DNA from: Clostridia bacterium
Lineage (GTDB): Bacteria; Bacillota; Clostridia; Christensenellales; Borkfalkiaceae
DNA length: 64,000 nucleotides
Assembly (NCBI GenBank): GCA_017468085.1
Contig: JAFUJR010000034.1
Location: 1 to 64,000, forward strand
Direction of reading: 5' to 3'
Shown: positions 1-64,000 of the stretch, one piece after another
How the letters are laid out: each line of letters opens with the position of its first letter
Numbering within the stretch: the first letter of the stretch is position 1
Program-made: the position numbers and the translations under genes
The notes under the pieces: model-generated
What the model was told of the DNA's origin: nothing
The model's input: only the letters and a program-made list of their open reading frames with translations
Database searches by the model: none

Positions 1-1
1 T

Positions 2-3000
2 GCTACCACCTTACAGGCGGGCGCTTGGACGAAGTTTATAATTTCGCCCGAGGCAATCGAACACAACAAGACCTACGGTGTGGTTTGCTGTGTAAATCAA
101 GGTGCAAGCACGGCAGGTTGGCAAATGTCGCCTATCTATTTGGGCCCTGAGCCTGTTAAAGCTGAAATCGTCTACCTCGACCACGCAGACGTAAAGGACG
201 TTATCGCGCTTATCAACGCTTTGCCCGAAACGGCAACGCTCAGCGATAAGACGGCGGTGGAAGCGGCTCGCGCGGCATACGATAACTTGACGGCAGAGCA
301 ACAAACCCTCGTAGATGCCACCAAATTGGTAAATGCAGAAAATACGATTGGCGACATTGAAAGCGCAAACGAAGTAATCGCTTTGATTGACGCAATCAAT
401 GCCTACGACGTTGACGAAAGCATGGTAAGCGAAGCGCGTACGGCTTACGACGGTTTGACCGACGGCGCAAAGGCTCTCGTAACCAATCTTTCAACGCTCG
501 AAAGCTACGAAGCAGAGCTTGCAAAAGCAAGCAAGGTAACAGAAGTAATCGAAATGATTGCAGTACTTCCCGATTCGGTTACGATGCCCGCCCATCTTGT
601 ATACGTTCCTCGCATCGAGGCGGCAAGAGACGCATATTTCGCGCTTGAGGCTGAAGACAAAGAAAAGGTAGACAATTATACAAAATTGAGGAGCTTGATT
701 GCTTCCATTAAAGGCTATACAACCGTGTATAGACAGTCGTTAGACGGCGCAAGCGTAATTCCTTCTCACGTACCTAATTACACTTCTACAATAGGCGGCT
801 CTGCCTCTATTGCTGAAGATTCTTATTACGGTAATTACTTGAGGGTAACGCCCGACGCAGGCGGCAAAGCGGCTGTTCAATTTGTCAACTTCCCCGACGT
901 AAGTCAGTATTCAAAGCTTTATTTTAACGTTCGCGTAGTAGGCGCGTCCTGCGACATTTATTTGTCCGACGGTACGTCCAACGACGGTTGGGGGGACAAT
1001 TGGAAGAATACGTGGTCGCTGAGCGGCTTCTGGGCAAACGATGGCAGTTGGATACAAAAAGAAGTTGAGGTGTCTACGGGTATCTTCTCTTCCAACTGGG
1101 CGCTCGGTTTAAGAACGGAGACCACGGACGTTTATTTTGAAATCACGGATATTGTCGGTTGGGCGTCTGAATTGGGCACGGACAGCGGTTTGACGTTCGG
1201 TACCTTTGAGGATTCGGGAACAACCAACGAATACGGTACGGTTTACAACTTTACGCAAGGCTGGTCAAGCGACACCGATATGGGTGTATTTAACGCAAAC
1301 GCATTAAGCGGTGCGCTCGCAACTGGTCACGACAGCTTGCATTTCTGGATTTATAATCCCAACGACGCTGCAGTGGACTTAAAAATTACCGGCGATATGA
1401 ACGAGTGGACTCCTCAAGGCGACTACGTAACCAACTTACCATCCAAGGTTTGGACGGAGGTTGTTCTTACGCCCGAAATCGTTGAACAGGGCAATCAAGG
1501 TATGTGGTACGTAAACGTAACCACGGGCGCAGGTACGTCAGGCTGGCAGATTTCGCCTATCTATTCCTTTAATTCACAGAGCGTTTCTGCCGACGCGGTT
1601 GCAGACGTGCAAGCTCTTATCGACGCACTGGATTCGCAGTCGAGCAGTACGGAAGCCGTACAAGCGGCTCGCTTGGCATACGAAGCGCTTACCGAAGCAG
1701 AAAAGAAATTGGTCGGCGTCGACAATTTGATTAGCTGTGAAGATCAATTATGGACGGACGGCGAAGGTACGAGCGGAACGCCCTTCATCGTAGACCGCGC
1801 AAGCAATTATAAGATTTACTACGAAGCCGGACTTAAAGAAATTGCAACCTTCATGCAAAAGCATATCGAAGAAGCTACAGGCGCAAGATTACCGCTCGTT
1901 AGCGCTAAGCCCGAAACGATCACGCAGTATCGCTACGCAATCGTCATCGGTTACAACGATTTGTTAAATACCAATCTTGGATGCGATATTCCTGCCAGTG
2001 GGTACGTGCTTAGATTGATTGGCAGAACGGTATGTATCGTTGCGGACCGTTCGGACAACTACCGCATGGGCGGCTTGGCATTTTTGAGCGAAACTATCGG
2101 CTATTCGATGATTGCGGAAGACTGTGTCATTTATAACCCTGATACGGAAATAATGACTCCCGTTGATGAAGAAGCCGCGCCTTCTTTCGCTTATCGTCAA
2201 CAACAGACGTATATGACGGACGATGAATTGCTTGGCATGGGCTTGCAATCGCACACCGATCTTTGGATTCCTTCCGATCATGGCTGGGATATGCATAACG
2301 CATTACATTACTTGCCTGTAGCAACTTACGGCACGGATCACCCGAATTGGTACACCTCCGATCAAACGCAAATCTGCCCTACGGCAGGCGGCACGGCGAC
2401 GGAGTTCAATGCGATGGTGGACGTGATCGTAGCTAACATGATGACCCAAATCAACAAATATCCCGAACAAGAGAATATATCTTTCTCTATTATGGATAGC
2501 GCGGGCGACGACGCGTGCACGTGTACGCGTTGTACGTTGTACACCACGTTGTACGGCGAAGGCGGCTTCTCGGCGGCTTGGATCGATTTGATGAACGCAA
2601 TCAACGAAAAGATTCAAGCGCAGATCAGCGAGAGCAGCGAGAGAAAGTTAAACGTTGCCTTCCTTGCATACCGCTCTACGGAAAAAGCGCCCGCAAACGA
2701 TGATCTCACGTTGCAATACCGCTATGAAATCAACGACGACGGCAGCTATACGCAAACGAGCGAGTATTTGAAGTGCGACGACGAGGTTATGGTATGGCTT
2801 GCGCCCATCGACGGCAAATATGCGGAAAACTTCGAACACGACGACAACGCGGCAACGCTTGCAACCATCAAGAAGTGGCGTGCGCTTTCCGGCAACGTAT
2901 TCCTTTGGATGTACGGCGCAAACTTCAAAAATTATATGTATCCCTACAACACGTGGCAGGCAAACGCTGAAAACTATAAGATTTTGGCAAAGCTCGGCGT

Positions 3001-3580
3001 CAAGGGCGTTTGGTCGCAGAGCAACGAAACGGAAGGCACGGCGTTCTCCGATTTAAAGGCTTACATTGATTCCCAATTCTTGTGTAACGTTAATGTGGAC
3101 TATGAAGGCGTATTGAACAATTACTTCACGAACTACTTCGGTGAAGGCGCAGAAAAAATGCGCGCTATGTTCGACGAAATCGTAAAGAAGTGCAACGAAA
3201 TCGAAGAAACTTACGGCTTGGGCAGAGGTATCTACGACGAGATTGAAAATACAACCGGGGTCTTTGGCGTTGGCGCAAAAACGTATTGGTCGCAGGAATG
3301 GATTAATAGCTTGGTAACGCTTTGCGACGAAGCAAAGGCGGCTGTAAATGCGGATACGACGCTTACCAACGAGCAAAAGGCGGTAATTCTTAACAGAATC
3401 ACCAAGGAAAGCTTATTCCCTCGCTTCGTACTCTGCACGTCCTTCGCAAGCAAATATTCCAACAGCGAAAAGACGACGTTACGTCAAGAATTCAAGGCGG
3501 ACGCAGAGGCGCTTGGTCTTACCCTTTATAAGGAAGCAGACGGTTTGTTGAGCGACTTGTATTCCGATTGGGACGTATAA
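2..3580 (+). CDS. Large modular surface protein with DUF4838 domain (5' end outside window)
   Basis: The frame is open from base 2, so the gene starts upstream; the GTG at 80 is internal. Nucleotides 2-155 encode the end of a beta-rich domain (GWQMSPIY). About 170-720 encodes helical repeats of the surface-protein type (AARAAYDNLT-like), with another at 1590-1740. A second complete beta-rich domain ending GWQISPIY lies at about 1195-1565. About 1750-2130 resembles the N-terminal domain of alpha-glucuronidase-like glycosidases (EEATGARLPLV). About 2170-3130 matches DUF4838, including the metal-site-like DACTCTRC. No C-terminal anchor is seen. It heads a run of exported proteins and is probably extracellular and carbohydrate-related. 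The DUF4838 call is motif-based; enzymatic activity is inferred only. Confidence 0.75.
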   Translation, partial: ATTLQAGAWTKFIISPEAIEHNKTYGVVCCVNQGASTAGWQMSPIYLGPEPVKAEIVYLDHADVKDVIALINALPETATLSDKTAVEAARAAYDNLTAEQQTLVDATKLVNAENTIGDIESANEVIALIDAINAYDVDESMVSEARTAYDGLTDGAKALVTNLSTLESYEAELAKASKVTEVIEMIAVLPDSVTMPAHLVYVPRIEAARDAYFALEAEDKEKVDNYTKLRSLIASIKGYTTVYRQSLDGASVIPSHVPNYTSTIGGSASIAEDSYYGNYLRVTPDAGGKAAVQFVNFPDVSQYSKLYFNVRVVGASCDIYLSDGTSNDGWGDNWKNTWSLSGFWANDGSWIQKEVEVSTGIFSSNWALGLRTETTDVYFEITDIVGWASELGTDSGLTFGTFEDSGTTNEYGTVYNFTQGWSSDTDMGVFNANALSGALATGHDSLHFWIYNPNDAAVDLKITGDMNEWTPQGDYVTNLPSKVWTEVVLTPEIVEQGNQGMWYVNVTTGAGTSGWQISPIYSFNSQSVSADAVADVQALIDALDSQSSSTEAVQAARLAYEALTEAEKKLVGVDNLISCEDQLWTDGEGTSGTPFIVDRASNYKIYYEAGLKEIATFMQKHIEEATGARLPLVSAKPETITQYRYAIVIGYNDLLNTNLGCDIPASGYVLRLIGRTVCIVADRSDNYRMGGLAFLSETIGYSMIAEDCVIYNPDTEIMTPVDEEAAPSFAYRQQQTYMTDDELLGMGLQSHTDLWIPSDHGWDMHNALHYLPVATYGTDHPNWYTSDQTQICPTAGGTATEFNAMVDVIVANMMTQINKYPEQENISFSIMDSAGDDACTCTRCTLYTTLYGEGGFSAAWIDLMNAINEKIQAQISESSERKLNVAFLAYRSTEKAPANDDLTLQYRYEINDDGSYTQTSEYLKCDDEVMVWLAPIDGKYAENFEHDDNAATLATIKKWRALSGNVFLWMYGANFKNYMYPYNTWQANAENYKILAKLGVKGVWSQSNETEGTAFSDLKAYIDSQFLCNVNVDYEGVLNNYFTNYFGEGAEKMRAMFDEIVKKCNEIEETYGLGRGIYDEIENTTGVFGVGAKTYWSQEWINSLVTLCDEAKAAVNADTTLTNEQKAVILNRITKESLFPRFVLCTSFASKYSNSEKTTLRQEFKADAEALGLTLYKEADGLLSDLYSDWDV

Positions 3581-3621
3581 TTTTACAAACAATTCAAACA
3601 AACATTTTTAAAGAGGTCTAA

Positions 3622-6534
3622 ATGAAAATTAAAAATTTCGTTTTGACGACGGCAATCTCATTGTTCTGTCTTTTGGGTTGCGCCTGCGGCGCGCAATCCA
3701 AGGACAGCGATAGTTCTTCCCCCGAAGAACCCGTCTATCAAGAAACGACAACGATAATTTCCCTCAATCAAGACTCGGTTACTTTCTGCGTGGGAGAAAA
3801 CTTTACCTTAATTGCAAGTTCCACCGTAGAGGGCGCAGAGTTTACTTGGTCTATAGACGGCGAGGCGGCTCAGGACGTTCTGTCGATTGCGCAAACGGGC
3901 AATACGGCAGTTATCACCGCGCTCAACGTGGGCGAAACCAAGCTCGTCGCGTCTATGGAGCAAGACGGTTGCGTTTATTTTAGAACGGTAGAGGTTACCG
4001 TGGTTGCACAAAACGACGTTGTTTTGGTGTTGAGTGATGACGTTGGCTTTGACGAAAGCGGCTATCACGTCCGTTTGTCTACGCTCGATACGGAAAACGG
4101 CGACGTGCGTTCCATCACGCCAATCGTAACCGCCTATAAAAACAACCAAGTCATCTCTTACGACGAAATCCGTTGGACGAGCGAAAACTCCGACGTGGTG
4201 ATGGTAACGGGTAACAGGTTCTTTGCTCTCAAAGAAGGCAAAACGACTGTCGTGGGCGAATGCACCGTAGAAGGAGTAGTGTATTCCGTTCCCGTTTCCG
4301 TAGACGTTTACCGCCCGAAGATTATGCTTGACGAGCATTTTTTGGTCGAGATTGAAAACGTTACCGATTTGGAAATTGCTTCGGCTGTAACGAGCAGTAC
4401 GCCTTGCGCCGTCGTGTACGAAGGGGTAACCGTCGGTCAGTATAACGGCGCGACAAAGAAAATCACCTTAGAGAAAGACAACTTCCCTAAGGCTTCGGCT
4501 TTGTTGGGCGAAAATCGTTTGCTTTCTATCGAAACAAACGTCGCAAGCTACGTTCTCAACGTAGACGTATATACGAAGATTATCAAAACCAAAGCGGACT
4601 TTGAGGGCTTCGCCGCGCTTGCAAAAGAGGCAAACGAACACGCCGCTATTTGGGACGGCTATTTCGTGCTGGGCGCGGATATCGCCTACAACGGCTTATT
4701 TAAATCTAAACTTGCCGATCAAGACTCCTTGTATGCGGCAATCGGCGACGATTGGTCTAACGGCGGTTTATACGGATTTAAGGGCGTGTTTGACGGTAAA
4801 GACCACGTTATCGAAGGGGTCAGTATCGACAACGGCAAAAATACCGCAAGCATTTTCGGCGTGCTCCATATCGAGGGCGTTGTGAAAAACGTGTCTTTCA
4901 CCAAGGCAAACGTGGCGGCAAACGCTTCGCTTGTTTGCTCCGCGGGCGGCGGCACGGTTAAAAACGTGTATATTCAGTACGATTCGATGGGCAAAGGTAC
5001 GCAACATTACGAAGGGGACGGAATCACCGTCAACAACTACTGCGCTTCTTTCTTTGGGTTTAAAGAACCGACGGTAACGGCGAACGTGTCCAACTGCGTC
5101 ATCGACGTTACAAACACCGCTTTTGAGGCAAAAACCGCAATCAAAATCGTAGGTAGCGAACACGTTGCCCGAAAGGACGTATTCGTGATCGGCGGAACGA
5201 AAGAGTTGCAAAATAGCGCCAACGCTACCCTTACGTTTGCGTCCAACGTAGACTTTATGGATAGTAAAGACGCGCAGACGCGTTATGCGAATTTCTCGTC
5301 CGATTTTTGGTCGAAAGAACAGGGCGTTCCCATTTCCAAGGCGGTTTATGACAAGGTTTGCGCAAAGGACGTGCAGGTCTTGGAGGAAATAACCCATCTT
5401 GCGGCGGGTACTTCTTACGCGCTTTCCTTAAACAACGATTATACGCGTATCGTCTGCAACGTCGAGGGCGTCAGCGTAAAGGGCAACGTACTCACCGTCA
5501 GCCAAACCGCAACTCCGCAGACCGTAGTCATTACGGCAACCTCCGTTTTCGACGGAACGAAGAGCGCTTCCTTCAACTGCGCGATTATCGCGCTTGATAT
5601 GGCGCAAAGCGAGGATTTGACGGCGGAAGAAAGCGTTTTCTACGACCTTACCGACGGCAAAGTATATTTGGCTGAACTGGGGGAAAAGGTTGAAGATAAA
5701 ATTTTATATTATACCAATCTCGACGGTTCGGTGGCTACTTATGCAAAGGATGGCGAAACGGGCGCTTTGCTTGCAGTTAGCGAAAGAAAATTCTATAAGC
5801 TCAACTATCTTAGCGTTACCAAAGTCATCGACGAGGCGGACGATTTGCATTATATCCGCAGGGATTACACGGTAGAATCTTACGGCAATAAAGGTTGCTA
5901 CGACGGACTTCTCGGCGGTACGTTCGTGTTAATTGACCATATCGATTGTACGGGCTTACAGCTTGAAAATACCGGCAGATATTGGGAAAATTCGCGCGGC
6001 TTTAACGGTGTGTTCGACGGACGCGGTTATACGATTTCTAATCTCTCCGTCAGCACAAACGGCTTATTCGGTTCGCTTACTTACGCAACGATTAAAAACG
6101 TGGAATTTAAAAACGTAAAATTGAAAGCGGAAGATCAGGGCTTATACGTTGCCTTGTTTGCAAGCAGAGCTTTCAATACGACGGTTGAAAACGTCAAGAT
6201 CCACTTTGGCGAATATATCTATTCGGAATCGGTATACCACACCAGCGGTTTGATGTTCTACGAAACGACGTTCGATTGTACGTTGAAAAATATTACGTTG
6301 GATATATCGGACGTTACGGGCGTTAGATACGTGTTAGAATCCTTCCACGGCGCAGACGTGCCTTATTTATCTAAGGAAAAATCTACTTGCGAGGACATGA
6401 CGCTTATCGTGGCAGACCTTAACGACGTACCCGTGTACGCGTTCAATGCGGCAAAAGGTACGGACGACGACGTTGTTGCATATCCCGAAGGCAGCTTTAC
6501 CATTCAGGATAAAGCAGGCAACGTCAAGGAGTAA
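3622..6534 (+). CDS. Lipoprotein with Big-type Ig-like domains and two GLUG regions
   Basis: This 970-residue protein starts at ATG 3622 after an AAAGAGGTC ribosome site. The N-terminus is a lipoprotein signal peptide with lipobox LLGC (mature Cys near residue 20), followed by a Ser/Asp/Glu-rich linker. Residues about 40-240 look like bacterial Ig-like (Big_2) repeats. Two GLUG-like beta-helical segments are visible around GVFDGKDHVIEGVS and GVFDGRGYTISNLS, the second near residues 795-850. Such domains are typical of surface adhesins and carbohydrate-associated proteins. It sits 41 bases after the DUF4838 gene and its stop lies 5 bases before the next start, so the run is probably one operon. 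No catalytic motif is seen; the molecular function is unknown. Confidence 0.75.
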   Translation: MKIKNFVLTTAISLFCLLGCACGAQSKDSDSSSPEEPVYQETTTIISLNQDSVTFCVGENFTLIASSTVEGAEFTWSIDGEAAQDVLSIAQTGNTAVITALNVGETKLVASMEQDGCVYFRTVEVTVVAQNDVVLVLSDDVGFDESGYHVRLSTLDTENGDVRSITPIVTAYKNNQVISYDEIRWTSENSDVVMVTGNRFFALKEGKTTVVGECTVEGVVYSVPVSVDVYRPKIMLDEHFLVEIENVTDLEIASAVTSSTPCAVVYEGVTVGQYNGATKKITLEKDNFPKASALLGENRLLSIETNVASYVLNVDVYTKIIKTKADFEGFAALAKEANEHAAIWDGYFVLGADIAYNGLFKSKLADQDSLYAAIGDDWSNGGLYGFKGVFDGKDHVIEGVSIDNGKNTASIFGVLHIEGVVKNVSFTKANVAANASLVCSAGGGTVKNVYIQYDSMGKGTQHYEGDGITVNNYCASFFGFKEPTVTANVSNCVIDVTNTAFEAKTAIKIVGSEHVARKDVFVIGGTKELQNSANATLTFASNVDFMDSKDAQTRYANFSSDFWSKEQGVPISKAVYDKVCAKDVQVLEEITHLAAGTSYALSLNNDYTRIVCNVEGVSVKGNVLTVSQTATPQTVVITATSVFDGTKSASFNCAIIALDMAQSEDLTAEESVFYDLTDGKVYLAELGEKVEDKILYYTNLDGSVATYAKDGETGALLAVSERKFYKLNYLSVTKVIDEADDLHYIRRDYTVESYGNKGCYDGLLGGTFVLIDHIDCTGLQLENTGRYWENSRGFNGVFDGRGYTISNLSVSTNGLFGSLTYATIKNVEFKNVKLKAEDQGLYVALFASRAFNTTVENVKIHFGEYIYSESVYHTSGLMFYETTFDCTLKNITLDISDVTGVRYVLESFHGADVPYLSKEKSTCEDMTLIVADLNDVPVYAFNAAKGTDDDVVAYPEGSFTIQDKAGNVKE

Positions 6535-6538
6535 AAAA

Positions 6539-7012
6539 ATGAAAAAGAATACTCTTTTAACCCTAATCTTCGCATTTGTGATGATGGGTGCGACGGCTTG
6601 CTATGCGCCCGACGACGGACGGCAAAGCGATTCCATCTCCAATACGGCAACCGCGACGGAAAGCGATACGGGTAGCGAAAGCAATTCCGCAACGGATAGC
6701 GATAGCGATTCCGCAACGGATAGTAATACGGAAAGCGAAAGCGGCGAGGATAAGGAGGTTTATTATACCGTTACCTTCAATACGGACGGCGCGGGCGATA
6801 TTGCTTCCGTCCAAGTCCTTGCGGGTGAAACGGTTTCCGAACCGCCAACGCCAAGCAAAACTACGCAGGATTGTGAATATACCTTCCTCGGTTGGTATGT
6901 CGGCGAAGAAAAGTGGGATTTCGAAAACGGCGTGGTAACAAGTGATATTACCCTCACGGCGCATTGGAAAGAGGAGAGTAAATATAGCACCCCTTTTTTG
7001 CCTGAGGACTAA
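6539..7012 (+). CDS. Small lipoprotein with Ser/Asp-rich linker and one InlB B-repeat
   Basis: I place the start at ATG 6539, behind AAGGAG at 6526-6531, rather than the longer frame from 6446. The 157-residue product has a lipobox (ATAC, Cys about 21). A low-complexity Ser/Thr/Asp/Glu spacer of about 45 residues follows, built at DNA level from near-repeats of ttccgcaacggatag. One Listeria-Bacteroides (InlB B, Flg_new) repeat occupies about residues 75-147, with the diagnostic FLGWYVGEEKWDF and TLTAHW. This is a lipid anchor plus stalk plus single beta-grasp module. It probably displays or docks something at the surface; its role is unknown. Confidence 0.7.
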   Translation: MKKNTLLTLIFAFVMMGATACYAPDDGRQSDSISNTATATESDTGSESNSATDSDSDSATDSNTESESGEDKEVYYTVTFNTDGAGDIASVQVLAGETVSEPPTPSKTTQDCEYTFLGWYVGEEKWDFENGVVTSDITLTAHWKEESKYSTPFLPED

Positions 7013-7078
7013 CCGTGTCCGCGTTGAACGGCGGAAACGTAAACATATTTAACAATAAATTATTAATAGGAGAATACG

Positions 7079-9514
7079 ATGAAAAACAAAATTTTCGTGG
7101 CTGGATTATTTGTGACGGCGGCATTTGCAACCTTGGCAGCGTGCGGCGAAACGCAGAAAGATGAACACAATTTTGTGTTGCACGAGGGTATCTCGGCTGG
7201 TTGTGAAACCGCCGGTAACGACGCTTATTATACTTGCGATCATTGCGATAAGGTATTTAACGCAGAAAAGCAAGAAATTACGGAAATTCCTGCAATTCCC
7301 GCGCTCGGACACAATTATAAATATAATGAAGGCCAAGCGGGCACTTGCAGTACGAAAGGCGTGATTTCGCACTATACCTGCGACGATTGCGACGGATTAT
7401 TCGACGCGGCGAAGAATAAAATCACTTCGGTGGAGTCGGGTCTGGATGAAGCCAACCACTCGTCTGATTTGTCTATCAGCGTTACTTCCCAGCCTACTAA
7501 AACGGCATATTACACGGGAGAAACCTTTGACCCCACTGGTATGGTCGTCGTATCCAAATGCGACGATTGCGAGGGCAAAAATTTAGACAATCAGCTTTTG
7601 AAATTTGAATACCAAACGGAGGGTGCGACGGCGTTTTCGCTCGGCGATACGAAAGTAACCGTCAAATATCAAGATTTGTCGCAAGAGGTGGAAATCACCG
7701 TTTCTCAAAAGCAAGCGCAAATTTTAGGCTTGGCAGAAAGTTACCAGACGGTTTGCGGCGTCGCGCCCGTTATTGAAGCAACCTCCGACGTCGGCGAAAT
7801 CGTCGTAGAATATTACGACGGCGAAACGCTCGTACAGCCTACCGATTTCGTGGCGGATAAAACGTACGTTGCAAAACTTACCGTCGAGGGCACGGATGCT
7901 TATCTCGGCGCAGAAGCAACGGCAAATATCACCGTAGCGCACGCGCATGAATGGAAAGAGGACGACGCGGATTGGAAAAAGCTCGGCTACGAATGTACCT
8001 GCGGCGATAAAAAGAGCTTCTCTTTATTGCAGTATCAAACCCCTTACGTGGACGAAACGCACCAAGCAATCGACCTTTCTAAATTTGTTGTCGGCACGGA
8101 AGATTTCTCTATCACGTCCGTCAAGCAAATCGTGCGGATGAAGGATGGCAAATATGAATTGGAGGCAAGCAAAGGCGAGCTTGCGGATATCGATTGCACG
8201 GTTGACGGCTCTGTATACACCTTTGCGCTTGATAAATACGAACAGCCCTCGGCAGACGTTAAGCCTTACATATTGACCCTTTCCGTTACCTACGAAATCG
8301 AGGGTATCGAACGTGCGGTCATCGTTGAGGCAAAGCTGGTGGATAAGGTTATCACCGAGGCGAAAGATTTGGCGCTTCTTGCATACGAGGGAGATCCCAA
8401 TGACGCGGGTGGCGAAAAGGAAAATTATTATTACGTTTTAGGTCAGGATATCGATGCGAGCGGCGTTGAAATTACGAACTCCAACGCGTGCTGGAAGCAA
8501 GCAAGCGGTTTCGTCGGCACGTTCGACGGCAACGGCTACACCGTTTCCAATTTAAAAATCACGGGCGGGCAAGGCTTGTTCGGTGCGCTCGGCGAAAACG
8601 CAAAAGTTCAAAACGTAAAATTTGAAAATCTTAACGTTAAGGAAGGCTTGTACGCGTTTGCATTCTGCGCAAGAGCTTCTATCTTCACCAACGTAACGGT
8701 GGAATTTAGCCTCGATTCCGGCTCGTATTCGATTGCTTATTCGGCAAATGGTTGCACTTTTGAAAAATTCAACGTTTTGATGAACAAAAACGCAGGCGTT
8801 CCTTTCCTTATTGACGAGAATGCGAACAACGCGCTTCCCGAAACGGTCAACGTCAGCTATTTCGCTTTCTTCAACGTAACCTTTAATTCCAACGGCGGCA
8901 GTGAGGTTGCGCCCGTAGCGGTGCTTCAAGGCGAAAAATTGACCGCGCCTGCAACGCCCACCAAGTATTCCGAGGATTATGACTACAATTTCCTCGGTTG
9001 GTTCTTAAACGAAACGGACGAAACGCCTTTCGATTTTAATAGCGAAATCACGGGCGACTTAACGCTGATTGCAAAATGGGAGCAAACGGAAAAGACGAAC
9101 GTCCTGCTCAACGCAAAATCGCAAACGCTTACCAAGTGGGATTACGGCAACGCTATCACCGTTACGAACGGCACGGACGAAACGTACGGCGACGTTTGGA
9201 ACGTTACGATTGACGATATCGTAGAACAATCCATCACGCATACGGCAATCAATACGTCGGACTACGCAAAAGTATATTTCTACGTATACAATCCTACGGA
9301 CGTAGAAATCAGATTGGTCGTTCACGGCGGCTATGGGGCATGGGGGCAGGCGACAATTATGCTTCCTGCAAAAACTTGGACGAAGGTCGAGCTGGATATG
9401 TCCGTATTCGAAGCAGACCAGGCAGGTCAAATCTTCCTTATGCTTCAAGTACCCGACGCGGGTTCGCTTGCAGGCGAATGGAAAATTTCCAGCTTCTACG
9501 GTTCTAACGAATAA
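7079..9514 (+). CDS. Lipoprotein with His/Cys modules, Big domain, GLUG, InlB repeat and C-terminal beta domain
   Basis: This 811-residue protein is preceded by TAGGAGA. Lipobox LAAC (Cys about 22). Residues about 30-125 hold two modules of pattern H-N-F/Y ... C ... YYTCDHCD / HYTCDDCD. Then come a Big_3-like Ig domain (TGETFDPTGMVV), a further Cys pair (CTCGD), a GLUG-like segment (GTFDGNGYTVSNL), an InlB B-repeat (NFLGWFLNETDETPFDF) and a C-terminal beta-rich domain. That last domain (MLPAKTWTKVELDM ... GEWKISSFYG) resembles the one found twice in the first gene of the window. Shared modules tie these genes into one surface system. No active site recognised. Confidence 0.72.
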   Translation: MKNKIFVAGLFVTAAFATLAACGETQKDEHNFVLHEGISAGCETAGNDAYYTCDHCDKVFNAEKQEITEIPAIPALGHNYKYNEGQAGTCSTKGVISHYTCDDCDGLFDAAKNKITSVESGLDEANHSSDLSISVTSQPTKTAYYTGETFDPTGMVVVSKCDDCEGKNLDNQLLKFEYQTEGATAFSLGDTKVTVKYQDLSQEVEITVSQKQAQILGLAESYQTVCGVAPVIEATSDVGEIVVEYYDGETLVQPTDFVADKTYVAKLTVEGTDAYLGAEATANITVAHAHEWKEDDADWKKLGYECTCGDKKSFSLLQYQTPYVDETHQAIDLSKFVVGTEDFSITSVKQIVRMKDGKYELEASKGELADIDCTVDGSVYTFALDKYEQPSADVKPYILTLSVTYEIEGIERAVIVEAKLVDKVITEAKDLALLAYEGDPNDAGGEKENYYYVLGQDIDASGVEITNSNACWKQASGFVGTFDGNGYTVSNLKITGGQGLFGALGENAKVQNVKFENLNVKEGLYAFAFCARASIFTNVTVEFSLDSGSYSIAYSANGCTFEKFNVLMNKNAGVPFLIDENANNALPETVNVSYFAFFNVTFNSNGGSEVAPVAVLQGEKLTAPATPTKYSEDYDYNFLGWFLNETDETPFDFNSEITGDLTLIAKWEQTEKTNVLLNAKSQTLTKWDYGNAITVTNGTDETYGDVWNVTIDDIVEQSITHTAINTSDYAKVYFYVYNPTDVEIRLVVHGGYGAWGQATIMLPAKTWTKVELDMSVFEADQAGQIFLMLQVPDAGSLAGEWKISSFYGSNE

Positions 9515-9519
9515 ACACC

Positions 9520-9607
9520 TTGAATATAGTGGCAAAGCGGCTTGGGGCAAGATCTGTCCCAAGTTGCTCTTGCGGATCGCCACTTGCGGTGGCACTCAAA
9601 GAGAATT
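9520..9607 (+). other. Nested inverted repeat in intergenic gap
   Basis: Between the lipoprotein stop and the next start, outer arms agtggc/gccact enclose inner arms cttggg/cccaag, and a further small hairpin gccacttgcggtggc abuts the next start. There is no T-run, so it is not a classical terminator. It could stabilise or process the mRNA between the exported proteins and the cytoplasmic DUF6259-type protein. Confidence 0.35.
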
Positions 9608-11725
9608 ATGGAAAAATTTATTTTATCGGCGCAGAGCGCTATCACGATAGATTTTGAGCGCGGCGAATTGAAAAGCATTATCAACAACGAACGGCAAATG
9701 ACCTGTGGCGGCGCACCGCTGTTCACAGTAAAATTGCGCAAAAAAACGGGTGTGTCCTACGTTGTAAACGCTACGGAATGTACTTTCGTTTCCTTTCAAA
9801 ATAACGTAGCGGCGTATACTTGCGACGTCTTTGACGCGCAGGTGCGTTTTGTCGTACAAGACGAAGCCTTGCGTGCAAAAATCCATATCCAAAATAAAAC
9901 GCAAGACCTTTTGGAATGGACGGAGCTTCTGCCTTTCACCGTTCCTAAAAAACTTAAAGACGAGGAGGGCGGCAGAGGGGAAATTCTCTATCCCTACAAC
10001 GAGGGATGTAGAATTACGAAAATGGCGTTTAGAGAGAGTATGCCTTTCTGCTATGCGGAACCCGAGTATCCAAGCAAGGGTTCTTACGCTATTTTCCCGA
10101 ATATGATATTCGGGCAATTTATCGCTTATTTAGACGACGGCGCGGGTCTGTATTTGGGTATGCACGACAAAGATAGAACGACTAAGCACGTCGATTTTTG
10201 CTATTTTCAAGAGGGGATAAAGGTGCTGATGCGCGCGTTCTGCGACGTAAATTACGGGCAGGATTACGCAATGCCTTTCGACGTCGTGCTTCGTGCGTTT
10301 GACGGAAGTTGGCATTCCGCCGCCGATATTTATTACGATTGGTTTAAAGATAATTTGCCCGTAGGCGTCAAAAAGATAAAGGACAATCCCGATTTGCCCT
10401 CTTGGTATCACGAATATCCGCTCATCGTTGCGTATCCGCTTAGAGGCAAGCACGACACCGACCTTTCCTCCAACGGCTTATACCCGTATATGAACGCAAT
10501 GCCTTATTTGGAAGAAATTGCAAAGGCAACGGATAGCAAGGTGATGGCGCTTTTGATGCATTGGGAGGGTACTGCGCCTTGGGCGCCTCCCTATTATTGG
10601 CCTCCCGTCGGCGGCGCAGACGAGTTTTCTTCGTTCGTGAAAGAACTGCACGCGCGTGATATGCTTGCGGGGCTTTATTGTAGCGGTATGGGTTGGACAC
10701 AACGGAGCAACGTTGACAAAAGCTATCGCTGCGAGGATAAGTATCGCAATTTAAAAATTGCGGATTGCGCTTGCGCCAATTCGGACGGCGAAATAAAGAG
10801 CGTTATTTGCACGGCGCAGAGGGACGGAGTGGACTTATGCCCTGCCTGCGACGGTACGAAACGTATTCTTAAAACGGAATTCGATACCATTTGTCAAAGC
10901 GGTATCGACTATCTGCAAGCGCTCGACCAAAACCACGGCGGTAACTCTTATTTTTGTTACAGCGATAAGCATGATCACGTACCTGCCCCCGGCAAATGGC
11001 AACAAATCGCAACGAACGACCTGCTTTCGTCCATCGATAAAAACGGGGCGGTTTTCGGTTGTGAATCTGCCGCCGCGGAGCCGTTTTTGGGTCAGCTTCT
11101 GTTCAGCGATAACCGCTACGAGCTCAATTATTACCTTGGCGAGCCCATTCCCATGTACGCGTACGTTTATCACGAATACGTAAACAATTTCATGGGCAAC
11201 CAAATCTGCGCAATGCTCGAAAAATCGGAGCATAATTTTACCTACCGTATGGCGTACTCGTTTGCGGCAGGGGATATGCTTACCCTCGTTACCAATGGCT
11301 CGGGCGAGTTCTTATATTCTTGGTGCGACGGTATACTGCCCAAGGAAAAGAACGTAGACAAAAATAGCGCGTTTGCTTTCATTAAAGCGGCAAACGCTTG
11401 GCGGAAAGGCGGGGCAGGGAAATTCTTGCACTACGGAAAAATGATCCCGCCCGTTGCGATCCGTTGTTCGAAAGAAAAAATCCGCGTAGAAGCGAGCGGG
11501 GCGTACTTAACGCTTGATTCCGTGCTTTCTTCTGCGTTTACTTGCGAGGGCAAAAGCGCGCAATTTCTTGTTAATTACAACCAAAAACCCGTTTGCGTAT
11601 CGTTTGATAAAAAATACGACGTCTATACGGACGGAAACTTACAAAACTGCGAACGCGGCGTAAATGAGATAACCGTAGAGCCGTTGTCCGTCGTGATGCT
11701 CGATTTGACAAGCGAGAAAAAGTAA
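9608..11725 (+). CDS. DUF6259-like putative glycoside hydrolase, cytoplasmic
   Basis: I choose ATG 9608 over the upstream in-frame start at 9542, because translation between them reads the intergenic inverted repeat. The product is about 705 residues with no signal peptide, unlike its neighbours. The N-terminal third is beta-rich. The middle reads like a TIM-barrel glycosidase (ALLMHWEGTAPWAPPYYWP, GLYCSGMGWTQ, YLQALDQNHGG). The C-terminus is again beta-rich. This layout fits the DUF6259 family, which is related to retaining glycosidases. Its place among surface carbohydrate-type proteins suggests it acts on an imported glycan. The catalytic residues cannot be assigned with certainty. Confidence 0.55.
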   Translation: MEKFILSAQSAITIDFERGELKSIINNERQMTCGGAPLFTVKLRKKTGVSYVVNATECTFVSFQNNVAAYTCDVFDAQVRFVVQDEALRAKIHIQNKTQDLLEWTELLPFTVPKKLKDEEGGRGEILYPYNEGCRITKMAFRESMPFCYAEPEYPSKGSYAIFPNMIFGQFIAYLDDGAGLYLGMHDKDRTTKHVDFCYFQEGIKVLMRAFCDVNYGQDYAMPFDVVLRAFDGSWHSAADIYYDWFKDNLPVGVKKIKDNPDLPSWYHEYPLIVAYPLRGKHDTDLSSNGLYPYMNAMPYLEEIAKATDSKVMALLMHWEGTAPWAPPYYWPPVGGADEFSSFVKELHARDMLAGLYCSGMGWTQRSNVDKSYRCEDKYRNLKIADCACANSDGEIKSVICTAQRDGVDLCPACDGTKRILKTEFDTICQSGIDYLQALDQNHGGNSYFCYSDKHDHVPAPGKWQQIATNDLLSSIDKNGAVFGCESAAAEPFLGQLLFSDNRYELNYYLGEPIPMYAYVYHEYVNNFMGNQICAMLEKSEHNFTYRMAYSFAAGDMLTLVTNGSGEFLYSWCDGILPKEKNVDKNSAFAFIKAANAWRKGGAGKFLHYGKMIPPVAIRCSKEKIRVEASGAYLTLDSVLSSAFTCEGKSAQFLVNYNQKPVCVSFDKKYDVYTDGNLQNCERGVNEITVEPLSVVMLDLTSEKK

Positions 11726-11746
11726 GGCAATTTTGGAGGGATAAAA

Positions 11747-13510
11747 GTGAAAAACAAAATTTTACGGCGCGTTGCGCTTTTCGTTGCGAGCTGTTGCGTA
11801 TTTTTAACGGCGTGCCAAGGGAATACCCACACGCACGATTTTAGCCAAAAGAATACGCAGTCGCAATATTTAAAAACGGAAGCCACTTGCGTTTCGCCCG
11901 CCTTTTATTATTATAGCTGTCCCTGTGGCGAAACGGGGGAAGAAATCTTTTTTGACGGTAGAAGACTGACGCATGATTTTAGCGCGGAAGTGGCGGCGGA
12001 CGAATACGCCATCGAGCCCGGCAATTGCTTGACGGGCGGATTGTATTATAAATCCTGCGTTTATTGCGGCAAGAAAGGCTACGATTTTACCACCTTCCAT
12101 TCGGGTCCGACGGACAAGCACGACTACACACAGGAAGTGCCCGATGGCGAGTTTATCAAGACGGAAGCGACAAGCGAATCCGTCGCCGTGTACTTTAAAT
12201 CTTGTATTTGCGGCAAAAAAGGAGAAGATACTTTTTCCTTTGGCGAGCCGTTAAGAACGTATACGGACGAGGAAAAGGCTTTGCATACGCCCACCTCTTT
12301 AACCGTTACTTTATACGACAGCGAAAACGCCGTTTACGGCTTTACCTACAACACGCAAAGCCAGCCGTTGCGCCCCGTTATTCAAATTTCCGAGGGCAGT
12401 TCTTTAACGGAAGATTGCAAAGAATATCCCGCAAAGGTGGAAAAAGCAAGCTCGTATACAACAAACGGCGAGGAAATGACCTATTATATCGTAAAAACGA
12501 CAGTGCCTTTGTCAGAAGCGGGGACGTACACTTATCGCGCTTACGATAAATACGTCGATTTCGGCACGGAAGAAGTTACGATTGATATCAAGGACGTTAC
12601 TGCGGACGCGTTCTCTTTCGCGCACGTCAGCGATTCGCAAAACGTACCCAGCTCTGGCGTTGAATTCGGGCGAGTACTTGCCAACGTCGTCGGTAAAAAC
12701 GATTTTATCGTACATACGGGCGACGTAGTGGAAAATTCCAAATACGAATCGGAGTGGTCGGATATGTTGCACGGAAATTTTAGCTATTTATCCAAAATCC
12801 CGATGATGGCGATTTCCGGCAATCACGAAACGACTTACTTAAACGGCTCGTACGAAACGTACAAGCATTTCCATAATAAAATTCCTCAGCAAAAGAGCAC
12901 GCAGCTCGGTTATTTTTACAGTTTCGTATACGGAAACGCCAAATTTATCATGTTGAACACCAACGATTTGACGGACGATCAGTTGCTTCCCGAACAGTAC
13001 GATTGGCTTGTCGGCGAACTGGAAAATAATACTTCAACGTGGACGATTGTTACCATGCACAACCCTATGTATTCCGTGGGTAAGTGGGGCTCTGACCCTG
13101 AACGCAATCAAATCTGTCTTGCGCTCCGTCAGCAGTTGAGCGGCTTGTTTGCGCGTTACGGCGTAGACCTTGTTTTGCAGGGACACGACCATACCGTTTC
13201 CAGAACCCACCCCATCGACGAAGAGGGACGGATAACGCAAGAAACTTGGCAAACGGTAAACGGAATTGAATATTCCGTCGATCCGTCCGGGGTTATTTAC
13301 GTAATGAACGGCCCTGCGGGCGGTACGGAAAATAAGCCTTTCACCACGTACGACAATAGCTATTACGTCTACGCCAAAGAATCGTACGAAAGCTCTTGGG
13401 CGGATATCCAAATCGACGGAAACGCTTTGACGGTTACGGTACAGTACGTTACCGCCTCGGGGGTACGTACTTACGAACAGTGGGGTATTCAAAAGAGCGA
13501 CGTGAAATAA
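11747..13510 (+). CDS. Lipoprotein metallophosphoesterase with N-terminal His/Cys modules
   Basis: GTG start at 11747 behind GGAGGG. Signal peptide with lipobox LTAC (Cys about 23). Residues about 30-170 carry three modules of form H-D-F/Y ... C ... YYxSCxCG; the third has lost the first Cys (EATSES). A linker and beta region follow. From about residue 290 there is a calcineurin-like phosphoesterase: HVSDSQ (Gln where His is usual), GDVVEN, GNHET, MHNPMY and GHDHT, covering the metal ligands of the purple acid phosphatase class. It probably acts outside the membrane on a phosphoester substrate that cannot be deduced. It ends the surface-protein run and is followed by a strong terminator. Confidence 0.8.
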   Translation: MKNKILRRVALFVASCCVFLTACQGNTHTHDFSQKNTQSQYLKTEATCVSPAFYYYSCPCGETGEEIFFDGRRLTHDFSAEVAADEYAIEPGNCLTGGLYYKSCVYCGKKGYDFTTFHSGPTDKHDYTQEVPDGEFIKTEATSESVAVYFKSCICGKKGEDTFSFGEPLRTYTDEEKALHTPTSLTVTLYDSENAVYGFTYNTQSQPLRPVIQISEGSSLTEDCKEYPAKVEKASSYTTNGEEMTYYIVKTTVPLSEAGTYTYRAYDKYVDFGTEEVTIDIKDVTADAFSFAHVSDSQNVPSSGVEFGRVLANVVGKNDFIVHTGDVVENSKYESEWSDMLHGNFSYLSKIPMMAISGNHETTYLNGSYETYKHFHNKIPQQKSTQLGYFYSFVYGNAKFIMLNTNDLTDDQLLPEQYDWLVGELENNTSTWTIVTMHNPMYSVGKWGSDPERNQICLALRQQLSGLFARYGVDLVLQGHDHTVSRTHPIDEEGRITQETWQTVNGIEYSVDPSGVIYVMNGPAGGTENKPFTTYDNSYYVYAKESYESSWADIQIDGNALTVTVQYVTASGVRTYEQWGIQKSDVK

Positions 13511-13520
13511 ACGGATGCAT

Positions 13521-13561
13521 AAAAAGCCCTCGGCAACACGTCGAGAGCTTTTTGCTTTTTT
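13521..13561 (+). terminator. Rho-independent terminator after the surface-protein cluster
   Basis: Stem AAAAAGCCCTCG / CGAGAGCTTTTT, followed by a second T-rich stretch. It closes the run of genes that begins before the window. Confidence 0.85.
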
Positions 13562-13595
13562 GCGGAAGGTCAAAGGAATATTTCCGCAAAAAGAC

Positions 13596-13624
13596 TTGCA
13601 ACCGTTTCAAATATATGTTATACT
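13596..13624 (+). promoter_or_regulatory. SigA promoter of the SGNH-decarboxylase operon
   Basis: TTGCAA (13596-13601), 17-base spacer, TATACT (13619-13624), 35 bases before the SGNH start. Confidence 0.65.
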
Positions 13625-13659
13625 TTATTTTGGGAATAGGGACTGCGTAGGGAGCATTT

Positions 13660-14328
13660 ATGGATATTGAAAAAAACGACGTGCCCGCCAGCAAGCAGGT
13701 GCAAGAAAAAAATTACATCGAAGTCTTTAATAGAGGCGGAACGGTAAACGTGCTTTTCATCGGCAATTCCATTACGCGGCACGAGCCCAAGCCCGAAATC
13801 GGTTGGGAACACGATTGGGGTATGGCGGCAAGCGAAAAGCAAAAGGACTACGTCCACGTCGCGGTCAAATTGCTGGACGAAAAATTCGGTAAAATTAATT
13901 ATTGCATAGCAAACTGCGGCGAGTGGGAACTTCACTACTACGACGACGGCATTTTACAAAGGTGGAAAAAAGCGCGGGATTTCCGCGCGGATATTCTCGT
14001 TATCCGTATAGGTGAAAATATTTACGGCGCAAGGGAGCAATTCGATGCGAATCCCATTGCGCCCCATTATGCAAAGATGGTAGAGTTTTTCTCCGCAAAC
14101 CCCAACGTAAAAGTCGTCGTAACCGATTTATTTTGGACGAGCGAACGGATAGACGGGGCAATTTGTAAGGTCGCGGAGGAAAAGGGATATACCCTCGTCC
14201 GTTTAAACGACCTTGGCGAAAAGGACGAAAATAAGGCGTTAGGCAAGTTTTGGCACGGCGGCGTAGCCGCGCACCCCAACGACGAGGGAATGCGGCAAAT
14301 CGCGGAAAGAATCGTCCAAGCGCTCTAA
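13660..14328 (+). CDS. SGNH/GDSL-type hydrolase
   Basis: 222 residues, ATG behind GGGAG. Block I is FIGNSITRHE (nucleophile Ser about residue 32). The C-terminal block AAHPNDEGM supplies the Asp-His pair of SGNH esterases; RIGENI stands where the GxND block usually lies. There is no signal peptide, so the enzyme is cytoplasmic. It forms a two-gene operon with the decarboxylase 22 bases downstream. Family members deacylate lipids, polysaccharides or small esters; the substrate here is unknown. Confidence 0.75.
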   Translation: MDIEKNDVPASKQVQEKNYIEVFNRGGTVNVLFIGNSITRHEPKPEIGWEHDWGMAASEKQKDYVHVAVKLLDEKFGKINYCIANCGEWELHYYDDGILQRWKKARDFRADILVIRIGENIYGAREQFDANPIAPHYAKMVEFFSANPNVKVVVTDLFWTSERIDGAICKVAEEKGYTLVRLNDLGEKDENKALGKFWHGGVAAHPNDEGMRQIAERIVQAL

Positions 14329-14350
14329 TAATCAGCGGTTAAGGATACGT

Positions 14351-15547
14351 ATGAAAAAGTTGTTAGATTATCTCACCCAAAAAAACAATGAGGATTTGTC
14401 AGAGTTGAACCCGATTTTTCAATCGGAAATCGTAAAAAATGCAAGCGAATTTTACGAGCGGGTAAATACGTCGGCGAAGCGGATGTTCGGTTTTCCCGCC
14501 TACCACGCGCCCATTTCACTCGCCACGCAATACTTGCTTTTATTACACTACACCGCGCCGCTTTCCAACAACTGCGGCGACGTGGACGAGCGCGGCAACT
14601 ACGCGATGGACTCCAAGGAAGTCGAAAAACTTATCGTCAAAATTTTCGCCGATAAATTCGGTATGGGCGACGAGTTTTGGGGCTATATCACAAGCGGCGG
14701 CTCGGAAAGCAATTCTTGCGGTATCGACCTCGCTTTTGCGCAAAATCCGAAAGGGATTTTGTATTATTCCAAGGCGGCGCATTACTCCATACAAAAGCAC
14801 GGTAGATATTACGGCTGTGAAGAGATTCCCGTTACGCACGGAGACGAAATGGATTTAGACGTCTTATTCCAGCGTATTTTGTATAATTATAAACGAAAAG
14901 GGGCGGCGGCAAATCTAATGCTCACACACGGCACGACGCAGTACGGCGCGTGCGACGACGTAGACGCGATTGCGGCGTTTTTAAAGGAAAATAATATTCC
15001 CCATTATATCCATTTGGACGCGGCTCTTTACGGCGGTATCCCCAACAACCAAACGGACGCGCCCATCTTCACGGACGGCAAAGTAAGGGGTATAAATTCC
15101 ATCTCCGTCAGCTTGCATAAATATCTCGGTTTCCCCGCCGTAAAATCCGTTTTTGTAGCCACGCAAAAACCCAACGGGCAAAAGATTTCGTATATCGGTC
15201 AGCACGATACTACCATTTCGGGCTCTCGTTCCGTTTCGGGCTATGCGCTGTATAACCATATTTTAGAACAGTATAACGACCCCGACCCCGATCTATATTC
15301 AAAAAACGTCAAGCTGTTTGAGAGATTATTGACGGAAAAGGGAATTCCTTTCTACCGCGCGCCCAAGGCGAATATTTTCGTTTTAGACGCCCCGTCCGAG
15401 CAGACCTGTCAAAAATTCCAACTCTCTTGCTTTACCGTTGCGGAAGGGGGAGCGGAAAAAAAGAAGGCGCACGTCATCGTATTTCCCAGCCACGAAGAAG
15501 TGCATATCCGCCGTTTAAGCGAATATCTTGCGCAGGATTTAACGTAA
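14351..15547 (+). CDS. hdc: PLP-dependent histidine decarboxylase-like enzyme (group II)
   Basis: 398 residues, close to the roughly 380 of PLP-type bacterial histidine decarboxylases. Visible PLP site: His144 in KAAHYSIQKH (ring stacking), HLDAALYGG with Asp223 (pyridine nitrogen), and Lys257 in VSLHKYLGFP (Schiff base). SGGSESN near 115-121 binds phosphate. Family knowledge: decarboxylates histidine to histamine with CO2 release. Substrate choice within group II decarboxylases cannot be proven by eye. No amino-acid/amine antiporter lies next to it, which is unusual for an acid-resistance decarboxylase. Preceded by an SGNH hydrolase; followed by a terminator shared with the convergent LysR gene. 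Confidence 0.7.
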   Translation: MKKLLDYLTQKNNEDLSELNPIFQSEIVKNASEFYERVNTSAKRMFGFPAYHAPISLATQYLLLLHYTAPLSNNCGDVDERGNYAMDSKEVEKLIVKIFADKFGMGDEFWGYITSGGSESNSCGIDLAFAQNPKGILYYSKAAHYSIQKHGRYYGCEEIPVTHGDEMDLDVLFQRILYNYKRKGAAANLMLTHGTTQYGACDDVDAIAAFLKENNIPHYIHLDAALYGGIPNNQTDAPIFTDGKVRGINSISVSLHKYLGFPAVKSVFVATQKPNGQKISYIGQHDTTISGSRSVSGYALYNHILEQYNDPDPDLYSKNVKLFERLLTEKGIPFYRAPKANIFVLDAPSEQTCQKFQLSCFTVAEGGAEKKKAHVIVFPSHEEVHIRRLSEYLAQDLT

Positions 15548-15552
15548 AATAT

Positions 15553-15580
15553 AAGAGCCCTCAACCGAGGGCTCTTTCTT
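15553..15580. terminator. Terminator between convergent decarboxylase and LysR genes
   Basis: Perfect stem AAGAGCCCTC / GAGGGCTCTT with AACC loop and T-rich tail on the plus strand. The minus-strand tail is also T-rich, so it may serve both genes. Confidence 0.8.
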
Positions 15581-15588
15581 GTGTGATA

Positions 15589-16449
15589 TTAAGTTTCGTC
15601 AAATTTGTTATGTAAGAATTTATCCACCTCATATCCTTGTTTATAGATAAGGTAAGTGGTAACTTTCGGCGCGGAGAAATCCAGCAATTTCACTTCTTCC
15701 AACTCGCCGCTTGACAGTTTTTCTTCCACCAACTTGTAAGGCAGGAAAGAATAGCCGATCCCGTTTTCAAGATAGGGGAAAAGTTTAGAGGAATTGTCTA
15801 CGTCCAAACGGAATACGTGGTTTTTGGGGAAGAGGGAGCGGATAAACACGCCCGCTTCGCTCAAAGTAAAGTCGCACATCAAATAGGGGAGCTTTGCAAG
15901 CTGGGCTTTCGTTACGCCGCTCGGATATTCGTTGCTTCCTTTTTTACAAACGAGCGTTACGCGGTCAACGTCGTACACGTCGCAACAATATCCCACGCGC
16001 TTTAAGGGAATGGCGGAAAACACCATATCAAGCATATTATCCTGCAAGCTCTGGATAAGGTCGAGGGAATGGCCTAACATTACCTTTACCGAGGTAACGG
16101 CGTTGTCTTTTAAGCATTCGTCTACCAATTTTTTTACGTAAACCTCGTAAGTCGCGTTGATTGCGCCAATCGAAAATTTACGGCTGTGGCTGACCAAGGC
16201 GTTCATCTCCTCAATCGAGGTGCTTTGAAGCTCTAAAATACGCTCTGCATACCGCAAGAAAATCTCGCCCGCTTCCGTCAGTTTCACCGTCTTCGAACCG
16301 CGTGTAAAAAGCTTTTTGCCGACTTCCTTTTCCAATTCGCTGATACGGTTGGTTACTGTCGACTGCGCAATAAACAGCTGTTCTGCCGCGAGGGTAAAAT
16401 TCTTTACCTTCGACAAAAATATAAATGTTTTCAGTTCTTCAGTATTCAT
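15589..16449 (-). CDS. LysR family transcriptional regulator
   Basis: 286 residues, the usual LysR length. The N-terminal winged helix-turn-helix is clear (AAEQLFIAQSTVTNRISELE, then LFTRGSKTVKLTEAG), followed by the effector-binding domain. The gene faces the histidine decarboxylase tail to tail and is divergent from the PLP homeostasis gene over a 210-base gap, so its target is not obvious from position. A minus-strand promoter candidate is present at 16494-16523 (TTGCTT, 18 bases, TATAAT). Confidence 0.85.
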   Translation of the reverse strand: MNTEELKTFIFLSKVKNFTLAAEQLFIAQSTVTNRISELEKEVGKKLFTRGSKTVKLTEAGEIFLRYAERILELQSTSIEEMNALVSHSRKFSIGAINATYEVYVKKLVDECLKDNAVTSVKVMLGHSLDLIQSLQDNMLDMVFSAIPLKRVGYCCDVYDVDRVTLVCKKGSNEYPSGVTKAQLAKLPYLMCDFTLSEAGVFIRSLFPKNHVFRLDVDNSSKLFPYLENGIGYSFLPYKLVEEKLSSGELEEVKLLDFSAPKVTTYLIYKQGYEVDKFLHNKFDET

Positions 16450-16493
16450 AGAAAAAATCGATAGCTCCCATTCGTTTTTTGCTTGTTTTTATA

Positions 16494-16523
16494 ATTATAC
16501 CCCCAAACCCACAAAAAAGCAAG
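16494..16523 (-). promoter_or_regulatory. Candidate promoter of the LysR gene
   Basis: On the minus strand TTGCTT (16518-16523), spacer 18, TATAAT (16494-16499). Confidence 0.45.
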
Positions 16524-16599
16524 AGGATTTCAAAAAAAAGTCGATAAAAGTTGGAAAAAATTTTTTTAGGAAATTTTTGGGATATTTTTTTCGGCAATG

Positions 16600-16628
16600 T
16601 TGACAAAGCAAAAATTATGTTGTATAAT
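16600..16628 (+). promoter_or_regulatory. Consensus SigA promoter of yggS
   Basis: Exact TTGACA (16600-16605), exact 17-base spacer, exact TATAAT (16623-16628). It places the start codon at 16660 rather than the ORF-extending codon at 16597, which lies upstream of the -35 element. Confidence 0.9.
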
Positions 16629-16659
16629 AGCAAAAAAACAAAAAACACAGGGGGCAGGT

Positions 16660-17346
16660 ATGCAACGAACGGAAATCGAGGCGCGCGTTCTGGCTATTAA
16701 AGCCGAGCTTGAAAAGGGCAATCCATACGGGGAGAGGGTGCTTCTTGTCGCGGCAACGAAGACGCAAATTCCCGAAAGTATAAACGCGGCAATCGCCGCA
16801 GGCGTGGACGCCGTTGCGGAAAATAAACCGCAGGAATTTCGCGATAAAAACGAGAGCGTGCTGCCTTGTTCCCGCCATTTCATAGGGCATTTGCAAACGA
16901 ATAAAATCAAGTATTTGCTTGGAAAAATCGAACTCTATCATTCCTGCGACAGGGAAGAACTCGCCGCCGAACTCGCCCGTCAATCGACGGCAAAGGGTTT
17001 GATTTCCAACGTACTTATCCAAATCAACGTGGGGGAAGAAAGCGCCAAAGGCGGTTTTTCCTACGAAGACGCCGAGGAGGTTTTTCATCGTCTTTCCGCC
17101 GTGCAAGGCTTAAAAATCAAAGGCTTTATGGCAATGCTGCCCGACAGCGACGACGAGGCGTTGTTGCGCGGCTTGGCGCGTAAAATGCGCCGCTTGTTCG
17201 AATGGGCAAAAGCGCAATCGTCCGACGTAGAATACCTCTCTATGGGCATGAGCGGCGATTATAAGCTGTGCGTGGAAGAGGGAAGTAACGTCGTGCGCTT
17301 GGGTTCTACGATATTCGGACGTCGGGATTACGGCGCAACCGTCTAA
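16660..17346 (+). CDS. yggS: YggS-type pyridoxal phosphate homeostasis protein
   Basis: 228 residues, standard for the YggS/PLPBP family. LLVAATKTQ holds the PLP-binding lysine, HFIGHLQTNK is the family signature, and YLSMGMSGDY with VRLGSTIFG binds phosphate near the C-terminus. The protein is a TIM-barrel PLP carrier that buffers free PLP and affects amino-acid metabolism; it has no known catalytic activity. A perfect tandem duplication of aaccgtctaaac (17337-17360) spans the stop codon. The SDR gene follows 23 bases later. Confidence 0.9.
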   Translation: MQRTEIEARVLAIKAELEKGNPYGERVLLVAATKTQIPESINAAIAAGVDAVAENKPQEFRDKNESVLPCSRHFIGHLQTNKIKYLLGKIELYHSCDREELAAELARQSTAKGLISNVLIQINVGEESAKGGFSYEDAEEVFHRLSAVQGLKIKGFMAMLPDSDDEALLRGLARKMRRLFEWAKAQSSDVEYLSMGMSGDYKLCVEEGSNVVRLGSTIFGRRDYGATV

Positions 17347-17369
17347 ACAACCGTCTAAACGAGGGAAAT

Positions 17370-18254
17370 ATGGAAAAGAACGAAAATCAACAAGATAACG
17401 CAATCAAAGAAGAACCGCTCAACGTAGAAGATTTTCTCGAACCGCAGCCCCAACCTAAAAAGGACGAGGGTTTTGCTTTGATCACGGGCGCAACGGGCGG
17501 CTTGGGCAAGGCGTTCGTCTATGCGCTTGCAAGGCGGGGATATAAACTTCTGCTCACGGGCAGAAGCGCAGAAAAATTGCACGGTTTGCAAGACGAGCTC
17601 GCCAACGTTTTTCCGCAGGTAGAAACGCGCACCTACGCCGCCGATTTATCTAACGGACAATCGCGCGCTCAGCTCATGGAGCAAATTTTAAAGGATGGCG
17701 CAACCTTGTCTTTCCTTGCCAACGTTGCGGGCGCGGATATCCAAAAGGGATTGACGGAATACACGGACGAAAAAATCGCCTTTCAATGCCGAGTCAATTT
17801 CGAGGCGGCTGTCGCGCTCTGCCGTTTCGCAATCGAAAACAAGGCGGAGCGCTTAAAAATAGTCAACGTTTCTTCCGTTTCGGGTATTTATCCTATGCCG
17901 TATTTTGCAATATACAGCGCAACGAAAGGGGCGCTTACTTCCTTTTCCGTCGCCCTGCGCGAAGAAATGCGGAAAAAGGGCGTTTCCGTAACGGCTGTGC
18001 TCCCCGGCGCAATGCCCACGCGCGACGACGTGAAAGAACAAATCAAAGGGCAGGGGCTTTGGGGAAAGCTCGCCGCCAAATCTCCCGAAGCGGTGGCGGA
18101 AATCTCTATCAAAGCCGTTGAGAAAAATAAGCGAAAAATCATCGTGGGCTTTTGGAATAAAATGATGCGCGTTTTCACCGCTTGGCTGCCTGCTTCTTGG
18201 CGCTTGCGTTTTATCGCCAAGCGGTGGAGTAAAATCAGTAAAGACGCTTTTTAG
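17370..18254 (+). CDS. Short-chain dehydrogenase/reductase (SDR)
   Basis: 294 residues. A hydrophilic N-terminal extension of about 30 residues precedes the Rossmann motif TGATGGLGKAF. The catalytic YxxxK lies in YSATKGALTS with Ser in VNVSSVSGIYPM. A C-terminal segment with basic and hydrophobic residues (MMRVFTAWLPASWRLRF) could associate with the membrane, as in some DltE-like or ketone-reducing SDRs. It follows yggS closely and is probably co-transcribed. Substrate unknown. Confidence 0.8.
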   Translation: MEKNENQQDNAIKEEPLNVEDFLEPQPQPKKDEGFALITGATGGLGKAFVYALARRGYKLLLTGRSAEKLHGLQDELANVFPQVETRTYAADLSNGQSRAQLMEQILKDGATLSFLANVAGADIQKGLTEYTDEKIAFQCRVNFEAAVALCRFAIENKAERLKIVNVSSVSGIYPMPYFAIYSATKGALTSFSVALREEMRKKGVSVTAVLPGAMPTRDDVKEQIKGQGLWGKLAAKSPEAVAEISIKAVEKNKRKIIVGFWNKMMRVFTAWLPASWRLRFIAKRWSKISKDAF

Positions 18255-18267
18255 TAAAGGCGGTACA

Positions 18268-18305
18268 AAAGATACTTGCGCGCAATGCGGTGCGTAAGTA
18301 TTTTT
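18268..18305 (+). terminator. Terminator after the SDR gene
   Basis: Stem ATACTTGCGC / GCGTAAGTAT (one mismatch) followed by TTTTT. Confidence 0.7.
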
Positions 18306-18357
18306 ATGTAACCAAATCCCTTTTCTTTGAAAGAAAGAAAAAACGCCGTGTAAATCC

Positions 18358-18386
18358 TTGACAAGCGCAGCTTTTTTCGTTATAAT
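18358..18386 (+). promoter_or_regulatory. Consensus SigA promoter of the citrate-isocitrate operon
   Basis: Exact TTGACA (18358-18363), 17-base spacer, exact TATAAT (18381-18386). It drives three genes up to the terminator at about 23020. Confidence 0.88.
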
Positions 18387-18442
18387 CAATTTATTGCATT
18401 AAAAGACGTTGTTTAATCGAAAAACAAGAATGAGGAAAGAGT

Positions 18443-19834
18443 ATGATAGAATTTAACCCCATGAGCAACCTGTTGGAGCAGGACCAATACAAATACAGCC
18501 TGCAAGACGTTGCCGACCCCAATTTATTCCGCGATATTTATCCCTACGACGAAGTGCCTAAAACGAGCTTTAACCATCGCCGTGTGCCGATGAATATGCC
18601 CAAAGAAATTTGGATTACGGACACCACCTTCCGCGACGGACAGCAATCGCGCGCGCCGTATACGGCAAAGCAGATTGTAGACGTTTATAAAATGCTTGCG
18701 CGTTTGGGCGGGTCAAAGGGGATTATCCGTCAAAGCGAGTTTTTCGTTTACACGAAGAAGGACAGAGCGGCTTTGGAGGAGTGTATGTCGCTTGGGTATA
18801 AATTCCCCGAGGTTACGACGTGGATTCGCGCCAAAAAAGAGGATTTCGAGCTGGTGCGGGATATCGGCATTAAGGAAACGGGTATCCTCGTAAGCTGTTC
18901 GGACTATCACATTTTCAAAAAGCTGAATATGACCAGAAAACAGGCGTACGACCATTATCTCGGCGTTGTTAAGCAGGCGTTTGAAGCGGGCATTTCTCCC
19001 CGTTGCCACTTGGAGGATTTAACGCGCGCAGATTTGTACGGCTTCGTCGTACCCTTTGTCAACGCGCTTGTCGAGCTTTCCCACGAGGCGGGTATTCCCG
19101 TCAAGATCCGTATGTGCGATACGATGGGCTACGGCGTGCCTTTCACGGGCGCGGCGCCCCCTCGCAGCGTGCCCGGGCTCGTTTACGGTCTGCACCATTA
19201 TTCGGACGTTACTTCGGAAATGCTCGAATGGCACGGGCACAACGATTTTTACATGGGCGTAGCCAACGCAGTCAGCGCTTGGCTGTACGGCGCGAGCGGC
19301 GTAAACTGCTCCCTGCTCGGCATAGGGGAGCGGACGGGCAACGTGCCTTTGGAGGCGATGGTCATGCAATACGCGTCCCTGCGCGGTACGCTCGACGGCA
19401 TGGATACGACGGCAATCACCGACATTGCAGAATATTTCAAAACGGAGCTCGGCTACGACATACCGCCCATGACCCCGTTCGTGGGCAGCGCGTTCAATTT
19501 GACGAGGGCGGGTATTCACGCCGACGGCATTATGAAAGACGCAGAAATCTACAACATTTTCGATACGGAAAAAATTCTCAACCGCCCTGCGGAGGTCTCC
19601 ATTTCCAACACTTCGGGCTTGGCGGGAATCGCTTATTGGCTGAACAAGCATTTGAAACTCCCGCCCGAAAAACAGTTTGATAAGCAGGATTGGCTTGTCA
19701 AGGCGATGAAAGAGGAGATCGACGCTCTCTACGCGGACGGCAGAACCACCGTCATGGGCGAGGACGAGTTGGAAAATATTTTCCGCAAATATTGTAAAGA
19801 CGGGCGTTGCTCAGTCAATTGGTTTGAGTTATAA
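18443..19834 (+). CDS. Re-type citrate synthase (HMGL/homocitrate synthase-like)
   Basis: 463 residues. The N-terminal segment leads into the HMGL-like TIM barrel with TTFRDGQQSRAPYT, and metal/substrate residues in HGHNDFYMG and CDTMGYG. Length and sequence fit the Re-citrate synthases of anaerobes such as Clostridium kluyveri, which use the (homo)citrate/2-isopropylmalate synthase fold instead of the GltA fold. The call is strengthened by the next two genes, aconitase (10 bases downstream) and isocitrate dehydrogenase. It condenses oxaloacetate and acetyl-CoA in the cytoplasm, opening the route to 2-oxoglutarate and glutamate. The main alternative, homocitrate synthase, is less likely in this context. 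Confidence 0.82.
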   Translation: MIEFNPMSNLLEQDQYKYSLQDVADPNLFRDIYPYDEVPKTSFNHRRVPMNMPKEIWITDTTFRDGQQSRAPYTAKQIVDVYKMLARLGGSKGIIRQSEFFVYTKKDRAALEECMSLGYKFPEVTTWIRAKKEDFELVRDIGIKETGILVSCSDYHIFKKLNMTRKQAYDHYLGVVKQAFEAGISPRCHLEDLTRADLYGFVVPFVNALVELSHEAGIPVKIRMCDTMGYGVPFTGAAPPRSVPGLVYGLHHYSDVTSEMLEWHGHNDFYMGVANAVSAWLYGASGVNCSLLGIGERTGNVPLEAMVMQYASLRGTLDGMDTTAITDIAEYFKTELGYDIPPMTPFVGSAFNLTRAGIHADGIMKDAEIYNIFDTEKILNRPAEVSISNTSGLAGIAYWLNKHLKLPPEKQFDKQDWLVKAMKEEIDALYADGRTTVMGEDELENIFRKYCKDGRCSVNWFEL

Positions 19835-19844
19835 GAGGTAAAAT

Positions 19845-21776
19845 ATGGGCTACACCATAGCGCAAAAAATCATAAAAAATCATCTCGTCTGCGGCGAAAT
19901 GGTCGCAGGCGCGGAAATTGGGTTAAAAATCGACCAAACCCTCACGCAGGACGCAACGGGTACGATGGCGTATTTGCAGTTCGAGGCGATGGGGATTGAC
20001 CGCGTAAAAACGGAACTTTCCGTGGCGTATATCGACCATAACACCCTGCAAGCGGGCTTTGAAAACGCGGACGACCACCGCTATATCCAAACGGTAACCA
20101 AAAAGCACGGCGTTCGCTTTTCCCGTCCCGGCAACGGCATTTGCCATCAAGTACATTTAGAGCGTTTTTCCAAGCCCGGCAAAACGCTTATCGGCTCGGA
20201 CAGCCACACCCCCACGGCGGGCGGTATCGGTATGCTCGGTATGGGCGCGGGCGGCTTGGACGTAGCTGTGGCAATGGGCGGCGGCACGTATTACATAACT
20301 ATGCCGAAAATGATAAAAATCAACCTCGTCGGCAAACTTTCGGACTACGTCGGCGCAAAGGACGTCATTTTGGAGGTCTTACGCATCCTCGGCGTAAAAG
20401 GCGGCGTGGGCGCTATCGTGGAATATGGAGGCGAAGGGGGCAAAACGCTTTCCGTTCCCCAGCGTGCAACCATCACGAATATGGGCGCAGAGCTCGGCGC
20501 GACCAGCTCTATTTTCCCTTCCGACGACGTAACCAAGGCTTTTTTAAAGGCGGAGGGCAGAGAGGAAGATTTTATCGAGCTTTCTTCGGACGACGACGCC
20601 GTTTTCGACGCGGAATATACTGTGAATTTAAGTAAATTACAGCCTTTGGCTGCTTGTCCGCACAGCCCCGACAACGTCAAGCCCGTCGCGGTGCTTTCGG
20701 GTATGAAAATCAACCAAGTCTGTATCGGTTCTTGTACCAATTCTTCGCTTTCCGATATGCTTACGGTTGCGGCGATGCTCAAGGGCAAAACGGTGCATCC
20801 AAGCGTCAGCCTTTCCATTTCCCCCGGCTCAAAGCAGGTATATACCATGCTCGCAGAGTGCGGCGCGCTTGCCGACCTTATCAATGCGGGCGCAAGAATT
20901 TTGGAATGCGCGTGCGGTCCTTGTATCGGTATGGGCTTTTCTCCGCAATCGGCGGGCGTTAGCTTGCGTACGTTCAATCGCAATTTCTTGGCGCGTAGCG
21001 GCACGGCGGACGCGCAGGTTTACCTCGTTTCCCCCGAAACGGCGGCGGCTTCCGCGCTCACGGGCGTATTCACCGACCCGACGACGCTCGGCAATGCGCC
21101 TACGGTAGAAATGCCGACTGCGTTTAAAATCAACGACAACCTCATCGAAATGCCTATCGATGCGGAAAAGATGGACGAGATCACCGTCGAAAGAGGACCG
21201 AATATCAAGCCCATTCCCATAGGGAAACCGCCTGAAAAAGACTTGAAATGCGAGTTGATTTTAAAGGTGGGCGACGATATTACCACCGACCATATCATGC
21301 CCGCAGGTACAAAGGTTTTGCCCTACCGCTCCAACGTGCCTAAGCTCTCGGAATTTTGCTTTACCGTCTGCGATAAAGACTTCCCCCAGCGCGCAAAAGC
21401 AAGGGGGGGCGGCGTTATCTTGGGCGGCGTAAACTACGGTCAAGGCTCTTCCCGTGAACACGCGGCGCTCGTACCCTTGTATTTAGGGATAAAGGCGGTT
21501 GTGGCAAAGAGTTTTGCGCGTATCCACGTGGCAAACCTCATCAATTTCGGCATCGTGCCCATGACCTTGCAAAACCCCGACGATTACGACGATTTCGCCG
21601 AGGGCGACCAAATCGAAATTCAGGGCTTTGCGGAAGCGGTTGTAGGTGCAAACGAGGCGATTCTCGTCAACAACGCAAACGGAAAAACGGCAAAGCTCAA
21701 TCTTAACCTCTCGGCAAGACAGCGCCAAATGCTGCTCGCGGGCGGTTGCTTAAATTATACCGTAAAGGAAAAATAA
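19845..21776 (+). CDS. acnA: Aconitate hydratase
   Basis: 643 residues, the length of the compact bacterial/archaeal aconitase form. Fe-S ligands are visible in IGSCTNSS and CACGPCIGMG; GSDSHTPTAGG and YGQGSSREHAAL are substrate-binding signatures. It isomerises citrate to isocitrate with a 4Fe-4S cluster, in the cytoplasm. It follows the Re-citrate synthase after 10 bases and precedes isocitrate dehydrogenase by 10 bases, forming a tight pathway operon. Confidence 0.93.
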   Translation: MGYTIAQKIIKNHLVCGEMVAGAEIGLKIDQTLTQDATGTMAYLQFEAMGIDRVKTELSVAYIDHNTLQAGFENADDHRYIQTVTKKHGVRFSRPGNGICHQVHLERFSKPGKTLIGSDSHTPTAGGIGMLGMGAGGLDVAVAMGGGTYYITMPKMIKINLVGKLSDYVGAKDVILEVLRILGVKGGVGAIVEYGGEGGKTLSVPQRATITNMGAELGATSSIFPSDDVTKAFLKAEGREEDFIELSSDDDAVFDAEYTVNLSKLQPLAACPHSPDNVKPVAVLSGMKINQVCIGSCTNSSLSDMLTVAAMLKGKTVHPSVSLSISPGSKQVYTMLAECGALADLINAGARILECACGPCIGMGFSPQSAGVSLRTFNRNFLARSGTADAQVYLVSPETAAASALTGVFTDPTTLGNAPTVEMPTAFKINDNLIEMPIDAEKMDEITVERGPNIKPIPIGKPPEKDLKCELILKVGDDITTDHIMPAGTKVLPYRSNVPKLSEFCFTVCDKDFPQRAKARGGGVILGGVNYGQGSSREHAALVPLYLGIKAVVAKSFARIHVANLINFGIVPMTLQNPDDYDDFAEGDQIEIQGFAEAVVGANEAILVNNANGKTAKLNLNLSARQRQMLLAGGCLNYTVKEK

Positions 21777-21786
21777 AGGAGTTTAT

Positions 21787-22962
21787 ATGGAAAAAGCAGA
21801 ATACAAGGCGCAGTTAGACGTCGCTTGTGAAAAATTTAGAAAATTGATGGCGGAACAGCTCGTCCGCGTCGAAAATATGAAAGCGCAGGGCGACTTTGTC
21901 GACTATGCCGCGCTTGAAACCGTCAAAATCGGCGTATGCGGCGGCGACGGCATCGGCCCTATCATTTCCGCGCAGGCAAGACGAGTGCTCGAATTTATCC
22001 TCGCCGACCTCGTGAATGCGGGCAAGGTGGAATTTAAAACTATCGAGGGCTTGACGATAGAAAACAGAATTGCGCAGGGCAAGGCGATCCCCGACGACGT
22101 CATGGCAGAGCTCAAATCCTGCCACGTCATTTTAAAAGGTCCTACCACCACTCCCCAAAAGGGGAACGGTATGCCCAATATCGAATCGGCAAACGTAGCC
22201 ATGCGTAAAGCGCTCGATTTGTTTGCGAATATCCGTCCCGTCAAAGTGCCTGACGAGGGGATAAATTGGACGATTTTCCGTGAAAATACGGAGGGTGGCT
22301 ACGCCATCGGCGCGTCGGGCTTTAATATCACCGACGATTTGGCGGTGGATTTTACGGTTACTACAAAGCAGGGCTCTGACCGTATCGCTCGCCTCGCGTA
22401 CGATTACGCGCGTAAAAACGGCTTTACCCGCGTTTCGTTGGTTACCAAGGCAAACGTCATCAAAACGACGGACGGCAATTTCCTTGAGGATTGCCATAAG
22501 GTGGCGGAATTATATCCCGAAATCACGACGGACGAGTGGTACGCGGACATTATGACGGCAAAACTTGTCGATCAAAAGCGCCGCAAGGATTTCCAAGTCC
22601 TGCTTTTACCCAACCTTTACGGCGACATCATCTCAGACGAGGCGGCGGAATTCCAAGGCGGCGTCGGTACGGCGGGTTGTGCGAATATCGGCAAAAAGTA
22701 CGCGATGTTCGAGGCGATCCACGGTAGCGCGCCCCGTATGATCAGCGAGGGCAGAGGGGAATATGCAGACCCTTGTTCTATGCTCCGCGCCTGCGTAATG
22801 CTCCTTTCGCATATCGGTTTACAGGATAGGGCGGATAAGCTCGAAAGGGCGCTCGATATTTGCTCGTTTGAAGAAAAGAAACTCGTCATCACGGGCAGAA
22901 ACACGGGCGCAACCTGCGAGGCGTTTGGCGACTACGTAATGCAGACGCTTGCGGCTTTATAA
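21787..22962 (+). CDS. icd: Isocitrate dehydrogenase (isocitrate/isopropylmalate dehydrogenase family)
   Basis: 391 residues, preceded by AAAGGAG. The substrate loop IFRENTEGGYAIG and the metal site with LYGDIISDEAAEFQGG and AIHGSAPRM are typical of the beta-decarboxylating dehydrogenases. Position after citrate synthase and aconitase makes isocitrate the likely substrate rather than isopropylmalate. It oxidises isocitrate to 2-oxoglutarate; NAD versus NADP use cannot be fixed by eye. The N-terminal helical extension of about 40 residues is longer than in isopropylmalate dehydrogenases. Confidence 0.87.
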   Translation: MEKAEYKAQLDVACEKFRKLMAEQLVRVENMKAQGDFVDYAALETVKIGVCGGDGIGPIISAQARRVLEFILADLVNAGKVEFKTIEGLTIENRIAQGKAIPDDVMAELKSCHVILKGPTTTPQKGNGMPNIESANVAMRKALDLFANIRPVKVPDEGINWTIFRENTEGGYAIGASGFNITDDLAVDFTVTTKQGSDRIARLAYDYARKNGFTRVSLVTKANVIKTTDGNFLEDCHKVAELYPEITTDEWYADIMTAKLVDQKRRKDFQVLLLPNLYGDIISDEAAEFQGGVGTAGCANIGKKYAMFEAIHGSAPRMISEGRGEYADPCSMLRACVMLLSHIGLQDRADKLERALDICSFEEKKLVITGRNTGATCEAFGDYVMQTLAAL

Positions 22963-22978
22963 AAATTGCATAAATCGC

Positions 22979-23020
22979 GGACGGAGAAGAAATTTTGCTT
23001 TTTCCGTCCCTCTTTTTTTT
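22979..23020 (+). terminator. Terminator of the citrate-isocitrate operon
   Basis: Stem GGACGGA(G)AAG / CTT(T)TTCCGTCC with an eight-T tail. Confidence 0.85.
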
Positions 23021-23029
23021 GTAAAAGTA

Positions 23030-23058
23030 TTTACATACCGAAAAAAATGTGCTATAAT
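23030..23058 (+). promoter_or_regulatory. SigA promoter of phosphoglucomutase
   Basis: TTTACA (23030-23035), 17-base spacer, TATAAT (23053-23058). Confidence 0.75.
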
Positions 23059-23120
23059 TTTATAGGTGTAAAAACACCAAAACGACGGATAAAGAATATA
23101 ATAGACGGGAGGCAGGAACT

Positions 23121-24836
23121 ATGGACTATATGCAAAATTACCAAACTTGGTTGCAAAACCCCAACCTTGGCGAAGAGGGCAGGGCGGAGTTGCAATCCAT
23201 CGCAGGTAACGAAAAGGAAATCGAATACCGCTTCGGCGGCGAAATGGAATTCGGTACGGCAGGTATGCGCGGCATTATCGCTTACGGTATGAACGTGATG
23301 AATGTCCACACCGTTATGCGCGCAACGCAAGGGCTTGCGGAATGGGTAAAAACGCTCGGTAAAGACGCGATGGAAAGAGGGGTAGTCGTTTCCTATGATA
23401 CGCGCAGAAAATCGGAGGAATTTGCAAAAGCAACGGCGGGAGTGCTCGCTAAAAACGGTATTAAGGCGTACTTATTCTCCGAAGTACATCCCGTGCCCAT
23501 GCTCTCTTACGCCGTTCGCTATTTAAAGACGATTGCAGGCGTTATGATCACGGCAAGCCACAATCCTAAGGAATACAACGGTTATAAGGTCTACGGCGAG
23601 GACGGCGCGCAGATGTCCCCCGAGGATACCGCAAAGGTCGTTGCATATATCCAAAAGACCCCTTATTTAAGCGTACAAGCGGACGAAAACAGCCCTCTTA
23701 TCTTGTCCGTACCCGAAAGTTTGGACGGCGATTATATCGAAGAGCTTTCCAAACTTACCCTCTCCAAAAAAGCCGTGGAAAAATGCGGCGCGGATTTAAA
23801 ACTCGTTTATACCCCCATACACGGGAGCGGCTACGTACCCGTTACCTCTATATTAAAAAAACTTGGTATCAACGTAACCGTCGTGGAAGAACAAGCGGTG
23901 AAAGATACCGAGTTTTCCACCGTCAAAGTGCCCAATCCCGAATTTAAAGAAACTCTTTCGATGGGGATCGCGCTGGCAAATAAAATCAACGCGGACGTCG
24001 TGTTTGGCACAGACCCCGACTCTGACCGCCTCGGTGTGGCGATAAAGGATGAAAAAGGGGAGTTTGTAGCCCTTTCCGGTAACCAAGTCGGCATTTTGCT
24101 GTTGGATTATATCCTCACCCGCCTTTCCGAGGACGGAACGATGCCCAAAAATGCGGCGGTTGTAAAATCCTTCGTAACCACCGGCATGGCAAAGGCGCTT
24201 TGCGACGATTACGGCGTAACCTTATACGAAACGCCCGTCGGCTTTAAGTTTATCGGCGAAAAAATCAAGCAGTGGGAAAAGGACGGCAAACACACTTACA
24301 TCTTCGGCTTTGAAGAATCCTGCGGTTATCTCCGCGGTACGCACGCAAGGGATAAGGACGCCGTCGTTGCGTCTATGCTCTGCGCCGAAATGGTTTGCTA
24401 CTACGTTTCCATCGGCAAAACGGTATTTGCGCGCTTGCAGGAAATCTATGCAAAATACGGTTACGTGCTCGATTTAAACGTTTCCATTCAATATTCGGGC
24501 TTGAACGCGATGAAGGAAATGAATGCCGTCGTGGACGGTTTAAAGACGGTCAAGGTTGACGAGCTTGCAGGAATCAAAGTCAAGGCTACGCGCGATTACA
24601 GCGCGGCGAAATGCACGGCGGCGGACGGCACGGTTACGGAAATGGATATTCCCAAGTGTAACTGCGTATATTACGAGTTGGACGGCGGTTCGTTCGTCTG
24701 CGTTCGTCCCAGCGGTACAGAGCCGAAGCTGAAAATTTATTATTCGCTTAAAGCCAAGGACGAGGCGGCGGCAAACGCAAAACTCGTCGAGCTCAAAGCG
24801 GCGGTAGGCTCCTTGCTTGAAAGCGTAAAATCCTAA
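23121..24836 (+). CDS. pgcA: Phosphoglucomutase/phosphomannomutase
   Basis: 571 residues, standard for the alpha-phosphohexomutases of Bacillota. Active-site phosphoserine in TASHNPKEYNG, metal loop DPDSDRLG, sugar-binding loop GFEESCGYL, and phosphate-binding loop RPSGTEPKLK. It interconverts hexose 1- and 6-phosphates in the cytoplasm and links glycogen/maltodextrin use and cell-wall precursors. It is monocistronic, with its own promoter and terminator. Confidence 0.92.
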   Translation: MDYMQNYQTWLQNPNLGEEGRAELQSIAGNEKEIEYRFGGEMEFGTAGMRGIIAYGMNVMNVHTVMRATQGLAEWVKTLGKDAMERGVVVSYDTRRKSEEFAKATAGVLAKNGIKAYLFSEVHPVPMLSYAVRYLKTIAGVMITASHNPKEYNGYKVYGEDGAQMSPEDTAKVVAYIQKTPYLSVQADENSPLILSVPESLDGDYIEELSKLTLSKKAVEKCGADLKLVYTPIHGSGYVPVTSILKKLGINVTVVEEQAVKDTEFSTVKVPNPEFKETLSMGIALANKINADVVFGTDPDSDRLGVAIKDEKGEFVALSGNQVGILLLDYILTRLSEDGTMPKNAAVVKSFVTTGMAKALCDDYGVTLYETPVGFKFIGEKIKQWEKDGKHTYIFGFEESCGYLRGTHARDKDAVVASMLCAEMVCYYVSIGKTVFARLQEIYAKYGYVLDLNVSIQYSGLNAMKEMNAVVDGLKTVKVDELAGIKVKATRDYSAAKCTAADGTVTEMDIPKCNCVYYELDGGSFVCVRPSGTEPKLKIYYSLKAKDEAAANAKLVELKAAVGSLLESVKS

Positions 24837-24857
24837 CAAAATCAAATATATCCATGC

Positions 24858-24890
24858 GAAAGACGGGAGGGTGATCCCGTCTTTCTTTTC
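24858..24890 (+). terminator. Terminator of phosphoglucomutase gene
   Basis: Stem AAAGACGGGA / TCCCGTCTTT with T-rich tail. Confidence 0.85.
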
Positions 24891-24949
24891 GCAAACTTTC
24901 ATTTTTTATACTTGTGAAAGAATACGATAAAAAACCGAAAGATTTTCTA

Positions 24950-24977
24950 TTGCAAATTTTTCCCGTTATTGTATAAT
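24950..24977 (+). promoter_or_regulatory. SigA promoter of the ROK gene
   Basis: TTGCAA (24950-24955), 16-base spacer, TATAAT (24972-24977). Confidence 0.65.
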
Positions 24978-25014
24978 AACGGTAATAGAATTTATAATGA
25001 GGAGATGTTTTTCC

Positions 25015-26394
25015 ATGAAATTGCCCGTATTAGACAAAAATTTCTATCCTATGATCAAAGCGCTCAACGATTTCGACGCAGAGGTAAACAAAAACGGCAA
25101 CCCCGTAAAGGTTACTCTCGTTGCGGAACGTAGCGGCGGTTATAATTACGTTTATACATACAACGCGTTGCCCGACGGCGTAAACGACGCGCTTAATTTT
25201 CGCGTAGCGGAACGCTTGTCCAAAACCATTCTTTGGGTAGTTGGCGGCTTTAAAATTTACGTTGCAGGCAGCAAATCTATTTACGAATACTTGAAAAACG
25301 CATACACCCTCGACGGTATCCGCGCATTCGACGTGGACTTTATGAGCGGCGTTTACGAAAAGACCTTTGAGGTCGTTTGGTTGGAAGAAAACGAAATTCC
25401 TCAGCAGAAAAACGCGTCCATTCGCGTGGGCGGCTATTTGGACGGTTGCCGTATCGGTTTTGACGCGGGCGGCTCGGACAGAAAGGTGAGCGCGGTCATC
25501 AACGGCGAGGTCGTATACAGCGAGGAGGTCGTTTGGAATCCGAAAATCACCGAAGATCCCACCTATCATTACAACGAAATTTTGACGGCGATGAAGACGG
25601 CGGCGTCCAAAATGCCCACCGTCGACGCCATCGGCGTTTCGTCTGCGGGCGTTTACGTAGACAACAAAATCATGGTTGCTTCCCTGTTCCTCAAAGTGGA
25701 CAAATCCAAGCACGGCGACTACGTGAAGAATATGTACATCAACGTAGCCAAGGAAATGAGCCAAATCTACGGCAAGGAAATTCCTTTGGAGGTTGCAAAC
25801 GACGGCGACGTAACGGCGCTTGCCGGCGCAATCGATTTGAACGATAACGGCGTTTTGGGTATTGCAATGGGTACGAGCGAAGCCGTCGGCTACATCAACA
25901 ACAACGGCGGTATCAACGGCTGGCTTTCCGAGCTTGCATTCGCGCCCGTAGATTTCAACGAAGGGGCTATGCAGGACGAGTGGAGCGGCGATTTCGGCGT
26001 TGGCTGTAAATATTTCTCGCAAGACGCGGTTATCAAACTCGCGGAATACGGTGGTTTTAAGTTTGAAGAGGGCTTAACGCCTGCGCAAAAGCTCAAAGTT
26101 ATCCAAGCGCTTATGGCAAAGGACGATCCTTTGGCGGCGCAGATTTTCGAGGATATCGGCGTATATCTTGCGCATACCATTCCTTTTTATGCAAAATTCT
26201 ACGACATCAAGCATATGTTGTTGCTTGGCAGAGTTATGGGCGGCAAAGGCGGCGATATCATTCTTGCAACCTGCAAAAAGGTTTTGGCGGAAGAATATCC
26301 CCAGTTCGCGGGCTTGGACATCGGTTTGCCCGACGAAAACAGCCGTCGCGTAGGGCAGAGTATAGCGGCTGCAAGCTTACCCGCTTCTAAATAA
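25015..26394 (+). CDS. ROK-family protein with uncharacterised N-terminal domain
   Basis: Start set to ATG 25015: the ATG at 24997 overlaps the ribosome site (AGGAG 25000-25004). The product is 459 residues, longer than the roughly 300 of sugar-kinase ROK proteins. Residues 1 to about 145 form an unrecognised domain. The ROK fold follows, with FDAGGSDRK (ATP phosphate loop), EVANDGDVTALAG (catalytic Asp position) and IAMGTSEAVGY. The usual ROK zinc motif (CxCGxxGC) is absent and there is no N-terminal HTH. The next gene is nagA, so a sugar such as N-acetylglucosamine or a related hexose is a plausible substrate, but this is inference. Confidence 0.7.
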   Translation: MKLPVLDKNFYPMIKALNDFDAEVNKNGNPVKVTLVAERSGGYNYVYTYNALPDGVNDALNFRVAERLSKTILWVVGGFKIYVAGSKSIYEYLKNAYTLDGIRAFDVDFMSGVYEKTFEVVWLEENEIPQQKNASIRVGGYLDGCRIGFDAGGSDRKVSAVINGEVVYSEEVVWNPKITEDPTYHYNEILTAMKTAASKMPTVDAIGVSSAGVYVDNKIMVASLFLKVDKSKHGDYVKNMYINVAKEMSQIYGKEIPLEVANDGDVTALAGAIDLNDNGVLGIAMGTSEAVGYINNNGGINGWLSELAFAPVDFNEGAMQDEWSGDFGVGCKYFSQDAVIKLAEYGGFKFEEGLTPAQKLKVIQALMAKDDPLAAQIFEDIGVYLAHTIPFYAKFYDIKHMLLLGRVMGGKGGDIILATCKKVLAEEYPQFAGLDIGLPDENSRRVGQSIAAASLPASK

Positions 26395-26718
26395 AACGGA
26401 GAAACCGCTACGCAATACGACGTTGCGCTGTGGCAACCCTCGGTTACATACGTATCAGTATGCGCCCTCGGGTTATCCTCACGCGCCTTGTCTTGCTTGC
26501 GTCTTGCTCCGTTTTGCAAACGACGTATAAGGGCGCGTCTTTATCACAAAAACGGAACTTGCCCTGGGTCATTTACGCAAAAGTAAACTCCCTGCGGGCA
26601 AAACCCGTGTTTTGCGCGGACTTGCAACCCTTCTCCGCCGTTTTAGCGCTTTGGATAGGTCGGCGTAAAACTTCAACCGCAATTTTTCCTTTCATTTTAT
26701 AAATTTTGGAGTAAAACA
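26395..26718. other. Gene-poor, hairpin-rich 324-base interval
   Basis: No convincing gene. A 90-codon open frame (26430-26702) has no good ribosome site and an odd composition. The DNA is rich in short inverted repeats (TTTAC/GTAAA, CGGG/CCCG around caaaa, ATAC/GTAT) and has a direct repeat beginning CCCTCGG twice near 26440-26475. It may be a structured RNA leader or an intergenic repeat element in front of nagA. No terminator with a T-run is seen after the ROK gene. Confidence 0.4.
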
Positions 26719-27867
26719 ATGAAAACTTTCAAAAACGTAACCGTTTACGTAGAAGGCGAGGGCTTAAAGAAGTGCAACCTCTCTTTCGATAGCAAAATTC
26801 AAAAAATTTCCCGTTGCGCAGATAAAACTGCGGAGGTGATCGAACTCCCCGACGACGCCGTCGTTTTGCCCGGTTTTATTGATCAGCATATCCACGGTGC
26901 GGGCGGTTCGGACGGTATGGACGGCACGTTGCAAGACGTAGCTACCATCGCTAATACAATCGCGTCCGAGGGCACGACGTCCTTCCTTGTTACCACGATG
27001 ACTCAAAGCCCCGAAAATATCACCAAGGCTTTGCAAGCGGTTAAGGAATATAAGGCGGCAAACCATACGGACGGCGCGCGCGTTGTCGGCGTACACTTAG
27101 AGGGTCCGTTTATCGCGGCAAAGCACAAGGGCGCGCAACCCTTAGAATACGTCAAAGCTCCCGATATCAAGGCGTTTGACGAATACAACGCGGCAAGCGG
27201 TAATTCCATTTCCATCGTAACTCTCGCGCCCGAGGTAGAGGGCGCGTCAGAATTCGTTGCGCATTTGACGAAGCAAGGCGTCGTAAGCTCCATCGGTCAT
27301 TCGGGCGCAAAATATCCCGACGTTGAAAAGGCGGTTTCCCTCGGCGCAAGCAACGTTACGCACACCTACAACGCGCAATCGCCCTTGCACCACCGCGAAA
27401 TCGGCGTGGTCGGCAGCGCAATGCTTTTGGACGAATTGAATTGCGAGCTTATCTGCGATACTATCCACGTTTCCGTGCCTGCAATGCGTTTGCTCGTAAA
27501 GAATAAACCGCTCGATAAAATTTCCCTTATTACGGACGCTATGCGTGCAAAGGGCTTGCCCGACGGCGAAAGCGAGCTCGGCGGTCAAAAGGTATTCGTT
27601 AAAGACGGAGAGGCTCGTTTGGCGGACGGCACGTTGGCGGGAAGCGTTCTTCGTATGAACCGCGCCGTACAGAACATGGTGGAAAAAGTGGGCGTGCCCC
27701 TCACGCAGGCGGTGGATTACGCAACCATCAACCCTGCAAGGATGTTGAAGATCGACGACGTTACGGGCAGTATCAAAGTGGGCAAAAACGCCGACTTCAC
27801 CGTCCTTAACAAAAACTACGACGTCCTGCTTACCGTTCGCGACGGCGAAATTATTTATAAAGCATAA
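26719..27867 (+). CDS. nagA: N-acetylglucosamine-6-phosphate deacetylase
   Basis: 382 residues behind GGAG. Amidohydrolase metal site DQHIHG, active-site Glu in HLEGPFIA, metal His residues in GHSGA and THTYNAQSP, and catalytic Asp in ITDAM. It removes acetate from GlcNAc-6-phosphate to give glucosamine-6-phosphate, a step in amino-sugar catabolism and wall recycling, in the cytoplasm. nagB is not in the window. The upstream ROK protein could supply the kinase step. Confidence 0.93.
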   Translation: MKTFKNVTVYVEGEGLKKCNLSFDSKIQKISRCADKTAEVIELPDDAVVLPGFIDQHIHGAGGSDGMDGTLQDVATIANTIASEGTTSFLVTTMTQSPENITKALQAVKEYKAANHTDGARVVGVHLEGPFIAAKHKGAQPLEYVKAPDIKAFDEYNAASGNSISIVTLAPEVEGASEFVAHLTKQGVVSSIGHSGAKYPDVEKAVSLGASNVTHTYNAQSPLHHREIGVVGSAMLLDELNCELICDTIHVSVPAMRLLVKNKPLDKISLITDAMRAKGLPDGESELGGQKVFVKDGEARLADGTLAGSVLRMNRAVQNMVEKVGVPLTQAVDYATINPARMLKIDDVTGSIKVGKNADFTVLNKNYDVLLTVRDGEIIYKA

Positions 27868-27880
27868 AAAACGGCATTTA

Positions 27881-27914
27881 AAAAAGAGTTCGAGCATAGC
27901 TCGGGCTCTTTTTA
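27881..27914 (+). terminator. Terminator of nagA
   Basis: Stem AAAAAGAGttCGAGC / GCTCGggCTCTTTTT. Confidence 0.85.
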
Positions 27915-27998
27915 TCGTATATCTCTCGCAAAAATAACATATTTATAAGAAAACGGAAATTCACGTGCAAAAAATCGGTAAAAAGTCGATTAAATAGT

Positions 27999-28026
27999 TT
28001 GAAAAAGCCAAAAAATATGTTATAAT
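27999..28026 (+). promoter_or_regulatory. SigA promoter of murB
   Basis: TTGAAA (27999-28004), 16-base spacer, TATAAT (28021-28026). The AGGAGGG ribosome site of murB begins just after it, so the leader is very short. Confidence 0.65.
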
Positions 28027-28039
28027 AGGAGGGACGCCC

Positions 28040-28924
28040 TTGAAACGTAGTTTTAATTTAAGCGCATACGAAACCTTTTCTCACAAAACGGACTTTGCTA
28101 TGTCAAAGCATAGCACGGTAGGTTGCGGAGGCAACGCACGGACGGTTTTTTATCCGCAGAGCGTAGCGGAAGCAAAAGCCTTGCTTTCCAAGTTGGAAGG
28201 GGATAAAATTCCCTATTACGTCATCGGCAATATGAGCAACGTTCTCCCGCCCGACGAAGGCACGGAAACTCCGCTCGTTTGCACGGCAAATCTAAACGGC
28301 GTAACGGTAGGGGAGGGCGCGTTCGTATACGCAGGCGTAAAAAGCGGCGCGTTGCTTTCTATTTGCAAGCGTAACCAAAAAAGCGGCGCGGAATTTTTAT
28401 ACGGCATTCCTTGCACGCTCGGCGGCGCGTTGTTTATGAACGCAGGCGCGGGCGGCACGTATATCGACGAAATCGTGGAAAGCGTGCTCGTTTATCATAA
28501 AGGGGAAACCAAGCTCGTGTCCCGTAAAGATTGCGGTTATTCGTATAAGCACAGCGTTTTTATGAAAAACGGAGCGGTGATACTCGGTGCGGCGCTAAAA
28601 TTGACGGACGCTACGGACGAGGAAATCGAAAAAAAGGAAAGTTTTTTCAAAGCCCGCCGCGCGCACTTACCCAAGGGCAAAAGCATGGGCTGCGTGTTTA
28701 AAAACCCCGACGGCTTTAGCGCGGGCGATTTGATAGAACGGAGCGGCTTAAAAGGCTTACGCATGGGCGGAGCGTACGTTTCAAACGAACACGCAAATTT
28801 CATCATCAACGATAAAAATGCGACGGAAAAGGATATCAAAACGCTGATTATGCTCATCAAAAATGCGGTGTTGGCGCAATACGCAATTTGGTTGGAAGAA
28901 GAAATAAGATACATTCCATTGTAA
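28040..28924 (+). CDS. murB: UDP-N-acetylenolpyruvoylglucosamine reductase
   Basis: 294 residues from a TTG start (28040) with AGGAGGG 6 bases upstream. FAD-binding features: IGNMSNVLPPDEG, GIPCTLGGALFMNAGA and YSYKHSVF. NADPH-dependent reduction of UDP-GlcNAc-enolpyruvate to UDP-MurNAc for peptidoglycan. The motif usually written GSxFKNP reads MGCVFKNPDG here, with Cys218 at the position of the proton-donating Ser. It heads the murB-PHP-whiA-dnaE cluster. Confidence 0.88.
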   Translation: MKRSFNLSAYETFSHKTDFAMSKHSTVGCGGNARTVFYPQSVAEAKALLSKLEGDKIPYYVIGNMSNVLPPDEGTETPLVCTANLNGVTVGEGAFVYAGVKSGALLSICKRNQKSGAEFLYGIPCTLGGALFMNAGAGGTYIDEIVESVLVYHKGETKLVSRKDCGYSYKHSVFMKNGAVILGAALKLTDATDEEIEKKESFFKARRAHLPKGKSMGCVFKNPDGFSAGDLIERSGLKGLRMGGAYVSNEHANFIINDKNATEKDIKTLIMLIKNAVLAQYAIWLEEEIRYIPL

Positions 28925-28935
28925 GGAGAAAAACG

Positions 28936-29715
28936 GTGATTTTAACGGCAGATTATCATACGCATACCCCGTATTCCCACGGTAAAAATACGGTGGACGA
29001 AAATGCGGCAAGAGCCAAAGAATTGGGCTTAAAACAGCTTGCCATCAGCGACCATGGATACACCCACGTTTCGCTCGGTATCCGTCGCAAGCAGACGGAA
29101 TCTTACATTGCAGACTGTAAGGCGGCGACGGAAAAATACGGTATCGACGTGCTGGTGGGTATCGAGGCGAATATCTGCGGTTTGAGCGGCAAAGCGGATT
29201 TGACGGAAAAGGATTACGAAAATTTCGACGTCTATCTGTGCGGTAATCACGTTTGGATAAAATACGATAAATTTGCCGATTATCCTCTCTATTGTTGGAG
29301 TAACGTTATGCTCCATAAATTTTTGAAATACAATCCCAAATGGCTCGTAAAACGGAATACGCAGGCGTACGTCAACACGATAAAAAGAAACCCCATCGAC
29401 GCGGTAACGCACGTCAGCTATATCTGCCCTTGCGATACGTTAGAGGTGGCAAAATGCGCCGCCGATTACGGTACGTATATCGAGTTAAACTCCAAAAAGA
29501 CGCACTTAACCGACGAGCAAATCATGGATATGGTCCTCAAAACGGACGTGCGCTTTATCGTCAACTCCGACGCCCACAGTGCGGATAGGGTGGGGGACAC
29601 CAAACGCGTGGAAGAACAGCTTGCGCGCTTGCAAGATTTCCCGATGGACAGAATCGACAATATCGACGGGCGTTTTCCCAATTTCAGATTTGCGGAATTT
29701 AAAAAACATTTATAA
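28936..29715 (+). CDS. PHP-domain phosphoesterase (histidinol-phosphatase/YcdX-like)
   Basis: GTG start at 28936 behind AAGGAG. 259 residues. Metal-binding PHP motifs in order: DYHTHTPYSHG, SDHGYTH, GIEANI, CGNHVW, THVSYI and NSDAHSADRVG. Members are metal-dependent phosphatases; the YcdX-like subgroup lacks a clear physiological substrate. Placement directly between murB and whiA is common in clostridia. Histidinol phosphate is one possible substrate, but no other histidine genes are nearby. Confidence 0.82.
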   Translation: MILTADYHTHTPYSHGKNTVDENAARAKELGLKQLAISDHGYTHVSLGIRRKQTESYIADCKAATEKYGIDVLVGIEANICGLSGKADLTEKDYENFDVYLCGNHVWIKYDKFADYPLYCWSNVMLHKFLKYNPKWLVKRNTQAYVNTIKRNPIDAVTHVSYICPCDTLEVAKCAADYGTYIELNSKKTHLTDEQIMDMVLKTDVRFIVNSDAHSADRVGDTKRVEEQLARLQDFPMDRIDNIDGRFPNFRFAEFKKHL

Positions 29716-29725
29716 ACGGTAGGCT

Positions 29726-30670
29726 ATGAACTTTACTTCGGACGTAAAAAAAGAAATGATAAATCACGGCGTAACGGACGGCGCGGCGCGCTTATCGGAA
29801 ATGTCCGCGTTTATCCGTACGAGCGGTACGTTCGGGGTCAAGGACGGTCAGCCCACATTCTTTCTCGTCAGCGAAACGGAAAACGTCGCAGAGTATTTTA
29901 TGTCGCAGTTTTCCAAAATTTTCAATGCGGAGCTTTTCGTTACGCACGCCACGCGCGATAGAATGAGCGGCAGAGATAAACTTTTGCTGCAATGCCCGCC
30001 CTCCGTCGCTGCCGAGGTGTTAAAAACCTTGCGGTTGGTAACGAAAAACGGCGAGCCGCGCCAAGGCGTTTCCGCTGCGCTCTTGTCCACGGAGGACAAG
30101 GAAATCTCTTATATCAGAGGCGCGTTTTTGGGCGGCGGAAGCTGTACGCTCCCTATGGACAACGGCACGACGGGATATCATCTGGAAATTGTTTTTAACG
30201 ATAAAAAGACGGCAAAGGACTTTTGTTTGGTCCTTTCGGAATTTGAAATCCTCGCCAAACTTGCCGAACGGAAAGATACCTTCGTGGTATATATCAAAAG
30301 CAAAGAACAGATTTCCGATTTTCTCGCCGTCGTCGGCGCGCACAACGCCTTAAAAAAACTTTCACAGCTCGTAGAAAGACGGGACGAGGCAAATCGCACC
30401 AACCGCGCGCGCAATTGTATGGCGGGCAATGCGGACAAGGCGGCAATCGCAGCGGTAAAACAGGTCGTCGCCCTCAAAAAATTGGAAGAAAGCGGCGGCT
30501 TTACCCTATTAAGCGAGGAATTAAAACAGCTTGCCAAAGCAAGATTGGACAATCCTTCTATGTCCTTGCAAGAGCTCGCGGATAAGCTCTGCGTCAGTAA
30601 AAGTTGTTTAAACCACAGAATGCGCAAGCTGATGGCCATCGCCGCGCCCAAAGAAGAAACGAACGGATAA
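29726..30670 (+). CDS. whiA: DNA-binding protein WhiA (sporulation/cell division regulator)
   Basis: 314 residues, typical of WhiA. The N-terminal two thirds is the degenerate LAGLIDADG homing-endonuclease-like fold (SYIRGAFLGGGSCTLP). The C-terminal helix-turn-helix includes LQELADKLCVSKSCLNHRMR. In Gram-positives WhiA influences chromosome segregation, division and, in actinomycetes, sporulation genes. The usual clostridial partners rapZ (yvcJ) and yvcK, normally just upstream, are missing here. Confidence 0.93.
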   Translation: MNFTSDVKKEMINHGVTDGAARLSEMSAFIRTSGTFGVKDGQPTFFLVSETENVAEYFMSQFSKIFNAELFVTHATRDRMSGRDKLLLQCPPSVAAEVLKTLRLVTKNGEPRQGVSAALLSTEDKEISYIRGAFLGGGSCTLPMDNGTTGYHLEIVFNDKKTAKDFCLVLSEFEILAKLAERKDTFVVYIKSKEQISDFLAVVGAHNALKKLSQLVERRDEANRTNRARNCMAGNADKAAIAAVKQVVALKKLEESGGFTLLSEELKQLAKARLDNPSMSLQELADKLCVSKSCLNHRMRKLMAIAAPKEETNG

Positions 30671-30681
30671 ACGGAAGAATT

Positions 30682-33600
30682 ATGACGGATTTTGTACACT
30701 TACATTTGCATACGGAATACAGCCTTTTGGACGGCGCGGCAAAGGTGGACGATCTAATCGACCACCTCGTTAAAAACAATATCAACGCCTGTGCCGTTAC
30801 CGACCACGGCAATATGTACGCCTCTTTGTATTTCGCAGAGGAATGTGTTAAAAAAGGAATAAAGTATATTATCGGTTGCGAGTTGTACGCCGTAGACGAC
30901 CATAAGGAAAAACGCCAAGGCAAAAACGAGCATATCGTCTTGCTTGCAAAAAATAAAACGGGCTATAAAAATATCGTTAAATTGGATTCGCTTTCGTTTA
31001 TCGACGGCTATTACGGTGGTAAACCGCGTATCAGTTACGACCTTATCAAACAGTACAGCGAGGGGGTAATTTGCCTTTCCGCGTGCTTGGCGGGACGTAT
31101 GCCCCAACTCCTTTTGCGCGGTGATTACGAGGGCGCAAAGGCTTGGGCGGCGGAAATGAAAGGGGTGTTTGGCGAGGATTTTTACATCGAGCTGCAAGAC
31201 CACGGCATTGCCGAACAAAAGCAAATCATGCCCGACCTCATCAAAATCGCGCGCGAGTTGGATATTCAGCTCGTAGCGACAAACGACGTGCACTATATTG
31301 AAAAAGAGGATTGGGAAGCGCACGAAATTTTGCTCTGTATCCAAACGAAATCTACCCTTGCGCAACCTAAAATGCGCTTTGAACAGCACGAATTTTATAT
31401 GAAATCGGGCGACGAGATGATGGAGCTTTTCCATTACGTTCCCGAAGCAATTTCCAATACGCGCGTGATTGCGGATAAAATCGAAGAACCCGTTTTCGAT
31501 ATCACGCCTAAGGGCGACCCTATCCGCGACACCTCGCTTATCCCTTTATATAAGCCGGAGGACGGCTCTACTTCGCCCGATTATCTCACCCGCCTTACGT
31601 GGGAGGGCTTGCCGAAGCGTTATTCGGAAATTACCGACACGATCAGAGCGCGCGCGGAATACGAGCTTTCGATTATCATCAAGATGGGCTTTGCCGACTA
31701 TTTCCTTATCGTTTGGGATTATATCAACTGGTCGCGTTTGCAAGGGATTCCCGTAGGTCCTGGGCGCGGCTCGGGCGTAGGCAGTATCGTCGCGTACTCT
31801 ATCGGTATTACGGACGTCGACCCCTTACGCTACGATTTGATTTTCGAGCGTTTCTTGAACCCTGACCGCGTATCTATGCCCGACTTCGACGTCGATTTTT
31901 GTACGAAACGCAGAGCGGAAACGATTGAATACGTCCGCGAAAAATATCATCCCGAAAACGTAGCGCAAATCGTTACGTTCGGTACGCTTGCCTCGCGCGC
32001 CGTAATCAAGGACGTAGGACGCGTTATGGGCGTTCCGTATTCGGAAACGGACAAGGTTGCAAAACTGATGGACGGCAAATCGACCATCGGCGAATTGCTT
32101 GGCAGAAAAATCCCCAAGCTCGAAAAGCAAATCGAGGCGGAAACCAACGAAGAAAAACGCGGGGAATTGCAGAAAAAACTCGCTGAACAAAAGCAAAAAA
32201 GAAATCCTGAATTTATCGAGGTTTACGAAACGAACGCAGAGCTTCGTCAGGTCATCGATATGGGCTTAAAATTGGAGGGTATGCCCAAAAACACCTCCGA
32301 ACACGCCGCGGGCGTCGTTATCTGTAATAAAGTGCTTGCCGACAACGTACCTTTGGCAAGGAACGGCGACGACATCGTTACGCAGTTCGACATGAAAGAG
32401 GTCGAAGCTGTCGGTATGTTAAAGATGGACTTCCTCGCGCTTACGACGCTGACGGATATCCAAAATACGTTAGAATATATCAAAGAGGGCAAGGGAATCG
32501 ACGTCGACTTCAACGAAATCGGCTTGGACGTTCCCGAGGCATATCAGCTTATCTCGTCGGGGGATACCGACGCGGTATTCCAATTGGAACAAGGCGGCAT
32601 GAAGAAGTTCATGAAAGAGCTTCAACCAAGCTGTTTGGAAGACTTGATCGCAGGTATTTCCCTGTACCGTCCCGGTCCCATGGATTTCATTCCGCAGTAT
32701 ATCAGAAATAAGCACAACCCCGAAAGCATCGTATACGATACGCCTTACTTAGAGCCGATTTTAAAAAATTCTTACGGCGTAATCGTTTATCAAGAACAGG
32801 TTATGCAAATATTCCAGCAACTCGCGGGCTATTCGCTTGGACAAGCGGACTTGGTTCGCCGCGCCATGGCGAAAAAGAAGAAAAAAGAGTTGATGGAACA
32901 AAAAGACAAGTTTATTTACGGCGCGCCAGCAGAGGGTATCACGGGGTGCGCGTCTAAGGGCATTCCCGCCGAAGTCGCGGCAAAGATTTTCGGCGATATG
33001 GAAAGCTTTGCTTCTTATGCGTTCAACAAATCCCACGCGGCGGCGTATGCCGTCGTTGCGTACCGCACGGCATATTTAAAATATTTCTATCCCAAGGAAT
33101 TCTTGGCGGGCATTCTCAATGACCGTATCGATAAAATCGAAGAAATCTCCAAATACATTCTGTATATGAAAGAGAAAAATATTGCCGTTCTTCCCCCTGA
33201 CGTCAACCGTTCTAAGGATATTTTCTGGGTAGAGGGCAACGGACTTCGTATCGGTCTTGGCGCGCTTCGCGGCGTCGGTCAGGAAGCCATCTCTGCGGTT
33301 ATTAGAGAACGTAACGAAAACGGCTTGTTTAAGGACTTTTCCGACTTTATTTCCCGTTGCTCCAAGTACGTCAACAAACGCATTGTAGAAAGTTTGATTT
33401 ACGCGGGCGCTTTCGATTGCTTCGGATATTCTCGCGCGCAGTTTGCGGCGGTTTACGAGGAGGCGTTGGCGCGTGTAAACGCGATGGATAAGCAAAAGGG
33501 CGGTTTACAAATTTCCTTATTTGGAAGTATTTTAGAGGAGCAGGCGATTGAAATCAACTACCCCAATATTCCCGAATATGAAATGATGGAAAAGCTGTCT

Positions 33601-34311
33601 AAGGAAAAGTCGGTGCTCGGCGTATACGTCAGCGGACACCCGTTTGAAAAATTCCTGCCTTATTTTAAGGATAAAACCTTTAATTGCTCGATGCTGAGCG
33701 ATTATGAAGAGGACGAGGAAACCGGCGTTAAAAAGTATACGGAAATCAGCGACGGAATGCAGGTTACCATGGGCGGTATGATCGGCGCGTTTAAAAAGCT
33801 GAAAACGCGTAGCGGCTCGTTTATGGCGTTCATCACGGTAGAGGATATGTCGGGCTCGATAGAGTGCGTTTGCTTCCCTAAAATTTACGATAAAGTCCGT
33901 AACTTCTTGGAAGCGGACAGAGTGGTTTCTCTGTCGGGCAGAATTAGCATCGAAGAGGAAAAACTTCCCGTCATCATCTTGGATAAAATGGACGAATTTA
34001 TCTTAGATGAAGAGGGAAATCAACCCAAGCGTTATCCGTTACAACCGGATTATGCGTCGGCGCAAACGGCTACTCCCCCCCAAGCGCAGAAAAAGGAAAG
34101 CGATAAAAAACTTTGGCTCAACGTCAGCGCATTGGAAGAAGAGGACGTCGAGGAGTTGTTGGATACGTTGTCCTTCTATGCAGGCGAAACGCAGGTTTAT
34201 TTTGTGAAGGACGGGAAAAAGATGGTGTGCTCGCAAAAAGTTACCCCTAATAAGGCGCTTATGGCAGAGCTTTGCTCCTTCCTTCCCGAAAATTGCATAA
34301 AATTTCTCTAA
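30682..34311 (+). CDS. dnaE: DNA polymerase III alpha subunit
   Basis: 1209 residues from ATG 30682 (the longer frame from 30604 runs into whiA). N-terminal PHP domain HLHLHTEYSLLDGA. Polymerase active-site Asp residues in MPDFDVDFC, with GPGRGSGVGSIVAYS. Then the helix-hairpin-helix region, and a C-terminal OB domain (VTMGGMIGAFKKLKTRSG). This is the DnaE class; the PolC-type exonuclease insertion is not present. It replicates DNA in the cytoplasm. It follows whiA by 11 bases, so the two are probably co-transcribed. The length is near the 1150-1200 of clostridial DnaE. Confidence 0.95.
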   Translation: MTDFVHLHLHTEYSLLDGAAKVDDLIDHLVKNNINACAVTDHGNMYASLYFAEECVKKGIKYIIGCELYAVDDHKEKRQGKNEHIVLLAKNKTGYKNIVKLDSLSFIDGYYGGKPRISYDLIKQYSEGVICLSACLAGRMPQLLLRGDYEGAKAWAAEMKGVFGEDFYIELQDHGIAEQKQIMPDLIKIARELDIQLVATNDVHYIEKEDWEAHEILLCIQTKSTLAQPKMRFEQHEFYMKSGDEMMELFHYVPEAISNTRVIADKIEEPVFDITPKGDPIRDTSLIPLYKPEDGSTSPDYLTRLTWEGLPKRYSEITDTIRARAEYELSIIIKMGFADYFLIVWDYINWSRLQGIPVGPGRGSGVGSIVAYSIGITDVDPLRYDLIFERFLNPDRVSMPDFDVDFCTKRRAETIEYVREKYHPENVAQIVTFGTLASRAVIKDVGRVMGVPYSETDKVAKLMDGKSTIGELLGRKIPKLEKQIEAETNEEKRGELQKKLAEQKQKRNPEFIEVYETNAELRQVIDMGLKLEGMPKNTSEHAAGVVICNKVLADNVPLARNGDDIVTQFDMKEVEAVGMLKMDFLALTTLTDIQNTLEYIKEGKGIDVDFNEIGLDVPEAYQLISSGDTDAVFQLEQGGMKKFMKELQPSCLEDLIAGISLYRPGPMDFIPQYIRNKHNPESIVYDTPYLEPILKNSYGVIVYQEQVMQIFQQLAGYSLGQADLVRRAMAKKKKKELMEQKDKFIYGAPAEGITGCASKGIPAEVAAKIFGDMESFASYAFNKSHAAAYAVVAYRTAYLKYFYPKEFLAGILNDRIDKIEEISKYILYMKEKNIAVLPPDVNRSKDIFWVEGNGLRIGLGALRGVGQEAISAVIRERNENGLFKDFSDFISRCSKYVNKRIVESLIYAGAFDCFGYSRAQFAAVYEEALARVNAMDKQKGGLQISLFGSILEEQAIEINYPNIPEYEMMEKLSKEKSVLGVYVSGHPFEKFLPYFKDKTFNCSMLSDYEEDEETGVKKYTEISDGMQVTMGGMIGAFKKLKTRSGSFMAFITVEDMSGSIECVCFPKIYDKVRNFLEADRVVSLSGRISIEEEKLPVIILDKMDEFILDEEGNQPKRYPLQPDYASAQTATPPQAQKKESDKKLWLNVSALEEEDVEELLDTLSFYAGETQVYFVKDGKKMVCSQKVTPNKALMAELCSFLPENCIKFL

Positions 34312-34336
34312 AAATTGAAAAAAGTGCTGAAAAATA

Positions 34337-34365
34337 TTTGTGTTTTTCAAAACTTTGACTATAAT
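34337..34365 (+). promoter_or_regulatory. Candidate SigA promoter of pfkA
   Basis: Weak -35 (TTTGTG), 17-base spacer, TATAAT at 34360-34365. Confidence 0.5.
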
Positions 34366-34380
34366 AATATATTGCGTGGA

Positions 34381-34425
34381 CATTTGTGCAGGCGCACGAG
34401 TAAGAAAAAAAGCCTGCAAGCACAC
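34381..34425 (+). other. Hairpin in the pfkA leader
   Basis: In the 5' leader GCAGGC pairs with GCCTGC across an A-rich loop, and flanking TGTGC can pair with GCACA. There is no T-run. It could affect mRNA stability or translation of pfkA. Confidence 0.35.
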
Positions 34426-34441
34426 GAATGAGAGGTGAGTT

Positions 34442-35404
34442 ATGAAAAAAATAGCATTGTTGACGAGCGGCGGCGACGCACCTGGTATGAACGCGGCTAT
34501 CCGCGCGGTTGTCCGTTCAGGTATTTATTACGGTATGGAAGTTTTCGGGATTGAGCGCGGTTATGCAGGTCTTATCGACGGCAACGTAATCCCTATGGAA
34601 ATGCGTAGCGTTTCCAATATCGTGCAGTGCGGCGGTACGAAGCTTCGCTCGGCAAGATGTATGGAAATGTTGACGGTAGAGGGGCAGAAAAAAGCGGTTG
34701 ATACCCTTGAAAAATACGGCATTGAAGGTCTTGTAGTTATCGGCGGCGACGGCTCTTTCCGCGGCGCGGAAATTCTTTCTCGCGACTACGGCGTGCCCAC
34801 CATCGGTATCCCCGGCACGATTGATAACGACTTGGCGTACACCGATTATACGCTCGGTTTTGATACGGCGGTAAACACCTGCCTTGATATCATCAACAAG
34901 CTTCGCGATACGATGACCTCGCACGAGCGCGTTTCCGTCGTGGAAGTTATGGGCAGACATTGCGGCGACATTGCGCTTTACAGTGGTATTGCGTCGGGCG
35001 CGGAAATCATCGTCGTTCCTGAAATCGCTTTTGATATGAACGAAATCATTGCCAGAATCAACCGTTCCAGAGCGCACGGCAAGCACTCCAACATTATCGT
35101 TGTGGCAGAGGGCGTTATGGGCGCAGAGGAATTTGCAAAGCGCTTGCAAGCGGGTACGGAACACGACGTTCGTCCTACGTGTATCGGACACGTACAGCGC
35201 GGCGGCTCGCCTTCGATGGCGGACAGAATGCTCGCGGCGCAGTTCGGCAACAAAGCCGTTCGTCTTTTGGACGCAGGCATTGGCAACCGCGTAGTCGGCA
35301 TTCGTGATAATAAAATTATCGATATGGACATCATCGAAGCGGTTTCTATGAAGAAGACGTTCAATTACGAGCTGTACGAAACGTTGCAAATGATTTCTAT
35401 GTAA
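34442..35404 (+). CDS. pfkA: ATP-dependent 6-phosphofructokinase
   Basis: 320 residues behind GAGAGGTGAG. ATP site GGDAPGMNAAIR; GGDGSFRG has Gly at the position that is Asp in pyrophosphate-dependent enzymes, so ATP is the donor. Catalytic loop PGTIDNDLAYTD; effector/substrate region MGRHCGDIAL. Committed step of glycolysis, cytoplasmic tetramer. In many clostridia pyk follows pfkA; here pyk lies 18 kb away on the other strand. Confidence 0.96.
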   Translation: MKKIALLTSGGDAPGMNAAIRAVVRSGIYYGMEVFGIERGYAGLIDGNVIPMEMRSVSNIVQCGGTKLRSARCMEMLTVEGQKKAVDTLEKYGIEGLVVIGGDGSFRGAEILSRDYGVPTIGIPGTIDNDLAYTDYTLGFDTAVNTCLDIINKLRDTMTSHERVSVVEVMGRHCGDIALYSGIASGAEIIVVPEIAFDMNEIIARINRSRAHGKHSNIIVVAEGVMGAEEFAKRLQAGTEHDVRPTCIGHVQRGGSPSMADRMLAAQFGNKAVRLLDAGIGNRVVGIRDNKIIDMDIIEAVSMKKTFNYELYETLQMISM

Positions 35405-35417
35405 TCAAAAAATGGAA

Positions 35418-35448
35418 GGGTCGTCCCAAACGGACGGCTCTTTTTTTG
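35418..35448 (+). terminator. Terminator of pfkA
   Basis: Stem GGGTCGTCC / GGACGGCTC followed by seven Ts. Confidence 0.85.
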
Positions 35449-35479
35449 TGAAAATTCGGAAAAATTCTTAAAATAGGTA

Positions 35480-35508
35480 TTGAAATTTGCGTCTGTTTAT
35501 AGTATAAT
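35480..35508 (+). promoter_or_regulatory. SigA promoter of the pfkB-family kinase
   Basis: TTGAAA (35480-35485), 17-base spacer, TATAAT (35503-35508). It overlaps the longest ORF start and so supports ATG 35552. Confidence 0.8.
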
Positions 35509-35551
35509 AAAAAAGGATGGTAAAACAATTCTTTCCGCAGGGGGCGGACAA

Positions 35552-36475
35552 ATGATTTTAACGGTATGTATGAGTCCTTGTACGGACTTGACGATAGAGG
35601 TAGATTCTTTAAATATAGGCAAAACGAACGTGGTAAAAAGCCGTACTTTCTCTTTGGGCGGTAAGGGTATCAACGTTGCCGTAGGCATAAAGCGTTTGGG
35701 CGGCGACGTGTATACGACGGGCGTTATGTATCAAGAAAACGGGTATTTATTCGAGGACGCTTTGCGCAACGAGGGTATTCCGTTTACCTTTGTTTGGAAT
35801 AAGGGCAGGGCGCGTGAAAATTTGAAGTTCATCGACAATCGGGCTATGCTCACGGAAGTCAACGACGTCGGCGCGCCGGTGGAAAAGGAAACGACGGACG
35901 CGATATTGGCGCAGGTGGTAACGCTTTCCCAAAAGAGCAACGTTACCGTTTTGTCGGGCGGTTTGCCGCGCGGGCTTGGCGAGGGCTATTACGGCCATCT
36001 TGCCGCGGCGGTGGATAAAAACTCCCTTAAAATCGTAGACGCGGTGGGACAGCGCATGTTTTACGCTTTAAACGAGGGCGTGGATTTGGTAAAGCCAAAC
36101 CTTGACGAGCTGGAAAACGCCATCGGCAGACGGGTGGAAAGCAAGGAGGATATGCTTGCGGGCTGTTACGAGTTACTTGATAGGGGCGCAAAACGGGTCA
36201 TGCTTTCCTTGGGGAAACAAGGCGCGGTGATTACGGACGGCAGACTCAATTATTATTGCAAGAGTTTAAACGTAGCCGTCAATTCCACGGTGGGCGCAGG
36301 GGACAGCATGGTCGCGGCGGCGGCTTTGCAGTTAGAGCAAGACGCGGACCTTTACGATATTTTACGCCACGGCGTAGCGGCGGGCACGGCAAGAGTGATG
36401 TCGGTTGGACAGCTCTCTTTCACCCAAGAAAAATACGTCGAAGTACTTAATAATTTAATTATCCGCGAAATTTAA
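35552..36475 (+). CDS. PfkB-family kinase, 1-phosphofructokinase/tagatose-6-phosphate kinase type
   Basis: 307 residues from ATG 35552 with AGGGGG upstream. The N-terminal sugar site SLGGKGINVAVGIKRLGG and the C-terminal catalytic loop STVGAGDSMVAA are the two PfkB signatures; KPNLDELE is typical of FruK/LacC. It phosphorylates a sugar phosphate, most likely fructose 1-phosphate. No fructose PTS gene is adjacent, so the substrate is uncertain. Monocistronic, with its own promoter and terminator. Confidence 0.85.
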   Translation: MILTVCMSPCTDLTIEVDSLNIGKTNVVKSRTFSLGGKGINVAVGIKRLGGDVYTTGVMYQENGYLFEDALRNEGIPFTFVWNKGRARENLKFIDNRAMLTEVNDVGAPVEKETTDAILAQVVTLSQKSNVTVLSGGLPRGLGEGYYGHLAAAVDKNSLKIVDAVGQRMFYALNEGVDLVKPNLDELENAIGRRVESKEDMLAGCYELLDRGAKRVMLSLGKQGAVITDGRLNYYCKSLNVAVNSTVGAGDSMVAAAALQLEQDADLYDILRHGVAAGTARVMSVGQLSFTQEKYVEVLNNLIIREI

Positions 36476-36516
36476 AAAAGAAGGGTTGAAAAGCGTAAAG
36501 TTTTTCAACCCTTTTG
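36475..36516 (+). terminator. Terminator of the pfkB-family gene
   Basis: Stem AAGGGTTGAAAA / TTTTTCAACCCTT with flanking A and T runs. Confidence 0.85.
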
Positions 36517-36715
36517 CATATAATGTTAGTATGTGCAAAGGAAGAAATTCGCGGGGGAAACTGTGCTTCTTCCTCGTCGCGGAATTGGAAAAAGTTTCGC
36601 CGTACGCTACGCAAGAAAAAGGGGTCGAGCGCTTTGCAACGCTCAAGTTGCAAAGCCGTGCCTAAAATTGTTCTGTAATATTTTTTCACTTTGTCGAAAA
36701 AGTTCGAAAAATGTC
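36517..36715. other. Non-coding interval with a perfect 10-bp hairpin
   Basis: No gene is supported. Arms GCTTTGCAAC (36631-36640) and GTTGCAAAGC (36647-36656) form a perfect hairpin without a T-run. The rest is A/T-rich and leads into the promoter of the small Cys-containing protein. Confidence 0.45.
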
Positions 36716-36744
36716 TTGAAAAATTCAAAAAAATCAGGTATAAT
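36716..36744 (+). promoter_or_regulatory. SigA promoter of the small Cys protein operon
   Basis: TTGAAA (36716-36721), 17-base spacer, TATAAT (36739-36744). Transcription would begin near 36751, excluding the in-frame ATG at 36749 as start. Confidence 0.8.
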
Positions 36745-36778
36745 CATAATGAATAAAATAACAAGGTTAGGAATCATT

Positions 36779-36973
36779 ATGAATTACAAAGCAGAGCAAG
36801 AAAAATTTGACAAAATTAAATGGTACGATAGCATCGTCGTTGGTTATGACCGTTGCGGAAGTTACGATTTTTGCGCTAAATGCGACAAAACGGAAACTTA
36901 TCCTTGTGCGCGCGCTATGCACAAATCAACCAAAAAGCGCGTGCGTATCGCAATCGTGCGTTTCCGCGTGTAA
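36779..36973 (+). CDS. Small hypothetical protein with four spaced cysteines
   Basis: 64 residues from ATG 36779, with TAGGA upstream and a good promoter at 36716. Cys26, Cys32, Cys35 and Cys43 (RCGSYDFCAKCDKTETYPC) could form a zinc or Fe-S site. The tail is strongly basic (KSTKKRVRIAIVRFRV). I do not recognise the family. It is followed after 18 bases by a membrane protein and is probably co-transcribed with it. Confidence 0.6.
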   Translation: MNYKAEQEKFDKIKWYDSIVVGYDRCGSYDFCAKCDKTETYPCARAMHKSTKKRVRIAIVRFRV

Positions 36974-36991
36974 GCTATGAAAAAGAGGTCT

Positions 36992-37471
36992 ATGAAAAAA
37001 TCCGAAAAAATCATTGCCGCCTGTCTTACGCTCGCTATGGGCGTGTTGCTCCTCGTTTTGAAGGGGAATTTTATCAGTATATTGATGAGTATCCTCGGCG
37101 TGGGGCTGCTCGTGCTTGGGATCATGGATATTATTTCGCGTCTTATCCCATCCGCAATAATCAAACTCGTTTGCGGCGCGTTCGTCATCGTGTGCGGTTG
37201 GGTCGTGGTCAGCGCAGTGCTCTACGTCGTCGCGGCAATATTGCTCGTGCTCGGCGTATTGTGCATATATTACAATATCAAGCGCAAGGTGAGGGGGTGC
37301 GCGCCTTTTTACACCGTCTGCTATTACGTCATGCCCGCAATTTGTTTGTTTATCGGCATTTTACTTTTGTTCCATAGGGGGGCGGCGCTCGATATCATTC
37401 TTATCTTCTGCGGTATACTGACGATCATTGAAGGCGGATTCTTATTGTTCAACGCCATTGCGGAAAAATAA
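36992..37471 (+). CDS. HdeD/DUF308-like small membrane protein
   Basis: I prefer ATG 36992 (AAGAGGT 4 bases upstream) to ATG 36977. 159 residues with about six hydrophobic segments in paired hairpins (LTLAMGVLLLVL, ILGVGLLVLGIMDII, LVCGAFVIVCGW, VAAILLVLGVLCIY, IFCGILTIIEGGF). This matches the short-repeat DUF308/HdeD layout. Function unknown in Gram-positives; integral to the cytoplasmic membrane. Followed by a strong terminator. Confidence 0.65.
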   Translation: MKKSEKIIAACLTLAMGVLLLVLKGNFISILMSILGVGLLVLGIMDIISRLIPSAIIKLVCGAFVIVCGWVVVSAVLYVVAAILLVLGVLCIYYNIKRKVRGCAPFYTVCYYVMPAICLFIGILLLFHRGAALDIILIFCGILTIIEGGFLLFNAIAEK

Positions 37472-37484
37472 CCTGTTCTATCCT

Positions 37485-37517
37485 AAAAAGGGCTCGATTA
37501 TGCGGGCCCTTTTTTTA
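37485..37517 (+). terminator. Terminator of the membrane protein gene
   Basis: Stem AAAAAGGGCtCG / CGgGCCCTTTTTTT. Confidence 0.85.
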
Positions 37518-37604
37518 ATTTATTAAAAAAAGGTAAAACCAACATAAAAGATAAAAATTTATCGATTTAACGATTAAAAACTTTTTAACATAACCCCCAA
37601 GTAT

Positions 37605-37633
37605 TTGTGATTGCGAGGGAGTTGTGGTATAAT
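37605..37633 (+). promoter_or_regulatory. SigA promoter of the malate-to-succinate operon
   Basis: TTGTGA (37605-37610), 17-base spacer, TATAAT (37628-37633), 64 bases before the first start codon. No terminator is seen until 50228, so it may transcribe 12 genes over 12.6 kb. Confidence 0.75.
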
Positions 37634-37696
37634 AGAGTTGTATTAGTGTGCGGTAATGTACTTAAAATGAAAAAAATAAAAATGGAGATATAAACT

Positions 37697-38647
37697 ATGA
37701 ACAACAAAGTTACAATCATCGGCGCAGGTTCGGTAGGCGCAACGGTTGCGTACACGTTGGTAGCAACCGGCTCGGTTGCGGAAATCGTTTTGATTGACGT
37801 AAACGAAGCGAAAGCAAGAGGGGAGGCTATGGATATTCTCCAAGCTACGCCCTATCTCTCGCCTGCAAAAATCTACTTCGGTACGTATGAAGACGCAGTC
37901 GGTTCTGATATCATCGTCGTTACCTCCGGCGTTGGCAGAAAGCCCGGTCAGTCCCGTATCGACCTCACACAGACAAACGTAAACATTTTGAAGAGCATCG
38001 CTCCTCAAATCGTGAAGTACGCGCCCGACGCATTGTACTTGTTCGTTGCAAACCCCGTAGACGTACTCACCTACGTGTTCCACAAAATCACGGGCGTACC
38101 CAAAAACCGCATCATAGGTACGGGCTGCACCCTCGATAGCATTCGTTTAAGAACGCGCCTTTCCGAATTATATTCGGTAAATCAAAAACAAGTACACGCA
38201 TACGTACTCGGCGAACACGGCGATTCTTCCTTTGTGGCTTGGTCTACGGCGGATATTTCGGGTATTCCTCTTGAAGAATACGAAAATACGCTTACGGAAA
38301 AGGACGCGTTGAAGGTTTCTCCTTATAGCCGTGAAGAGGTAGAAGAATACGTGAAGAAATCGGGCGGTAAAATTATCGCGGGCAAGGGCGCAACTTTCTA
38401 CGGTATCGCGGCTTGCGTAACGCAAATTATCAACTGCATCTATTCCAGCGCGTACACCATTTTGCCCGTATCCACGGTTTTGGACGGTGAATACGGCATT
38501 TCCGACGTAGCGCTTTCCACCCTTTGCGCAATCGGCAACGAGGGGATCGTAACGACGCTTACCCCCAAACTTTCCGACGAGGAAGTTGAAAAGATGAGAC
38601 ACAGCGCAGACGTTTTGAAAGGCGTTATCGCGCAAATCGAAATTTAA
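37697..38647 (+). CDS. mdh: Malate dehydrogenase of the LDH fold (Arg specificity residue)
   Basis: 316 residues. Rossmann motif [14 protein letters not shown]; catalytic Asp148, Arg151 and His175 (GEHGDSSF). Overall it reads like an L-lactate dehydrogenase ([16 protein letters not shown] with the LDH Thr234). But the specificity loop is [11 protein letters not shown]: Arg81 replaces the Gln of LDH (Gln102 in Bacillus numbering) and matches malate dehydrogenases, where this Arg binds the second carboxylate. Fumarase follows 20 bases later in the same operon. I therefore call malate dehydrogenase (oxaloacetate + NADH to malate); lactate dehydrogenase remains possible because of Thr234. Confidence 0.75.
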
Positions 38648-38667
38648 TCGAATACGGAGAAAGAACT

Positions 38668-40044
38668 ATGGAATATCGCATTGAAAAGGATACGATGGGC
38701 GAAATGCAAGTCCCCGCCGACAGATATTGGGCGGCGCAAACGCAGAGGAGCTTTCAAAATTTCCGTATCGGTACGGAAGTTATGCCCCGTGAAATCACGC
38801 ACGCGTTCGGCATTTTGAAAAAGGCGGCGGCGCTTGCAAACTGCAAGCTCGGCAAACTCCCCGAAGAAAAAAAAGACGCCATCTGCGCGGCTTGCGACGA
38901 AGTTATTTCGGGCGAGCTCAACGGGCATTTCCCTCTCGTAGTATGGCAGACGGGCAGCGGTACGCAGTCGAATATGAACGCGAACGAAGTTATCGCAAAC
39001 CGTGGTAACGAAATTGCAGGCAAAAAACTGCTCCACCCCAACGACGACATCAACAAGAGCCAAAGCTCCAACGATACTTTCCCTACGGCTATGCACATCG
39101 CGGCAGTCGTAGCAATCGAAGATAAGCTCTTCCCCGCGATGGATAAGCTTATCGCAACGCTTAAACGGTTGGAAACGGAAAACGAGGGGATTGTTAAGAG
39201 CGGCAGAACCCACCTTCAAGACGCAGTTCCCATCGCATTCTCGCAGGAAATCAGCGGTTGGACGAACATGGTCGAAAAGGCAAAAGCGCAATTACAGCTT
39301 GCGCTCCCCGGGCTTAAAGAGCTTGCGCTCGGCGGCACGGCTGTCGGCACGGGCTTGAATGCGCCCAAGGGCTTCGCGGAAGAGGTCGCGGCGCAGGTTT
39401 CCGCATTGACGGGCAAGGCGTTCGTTACGGCGGCGAACAAATACCATGCGCTTACGGCTAAGGACGAGCTCGTATTCGCGCACGGCGCGCTCAAGGCGTT
39501 GGCTTGCAATTTGATGAAGATTGCAAACGACGTTCGTTGGCTTGCAAGCGGTCCTCGCGACGGTCTTGGCGAAATTTTTATTCCCGAAAACGAACCCGGT
39601 TCTTCCATTATGCCAGGTAAGGTAAATCCCACGCAGTGCGAATCGATGACGATGGTTGCCGTACAGGTTATGGCAAACGACGTAGCGGTAGGCGTAGGCG
39701 CTTCGCAGGGCAACTTTGAACTCAACGTATTTATGCCCGTCATTATTTATAATTTCTTGCAATCGGTACGTTTGCTTGCAGACGGTATCACGTCCTTCGA
39801 GGCGAATTGCGTAACGGGTATCAAAGCAAACAAAGAAAAGATGCACCACAACCTTTATAACTCCTTAATGCTCGTTACCGCGCTCAACCCTTACATCGGT
39901 TACGAAAACGCGGCGAAGACGGCAAAGAAGGCGTATAAAGAAAATATTTCCTTGAAAGAAGCGTGCGTTGCGCTCGGTTTCTTGACGGCGGAAAAATTCG
40001 ACGAAGTATTCCGTCCTGAGGAAATGGCATATCCCCAAAAATAA
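38668..40044 (+). CDS. fumC: Class II fumarate hydratase
   Basis: 458 residues behind GGAGAAAG. Fumarase/aspartase signature [16 protein letters not shown]; substrate-site motifs [19 protein letters not shown] and [11 protein letters not shown]. Interconverts malate and fumarate without an Fe-S cluster. Aspartate ammonia-lyase is the near relative; the malate dehydrogenase upstream and fumarate reductase downstream favour fumarase. The HdrB-like gene starts 22 bases later. Confidence 0.92.
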
Positions 40045-40066
40045 GCAAAGAATAAGGTAGCGTATT

Positions 40067-40846
40067 ATGAAAATCAGTTATTATCCCGGTTGTACGCTCA
40101 AAACCAAAGCAAAACAGCTTGACGTAACGGCTCGTCTTTGCGCAAAGGCTTTGGGCGTAGAAATGGAGGAAATTGAAAATTGGCAGTGTTGCGGCGCCGT
40201 CTATCCAATGGGCACGGACGAAATCGCAACCAAGCTCTCGGCTGTACGCGCGCTCGATCACGCAAAGCATAACGGCGGCAAGCTGTTGACGCTCTGCTCT
40301 GCGTGTCATAACGTAATCAAGCGCACCAACGAGGATATGAAAACGAACGAGGATATTTGCTTCCGCGCAAATAATTATTTAAAACTTGACGAGCCCTACA
40401 AAGGGGAAACGGAGGTACTGCATTATCTCGAAATGCTGAAAAACGTCGTCGGCTTTGATAATATCAAGAAAGCGGTGGTGAAGCCTTTAGGAAGAAAGAT
40501 CGGCGCCTACTACGGCTGTCTGCTCCTTCGTCCCAGCGGCGTTATGGCGTTTGACAACCCCGAAAATCCGACGATCATCGAGGACTTTATCCGTGCCATC
40601 GGCGGCACGCCCGTCGTTTATCCTTTCCGTAACGAATGTTGCGGAGCGTACGTATCCTTAAAAAATAGCGACTTGCCCAAAGAAAAGAGCCGCAAAGTAC
40701 TTAACAGCGCAAAAGAAAAGGGCGCGGAAGAGGTCATCACCGCGTGTCCGCTTTGCTTGTATAACCTGCAAGTAAACGGCGGCAATATCCTGCCCGTGAA
40801 ATACTTTACGGAATTGCTCGCAGAGGCATTGGGGGTAGAGGCATGA
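40067..40846 (+). CDS. hdrB: HdrB-like heterodisulfide reductase subunit
   Basis: 259 residues with two CCG domains. CCG1: Cys9, Cys41-Cys42, Cys77, Cys80. CCG2: Cys151, Cys191-Cys192, Cys227, Cys230. These are the ligands of the two non-cubane 4Fe-4S clusters of HdrB, with a conserved spacing. In methanogens HdrB reduces CoM-S-S-CoB; bacteria lack this, so in bacterial clusters it passes electrons to another acceptor. It is slightly shorter than the roughly 290 of methanogen HdrB. The stop overlaps the hdrC start (ATGA), implying coupled translation. Confidence 0.87.
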   Translation: MKISYYPGCTLKTKAKQLDVTARLCAKALGVEMEEIENWQCCGAVYPMGTDEIATKLSAVRALDHAKHNGGKLLTLCSACHNVIKRTNEDMKTNEDICFRANNYLKLDEPYKGETEVLHYLEMLKNVVGFDNIKKAVVKPLGRKIGAYYGCLLLRPSGVMAFDNPENPTIIEDFIRAIGGTPVVYPFRNECCGAYVSLKNSDLPKEKSRKVLNSAKEKGAEEVITACPLCLYNLQVNGGNILPVKYFTELLAEALGVEA

Positions 40847-41229
40847 CGAAACAAGAACGCATTGAAAATTTAAATAGATTAAGCGGCACGGACGTAAGAA
40901 AGTGCATGAAGTGCGGCAAATGTTCGGGGCGCTGTCCTGCGTTTAAGGATATGGATATTAAACCCCATCAGTTCGTGTCTATGCTTTCTCAAGGCAAAAT
41001 TGACCGGCTTTTAGAAAGCAAAGCGATTTGGAACTGTTTAGCGTGTATGGCTTGCGTAGAACGTTGCCCTCGCGGCGTAGCGCCTGCGGCTGTCGTGGAA
41101 GCCGTGCGCGATACGGTGGTAAGGGCACAGGGCGCAAACGGGCTTAAAGCAGAGGATATTCCTCCTATCGTGGACGAATTTATCCCTCAGCAACTTTTGG
41201 TCAGCGCGTACAGAAAGTATAACAAGTAA
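40843..41229 (+). CDS. hdrC: HdrC-like 4Fe-4S subunit
   Basis: 128 residues with two classic 4Fe-4S motifs, CMKCGKCSGRCP and CLACMACVERCP, in the HdrC arrangement. Wires HdrA to HdrB in the known complex. It overlaps hdrB by four bases. A small hairpin (CCGAA/TTCGG) lies in the 57-base gap before hdrA. Confidence 0.87.
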   Translation: MTKQERIENLNRLSGTDVRKCMKCGKCSGRCPAFKDMDIKPHQFVSMLSQGKIDRLLESKAIWNCLACMACVERCPRGVAPAAVVEAVRDTVVRAQGANGLKAEDIPPIVDEFIPQQLLVSAYRKYNK

Positions 41230-41286
41230 CTCCCCGAACGGCAAATTCGGTTAAGAAGAAAAATCTAAATAAAGAGAGTGAATAAA

Positions 41287-43278
41287 ATGCAAAGAATAGG
41301 TGTTTTTATTTGTTGGTGCGGCAGTAACATCGCGGCAACGGTAGACGTGGAAAGAGTAGCGGAGGTCATCAAAAACGAGCCAGGCGTCGTATTTTCCACC
41401 AACTACCAATATATGTGCTCCGAAAACGGTCAGCAGCTTATCAAACAGGCAATCAAAGAGCATAATTTGACGGGTATCGTCATCGGCGCTTGCTCGCCCA
41501 GAATGCACGAGCCTACTTTCCGCAAAGCGGCGGAAGCGGCAGGGCTCAATCCGTACATGGTAGAGGTTGCGAATATCCGCGAACATTGTTCTTGGATACA
41601 TAAGGATATGGAGGAAGCCACTGAAAAAGCGGTTATCCTCGTCCGTACGGCAATCGCAAAAGTAAAGCTTAACGCCCCCCTCATGGCGGGGGAAAGTCCC
41701 GTAATCAAGCGCGCCCTCGTTATCGGCGGCGGTATTGCGGGTATTCAAGCCGCGCTTGACATCGCAGACGCTGGCTTTGAAGTAGATATCGTGGAAAAGA
41801 ACGCAACGATTGGCGGCAGAATGGCGCAAATCGACAAAACCTTCCCCACGCTCGACTGTTCGGCTTGTATCTTGACGCCGAAAATGGTTGACTGCGCTCA
41901 GCACGAAAAAATCGACATCCTTTCCTATTCGGAAATCGAAGAGGTAAAGGGCTTCGTCGGCAATTTCAACGTAAAAATCCGTCGCAAGGCAAGATACGTT
42001 GACGAAACTAAGTGCACGGGCTGTAAGCTCTGTATGGAAAAATGTCCCTCCAAGAAAGGACTTAACGAGTTCAATATGAACTTGAATACCCGTACGGCGA
42101 TCCACATTCCGTTCGCGCAAGCAATCCCCAACGTAGCGGTTATCGACGCGGCGCAATGTATCAAGATGAAAACGGGTAAATGCGGTATTTGCCAAAAATT
42201 CTGCGACGTTGGCGCAATCGATTTTGAGCAGAAGGATACGTTTATTGACCGTCAGTACGGCGCTATCGTCGTAGCGACGGGCTTCAAGCCTATCGATTTG
42301 GATAATTTCAACGAGTACGGTTACCACGATAATAAGGACGTCGTTACCTCCCTCGAACTCGAAAGATTGATGAACGCGGCAGGGCCGACGAACGGCGTTT
42401 TGCTTCGTCCCTCCGACGGCAAGCACCCGAAGGTAATCACCTTTATTCAATGCGTAGGCTCGCGTGATACCAGCGGTTGCGGTAAACCTTATTGCTCCAA
42501 AATCTGCTGTATGTACACGGCGAAGCACGCAATGCTTATCCGTGAAAAATATCCCGACACCGAAGTGCACGTATTCTACATCGACGTGCGTACGCCCGGT
42601 AAAAACTACGACGAATTCTTCCGTCGCGCGGTAGAACAGTACGGCGTAGACTACATCAAAGGTATGGTCGGCAAGGTATACAACGAAAACGGCAAGTTGA
42701 TGGTACAGGGCTCTAACCTTATCGACAACGAGCAGATCACCATCGAATCCGACCTCGTCGTTCTCGCGGCGGCGATTGAACCCGAGCCTTCGGTAAGAAA
42801 GATCGCAACCCTCTTGACGACGAGTATAGACACCAACAATTTCTTGACGGAATCTCACGCGAAGCTCCGTCCCGTAGAAAGCCCTACGGCGGGCGTATAT
42901 CTCGCAGGCGTATGCCAAGGCCCTAAGGACATTCCCGAAACGGTTTCGCAGGCTTCCGCTTGTGCGGCAAAGGTTATCGGCTTGCTTGTAAAAGATAAGC
43001 TGAAAACCAACCCTTGCGTAGCAATGCCCGACGAAATGATGTGTAACGGTTGCAGTCAATGCGCTAACGTCTGTGCATACGGCGCAATCTCGTACGTAGA
43101 TAAGGAATTCCGTCTCGGCGGCGGCAAAACGGAAATTCGCCGCGTAGCGTCCGTAAATCCCGCGGTATGCCAAGGTTGCGGCGCTTGTACGGTAACTTGT
43201 CCTTCCGGAGCTATGGATTTGAAAGGATTTAGCTCCAAGCAAATTATGTCGGAGGTAGAAGCAATATGCAAGATGTAA
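41287..43278 (+). CDS. hdrA: HdrA-like FAD subunit (candidate bifurcation site)
   Basis: I take ATG 41287, about 9 bases after AAAGAGAG, over the GTG at 41278. 663 residues. N-terminal HdrA domain with FICWCGSNIA (Cys9, Cys11) and Cys69 and Cys101. FAD motif VIGGGIAGIQAA (147-157), LDCSACILTPKM with Cys191 and Cys194, 4Fe-4S ligands Cys243/246/249/253, and a second set in GKCGICQKFC. Two C-terminal ferredoxin motifs (CNGCSQCANVC and CQGCGACTVTC) could deliver low-potential electrons to ferredoxin. In methanogen Hdr this FAD bifurcates electrons. The C-terminus overlaps the next gene by 13 bases. Confidence 0.9.
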   Translation: MQRIGVFICWCGSNIAATVDVERVAEVIKNEPGVVFSTNYQYMCSENGQQLIKQAIKEHNLTGIVIGACSPRMHEPTFRKAAEAAGLNPYMVEVANIREHCSWIHKDMEEATEKAVILVRTAIAKVKLNAPLMAGESPVIKRALVIGGGIAGIQAALDIADAGFEVDIVEKNATIGGRMAQIDKTFPTLDCSACILTPKMVDCAQHEKIDILSYSEIEEVKGFVGNFNVKIRRKARYVDETKCTGCKLCMEKCPSKKGLNEFNMNLNTRTAIHIPFAQAIPNVAVIDAAQCIKMKTGKCGICQKFCDVGAIDFEQKDTFIDRQYGAIVVATGFKPIDLDNFNEYGYHDNKDVVTSLELERLMNAAGPTNGVLLRPSDGKHPKVITFIQCVGSRDTSGCGKPYCSKICCMYTAKHAMLIREKYPDTEVHVFYIDVRTPGKNYDEFFRRAVEQYGVDYIKGMVGKVYNENGKLMVQGSNLIDNEQITIESDLVVLAAAIEPEPSVRKIATLLTTSIDTNNFLTESHAKLRPVESPTAGVYLAGVCQGPKDIPETVSQASACAAKVIGLLVKDKLKTNPCVAMPDEMMCNGCSQCANVCAYGAISYVDKEFRLGGGKTEIRRVASVNPAVCQGCGACTVTCPSGAMDLKGFSSKQIMSEVEAICKM

Positions 43279-43721
43279 CGACGGAAAAGAAAGAATTTAC
43301 GCCTACTATCGTGGCGTTTTGCTGTAACTGGTGCTCGTACGCAGGCGCAGACCTTGCAGGCTCCAGCCGTTTGACCTATCCCGCAAACGTAAAAATCATT
43401 CGCGTACCTTGCTCCTGCCGTGTGAATCCCATGTTCGTGCTTAAAGCGTTCCAGCAAGGCGCGGACGGCGTGATCCTTTGCGGTTGCCACCCCGGCGACT
43501 GCCATTACGTAACGGGCAATTATTACACCAGAAGAAGAATGGCGCTTTTGTATAGCTTCCTTAATTATATGGGTATCGAAAAAGAACGCACCCGCGTAGA
43601 ATGGGTTTCTGCGGCGGAGGGCGCGCGCTTTGCGGCTGTCATGAACGATTTCGTGAAGCAAGTAGCCGATCTTGGCGAAAACAAACGCCTCACCGACCTT
43701 CGCGTAAAGGAGGGCGAATAA
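43266..43721 (+). CDS. flxD: FlxD/MvhD-like 2Fe-2S electron-transfer subunit
   Basis: 151 residues; overlaps hdrA. MvhD/FlpD pattern: FCCNWCSYAGAD (Cys19, Cys20, Cys23), VPCSCR (Cys49, Cys51), and GCHPGDCHY (Cys74, Cys79). In Mvh-Hdr and Flx-Hdr complexes this subunit carries electrons from the donor module to HdrA. Strong AAAGGAGGG for the next gene lies in its 3' end. Confidence 0.88.
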   Translation: MQDVTTEKKEFTPTIVAFCCNWCSYAGADLAGSSRLTYPANVKIIRVPCSCRVNPMFVLKAFQQGADGVILCGCHPGDCHYVTGNYYTRRRMALLYSFLNYMGIEKERTRVEWVSAAEGARFAAVMNDFVKQVADLGENKRLTDLRVKEGE

Positions 43722-43722
43722 T

Positions 43723-44703
43723 ATGAAAGACGTACAATTGAAAATGTTAGAACGCGCAAAAGAACTGCTTGCAAGCGGCGAGGTAGCGCGCGTTGTCGGC
43801 TGGCAGAAAGGGGAATTTTTCTACGACCCCACGCCCGCGGTATTTGAAAGCGTAGAGGAGCTTGAAAAGGGCTTCGTTTACGATTGGTTCTGCGGCGCAA
43901 ATCTTTCCAAATATTTAATTCAAATCAGCAAGAAAGAAGGCAAAACGGCAGTTTTCCTCAAGCCTTGCGATACGTATAGCTTTAATCAGCTCGTAAAAGA
44001 ACACCGTATCAACCGCGAAAAGGTTTACGTTATCGCAGTAGAATGTCTTGGCAAGCTCAACGTAGAGGCAATCAAGGCAAGCGGCGTTTCCATGATGACG
44101 GGGGTTGAGGTTGTTGATAAGCAAGTAAAGGTTTCTTCCCTCTACGGCGAGGTGGTGCTTAATAAGCCTGACGTCGTGCTTTCTAAGTGTGCGGTCTGCA
44201 ACAAAACGCACCAAGTCAAGGACGAAGAAATCATCCTTCACGAACGCTCCGAACGCGACGTAGACCGCTTTGCGGAAGTGGCAAAATTGGAAGCGATGAC
44301 GGAGGACGAACGCTTTGCGTTCTGGCGTGAACAGCTTTCCAAGTGTATCCGTTGCAACGCTTGCCGTAACGTATGTCCTGCATGCTCTTGCGTGAAGTGC
44401 GTATTCGATAATCCCGCTTCGGGCATTGCGGCAAAGGCAAACGACGATACGTTTGAAGAACAGATGTTCCACATCATTCGTGCGTTCCACGTGGCTGGTC
44501 GTTGTACCGACTGCGGCGAATGCTCGCGTGTATGCCCTCAAAATATTCCTTTGCATTTGCTCAACAGAAAGTTCATCAAAGACATCGACGGCTTGTACGG
44601 CGAATATCAGGCAGGGGAAACGGCAGAAGGCAAAACTCCTCTTACTTCGTATACGGAAGAGGACGCAGAGCCTAACGACGTTCTTAACGGGGAGGCAAAA
44701 TAA
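43723..44703 (+). CDS. flxB: FlxB-like 4Fe-4S oxidoreductase subunit
   Basis: 326 residues. The N-terminal two thirds resembles the FrhB/FdhB-type domain (FLKPCDTYSFNQLVKEH, VECLGKLN). The C-terminal third has ferredoxin motifs CIRCNACRNVCP, with an extra CSCVKC, and CTDCGECSRVCPQ. This layout fits FlxB of the FlxABCD-HdrABC NADH dehydrogenase/Hdr complexes. It overlaps the next gene by one base. The exact subunit letter is inferred from order and content. Confidence 0.75.
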   Translation: MKDVQLKMLERAKELLASGEVARVVGWQKGEFFYDPTPAVFESVEELEKGFVYDWFCGANLSKYLIQISKKEGKTAVFLKPCDTYSFNQLVKEHRINREKVYVIAVECLGKLNVEAIKASGVSMMTGVEVVDKQVKVSSLYGEVVLNKPDVVLSKCAVCNKTHQVKDEEIILHERSERDVDRFAEVAKLEAMTEDERFAFWREQLSKCIRCNACRNVCPACSCVKCVFDNPASGIAAKANDDTFEEQMFHIIRAFHVAGRCTDCGECSRVCPQNIPLHLLNRKFIKDIDGLYGEYQAGETAEGKTPLTSYTEEDAEPNDVLNGEAK

Positions 44704-45731
44704 TGTTGAAAATTTCTAAAAGCAATTTGAACGCATTATATGCAAAAATCAACGAAACGATGGGGCTTTTTATTCCCATCAAAAAGGCAGGCGAGGTGAA
44801 TTACCACGTTTGGGGCGAGGGGAAAGAAGTTTCCTTGGAAACCCTCAAGACGGTGAAATCCCCTAAAAACATGTTCTTCCCGCAAACGGAAAATATGATG
44901 AAATTCAAGACGGAAGGGAAGAATATCGAAATTATCGACGTTCGTGACGAAAAAAGACCTTTCGTACTCTTCGGCGTTAAGCCTTGCGATTATAAGGCGA
45001 TTGAGGTTTTGGATAAGGTATTCCTCGCCGACCCCGTAGATACTTATTATAAGGCAAGAAGAGACGCTACGACTATCGTTACGCTCGCTTGCTCCAAGCC
45101 CGAAGAAAGCTGCTTTTGTAAGGTGTTCGATATCGACGCTACGGGCGCTTACGGCGACGTAACCGTTTGGCTCGACGACGAAAATCTTTATTGGCAGGCA
45201 AACACCCAAAAGGGCGAAGCGCTTACTGCGGCTGTAAAAGAGTTGTTTGCAGACGGCGGCGAAGAGGAGGTTGCGGCGCAACAATCCGCTACTAAGGCTA
45301 TTATTGACCAATTGCCTTTTTCTAACCTCGATTTAAGCAAATTCAAGCCCGAAAACTTGAACGAATTGTTCGACGCGACAGAATGGGAAGAAATGAGCGA
45401 GGCTTGCCTCGGCTGCGGTACGTGTACTTTCGTATGTCCTACCTGCCAATGCTTCGACATTCGCGATTTTAAAACGCACGAAGGGGTTATCCGCTACCGT
45501 TGCTGGGATTCCTGTATGTATTCCGACTTCACGTTGATGGCGCACGGCAACAGCCGTACCACGCAAATGCAGAGATTCCGTCAAAGATTTATGCACAAGC
45601 TCGTATATTATCCTTCGCAAAACGACGGCTTGTATTCCTGCGTCGGCTGCGGCAGATGCGTAAACAAGTGTCCTCAAAATCTTAATATCGTTAAGGTCAT
45701 CAAAAAGCTGGGAGGTAAAGCAAATGATTGA
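44703..45731 (+). CDS. flxC: FlxC-like (AsrA-type) 4Fe-4S subunit
   Basis: 342 residues. Resembles anaerobic sulfite reductase subunit A and hydrogenase beta subunits: FGVKPCDYKAIEVLDKVF, CSKPEESCFC, then 4Fe-4S motifs CLGCGTCTFVCPTC and CVGCGRCVNKCPQN. No sulfite reductase catalytic subunit (AsrC) is nearby, so an electron-transfer role between FlxA and the rest is more likely. It overlaps flxA by 8 bases. Confidence 0.75.
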   Translation: MLKISKSNLNALYAKINETMGLFIPIKKAGEVNYHVWGEGKEVSLETLKTVKSPKNMFFPQTENMMKFKTEGKNIEIIDVRDEKRPFVLFGVKPCDYKAIEVLDKVFLADPVDTYYKARRDATTIVTLACSKPEESCFCKVFDIDATGAYGDVTVWLDDENLYWQANTQKGEALTAAVKELFADGGEEEVAAQQSATKAIIDQLPFSNLDLSKFKPENLNELFDATEWEEMSEACLGCGTCTFVCPTCQCFDIRDFKTHEGVIRYRCWDSCMYSDFTLMAHGNSRTTQMQRFRQRFMHKLVYYPSQNDGLYSCVGCGRCVNKCPQNLNIVKVIKKLGGKAND

Positions 45732-46551
45732 AGAAACGCTAATTCCTAAAATCGGCGTCGTAACGGACATCCGCAAGGATACGCCCGACGTAAAAACCTT
45801 CCGCGTCGTTGGCACGGACGGTAAAAAATTGTTTCAACATATGCCCGGTCAATGCGCTATGGTATCCATTCCCGGCGTTGGCGAGTGTATGTTCTCCATT
45901 ACCTCTTCGCCCACAAACGAAGAATATATGGAATTTTCCATCAAAAAGTGCGGTTGCGTAACGGAAGTTATCCATGCATTAGAGGTTGGTCAGCAGATCA
46001 CCGTTCGCGGACCTTACGGCAAAAACTTCCCCGTAGAAGAAGATTTCAAGGGCAAGGACTTGCTCTTTATTGCAGGCGGTATCGGTCTTGCGCCCTTGCG
46101 TAGCGTTATCAACTACGTTCGTCATTATCGCGCAAATTACGGCAAAGTCGTTATCGTTTACGGCGCGAGAAGTAAGGACGACCTCGTAGACATCGACGAA
46201 ATCCAAAACGAATGGGTAAACGAGCCGAACACGGACGTATACCTCACCATTGACCGCCCTCAAGAGGGGTGGGACGGACACGTTGGCTTCGTTCCTTCCT
46301 ACGTAAAGGAATTGGGACTCGACCCGAATATGACGGCAGTGCTTTGCGGGCCTCCCATCATGATCAAATTCACGTTGCAGGGGCTTTTGGAACTCGGTTT
46401 TGACAAATCGCGTATCTTCACGACGTTAGAGCTTCGCATGAAGTGCGGCGTAGGTAAGTGCGGCAGATGTAACGTAGGCGACAAGTTCGTTTGCAAGGAC
46501 GGTCCCGTATTCCGTATGACCGAGCTTGACGAGCTTCCCGATGAGTATTAA
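45724..46551 (+). CDS. flxA: FlxA-like (AsrB-type) FAD/NAD(P)H oxidoreductase subunit
   Basis: 275 residues of the ferredoxin-reductase fold. FAD region around MPGQCAMVSIPG and MFSITSSP; NAD-binding region LLFIAGGIGLAPLRS; C-terminal 2Fe-2S ligands CGVGKCGRCNVGDKFVC as in AsrB and PyrK. It is the expected entry point for NADH electrons in Flx-Hdr complexes. NADH versus NADPH preference cannot be read by eye. Confidence 0.82.
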   Translation: MIEETLIPKIGVVTDIRKDTPDVKTFRVVGTDGKKLFQHMPGQCAMVSIPGVGECMFSITSSPTNEEYMEFSIKKCGCVTEVIHALEVGQQITVRGPYGKNFPVEEDFKGKDLLFIAGGIGLAPLRSVINYVRHYRANYGKVVIVYGARSKDDLVDIDEIQNEWVNEPNTDVYLTIDRPQEGWDGHVGFVPSYVKELGLDPNMTAVLCGPPIMIKFTLQGLLELGFDKSRIFTTLELRMKCGVGKCGRCNVGDKFVCKDGPVFRMTELDELPDEY

Positions 46552-46564
46552 GGAGAAAACACAC

Positions 46565-47239
46565 ATGGAAAATATGGTAAACGTATTTCTTTTCGGTAAG
46601 CGTTATCAAGTACCGGAAAGCTTGACGATTATGAAGGCGATGGAATACGCAGGCTATCAACTCGTTCGCGGCTGTGGTTGCAGAAACGGGTTCTGCGGCG
46701 CTTGCGCTACCATTTACCGCATTAAAGGTCAGCAAGAATTAAAAACCTGCCTTGCTTGTCAGCAACAGGTAGAAGAGGGGATGTACGTAGCGACGTTGCC
46801 TTTCTTCCCCTTGGTAAAGCAGGTTTACGACATCAACCAAATCAAGCCTACGCAGCAAATTATGATGCAGCTTTACCCCGAAATTTATTCGTGTATCGGT
46901 TGTAACGCTTGCACCAAGAGCTGCACGCAAGAGCTCAACGTTATGCAATATATTGCATACGCGCAACGCGGCGAGTATGAAAAAGCGGCGGAAGAGAGCT
47001 TCGACTGCGTAATGTGCGGCGTATGTTCTTCCCGTTGCCCCGCAGGTATTTCCCACCCGCAGGTTGCGGTTTTGGCGCGCAGACTTACGGGTAAATATCT
47101 TGCGCCGAAGAGTCAGCATTTGATAAATCGCGTAGCGGAAATCGACGCAGGCGATTGCAAGGCGGCTTTGGAAGCGATCATGAACACGCCTTTGGAAGAA
47201 CAAAAGCATCTCTATAACAATAGAGAAATCGAAAAATAA
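46565..47239 (+). CDS. frdB: Soluble fumarate reductase iron-sulfur subunit
   Basis: Start at ATG 46565 behind TAAGGAGA. 224 residues. N-terminal plant-type 2Fe-2S domain (Cys37/39, Cys44, Cys47, Cys62, Cys65), then two complete 4Fe-4S motifs, Cys110-113-116-120 and Cys148-151-154-158. Quinol-linked FrdB/SdhB has a 3Fe-4S cluster in place of one of these; the full second 4Fe-4S set suits a soluble enzyme such as thiol:fumarate reductase TfrB, but without TfrB's fused HdrB domain, which is here a separate gene. Partner of the flavoprotein 11 bases downstream. Confidence 0.82.
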   Translation: MENMVNVFLFGKRYQVPESLTIMKAMEYAGYQLVRGCGCRNGFCGACATIYRIKGQQELKTCLACQQQVEEGMYVATLPFFPLVKQVYDINQIKPTQQIMMQLYPEIYSCIGCNACTKSCTQELNVMQYIAYAQRGEYEKAAEESFDCVMCGVCSSRCPAGISHPQVAVLARRLTGKYLAPKSQHLINRVAEIDAGDCKAALEAIMNTPLEEQKHLYNNREIEK

Positions 47240-47250
47240 GGAGGTAAGCC

Positions 47251-48855
47251 ATGTATCACTACACAGATGAACAATTACAATCTATGAAGAAAGTGGAAGC
47301 AAGCCGTGCCTCCCGTATCGAAAATCTGCACAAGAGAATGACCGCAGAAGAAAAAGACGCTGTTTTGGCAGAATTTCACCCTGATTATATCACTTCCGCG
47401 TATGAAGAATTGAAAGTAGGGAAAAATAAAGGCGGTAAGGTCTTACACGAGCTTGCAGCTTTGTTGCAAGGTCATTCCCGTATCAAGGATATGAATATTG
47501 ACCTCAGTAAAATCGACTACGACGTGGACGTACTCGTTATCGGCGGCGGCGGCGCTGGTTCGTCCGCGGCTATCGAAGCGCACGAACGCGGCGCAAACGT
47601 TATGATCGCAACCAAGCTCCGTCTTGGCGACGCAAACACGGCGATGGCAGAGGGCGGTATTCAAGCGGCGGATAAACCCAACGACAGCCCTGCTACGCAC
47701 TATCTTGACGCGCTCGGCGGCGGCCACTTTATGAATAAGCCGGAGCTTTTGTATAAGCTCGTAAATGAAGCGCCCGAAGCGATTTTGTGGCTCAATAACC
47801 TCGGCGTTATGTTCGATAAGGAAGAGGACGGTACGATGGTTACGACGCACGGCGGCGGTACTTCCCGTAAGCGTATGCACGCTTGCCGCGACTATTCGGG
47901 TTCGGAAATTATGCGTACCCTCCGCGACGAAGTATTCAACCGCGGTATCACCGTCGTTGACTTTACGTCCGCAATCGAACTCATCAAGGATACGGACGGT
48001 AAAATCGCAGGCGCGGTCTTGATGAACATGGAAACCAAGGAAATTTTGATTGCAAGAGCAAAAACCGTCGTTATCGCAACGGGCGGCGCGGGCAGATTGC
48101 ACTATCAAGGCTTCCCTACGTCCAATCACTACGGCGCAACGGCAGACGGCTTAGTTCTCGCATACAGAGCGGGCGCAAAGTTGCTTTATCCCGAAACGCT
48201 TCAATATCACCCTACGGGCGCGGCAGAGCCTACGCAAATCTACGGCGCGCTCGTAACCGAAAAAGTCCGTTCGCTCGGCGCACAACTCGTCAACAAAGAC
48301 GGCGAGGCGTTCGTGTATTCCTTGGAAACGCGCGACGTAACGGCATCCTCGATTATTCGTGAGTGCAAAGCGCGCGGCAACGGTATCAAGACGACGGACG
48401 GCGAGGGCGTATGGCTGGATACGCCGCTTATCGACATTTTAAACGGCGAAGGCACGATTGAAAAGCGTATTCCCGCAATGCTTCGTATGTTCGGTAAATA
48501 CGGCATCGATATCCGTAAAGAACCCATTTTGATTTACCCCACGCTTCATTACCAAAACGGCGGTATCGACATCGGCGCAAACGGTATGACCTGCATCGAA
48601 AACTTGTACGTAGCAGGCGAAGCGGTAGGCGGTATCCACGGCACGAACCGTTTGATGGGCAACTCTTTGCTCGATATCATCGTATTCGGAAGAAACGCAG
48701 GACAACAGGCAGGCGAAAAGTGGAAGAGCGTTGAGCTTAAAGAGCTTACCCTTTCTCACGTGGACGCGTTTGAAAAGGAACTCGAAGAAGCAGGTATATC
48801 TTCCGACGTATGCTCGCCCAAACTTTTGCCCGATTACAGAAGACAGGCAAACTAA
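47251..48855 (+). CDS. frdA: Fumarate reductase flavoprotein subunit, non-covalent FAD type
   Basis: 534 residues behind AAGGAGG. Residues 1-88 are a helical extension not seen in standard FrdA; the FAD motif VIGGGGAGSSAA follows at 96. Fumarate-site residues are all present: His320 (QYHPTG), Glu337/Arg340 (TEKVRSLGAQL), His433 and Arg467 (GTNRLMGNSL). The histidine that binds FAD covalently in membrane FrdA/SdhA (SHTVAAEGG) is Asn129 here (ANTAMAEGG), so FAD should be bound non-covalently. No membrane anchor subunit is encoded. Reduces fumarate to succinate in the cytoplasm. Alternatives such as L-aspartate oxidase are disfavoured because nadA and nadC are absent. Confidence 0.87.
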   Translation: MYHYTDEQLQSMKKVEASRASRIENLHKRMTAEEKDAVLAEFHPDYITSAYEELKVGKNKGGKVLHELAALLQGHSRIKDMNIDLSKIDYDVDVLVIGGGGAGSSAAIEAHERGANVMIATKLRLGDANTAMAEGGIQAADKPNDSPATHYLDALGGGHFMNKPELLYKLVNEAPEAILWLNNLGVMFDKEEDGTMVTTHGGGTSRKRMHACRDYSGSEIMRTLRDEVFNRGITVVDFTSAIELIKDTDGKIAGAVLMNMETKEILIARAKTVVIATGGAGRLHYQGFPTSNHYGATADGLVLAYRAGAKLLYPETLQYHPTGAAEPTQIYGALVTEKVRSLGAQLVNKDGEAFVYSLETRDVTASSIIRECKARGNGIKTTDGEGVWLDTPLIDILNGEGTIEKRIPAMLRMFGKYGIDIRKEPILIYPTLHYQNGGIDIGANGMTCIENLYVAGEAVGGIHGTNRLMGNSLLDIIVFGRNAGQQAGEKWKSVELKELTLSHVDAFEKELEEAGISSDVCSPKLLPDYRRQAN

Positions 48856-48879
48856 AATAGGGGAATAATAAAATAACTT

Positions 48880-48921
48880 GGACAAAACGCACGAGGTAGT
48901 ACGCTTTGTGCGTTTTCGTCC
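48880..48921 (+). other. Long hairpin between frdA and the transporter gene
   Basis: GGACAAAACGCAC (48880-48892) pairs with GTGCGTTTTcGTCC (48908-48921), a 13-bp stem with one bulge and no T-run. It may stabilise or process the transcript so that the transporter is expressed at a different level from the upstream enzymes. Confidence 0.6.
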
Positions 48922-48946
48922 GTCAAAATATGGAGGTTTAACAAAA

Positions 48947-50209
48947 ATGTATTTTTATGAGGTATTAAATTCCTTGCTGATACCTTTGTTTGTCGCGCTT
49001 TTTGTTATTGTATTCGGTTTACTTATCGGCAAAATCGAAATCAAAGGCGTTTCGCTCGGTACGGCAGGAGTTTTGCTCGTCGCTATTTTGGTCGGCGTGG
49101 TATTCTCGTTCGTTCCGTCGTTTACAATCGGCGGGAAAGAAATCGTCCTTTGGAGCGTAGCGGAAAAATTCAAAGTAACGATTGACGGCGTTGAAAAAAC
49201 TTTCTCGACTTTCTCTACGCAGAGCGTATACGACACTATTTCCAAGCTTGGTACGGTATTATTCGTAACGGCAGTCGGACTTATCGCAGGTCCTAAATTC
49301 TTCCGTTCTTTCAATAAGAGCATGATGTCCTACGTAGCGATGGGCGCGGTAATCGTTATTATCGGCGTTGGTATCACGGTTGCGCTTGCGGCTATCGACG
49401 GCAGTATGAATATCGGTATGGCAACGGGCTTGCTTTCGGGTTCGCTTACGTCTACGCCCGCGTTCTCTGCGGCAAAGGAATCGGCAGGCAAACTTGCGGA
49501 CGACGTTATCGCAGGCTATGGTATCGGCTATTTGTACGGCGTGCTCGGCGTAGTGCTTTTCGTGCAGATTATGCCTAAAATTTTGAAGGTGGACATTGCA
49601 AAGGAAAGAGAGAGTTTCGTTGCGGCAAACACCTTGCAAATCAAGGACGACGGCAAAAAACGTATTCAAATTGATGAATTCGGTTTCTTCCCGTTCATTA
49701 CGACGGCGGTTTTGGGCTTGCTTATCGGCTGTATCAAAGTGCCTATCGGCGGCGGCAACTATTTCAGTTTCGGTTCGTCGGGCGGTACGCTTATCGCAGG
49801 TCTTATCGTAGGGCATTTCGGACACTTTGGTAAAATCGATATGAAGGTTTCCAAAGAAAGTTTGAATTTCTTCCGTGAACTTGGTTTGATTTTGTTCCTC
49901 GTCGGCGCAGGTATTCCCGGCGGCGTGAACTTCATTTCCGCGTTCCATTGGAAGTATATTTTGTACGGAATCGTAATGGCAACCGTGCCTATGGTCGTTG
50001 GTTTTATTCTTGGTAAGTTCGTTTTCAAACTTTCCATTTTCAACAACTTGGGCTCTATCACGGGCGGTATGACTTCTACGCCGGCGCTCGGTTCGCTCAT
50101 TTCCGTGGCGGGTACGGACGACGTTTCTTCTGCATATGCGGCAACCTATCCGTTTGCATTGGTGCTTATCGTAGTATCGTGTAATTTGCTTGTATTGTTG
50201 CCTATTTAA
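48947..50209 (+). CDS. AspT/YidE (AAE) family transporter, candidate succinate exporter
   Basis: Start ATG 48947 with GGAGGT at 48932-48937; the longer frame from 48878 passes through the hairpin. 420 residues, about ten membrane segments, two homologous halves each with the family signature (GSLTSTPAFSAAKE and GGMTSTPALGSL). AspT itself and its relatives carry a large cytoplasmic loop with TrkA-C domains; this loop is largely missing. The family includes aspartate:alanine exchangers and the Corynebacterium succinate exporter SucE. The operon ends in succinate formation, so succinate export or aspartate/succinate exchange is the inferred role. Confidence 0.8.
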   Translation: MYFYEVLNSLLIPLFVALFVIVFGLLIGKIEIKGVSLGTAGVLLVAILVGVVFSFVPSFTIGGKEIVLWSVAEKFKVTIDGVEKTFSTFSTQSVYDTISKLGTVLFVTAVGLIAGPKFFRSFNKSMMSYVAMGAVIVIIGVGITVALAAIDGSMNIGMATGLLSGSLTSTPAFSAAKESAGKLADDVIAGYGIGYLYGVLGVVLFVQIMPKILKVDIAKERESFVAANTLQIKDDGKKRIQIDEFGFFPFITTAVLGLLIGCIKVPIGGGNYFSFGSSGGTLIAGLIVGHFGHFGKIDMKVSKESLNFFRELGLILFLVGAGIPGGVNFISAFHWKYILYGIVMATVPMVVGFILGKFVFKLSIFNNLGSITGGMTSTPALGSLISVAGTDDVSSAYAATYPFALVLIVVSCNLLVLLPI

Positions 50210-50227
50210 CAGAGATAAATTAAAAAG

Positions 50228-50257
50228 AAAATCGCGAGAATTTTCTCGCGATTTTTT
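50228..50257. terminator. Bidirectional terminator of the malate-to-succinate operon and dgk gene
   Basis: Perfect stem AAAATCGCGAGAA / TTCTCGCGATTTT flanked by T-runs in both directions. Confidence 0.9.
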
Positions 50258-51170
50258 ATATGCGCTTTAAGTTTTGGGGCACAATCATGTTTATTTTCTT
50301 AGGTACGACTTCTACGTGGATTTTTCCGTTACAGCCTTTTTCGCCGTCGAAATTCCACACAACGTCGTCGGCTACGTCCACGTCAAAGCTCGTTCCTTCA
50401 AGGTGAAGCAGACTTTCGTTTTTTACACGCCGTCTGCCAAATAGGAAGAGGACTGCCATAACAAGCAAGGAAATAAACTTTTTTAAAGGACCGCCCTTAG
50501 CTTTTTTCTCTTCTTTGATAACGGTAACCTCAATTTTCCCGTCTTGCAGGCTTGCAAGCTCGTTTACCTTAAAACCCGAAACGTAACGGCTGTTGATAAA
50601 CAAAATCAGCATACCCTGCATACGTTGCTTTTCCGATTTGCAATCGATGTCAAAGAAATCGAAATTGAAGTTGTGTTTGATACCTTCTACGTAATAGGCG
50701 AGTTTGCCAACGCTGTTTTTGTCAATCTGCGGCGTGTTGTAGGTCGCGCTTGTAAACGCGCCCGCCGCAACCACGTACATTGCGTAATGGTCGTTGACTT
50801 TCATGCAGTCCAGCATCTCATTTTTGCCCGTTTTGATAACTTTTAAGGCTTTTTTGATATTGCACGGAATTTGCAGAGTATGCGCAATGTCGTTTACCGT
50901 TCCGCTGGGAATATATCCAAGCTCGGGCAGGTTGTCAAGGTCGGCAATACCTTGCAAAACTTCATTAAACGAGCCGTCTCCGCCCGAAAATACAATCGCG
51001 TCGTATTTACCGACAGCCTCGCGGGCGGCGCGTTTCATGTCGCCCGAATATTGCGTTGCATATACGGTAACGTCGTCGTATTTTTCAGCAAGATTTTTGG
51101 TGATTAAATGTAATTTTTTATGAATTTTACCTCGCCCACTGACGGGATTATAAATAAAAATACAATTCAT
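50256..51170 (-). CDS. Diacylglycerol/lipid kinase family protein (DgkB/YegS-like)
   Basis: 304 residues, typical length. NPVSGRGK at the N-terminus, catalytic GGDGSFNEVLQG, and PSGTVNDIAHTL (usually GTxNDFA) in the nucleotide site. A hydrophobic stretch (FISLLVMAVLFLFG) near residues 230-245 is a possible membrane-contact segment. It phosphorylates diacylglycerol or a similar lipid at the membrane; the exact lipid is unknown. Monocistronic and convergent with the transporter gene. Confidence 0.87.
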   Translation of the reverse strand: MNCIFIYNPVSGRGKIHKKLHLITKNLAEKYDDVTVYATQYSGDMKRAAREAVGKYDAIVFSGGDGSFNEVLQGIADLDNLPELGYIPSGTVNDIAHTLQIPCNIKKALKVIKTGKNEMLDCMKVNDHYAMYVVAAGAFTSATYNTPQIDKNSVGKLAYYVEGIKHNFNFDFFDIDCKSEKQRMQGMLILFINSRYVSGFKVNELASLQDGKIEVTVIKEEKKAKGGPLKKFISLLVMAVLFLFGRRRVKNESLLHLEGTSFDVDVADDVVWNFDGEKGCNGKIHVEVVPKKINMIVPQNLKRI

Positions 51171-51510
51171 TTCTTGACTTCTGACCGCCTTTAAGTAAAA
51201 TTATTTCGTCCTTTACTATAAAGAGTATTTGCAACAATAATAGTATAATACTTTTCCTCTAAAATTGCAAGATAATTTCCATGAAATTACGGTGAAATTT
51301 TTATAGGAAGAGGGAAACCCTCAAATTCCTCTCAAAATCGTGTAACAACAGAAATAGGGATTTGCGCCTTTAGCGGCGCGCCCCGCTCGGCAATTATTAA
51401 TTGCCGCCTTTGCCTGATGGGTATGCGCTTATTCTAACTAACATAGGCAAAGCACCCACTCCCGTTCGCGGCTCCCACCCTCAAACCCCTCTCAAAATAA
51501 CATAACAACA
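51171..51510. other. Gene-free region with imperfect direct repeats and palindromes next to tRNA-Ser
   Basis: 51171-51300 is the A/T-rich upstream region of the lipid kinase. Two 44-base direct repeats, at 51318-51361 and 51478-51521, match at about 36 of 44 positions. Between them lie a perfect palindrome CGGCAATTA-t-TAATTGCCG, arms TTTGCCT/AGGCAAA and arms AGCGG/CCGCT. No coding frame is credible. It resembles a tRNA-linked repeat element. Confidence 0.55.
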
Positions 51511-51544
51511 GAAAAAGAGATACCCGTTGGGGTATCTCTTTTTC
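51511..51544. terminator. Symmetrical terminator downstream of tRNA-Ser
   Basis: AAAAAGAGATACCC / GGGTATCTCTTTTT with gttg loop. Directly follows the tRNA 3' end on the minus strand and can also work in the plus direction. Confidence 0.85.
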
Positions 51545-51634
51545 TGGCGCAGAGAGAGGGATTTGAACCCTCGTATACATTCCTGCATAACACGATTTCG
51601 AATCGTGCGCGTTCAGCCGCTCCGCCATCTCTGC
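51545..51634 (-). tRNA. tRNA-Ser (anticodon CGA)
   Basis: On the minus strand the acceptor arms GCAGAGA/TCTCTGC pair, with encoded G-CCA end. The anticodon stem CACGA/TCGTG holds loop TTCGAAA, giving CGA, which reads UCG. A long variable arm of class II type and a T-arm GAGGGTTCAAATCCCTC are present. The minus-strand promoter is at 51647-51675. Confidence 0.95.
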
Positions 51635-51646
51635 AACAGCTTTTAT

Positions 51647-51675
51647 ATTATATCCTATTCTTTGTCAAAATGCAA
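51647..51675 (-). promoter_or_regulatory. Promoter of tRNA-Ser
   Basis: On the minus strand TTGCAT (51670-51675), 17-base spacer, TATAAT (51647-51652), just before the tRNA 5' end. Confidence 0.7.
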
Positions 51676-51727
51676 GTGTTTTTTACGCGCTTTTCCGTTT
51701 TTCTTTTTAATAACTTTTCTCAAATCG

Positions 51728-51764
51728 CAAAAAATACGCAGGCAACTCTGCAAAAGAATTGTCT
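51728..51764 (-). terminator. Terminator of pyruvate kinase gene
   Basis: On the minus strand CGCAGACAA / TTGCCTGCG, one G-T pair, then a T-rich run. Confidence 0.65.
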
Positions 51765-51794
51765 GCGCTTAAAATTTATCAAAAAGGGGAGTGG

Positions 51795-53201
51795 CTAAAT
51801 CTTTTCTACGTTGATAAGGTTGGAATTGCCGCTCTTGCCGTTCGGCGTACCGCCCGTAATAACGATGGTATCGCCTTTTTTCACCAAACCGCTGTTTTTT
51901 GCAATCTGTTTTGCGAAATAGAACAGAATATCAATCGACGAATATTCATCGGTAATCGCGGGCAAAACGCCCCAACTCAAAGCAAGCTGTCTGTATGCAT
52001 GGACGTCCGTCGTAATACCGATGATGTTGATATTGGGACGGAAACGGGAAACCTTCCGCGCCGTGCCGCCCGTACGCGTGCAAACGACGATGGCACTTGC
52101 TTTTAGGTCTTTTGCAAGGGTGGCCGCCGAGTGCGACAACGCCTCTGAGGTCGTGTTTATTTCAAAGTTATCAATCGTTTGAATATATTCGATATGCTCT
52201 TCTGCGTGCTCTACGATTTTCGCCATTGCGTTGACCGATTGTACGGGATATTTACCCGCCGCGGTCTCTCCCGAAAGCATAACGGCGGAAGTACCGTCGT
52301 ATACTGCGTTTGCAACGTCGGAAATTTCCGCACGGGTGGGACGGAGATTGTAAATCATCGATTCCAACATTTCCGTCGCCGTAATAACGCGCTTTCCGTG
52401 GATACGGCATTGGTTAATAATATATTTTTGTACGTTGGGAAGCTCAACGTAGGGGATTTCCACGCCAAGGTCGCCGCGCGCAACCATAATCCCATCGGAA
52501 ACCTGCATAATTTCCAACAAATTATTCACGCCCGCGCGGTTTTCAATTTTTGCAATGACGTCGATATCCTTACCGCCGTTTTCCGCAAGGAATTTTTTCG
52601 CGTCAAGCACGTCCTGTGCCTTGGAAACAAAGGAAAGGGCGACGAAATCCACGTCTTGCTCGATGCCGAAAAGTAAATCCGCCTTATCTTGCTCGGAAAG
52701 GAATTCCAAGTGTAATTCCTTATCGGGGAAGAACATTGATTTATTACTGGAAAGCTCACCGCCGATTTCCACAACGCAATGTACGTTCGGCTTTTCTACC
52801 GACGTAACGCGGAATACGACAAGCCCGTTGTTCAAAAGAATTTTATCGCCTTCCGCTAAATCCTCGCAAATGCCTTGGTAAGATACGCTCACGCGCGAGA
52901 TATCGCCTTCAATTTGTTCGGTTGTAAAGGTGAAGGAATCGCCGTTTTTCAGCTCGATTTTTCCGCCTTTAAAAGAACGAATTCTAAATTCAGGTCCTTT
53001 AGTATCTAACAAAATGGGAAGGGGAAGCTTCTTTTCTTCACGTACCTCTTTAATCATTTTTATTTTTTTTGCAAAGTCCTCGTGCGTACCGTGAGAAAAG
53101 TTTAAGCGAACGACGTCCATACCCGATTCCGCCATTTTTGCAAACGTTTCTTTGCTTTCACTGCTTGGACCAATTGTACAAATTATCTTTGTTTTTTTCA
53201 T
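51795..53201 (-). CDS. pyk: Pyruvate kinase
   Basis: 468 residues. IICTIGPSS and VVRLNFSHG at the N-terminus; active-site lysine in DVIAKIENRAGV; MVARGDLGVEIP; potassium and phosphate residues as in type I kinases. It lacks the extra C-terminal PEP-utiliser domain found in Bacillus pyruvate kinase. Converts PEP and ADP to pyruvate and ATP, cytoplasmic tetramer. Many clostridia place pyk directly after pfkA; here it is separate. A small hairpin (CGATTTT/AAAATCG) lies in its leader near 53232-53252. Confidence 0.96.
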   Translation of the reverse strand: MKKTKIICTIGPSSESKETFAKMAESGMDVVRLNFSHGTHEDFAKKIKMIKEVREEKKLPLPILLDTKGPEFRIRSFKGGKIELKNGDSFTFTTEQIEGDISRVSVSYQGICEDLAEGDKILLNNGLVVFRVTSVEKPNVHCVVEIGGELSSNKSMFFPDKELHLEFLSEQDKADLLFGIEQDVDFVALSFVSKAQDVLDAKKFLAENGGKDIDVIAKIENRAGVNNLLEIMQVSDGIMVARGDLGVEIPYVELPNVQKYIINQCRIHGKRVITATEMLESMIYNLRPTRAEISDVANAVYDGTSAVMLSGETAAGKYPVQSVNAMAKIVEHAEEHIEYIQTIDNFEINTTSEALSHSAATLAKDLKASAIVVCTRTGGTARKVSRFRPNINIIGITTDVHAYRQLALSWGVLPAITDEYSSIDILFYFAKQIAKNSGLVKKGDTIVITGGTPNGKSGNSNLINVEKI

Positions 53202-53349
53202 AGTTTACCTCTCACAAAAGGCGCAAAATTCACCGATTTTCCAAAAAATCGACAACTCTCACCCATTATATTATTTAAGATTACTTCCATTTTACTCTTT
53301 TTTATTTAAAAAAGCAAGAAAAATAGGTGCATTTTTTTTAAAAAAGTGC

Positions 53350-53355
53350 TATAAT
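53350..53355 (+). promoter_or_regulatory. -10 element of the RNase P RNA gene
   Basis: Exact TATAAT 7 bases before the RNA 5' end; the -35 region (GTGCAT) is weak. Confidence 0.6.
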
Positions 53356-53361
53356 ATATTT

Positions 53362-53754
53362 GATTTGAGTTTGTTATACGGTTGCGGGGTCTTTTATAGA
53401 CCATGAGGAAAGTCCGAGCAGCATAGGACAGGGTGCCTGATAACGTCAGGTGAGGGCGACCTTAAGGATAGTGCAACAGAAATAAACCGCCGCAAAAGGC
53501 TTAACTTCGGTTTTGAACGGCTCGTCAACGAGCTTACCCGGTTGCGGTAAGGATGGAAAGGCGAGGTAAGAGCTCACCGATACCGTGGTAACACGGTATG
53601 CCATGTAAACCCCACTCGCTGCAAGATTGGGTGATCGTCAATAGGGCTGTCCGTCCGACGATTTACCGTGAATATCGCTTGAGCTTATCGGCGACGGTAA
53701 GCCTAGATAAATGACCGTACACGACAGAACTCGGCTTACAGACAGACTCAAATC
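53362..53754 (+). ncRNA. rnpB: RNase P RNA, class A
   Basis: Conserved stretches are present in order: GAGGAAAGTCCGAGC, ACAGGGTGCCTGATAACG, AGTGCAACAGAAATAAACCGCC, GGTAAGGATGGAAAGG, AGATAAATGACCGTACACG and ACAGAACTCGGCTTA. The ends pair (GATTTGAG with CTCAAATC), defining about 393 nucleotides. It is the catalytic RNA that matures tRNA 5' ends. The overall form is class A (ancestral), not the class B of Bacillus. Confidence 0.96.
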
Positions 53755-53767
53755 TTTTTAGAAAAAT

Positions 53768-53797
53768 AAGGAGGGGATAAAACCTCTTCTTTTTTTC
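53768..53797 (+). terminator. Probable terminator of rnpB
   Basis: Weak stem AAGGAGG / CCTCTT followed by a seven-T run. Confidence 0.5.
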
Positions 53798-53825
53798 ACA
53801 AAAAAATAATTACGTGCATACGATA
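53798..53825 (+). promoter_or_regulatory. Candidate SigK-type (mother cell) promoter
   Basis: CATACGATA (53817-53825) fits the CATAnnnTA -10 element of late mother-cell sigma factors, with AC (53798-53799) 17 bases upstream as in SigK promoters. The -10 also lies in a palindrome CATAC/GTATG. The AAGGA and ATG of the Cys-rich gene follow at suitable distance. Confidence 0.4.
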
Positions 53826-53870
53826 TAGTATGAGGCTTTCCTCAAATACACAAGAAGGACTTGAAATACT

Positions 53871-54254
53871 ATGTGCAATTATTGTCAAACGGGTTCCGTT
53901 TTTTCCAATTCCTGCGGATGTAATTCGCAGTGGCGCGTACAGCGTATTTGCTATGATAGAAACGGGAATATTCACGTAATCTTCAGCAACGGTTATACTT
54001 GCCGTCGGATTACTTGCGGAGTAAGGCAGAACAATTCTTGGTGGAACGAAGCGAATACGACTGCAACGAACGGTAACGGCTGTTCTTGCGGCTGTGCAAA
54101 CGATACGGCTGAAACGAGCGGCGATAGCTGTTTTGGCAGCTGTGCAAGAAACGCAACGGCGCAGAACACGGATTCGTATTACGCAAGGTTATACGGCTTG
54201 TACTCGGGCACCAACGGCAGATCTTGCTGCTGTGGCGGCTACACTGCACTCTAA
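53871..54254 (+). CDS. Cysteine-rich, lysine-free hypothetical protein (possible spore protein)
   Basis: 127 residues with 15 cysteines in clusters (SCGC, CSCGC, SCFGSC, SCCCGG) and no lysine or proline. Asn, Gly, Ser and Thr dominate; there is no signal peptide. The middle includes a more ordered stretch RICYDRNGNIHVIFSNG. AAGGA lies about 12 bases before ATG 53871. A SigK-like promoter precedes it and a good terminator follows. Composition and promoter suggest a cross-linked spore-coat or crust protein, but I do not recognise the family. Confidence 0.6.
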   Translation: MCNYCQTGSVFSNSCGCNSQWRVQRICYDRNGNIHVIFSNGYTCRRITCGVRQNNSWWNEANTTATNGNGCSCGCANDTAETSGDSCFGSCARNATAQNTDSYYARLYGLYSGTNGRSCCCGGYTAL

Positions 54255-54261
54255 AAGATAA

Positions 54262-54297
54262 AAAGCGGCGGAAGAACTCCGTCGCTTCATTTTTTTT
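54262..54297 (+). terminator. Terminator of the Cys-rich gene
   Basis: Stem AAGCGgCGGA / TCCGtCGCTT followed by a run of Ts. Confidence 0.8.
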
Positions 54298-55194
54298 GTG
54301 TTGCGGTTGAAAAGTACAATTATTGGCAATACTGTCCGTGTGAAAAAATTGCGCTCCGTTTATCTATACGCCAAGGAAAAATATGCCCTTTTGGCGCTTA
54401 AAAAATATACGACGATAGCAGGCACTTTGGTCTTTTTCTTAATTATGTCCATCGTGCCTTTTTCCTTTTGGATTTCCTTGCTTATCGGTAAATTGCCCGT
54501 AGATACGGAAAAAATTTTATCCTTGCCCGTCTTTGATTCGGTGAAAAACGTACTGTTATATATTCAAAAGGAGGCGGAAAACGCCACGGCAAGCGCTTCC
54601 ATTATTTTGGTGTTTACGACGCTTTATTCCGCGACGAACCTTTTTTATCAAATGCGCAAGAGTGGGGAAATCATCTATGATTACCGCCGTGAAACGCAAG
54701 GGATAAGGTTGCGTATAGGGGCGCTTATTTTGCTTATCGTCGTGATGGCGTCGGTTGTCGTTTTTTTGCTGTTGTTCGGGTTGGGCAGTTTTTTATTTTC
54801 GCAACTGCTCACTAAAGCGTGGGAGATCGTCGCTGATTATCTTTTGCTGGCTATCATTGCCTTTTTTCTCGTCTTAATTTTAAACGTTTACATTTGTCCA
54901 CATAAAACAAGCGTGAAAAATTTTCTCTCGGGTACGTTTTTGACGGTGGGATTGTGGACGGTGGCAATCGTCGGCTTTTCCGTCTATTTAAAAATCGGAA
55001 ATATGGGCAGACTTTACGGCGCGCTTAGCGCAATCATCGTCTTTTTGCTTTGGCTGTATATTTTGATGATTTGTTTCATCGTCGGCGTTATCTTCAACAG
55101 CGAGCGCGTCATGCAAGCGATAAAAAAGAACAAAAAAGCAAAGCCGCATAAAAAGAAGAAAACGCGGCAAACTATCCTTGATGAAAAAGATTAA
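54298..55194 (+). CDS. YihY/BrkB family membrane protein
   Basis: Up to 298 residues. The start is uncertain: GTG 54298 is the longest, but GTG 54340 (MKKLRSVYLYAKEKY) fits the family N-terminus better; neither has a clear ribosome site. About six membrane segments (TIAGTLVFFLIMSIVPFSFW, VVVFLLLFGLGSFLF, LLLAIIAFFLVLILNVY, VGLWTVAIVGFSVYL, AIIVFLLWLYILMICFIVG) and a conserved ATNLFYQMRKSG. The tail is very Lys-rich. The family was once annotated as RNase BN but is now regarded as membrane proteins of unknown function. It overlaps the next gene by 14 bases. Confidence 0.75.
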   Translation: MLRLKSTIIGNTVRVKKLRSVYLYAKEKYALLALKKYTTIAGTLVFFLIMSIVPFSFWISLLIGKLPVDTEKILSLPVFDSVKNVLLYIQKEAENATASASIILVFTTLYSATNLFYQMRKSGEIIYDYRRETQGIRLRIGALILLIVVMASVVVFLLLFGLGSFLFSQLLTKAWEIVADYLLLAIIAFFLVLILNVYICPHKTSVKNFLSGTFLTVGLWTVAIVGFSVYLKIGNMGRLYGALSAIIVFLLWLYILMICFIVGVIFNSERVMQAIKKNKKAKPHKKKKTRQTILDEKD

Positions 55195-55600
55195 ATTAAG
55201 AAGTTCTATTCTCGCAGGCACTTGCGCTATCCTTGCGCTTATCCCCAATTTTTCTATGGCAAAAGGGGGCGATTTAAAGCAAATTGCCAAACCTTATTTA
55301 GGCGTATACGAGTGTAAGAGCGCGCAACTCGGCGAAGAAGATTTATTGGAAGATTTTTCGCGTATTCACTTAGAATTGAAAAAGGACGGCGCGTTCGTTT
55401 TGTATTATACTGACAAAAAGAGAGGAAAAGAAGAACGGTTGCGTGGTAAATACGTTTACGATGACGAAAAGCAAACGGTTACGTTAAAATTCGCAGAGGG
55501 AAAAGGCTTTCAACGTGCATTTCCGCTCCAAAAAGGGCAGTTGACCGTCAGTTTTCCCATCGGAAAGCGGCAATTATGCCTGATTTTCGAGCAAAAATAA
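55181..55600 (+). CDS. Small exported hypothetical protein
   Basis: 139 residues from ATG 55181, overlapping the YihY-family gene. Residues 1-28 form a signal peptide (KIKLRSSILAGTCAILALIP) ending SMA, a plausible signal peptidase I site; there is no lipobox. The mature part is beta-rich (YLGVYECKSAQLG, FVLYYTDKKRGKEERLRG) and lipocalin-like in pattern, ending LCLIFEQK. Family not recognised. Overlap with the upstream gene suggests a shared transcript. Confidence 0.6.
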   Translation: MKKIKLRSSILAGTCAILALIPNFSMAKGGDLKQIAKPYLGVYECKSAQLGEEDLLEDFSRIHLELKKDGAFVLYYTDKKRGKEERLRGKYVYDDEKQTVTLKFAEGKGFQRAFPLQKGQLTVSFPIGKRQLCLIFEQK

Positions 55601-55613
55601 ATTTCAAAAAAGT

Positions 55614-55625
55614 GAACAAATGTTC
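55614..55625 (+). promoter_or_regulatory. SOS (LexA/DinR) operator
   Basis: GAACAAATGTTC matches the Gram-positive SOS box core GAACRNRYGTTC exactly. It ends 9 bases before the -35 element of the helicase promoter. Confidence 0.75.
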
Positions 55626-55634
55626 ATAAAACGC

Positions 55635-55663
55635 TTGCCAAATGGAAAAATATGTGTTATAAT
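55635..55663 (+). promoter_or_regulatory. SigA promoter of the helicase gene
   Basis: TTGCCA (55635-55640), 17-base spacer, TATAAT (55658-55663), 11 bases before the ATG. Confidence 0.75.
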
Positions 55664-55674
55664 GAGTTACACTT

Positions 55675-56928
55675 ATGGAAATCGAGTTGACGCAAGATCA
55701 AGAAAATGCGAAAAAATTAATAGCGGAGTGGTACTTTAACACCGACAATCAATTTTTCGTGCTTTCGGGTTATGCGGGCACGGGCAAAACTTTTCTGATC
55801 GATTACGTCGTGCGCAACGTCCTGCGTTTAGAAATCGGGAAAGGCGTAGTATTCGTTTCCCCGACGGGTAAGGCGGCTGCAAACCTTTTAAAAAACGGCA
55901 CGCTCGCGGGGACGGTACATAGTCTAATTTATATCCGCGACGGCGACGAGTTTGACGTAGACGAAAACGGCGAGATTATCGAGCGGGAAGAAATCAAGTT
56001 TATCAAGCGCGAAAAAATCGACGAAAACATACGCTTGATTATCGTCGACGAAGCCTCGATGATCAACGAGGAAATGTTGTACGATTTGTTAAGTTTCAAC
56101 GTGAAATGTCTTTTTTGCGGAGACGGCGCGCAGCTTCCGCCCGTTTCGGGGAATTGTCCGCTTTTAAGTAAGCCCAATTATACAATGACGGAAATCGTCC
56201 GCCAAGCCGCAGATAATCCCATCATTCAAGTCGCCACACTCGCGCGCAGAGGGGAGTATATTCCGTACGGCGTATACGGCGACAGCGTCTGCGTTATCAG
56301 CAAAAAGGCGTTCAAAGGGTCGGATCGTCAGCGCTTGCTTATGGCGGCAGATCAGGTGCTTTGCGGTACGAATAGAACGCGCAATGCGCTTAATCAAGAG
56401 ATCCGTAAATATAAAAATATTCCCGAGGATGCGGTTTTGCCCGTTGAGGGCGAAAAACTTATCTGTACGCTCAACGACTGGGAAAAGCCGTTGGACAAAG
56501 AGGAAAAATTTCATCTTGTAAACGGTATTATCGGCATCGCAGAAAACGTGAAAGAAAGTATCGACGATTTGGCAACGATGGAATTTAGGGCGGATTTTAT
56601 GCAGGCAAGCGTAAAAGTACCTTTTGATACGGGGATTTTTGAGCGAGGGCGCTATCGCCACGGATACGGTAACCGAGCCGTAACGCTCGCAAACGGAACG
56701 GTGGTTTCCGAGTATAACACGGAGATGTTGCGGAAATTCCGTGCCGTTTCCGACGAACCCGTTTGCCGTTTCGAGTTCGCCTACGCCGTTACTTGCCATA
56801 AAGCGCAGGGCTCGGAATTTGATTTCGTCATTGTCTTTGACGAGTCATGGGTATTTGGGGAAGAACGGCACCGTTGGCTATATACGGCAATCACGCGCGC
56901 TAAGGAGAAACTCTTGGTAATTCGATGA
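55675..56928 (+). CDS. SF1 helicase, RecD/Dda-like AAA protein
   Basis: 417 residues. Walker A GYAGTGKTFL (about 32-41), motif Ia VSPTGKAAANL, Walker B LIIVDEASMINEE, motif III CGDGAQLPPVSG, and the C-terminal UvrD-like motif VTCHKAQGSEFD with TAITRAKEK. This matches small stand-alone SF1B helicases such as phage Dda or the RecD core, without RecB/RecC partners. The promoter sits by an SOS box, so DNA damage should induce it. The leader is very short. It could be of phage origin, but no phage genes surround it. Confidence 0.85.
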   Translation: MEIELTQDQENAKKLIAEWYFNTDNQFFVLSGYAGTGKTFLIDYVVRNVLRLEIGKGVVFVSPTGKAAANLLKNGTLAGTVHSLIYIRDGDEFDVDENGEIIEREEIKFIKREKIDENIRLIIVDEASMINEEMLYDLLSFNVKCLFCGDGAQLPPVSGNCPLLSKPNYTMTEIVRQAADNPIIQVATLARRGEYIPYGVYGDSVCVISKKAFKGSDRQRLLMAADQVLCGTNRTRNALNQEIRKYKNIPEDAVLPVEGEKLICTLNDWEKPLDKEEKFHLVNGIIGIAENVKESIDDLATMEFRADFMQASVKVPFDTGIFERGRYRHGYGNRAVTLANGTVVSEYNTEMLRKFRAVSDEPVCRFEFAYAVTCHKAQGSEFDFVIVFDESWVFGEERHRWLYTAITRAKEKLLVIR

Positions 56929-56934
56929 AAACTC

Positions 56935-56963
56935 TTGACGAGTTTTGCGGAATTTGTTATAAT
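56935..56963 (+). promoter_or_regulatory. SigA promoter of the TtcA-like gene
   Basis: TTGACG (56935-56940), 17-base spacer, TATAAT (56958-56963). It begins 7 bases after the helicase stop, so the next gene is independent of SOS control. Confidence 0.75.
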
Positions 56964-56991
56964 GACAAAAATCACAAAACTCGGAGTAAAC

Positions 56992-57834
56992 ATGAAAAGG
57001 AATTTGGAAAAATATCAGCTTATCGAAAGGTCTATTTTAACGACTTACCGAAAGACGTTGTGGTCGCCTTTTGTATATGCGGTAAAAAAATACCGATTAA
57101 TACAGGCAGGAGATAAAATTGCCGTCTGCATTTCGGGCGGGAAGGACAGTATGCTCCTCGCCAAATTAATGCAAGAATTGCACCGACACAGCGAAATTCC
57201 TTTTGAGTTGACTTTCTTGGTGATGGATCCGGGATATGCCCCCGAAAACATACGCAGAATCGAGGAAAATGCAACGATGATGCATATTCCCGTTACTATA
57301 TTCGAAAGCGACGTTTTTGCGGCGGCAGACGCCGTTTCCGCCAATTCTCCGTGCTATTTGTGCGCGCGTATGCGCCGCGGACATTTGTATGCAAAGGCAA
57401 AGGCGCTCGGCTGCAATAAAATTGCGCTTGGACATCATAAAAGCGACGTCATCGAAACGACGTTGATGGGGATGCTTTACGGCGCGCAGATACAAGGCAT
57501 GCTTCCCCGTATAAAAAGCACAAATTTCGAGGGAATGGAGCTTATTCGCCCGATGTGCTGCATATTGGAAGAGGATATCGTACGTTGGCAGGAATACAAC
57601 GGTTTACAGTTTATCGCTTGCGCGTGCAAATTTACGCAAAATTTGACGGGAAGCGACGAAGATACCTTTTCGGCAAGACGCAAAATCAAGGCTCTGATCG
57701 CCGAATTAAAAAAGGAAAACCCAACGGTGGAGAGCAATATTTTCCAAAGCATCCACAACGTGCAGTTAGATACGCTCGCCGAATACAAACAAGACGGCTT
57801 TAAGCACAGCTTTTTAGATAAATTTGACGATTGA
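56992..57834 (+). CDS. TtcA-family tRNA sulfurtransferase-like ATP pyrophosphatase
   Basis: Start at ATG 56992 (ggag upstream), after the promoter. 280 residues. PP-loop CISGGKDSMLLA; CYLCARMRRG gives the CxxC of TtcA-type Fe-S enzymes, and another Cys pair lies at RPMCC/CACK; ALGHHKSD is a further conserved site. Family members thiolate tRNA cytidine 32 using an Fe-S cluster. The gene is short for TtcA (about 310) but the motifs agree. It is followed by the sporulation genes. Confidence 0.8.
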   Translation: MKRNLEKYQLIERSILTTYRKTLWSPFVYAVKKYRLIQAGDKIAVCISGGKDSMLLAKLMQELHRHSEIPFELTFLVMDPGYAPENIRRIEENATMMHIPVTIFESDVFAAADAVSANSPCYLCARMRRGHLYAKAKALGCNKIALGHHKSDVIETTLMGMLYGAQIQGMLPRIKSTNFEGMELIRPMCCILEEDIVRWQEYNGLQFIACACKFTQNLTGSDEDTFSARRKIKALIAELKKENPTVESNIFQSIHNVQLDTLAEYKQDGFKHSFLDKFDD

Positions 57835-57835
57835 G

Positions 57836-57863
57836 GAATATCCGCGTTTTTGGCGCATAGAAT
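57836..57863 (+). promoter_or_regulatory. Candidate SigE promoter of yabP
   Basis: GAATAT (57836-57841), 14-base spacer, CATAGAAT (57856-57863), one mismatch from CATACAAT. Transcription would start essentially at the yabP ATG, implying a leaderless or near-leaderless message. Confidence 0.4.
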
Positions 57864-57868
57864 AAACT

Positions 57869-58120
57869 ATGCAAGAAACCAAACATATCGTAACAATCGA
57901 ACAAAAGAAATTCTTGACGGTGAGCGCGGTGGAGAGCGTGGTTGCGTTTTCCGAGGCGAAAATCGTACTTGCCTTACAAGGGAACGTCAAAATGACAGTC
58001 GTAGGGACGGGCTTAAAAATCACCGGTTTTTCTAAGTCGACGGGCGCGTTTACGGCGGAAGGGACGGTTGTGGGCGTAAGCTATGGCGGCAAAAGTTTTG
58101 TTTCGCGCCTGTTTAAATAA
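57869..58120 (+). CDS. yabP: Sporulation protein YabP
   Basis: 83 residues, beta-rich, matching the YabP/YqfC family (HIVTIEQKKFLTVSAVESVVAF, then GNVKMTVVGTGLKITG, ending VGVSYGGKSFVSRLFK). In Bacillus YabP is produced in the mother cell under SigE and sporulates with YabQ. There is no clear ribosome site upstream, while a SigE-like promoter abuts the start. It overlaps yabQ by one base. The usual upstream HU and S4-domain genes of this cluster are absent. Confidence 0.87.
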   Translation: MQETKHIVTIEQKKFLTVSAVESVVAFSEAKIVLALQGNVKMTVVGTGLKITGFSKSTGAFTAEGTVVGVSYGGKSFVSRLFK

Positions 58121-58503
58121 TGGACAGCAAAAATCAGCTCCTTTATTTCTGCTTATGTATATTGGTCGGCTTTTTGGCGGGACTTCCGTATGAAATTTTT
58201 GCCTTTCTTCGCGCGATTTTTCGTTGCGATAGAGGAAAAAATAAAACGTTAAGCGTTCTTTTGGACGTCCTTTATCCTATTTTCTTTGCTTTAATTTGCG
58301 TTTTTATGCAATTTATCCTGCGTTTTCCTGGATTTAGGGCGTATATGTGGATAGGTTACGCCGTCGGTTTTATAATATATTTAAAAATTTTGCGAAGAAT
58401 ACTTGCTTTTCTGCAAAAATCGTGCTATAATAGCCTTGTAAAAGTATTGCGGAAAGTAAATATAAAGAAAAAATCCCCAAAAAAGGGAGGGAGAGTTATA
58501 TGA
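58120..58503 (+). CDS. yabQ: Spore cortex protein YabQ
   Basis: 127 residues with about four membrane segments (LYFCLCILVGFLAGLPYEIF, VLYPIFFALICVFMQFIL, WIGYAVGFIIYLKIL) and a basic tail (KVNIKKKSPKKGGRV). Position between yabP and a divIC-like gene identifies it. YabQ localises to the forespore membrane and is needed for cortex synthesis. The 3' part carries an internal SigA promoter for the next genes. Confidence 0.88.
   Translation: MDSKNQLLYFCLCILVGFLAGLPYEIFAFLRAIFRCDRGKNKTLSVLLDVLYPIFFALICVFMQFILRFPGFRAYMWIGYAVGFIIYLKILRRILAFLQKSCYNSLVKVLRKVNIKKKSPKKGGRVI
58403..58431 (+). promoter_or_regulatory. Internal SigA promoter within yabQ
   Basis: TTGCTT (58403-58408), 17-base spacer, TATAAT (58426-58431). 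It would let the divIC-like and ppx genes be expressed in vegetative cells independent of the sporulation promoter. Confidence 0.6.
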
Positions 58504-58760
58504 CACAAGATAAAATGAGAAGGGTAATAACGGCTTGCGTAGCTGCCGGTACGGTTCTTCTTACGTGCCTTTCCGTATTCATTATCTATCAATGGATTAC
58601 GCTTGCGGTTTTAAATAATCAGCAAAAGAAGTTGCAGAACGAGGTAGATCATTGGGACAAAAAATGCGAGCAAGCAGAAACTGACCTTGAATACTACGAA
58701 AGCGATTTATATAAAAATTACGCTTATTGGGAGCTCCAAATTTCCGGAGGAAATAAATGA
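58500..58760 (+). CDS. divIC: DivIC/FtsL-like septum formation protein
   Basis: 86 residues: short cytoplasmic tail, one membrane segment (CVAAGTVLLTCLSVFIIYQW), then a coiled coil (NNQQKKLQNEVDHWDKKCEQ). This is the layout of DivIC, a divisome component. Overlaps yabQ (ATGA) and ppx (ATGA). GGAGGGAGAG lies upstream. The coiled coil is short, as in other clostridial DivIC proteins. Confidence 0.8.
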   Translation: MTQDKMRRVITACVAAGTVLLTCLSVFIIYQWITLAVLNNQQKKLQNEVDHWDKKCEQAETDLEYYESDLYKNYAYWELQISGGNK

Positions 58761-59620
58761 AAAAATTTGCCGTAATTGACGTCGGCTCAAATTCCGTTCG
58801 CCTAATGTTTGTGGCGGACGGAAAAGTTTTATATAAGGCATTAAATACCACTCGGCTCGGCGAGGGTTTGGCTTCGTCGTCCTTACTTAAAAAAGAGGCG
58901 ATTGAGCGTTCCGTAAGCGCCGTCGTTTCTTTTTACGATAAGGCAAAAGCAGGGGGAGCGGAAGAGGTTTACGCGTTCGCCACTGCGGCGGTGCGCTCGG
59001 CAACCAACGGACAAGCCTTCGTGGACGGCGTGCGCGCGGTACGCCCCTTACAGATAGAAGTGATTTCTGGTGAGGAGGAAGCGGAAATCGGTATTCTCGG
59101 CGCGCTGGGAAACGGCGACGGCGGCGTGGTTGACGTCGGCGGTGCAAGCACGGAAATCGTTATCAAAGAAAAAGGCGAAATTATTTTCAAAAAGAGCATA
59201 AATATCGGCGTTGTGCGCTTAAAAGATAAGTGTGGAAGAGATAAGGACGCATTGACGCAGGCGGCGCGAGAGGCGGCAAAAGAATACGTCGGTTTTCCGT
59301 CTGCCGACAACTTATACGCTATCGGCGGTACGGCAACCACGCTTGCGGCGTTGGCGCTTGAATTGCAAGCCTACGATTCCCAAAAAATCACGGGCGCAGT
59401 TTTGACGAAAGAAAAGATGCAACAAATGGCGGACAAACTTTCCCAAATGTCTGTGGAGGAAATAGCAGCGTTGCCGTGTATGCCTAAGGGCAGGGCGGAC
59501 GTTTTATCGGGCGGCGCGGTTTTGCTTGCAACTTTGATGCAGGAGCTCGGGGTACAAACTTTGACGGCGAGCGACAGAGATAACTTAGAGGGTTACGCGA
59601 TAAAGCGCGGTTTATTATAA
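58757..59620 (+). CDS. Ppx/GppA family phosphatase
   Basis: 287 residues, the short form. Phosphate-1 motif IDVGSNSVRLMF, phosphate-2 region VDVGGASTEIVI, adenosine-site IGGTATTLAAL. Family members hydrolyse polyphosphate or pppGpp. The short form without a C-terminal HD domain is common in clostridia beside divIC. A zinc-metallopeptidase-like gene follows 11 bases later. Confidence 0.87.
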   Translation: MKKFAVIDVGSNSVRLMFVADGKVLYKALNTTRLGEGLASSSLLKKEAIERSVSAVVSFYDKAKAGGAEEVYAFATAAVRSATNGQAFVDGVRAVRPLQIEVISGEEEAEIGILGALGNGDGGVVDVGGASTEIVIKEKGEIIFKKSINIGVVRLKDKCGRDKDALTQAAREAAKEYVGFPSADNLYAIGGTATTLAALALELQAYDSQKITGAVLTKEKMQQMADKLSQMSVEEIAALPCMPKGRADVLSGGAVLLATLMQELGVQTLTASDRDNLEGYAIKRGLL

Positions 59621-59631
59621 AGGATTGACCT

Positions 59632-60699
59632 ATGAAAAAAAGAATGGCAACGGTATATGCAATATTTTGCACGCTACTTATGGTGGCGGGCTTTGCAGTT
59701 GCGTTCATTTTTGCTTGGAGGACAGGCGCAAAGCAGTCGCTAAACTTTCTTTTCGGTATGTTAGGGAGTTTTATCATCGCGCCCATTTTTCATGAAATCG
59801 GTCATCTTGCCTTTTTGACGGCAAATAAAATGGAGTGCGTTTACATCAAGTGTTTTTGTTTTAAGCAGTATATAAAGAACGGAAAAAAACGTTTCGGTTT
59901 TGCTTCTCCCTTTAAAGCGGATGAAACGCAGGCAATCCCCAAGACGGGGGGAAATATGAAAAAGCGTGCGTCAGCATATACCGTCGGCGGTTTGGTTTTT
60001 AGCGGCATTTTACTTATCATACTCGTCGGCGCAGCGCTTGCTTGCACCTTACTTAACGTAACGAAATACACGTTGTGGGGGGCTGTGCCTTACTCTGCGT
60101 ATATCCTCATTTTAAACGTTGCGCCTTTGGAGTACGCAAGCGGAAAAACGGACGCGCTCGTGTATCGCGGCATTCAAAAGGGGGAGCCTGCGGAAAAGGT
60201 TATGCTCTCCGCAATGGAGATACAAGGGCAACTTTACGAAGGGAAAAGTTTTGCGGAAATTGACGAAAATCTATATTTCGACGTGCCGCAACTTTGTGAG
60301 GACGAACCTCTTTACGCCGTCATTTTGGATTTGCGCTACCGTTATTATTTAGAGAAAAACGACCTGAAAAAAGCGGCGGATTGTCTTAATCGGCTCGTAC
60401 AGGCGCAAGCGTATTTGACGGATATCGAGGTCGAAAAAATTGCCGCGGAGCTTACGTATATGCACTCCTTAAACGGGGATTTAGAGCGCGCGGAAGAAAG
60501 TGGAAAAATCTGTCGGGGATTTTTAAAAGAGGATACGGCAACGGCGAAGCGTATTCTTGCCGCTTATTCGGCGGCGTTTGGCAAGACGGAAGCGGTTGTT
60601 CCTTTGCTCGCACAAGCAAACGAGATTTTAAAAAAGGAACGCATACTCGGCGTAAAACGCTTTGAAGAGATACTTATTTCCCGTATTCAATCGGTATAA
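59632..60699 (+). CDS. Putative M50-like membrane metallopeptidase with TPR-like C-terminus
   Basis: 355 residues. Four membrane segments in the first half; IFHEIGHLAFLTA supplies an HExxH zinc site in the second, as in site-2 proteases, and ILNVAPLEYASGKTDA may stand for the M50 NPDG-type motif. Residues about 195-350 form helical pairs like TPR repeats (LRYRYYLEKNDLKKAADCLN), presumably cytoplasmic. No target is known. It follows ppx closely and precedes malQ without a terminator. Confidence 0.65.
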   Translation: MKKRMATVYAIFCTLLMVAGFAVAFIFAWRTGAKQSLNFLFGMLGSFIIAPIFHEIGHLAFLTANKMECVYIKCFCFKQYIKNGKKRFGFASPFKADETQAIPKTGGNMKKRASAYTVGGLVFSGILLIILVGAALACTLLNVTKYTLWGAVPYSAYILILNVAPLEYASGKTDALVYRGIQKGEPAEKVMLSAMEIQGQLYEGKSFAEIDENLYFDVPQLCEDEPLYAVILDLRYRYYLEKNDLKKAADCLNRLVQAQAYLTDIEVEKIAAELTYMHSLNGDLERAEESGKICRGFLKEDTATAKRILAAYSAAFGKTEAVVPLLAQANEILKKERILGVKRFEEILISRIQSV

Positions 60700-60746
60700 A
60701 CTCCCTATTCTTCGGACATACTTACGAAAAAATGGAAGGTTGTATA

Positions 60747-62276
60747 ATGCAAACGGACGAGAAAATGGAAAATCGCAATATAAACAGAAAAGCGGGCATT
60801 CTTATGCCCGTTTCTTCCTTGCCGTCAAACGTGGGGATCGGTACGTTCGGCAAAGGCGCGTATGCGTTTGTGGATTGGTTGCAAAGCGCGGGTATGCGCG
60901 TTTGGCAGGTGTTGCCGCTTTTGCCTACGGGCTATGGCGACAGCCCTTATCAATCTTGCGCATCTAACGCGCTCAATTATTATTTTATCGACTTCGAGCT
61001 TTTGGAAGAGGATGGATTATTGGAACGCGCAGATTACGCGGAAATCGTTTGGGCTGAGGATGAACGCCGCGTCGATTACGGCAAACAATTTGCGTGCAAA
61101 ACGCAAGTGCTTGAAAAGGCGTTTTCCCGTTTTGATAAAAAGAATGCGGGTTGGCGCGCCTTTCTCAAAAAAGGGGAATATGCGGATTTTGCGTTATTTA
61201 TGACCTTAAAGCATAAGCACAATTACGCGCCTTGGACGGATTGGGCAGAGCCCTATAAGAGCTGTGAGGGCAATGTTTCGGAGGAATTTTATAAAGAAAA
61301 CGCGGATGAGCTGGCGTTTTGGCAGTTCACGCAATACATTTGCTTAAAGCAATGGAAAGCGCTTCGCGCGTATGCCAACGAACGGGATATTCAAATTATG
61401 GGGGATATGCCCATCTACGTTTCTGCCGACAGCGTGGAAATGTGGAAATATCGCCGTCAGCTCTTTATGATAGATAAGGACGGAAATCCTGCCTTATGCG
61501 CAGGCGTGCCGCCCGACGCGTTTTGCGACGACGGTCAGCTTTGGGGAAATCCCGTATACGATTGGGCAAAGTTAAAAAAAGACGGTTTTGCGTGGTGGAA
61601 ACGGCGTATCGTTTCCGCGTTTGAAACGCAGTTCGATATTATCCGTATCGACCATTTCCGCGCGTTTGATAGATTTTATGCGATTCCCGTCGGCGCGGAA
61701 ACGGCAAAGGAAGGGGAATGGATGGACGGCCCGAAAGCGGCTCTGTTCGAGGGGTTGGAAAAATATCCCATCGTCGCGGAAGACCTTGGCGTTATCGACG
61801 ACGGCGTTCGTCAGCTTTTAAGGGATACCGATTATCCCGGCATGAAGGTGTTCGAATTTGCTTTTGACGGCAATCCCGACAACGAGTATTTGCCCTCGAA
61901 ATATAATCAAAACTGCGTCGCGTACACGGGCACGCACGATAACAATACTTTAAAGGCGTTTATCGAAAGTATGGACAAGGCGGAACGCGCGGCGTTTGAA
62001 AAAAAATTGGAAGAAGAATGTTTACGCGCCGACGTTGCCTACGTAACGGAAACGATTGAGGACGAGTGCAAGAGTATTATCGAATTGCTGTTCTCTTCTA
62101 ATGCGGATACGGTGATTGTCCCTATGCACGACGTAAGCTGCTTCGGGTCGGAAGCGCGTTTAAATGCGCCGAGCACCCTTTCCTCGCAAAATTGGACGTT
62201 TCGTTTTGTGGAAACGGATTTCGGTAGAAGAAAGGCGGCTTGGTTAAAGCAGTTATCCGAAATATACGGCAGATAA
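60747..62276 (+). CDS. malQ: 4-alpha-glucanotransferase (GH77)
   Basis: Start at ATG 60747 (GGAAGG at 60734-60739) rather than ATG 60732. 509 residues. GH77 features: LPSNVGIGTFG, GDSPYQSCASNALN, catalytic nucleophile region IRIDHFRAFDRF, acid/base region VAEDLGVID, and TGTHDNNT. Disproportionates maltodextrins in the cytoplasm. The substrate-binding protein and permease of a maltodextrin-like ABC transporter follow, and phosphoglucomutase is elsewhere in the window. Confidence 0.94.
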   Translation: MQTDEKMENRNINRKAGILMPVSSLPSNVGIGTFGKGAYAFVDWLQSAGMRVWQVLPLLPTGYGDSPYQSCASNALNYYFIDFELLEEDGLLERADYAEIVWAEDERRVDYGKQFACKTQVLEKAFSRFDKKNAGWRAFLKKGEYADFALFMTLKHKHNYAPWTDWAEPYKSCEGNVSEEFYKENADELAFWQFTQYICLKQWKALRAYANERDIQIMGDMPIYVSADSVEMWKYRRQLFMIDKDGNPALCAGVPPDAFCDDGQLWGNPVYDWAKLKKDGFAWWKRRIVSAFETQFDIIRIDHFRAFDRFYAIPVGAETAKEGEWMDGPKAALFEGLEKYPIVAEDLGVIDDGVRQLLRDTDYPGMKVFEFAFDGNPDNEYLPSKYNQNCVAYTGTHDNNTLKAFIESMDKAERAAFEKKLEEECLRADVAYVTETIEDECKSIIELLFSSNADTVIVPMHDVSCFGSEARLNAPSTLSSQNWTFRFVETDFGRRKAAWLKQLSEIYGR

Positions 62277-62312
62277 TTTCCTTATTTATTCCCAAAGAAA
62301 AAATATAAAGAT

Positions 62313-62347
62313 AAAACTCTCTCACGGCGAGGGAGTTTTCTTTTTTA
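62313..62347 (+). terminator. Terminator of malQ
   Basis: Stem AAAACTCTCTC / GAGGGAGTTTT followed by T-rich sequence. Confidence 0.8.
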
Positions 62348-62414
62348 TCGGGTATAAAAAAGGACGCGATTAGCAAGAATAAGAGAAAGAAAGTCATAAA
62401 GACGGGAGGAAAGC

Positions 62415-63698
62415 ATGAAGAAAACAGTAAAACTTATGTGTGGTGCGTTGGCGCTTACTTCTGCGCTCGGTTTCGTTGGGTGCAGCTGTGCTATGGACGA
62501 TGCGGGGGCAATCAAGCTGACGGTTTGGGTGTCGGAGGCGGATAAGGCGTTTGCAGAGGAAGTCGCAAAAGACTTTAAGGCGAAAAATCCTGACAAAAAC
62601 TATCAAATCGTCGTAGACATTCAAGGCGAGAACGACGTCGCAACCAGAGTGTTAAACGACGTGGAGAACGCCGCGGACGTGTATTCGTTCGTCAACGACC
62701 AAGTCCCTAAACTTATCAACGGCGACGCCCTGGCAAGAATCGCAGGCGACAGATTGACGCGCGTGTCGGAAGCAAATTCCGAGCAATCGATGCAATCGGT
62801 TACCATTGAAACAAACGGCGAAAAAGCGGTATACGGTATGCCGTACACGGACAACACTTTCTTTTTGTACTACAATAAAGCGGCGTTGACGGAAACGGAC
62901 GTAAAGACGTTCGACGGTATTTTGGCAAAGTGCAGCGCAAACAAGCAGTTTGCATTCCCTATGGCGGACGGTTGGTATACGAGCGCTTTCTATTTTGGGA
63001 AAAATCTCGGCTATAGCGTAACCTACGATGAGAATTTAGCCGAAACGAAGATCGAGTGCGATTTCGACAACGAGACGGGTGTAAAAGTTACGGAAGCCAT
63101 GTGGAGCTATGCCCAAAACAATGGGTTTAAAGCAGACGCAAACGATTCTAAAATCACGGCGGGATTTGGCGACGGAAGTATCGTTGCCGCCGTTTCGGGT
63201 ATTTGGAACAGAAAGGCAATTGAGGACGCGTTAAAGGAAAATTTTGCCGCAGTCAAATTGCCTACCTATACGTTGGGCAGCGGAGAACAAACGGGAGAGC
63301 AGGTGCAACTCGTTTCTTTTGCCGGCTATAAGGCGATGGGGGTAAACAACTACTCCAAAAATAAGACGGACGCGTTGGATTTTGCAGAGTTCTATACCAA
63401 TAGGGAAAATCAAATTAAGCATTACGAAGCGCGCGGCCTTGTTCCTACGGATACGGAAGCGCGTAAGGACGAAAAGATACAAGCGGACGTTTGCGCAAAG
63501 GCAATTACCGAACAGTTGAATTACAGCAAAACGCAACTTAACGTGCCTTCCACGCTTTGGGTGCCTATGGAGGGCTTGGGTTCGGCAATGATCACGGGGG
63601 CACAGAGCGGCTCGTTCGACTTGCAAGCGCAATTAAAGGCGTGCGTGGACGCTATTAAGAAAACCACGACGAAAAATACAGACAACGGCACAATGTAA
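62415..63698 (+). CDS. Maltodextrin-type ABC transporter substrate-binding lipoprotein
   Basis: 427 residues behind GGGAGGAAAG. Lipobox FVGC (Cys about 23). Periplasmic-binding fold class I-sugar: LTVWVSEADKAFAEEV, YGMPYTDNTFFLYYNK, and a helical C-terminal half. The sequence resembles MalE-like proteins of Gram-positives. Anchored outside the membrane, it delivers maltose, maltodextrin or a related oligosaccharide to the permease encoded 19 bases downstream. malQ upstream supports alpha-glucan as substrate. Confidence 0.85.
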   Translation: MKKTVKLMCGALALTSALGFVGCSCAMDDAGAIKLTVWVSEADKAFAEEVAKDFKAKNPDKNYQIVVDIQGENDVATRVLNDVENAADVYSFVNDQVPKLINGDALARIAGDRLTRVSEANSEQSMQSVTIETNGEKAVYGMPYTDNTFFLYYNKAALTETDVKTFDGILAKCSANKQFAFPMADGWYTSAFYFGKNLGYSVTYDENLAETKIECDFDNETGVKVTEAMWSYAQNNGFKADANDSKITAGFGDGSIVAAVSGIWNRKAIEDALKENFAAVKLPTYTLGSGEQTGEQVQLVSFAGYKAMGVNNYSKNKTDALDFAEFYTNRENQIKHYEARGLVPTDTEARKDEKIQADVCAKAITEQLNYSKTQLNVPSTLWVPMEGLGSAMITGAQSGSFDLQAQLKACVDAIKKTTTKNTDNGTM

Positions 63699-63716
63699 AG
63701 AATATGGGGGAGAAGG

Positions 63717-64000
63717 GTGAAAAGTAAAAGTATTATCAAAGCGGCTGGCTTAAATCCAATAAAAGCGTTGTTGGCGGCATTGAGAGGCGGCTCTGTTTTC
63801 ACCCGTCTCTCCTTTGTCGTTATGGGTTTTGGACAAATCGCGCGCGGACAGATATGCAAAGGAATAGCGTATATGGCAACGCAAGCACTGTTTATCTTGT
63901 ATATGATATTTTTCGGCGGCGGATACATCAGGCAACTCTTTTCGGGTAATTTGGGTACTCGTCTTTCGGGGGAGAGTTGGAACGAAGCGTTGCAAATGTT
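63717..64000 (+). CDS. ABC sugar permease, MalF-like (3' end outside window)
   Basis: The frame opens at GTG 63717, behind GGGGGAGAAGG, and is still open at the window end (94 codons). The N-terminus FVVMGFGQIARGQICKG and the first membrane segment ALFILYMIFFGGGYI are typical of Gram-positive MalF-type permeases, which start with such an extension before the transmembrane domain. It should form a channel with a second permease beyond the window. Confidence 0.75.
   Translation, partial: MKSKSIIKAAGLNPIKALLAALRGGSVFTRLSFVVMGFGQIARGQICKGIAYMATQALFILYMIFFGGGYIRQLFSGNLGTRLSGESWNEALQM

What the first reader, a model, noticed from the sequence alone, without database searches (positions are those of the whole stretch)
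37605..50257. Operon coding a candidate NADH-driven, electron-bifurcating fumarate reductase (Hdr-Flx-Frd)
Seen: malate dehydrogenase, fumarase, HdrB, HdrC, HdrA, FlxD, FlxB, FlxC, FlxA, fumarate reductase Fe-S and flavoprotein subunits, and an AAE transporter lie in one direction. Gaps are short or overlapping, one promoter precedes them and no terminator appears until 50228. Known: Flx-Hdr complexes oxidise NADH and can bifurcate electrons at HdrA, and MetF/MetV can replace heterodisulfide as the acceptor in related HdrABC-MvhD clusters. Inference: fumarate serves as the high-potential acceptor, so NADH oxidation would give succinate plus reduced ferredoxin without membrane quinones. I know of no described Hdr-Flx-fumarate reductase; I could not check this.
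Basis: partly seen in the sequence, partly recalled or inferred. Interest (0 to 1): 0.88.

Follow-up and report, generated by a model that had tools for sequence, protein, structure and literature searches.

The report
Flx-Hdr-linked fumarate reductase operon
A genome of what looks like a gut Clostridia bacterium carries one gene block that could let NADH drive fumarate to succinate while also charging ferredoxin; the block is real and widely conserved, but the same operon and idea were already published for another Clostridium-like bacterium, and I found no direct test of the mechanism.

Summary
Twelve co-directional genes (37697-50209) encode an LDH/MDH-family dehydrogenase, FumC, HdrB-C-A, FlxD and three more Flx subunits, FrdB, FrdA and an AspT/SucE-family transporter, with junctions of -13 to +57 bp. 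The core hdrBCA-flxDBCA-frdBA is complete and in the same order in 53 of 53 named loci, 22 of 22 order loci and 11 of 12 class loci with enough upstream sequence. FrdA active-site residues and HdrB/HdrC cluster cysteines are retained. No UbiA prenyltransferase was found in the own draft genome, so a quinol donor is unlikely. The mechanism (NADH -> Flx -> HdrA, bifurcating to ferredoxin and, via HdrBC-FrdB, to fumarate) is the best reading but inferred. The novelty claim fails: the same 'succinate operon' and bifurcation proposal are in print (PMC7282089, citing a 2019 preprint). Added here: breadth of conservation; separability of frdBA outside the class (15 of 25 testable loci have no hdr/flx nearby; 4 of 20 genomes searched have no HdrA match); and an unusual FrdA (conserved ~88-residue N-terminal extension, no PF02910 match). 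A new member of a known kind whose mechanism I found untested.

The parts
37697..38647 (+). LDH/MDH-family dehydrogenase, probably malate dehydrogenase (oxaloacetate to malate)
   Evidence: Pfam Ldh_1_N/C; NCBIfam LDH and MDH models both over cut-off, LDH higher; Arg in GRKPGQSR, its MDH meaning recalled; same-strand homologue upstream in 42 of 51 named loci with 10 kb upstream
38668..40044 (+). class II fumarase FumC (malate to fumarate)
   Evidence: TIGR00979 fumC_II 733 bits, cut-off 665; upstream in 47 of 51 named loci
40067..40846 (+). HdrB-like subunit, two CCG domains (ten cluster cysteines)
   Evidence: PF02754, 2 stretches; TIGR03288 134 bits, below cut-off 345; PDB 8rvv_B E 1.4e-40; C9,41,42,77,80,151,191,192,227,230 in 98 of 98 aligned rows
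40843..41229 (+). HdrC-like subunit, two [4Fe-4S] motifs
   Evidence: TIGR03290 64.8 bits, below cut-off 160; eight Cys in 98 of 98 aligned rows
41287..43278 (+). HdrA, putative FAD electron-bifurcating subunit (GTG start at 41278 also possible)
   Evidence: NF040770 HdrA2 801 bits, below cut-off 1100; PDB 5odc_A E 4.1e-206; 22 Cys in 97 of 97 rows, N-terminal Cys 9, 11, 44, 69, 101 in 93-96 of 97
43266..43721 (+). FlxD / MvhD-like subunit, link between Flx and HdrA
   Evidence: PF02662 FlpD E 3e-56; matches positions 639-774 of the HdrA2 model
43723..44703 (+).
   Evidence: 4Fe-4S dicluster domains; position conserved
44703..45731 (+). Flx Fe-S subunit (labelled FlxC), AsrA/sulfhydrogenase beta-like
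   Evidence: PF17179; NF040829 195.6 bits and TIGR02910 AsrA 153.2 bits, both below cut-off
45724..46551 (+). FlxA, FAD/NAD(H)-binding subunit, AsrB/sulfhydrogenase gamma-like; expected NADH entry
   Evidence: PF00175, PF10418, PF00970; PRK08345 219.8 bits, AsrB 195.9 bits, below cut-offs
46541..47239 (+). FrdB-like iron-sulfur subunit: one [2Fe-2S] and two [4Fe-4S] motifs (TTG start at 46526 possible)
   Evidence: Fer2 and Fer4 dicluster domains; 14 of its 15 Cys at 95-100% in 37 sequences; matches positions 18-100 of the TfrB model
47251..48855 (+). FrdA-like flavoprotein, fumarate site; conserved ~88-residue N-terminal extension, no PF02910 match
48878..50209 (+). AspT/AAE-family transporter, possible succinate exporter (ATG start at 48947 possible)
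   Evidence: PF06826 E 2e-58; TIGR01625 over cut-off, aspartate-alanine antiporter model below cut-off; homologue downstream in 49 of 59 named loci; SucE of C. glutamicum is listed in the AAEx family (PMC7419537 passages)

Best explanation
A soluble NADH-dependent fumarate reductase. The dehydrogenase and FumC supply fumarate; FlxA takes a hydride from NADH; the other Flx proteins and FlxD pass electrons to HdrA; HdrA's FAD splits each pair, one electron to ferredoxin and one through HdrC/HdrB and FrdB to the FrdA flavin, where fumarate becomes succinate, perhaps exported by the AAE-type transporter. Net: 2 NADH + fumarate + 2 Fd(ox) -> 2 NAD+ + succinate + 2 Fd(red). Shown here: gene content, order, conservation, retained cofactor ligands and active-site residues, no detected quinone prenyltransferase. 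Inferred: one physical complex, the electron route, bifurcation, and the transporter's substrate.
For: Same-order block in 53 of 53, 22 of 22 and 11 of 12 testable loci. FrdA active-site residues invariant or nearly so. HdrA strongly related to HdrA of the methanogen complex, PDB 5odc; 22 HdrA Cys in 97 of 97 rows, HdrB and HdrC ligands in 98 of 98. FlxA has NAD and FAD domains. The TfrB model (NF004898) is matched piecewise by FrdB (18-100), HdrC (126-219) and HdrB (262-465): in thiol:fumarate reductase these parts are one chain, a reason to expect contact. In the own genome no UbiA and no Complex1_49kDa; GTP-type PEPCK, PFOR and a group A6 [FeFe] hydrogenase with NuoF/NuoE-like neighbours are present, so oxaloacetate supply and a ferredoxin outlet exist. 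Free energy of the bifurcating reaction -18 to -49 kJ per succinate for the assumed potentials. In P. thermosuccinogenes the operon rose about 4-fold under CO2 limitation (not significantly for all subunits), and its authors note an earlier study in which high H2 nearly abolished succinate (PMC7282089 passages).
Against: I found no assay of the ferredoxin coupling. frdBA of the same family stands without hdr/flx in reach in 15 of 25 testable loci of other classes, and 4 of 20 genomes searched have no HdrA at E<=1e-40, so Frd can work with other donors. HdrB keeps all ten ligands and may reduce a disulfide rather than relay electrons. No RnfC over cut-off in the own genome (81.67% complete), so the gain from extra ferredoxin is unclear there; RnfC is over cut-off in 21 of 30 other carriers, absent in 9. 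The 12 listed genomes of the window's own family have no FrdA match. The arrangement with the full block upstream is not one clade on the FrdA tree (9 changes).
Confidence: 0.6

Rival explanations
1. NADH:fumarate reductase without bifurcation: Flx-Hdr-Frd is a straight electron wire (or only FlxABC feeds FrdB), and ferredoxin is not reduced.
For: Nothing in the sequence proves bifurcation; frdBA occurs in genomes without an HdrA match; the Blautia luti study draws a NADH-dependent fumarate reductase in its theoretical scheme but measured the activity with methyl viologen (PMC12773636 passages).
Against: HdrA is of the bifurcating type and keeps its cluster Cys; HdrA, HdrB and HdrC stay with frdBA in nearly every testable locus of the class, hard to explain for a merely downhill transfer.
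Confidence: 0.17
2. Thiol-linked coupling: HdrB reduces a small disulfide carrier, and Frd is fed by thiols or another carrier rather than by direct wiring.
For: HdrB keeps both CCG cluster motifs (98 of 98 rows); PMC11636981 names a DsrC-like protein as an alternative route for the symbiont cluster (passages); thiol:fumarate reductases exist.
Against: FrdB has no CCG domain, so Frd has no thiol site of its own unless HdrB supplies it; none of the twelve genes of the block is a small thiol carrier.
Confidence: 0.12
3. The complex runs in the oxidative direction: succinate plus reduced ferredoxin drive NAD+ reduction (confurcation).
For: Such modules are reversible in principle (established knowledge, recalled).
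Against: FrdA has Asn where SDH/QFR have the flavin-linking His (Asn 67, His 1 of 68; the meaning of that His is recalled), which fits fumarate reduction better; no methylmalonyl-CoA mutase match; the operon begins with fumarate-forming enzymes.
Confidence: 0.05
4. FrdA reduces another enoate or fumarate-like substrate, not fumarate.
Against: Here the neighbours are fumC and an MDH-like gene; elsewhere one tested locus has malic enzyme and class I fumarase (L210), one pyruvate carboxylase (L205) and one FumC (L213); catalytic residues of fumarate reductases are kept.
Confidence: 0.05

Closest known systems
Succinate operon / Flx-Hdr-linked fumarate reductase of Pseudoclostridium thermosuccinogenes (PMC7282089, passages; preprint 10.20944/preprints201912.0288.v1, title seen in its reference list only)
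   Same: Fumarate hydratase, Flx-Hdr genes (locus tags RS03360-30, seven if numbered in fives as I read them), fumarate reductase (RS03325-20), and a possible succinate transporter; same proposal of fumarate reduction linked to ferredoxin reduction
   Different: Other organism; here an LDH/MDH-family gene precedes fumC. I could not fetch the P. thermosuccinogenes genes by name, so sequence relationship and inner gene order were not compared
FlxABCD-HdrABC of Desulfovibrio vulgaris (Ramos et al. 2015, seen as a cited title)
   Same: Same Flx and Hdr parts by name
   Different: By recall, no fumarate reductase in that cluster and a disulfide as supposed acceptor; not compared here
Hdr-Flox and fumarate reduction in Desulfovibrio alaskensis G20 (Meyer et al. 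2014, seen as a cited title in PMC5861303)
   Same: Title links Hdr-Flox, Rnf and reduction of endogenous fumarate
   Different: Not read; whether the genes are linked is unknown to me
Thiol:fumarate reductase TfrAB of methanogens
   Same: FrdA-type flavoprotein; TfrB joins FrdB-like, HdrC-like and HdrB-like parts in one chain (model match pieces)
   Different: FrdA scores 356 bits against the TfrA cut-off 718; the parts are separate genes here, with Flx and HdrA added
flxABCD-hdrABC with tfrAB/korABCD in Thioflavicoccus and tubeworm symbionts (PMC6315080, PMC11636981, passages)
   Same: Flx-Hdr clustered with a fumarate reductase and a suggested shared complex
   Different: Interspersed with korABCD in an rTCA cluster; called TfrAB there; tfrAB expression differed from the rest of the cluster (PMC11636981)
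8-methylmenaquinol:fumarate reductase (SdhABE) and E. coli quinol:fumarate reductase
   Same: Flavoprotein plus Fe-S subunit; HdrB matches the SdhE model NF042965 (131 bits, cut-off 500)
   Different: Quinol-linked; no UbiA match in the own draft genome

Membership tests
[quoted passage not shown]
   (FlxB/FlxC assignment not verified)
[quoted passage not shown]
   5odc_A E 4.1e-206; 22 Cys 97 of 97, five N-terminal Cys 93-96 of 97
[quoted passage not shown]
   needs an assay
Fumarate reductase/succinate dehydrogenase flavoprotein superfamily | FAD_binding_2 fold and His/Arg/Thr/Glu active site | tested here: met
Quinone-linked fumarate reductase/succinate dehydrogenase | C-terminal PF02910 domain on the flavoprotein | tested here: not met
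   no PF02910 match at E<=1e-3; fold alignments to QFR FrdA do reach model residue 524 in some rows
Quinone-linked fumarate reductase/succinate dehydrogenase | a quinone-synthesis prenyltransferase in the genome | tested here: inconclusive
   no UbiA in an 81.67% complete genome, control 14 of 14
Thiol:fumarate reductase TfrAB | TfrA equivalog score | tested here: not met
   356 bits, cut-off 718
Thiol:fumarate reductase TfrAB | CCG (HdrB-like) part fused to FrdB | tested here: not met
   FrdB has no CCG domain; HdrB is a separate gene
8-methylmenaquinol:fumarate reductase | SdhA and SdhE equivalog scores | tested here: not met
   FrdA 229 bits, cut-off 1100; HdrB 131 bits, cut-off 500
Succinate operon of P. 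thermosuccinogenes | fumarate hydratase, Flx-Hdr genes, fumarate reductase genes, transporter gene in that order | tested here: met
   gene list in PMC7282089
Succinate operon of P. thermosuccinogenes | sequence orthology of the genes | not tested
   named genome not fetched; the one genome-contig scan kept the best 80 and did not include it

The most novel reading that the evidence does not exclude
Flx-Hdr-Frd is one soluble complex in which HdrB's two non-cubane clusters serve as a relay into FrdB, giving quinone-free, ferredoxin-charging fumarate reduction across many gut Clostridia; FrdBA is an exchangeable acceptor module that elsewhere in the phylum is plugged into HdrBC alone or into HdrBCA plus a large pyridine-nucleotide-oxidoreductase-like protein, and its conserved N-terminal extension is the docking element.
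Probability: 0.4. Interest if true: 0.68.

Novelty: new member of a known kind. Interest (0 to 1): 0.42.

Why it matters
If the mechanism holds, many Clostridia of animal guts would make succinate by a soluble route that also reduces ferredoxin, changing how NADH, H2 and energy budgets of gut fermentation are modelled (succinate formation would feed H2 or Rnf, not only compete with them). It would extend flavin-based bifurcation to a C4-dicarboxylate acceptor. The idea is already in print; the value now is that it is directly testable and that the gene block is common (54 of 391 sampled genomes of the class carry this FrdA family).

Tried and rejected
In those searches of the held open-access library I found no assay of the ferredoxin coupling; most subscription papers and preprints are not held (the 2019 preprint was not held). 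Strict linkage across the phylum was rejected. Assembly artefact was rejected: nine named MAG loci (L056-L064) carry FrdA at 95-96% identity and the same operon as far as their contigs reach, three of them on contigs over 100 kb. The fold comparison says little on the first ~70 residues of FrdA: a fifth or more of the rows span only model residues 70-524, so I claim nothing about that part's fold; the model has four segments under pLDDT 50. FrdB was not folded and the plain Foldseek search did not run.
Full report
What is there. The window holds twelve genes on the plus strand from 37697 to 50209. Family searches give, in order: an LDH/MDH-family dehydrogenase, class II fumarase, HdrB, HdrC, HdrA, FlxD/MvhD, two Fe-S Flx subunits, FlxA (FAD/NAD), an FrdB-like Fe-S protein, an FrdA-like flavoprotein, and an AspT/AAE-family transporter. 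Junctions run from -13 to +57 bp. Upstream is a plus-strand terminator-like hairpin at 37485-37514 and a promoter-like site at 37605-37633; downstream a hairpin at 50228-50255, listed on the minus strand, before a convergent gene at 50256-51170. The numbers of such sites in the region are within about one standard deviation of the shuffles, so a single transcript is plausible rather than shown.

Conservation. Many titles name sheep, goat, deer, buffalo or chicken gut samples; most are Clostridia MAGs, one is titled Treponema. The nearest, at 95-96%, come where the title tells from sheep colon, roe deer caecum and water deer caecum, so a ruminant-type gut origin of the window is likely. Of the 53 loci with at least 8.2 kb upstream, 53 have hdrB-C-A-flxD-B-C-A-frdB-frdA in that order; the other 27 are cut by contig ends. 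FumC lies upstream in 47 of 51, the dehydrogenase in 42 of 51, the transporter downstream in 49 of 59. In the class 57 of 391 genomes match at E<=1e-60, three of them distant (205-210 bits) and 54 family-level, the own included; of 12 that I fetched 11 have the block and one, L202, has hdr downstream of frdBA.

A discrete family. In the phylum search 73 of 398 genomes match, the own included. Outside the own genome there are 39 places in 38 genomes at 610-752 bits (52-64% identity); all others score 262.5 bits or less. The 39 begin to match at query residue 2-9, the others at 79-93: the N-terminal extension of about 88 residues belongs to the family.

Separability. Of 28 of these 39 places that I fetched, 25 had enough upstream sequence: none has the block in the same order, one (L196) has all parts in another order, 10 have HdrB in reach (L196, L199, L201, L212-L215, L217, L220, L221) and 15 have no hdr or flx gene in reach. 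Three (L199, L220, L221) have hdrCB directly before frdBA with no HdrA in reach; two (L201, L212) have hdrCB-hdrA, then a 1489- or 1070-residue Pyr_redox/Fe-S protein, then flxD and frdBA. Single loci whose neighbours I tested show malic enzyme and class I fumarase (L210), pyruvate carboxylase (L205) or FumC (L213), in favour of fumarate; the most diverged ones show MmgE/PrpD (L194), AtuA (L198), BCCT (L195) or a cytochrome b561-like Fe-S protein (L192). I searched 20 of these genomes for HdrA (16 with no hdr/flx seen in the fetched stretch, two of them with a short upstream; three hdrBC-only; one with all parts): 16 of 20 have a match at E<=1e-40, and G938, G858, G640 and G637 have none. On a tree of 68 FrdA sequences the arrangement labels cluster (15 changes against a shuffled mean of 30.8, as low in 0 of 200); the hdr-downstream and hdrBC-only sets each lie on one side of a branch with support 100/99, but the full-block set needs 9 changes, partly because loci cut by contig ends carry another label.

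Why a joint complex is reasonable. NCBIfam's TfrB model is hit piecewise by FrdB (18-100), HdrC (126-219) and HdrB (262-465): three genes here, one chain in thiol:fumarate reductase. That is a fusion argument for contact, not proof. The Hdr and Frd proteins do not reach the equivalog cut-offs of TfrA, TfrB, MFR or methanogen Hdr, so I do not file them there.

Cell context. The own genome (81.67% complete, 5.44% contaminated) has GTP-type PEPCK but no match to the ATP type, PFOR, and a group A6 [FeFe] hydrogenase (847 bits, cut-off 765) with NuoF- and NuoE-like neighbours. It has no match to UbiA (control 14 of 14), Complex1_49kDa or methylmalonyl-CoA mutase, and no RnfC over cut-off (seven weak matches). 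RnfC is over cut-off in 21 of 30 other carriers that I chose. So quinol is an unlikely donor; reduced ferredoxin could leave as H2 here, or through Rnf in many relatives. For 2 NADH + fumarate + 2 Fd(ox), with NADH at -320 or -280 mV, ferredoxin at -420 or -500 mV and fumarate at +33 mV, the free energy is -48.8 to -17.9 kJ per succinate.

Literature. PMC7282089 (passages) lists the P. [quoted passage not shown] It assumes that fumarate reductase is linked to ferredoxin reduction as proposed before, citing Koendjbiharie and van Kranenburg 2019 (title only seen; not held). PMC6315080 (passages) raises a complex of Flx-Hdr with OGOR and thiol:fumarate reductase; PMC11636981 (passages) gives expression data for that cluster and notes that tfrAB differed. 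PMC12773636 (passages) measured methyl-viologen fumarate reductase in the gut acetogen Blautia luti. In my searches I found no test of the ferredoxin coupling.

Verdict. Observation confirmed; mechanism plausible and unproven; not new as a kind. What this adds is the breadth of the conserved block, the discreteness of the FrdBA family, its modular use outside the class, and its unusual FrdA architecture.

Noticed in passing
L201 and L212 (other classes of the phylum): hdrCB-hdrA followed by a 1489- or 1070-residue Pyr_redox/Fe-S protein, flxD and frdBA: possibly an alternative NAD(P)H input to the same Frd module.
   Followed up: partly
L199, L220, L221: hdrC-hdrB directly before frdB-frdA with no hdrA or flx in reach: a split TfrB-like arrangement; the three genomes have 7 to 10 HdrA matches elsewhere.
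   Followed up: partly
genomes of the window's own family: The 12 listed genomes of the same family have no match to this FrdA, while other families of the order have it at up to 80-81% identity: patchy loss or transfer.
   Followed up: no
L192, L194, L195, L198: Most diverged FrdA relatives sit by a cytochrome b561-like Fe-S protein, MmgE/PrpD, a BCCT transporter or AtuA; substrate or donor may differ.
   Followed up: no
G000 contig C17 around 114000-118000 (L233, L239): NuoE-like, NuoF-like and group A6 [FeFe] hydrogenase genes in a row: a HydABC-type hydrogenase as possible ferredoxin outlet.
   Followed up: yes
window 34442-36475 and 51795-53201: Phosphofructokinase and a PfkB-family kinase upstream, pyruvate kinase (minus strand) downstream: central carbon genes near the operon.
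   Followed up: no
window 80-11725: Four large ORFs (1166, 970, 811, 727 aa) with DUF4838, no, List_Bact_rpt and DUF6259 matches; not studied.
   Followed up: no
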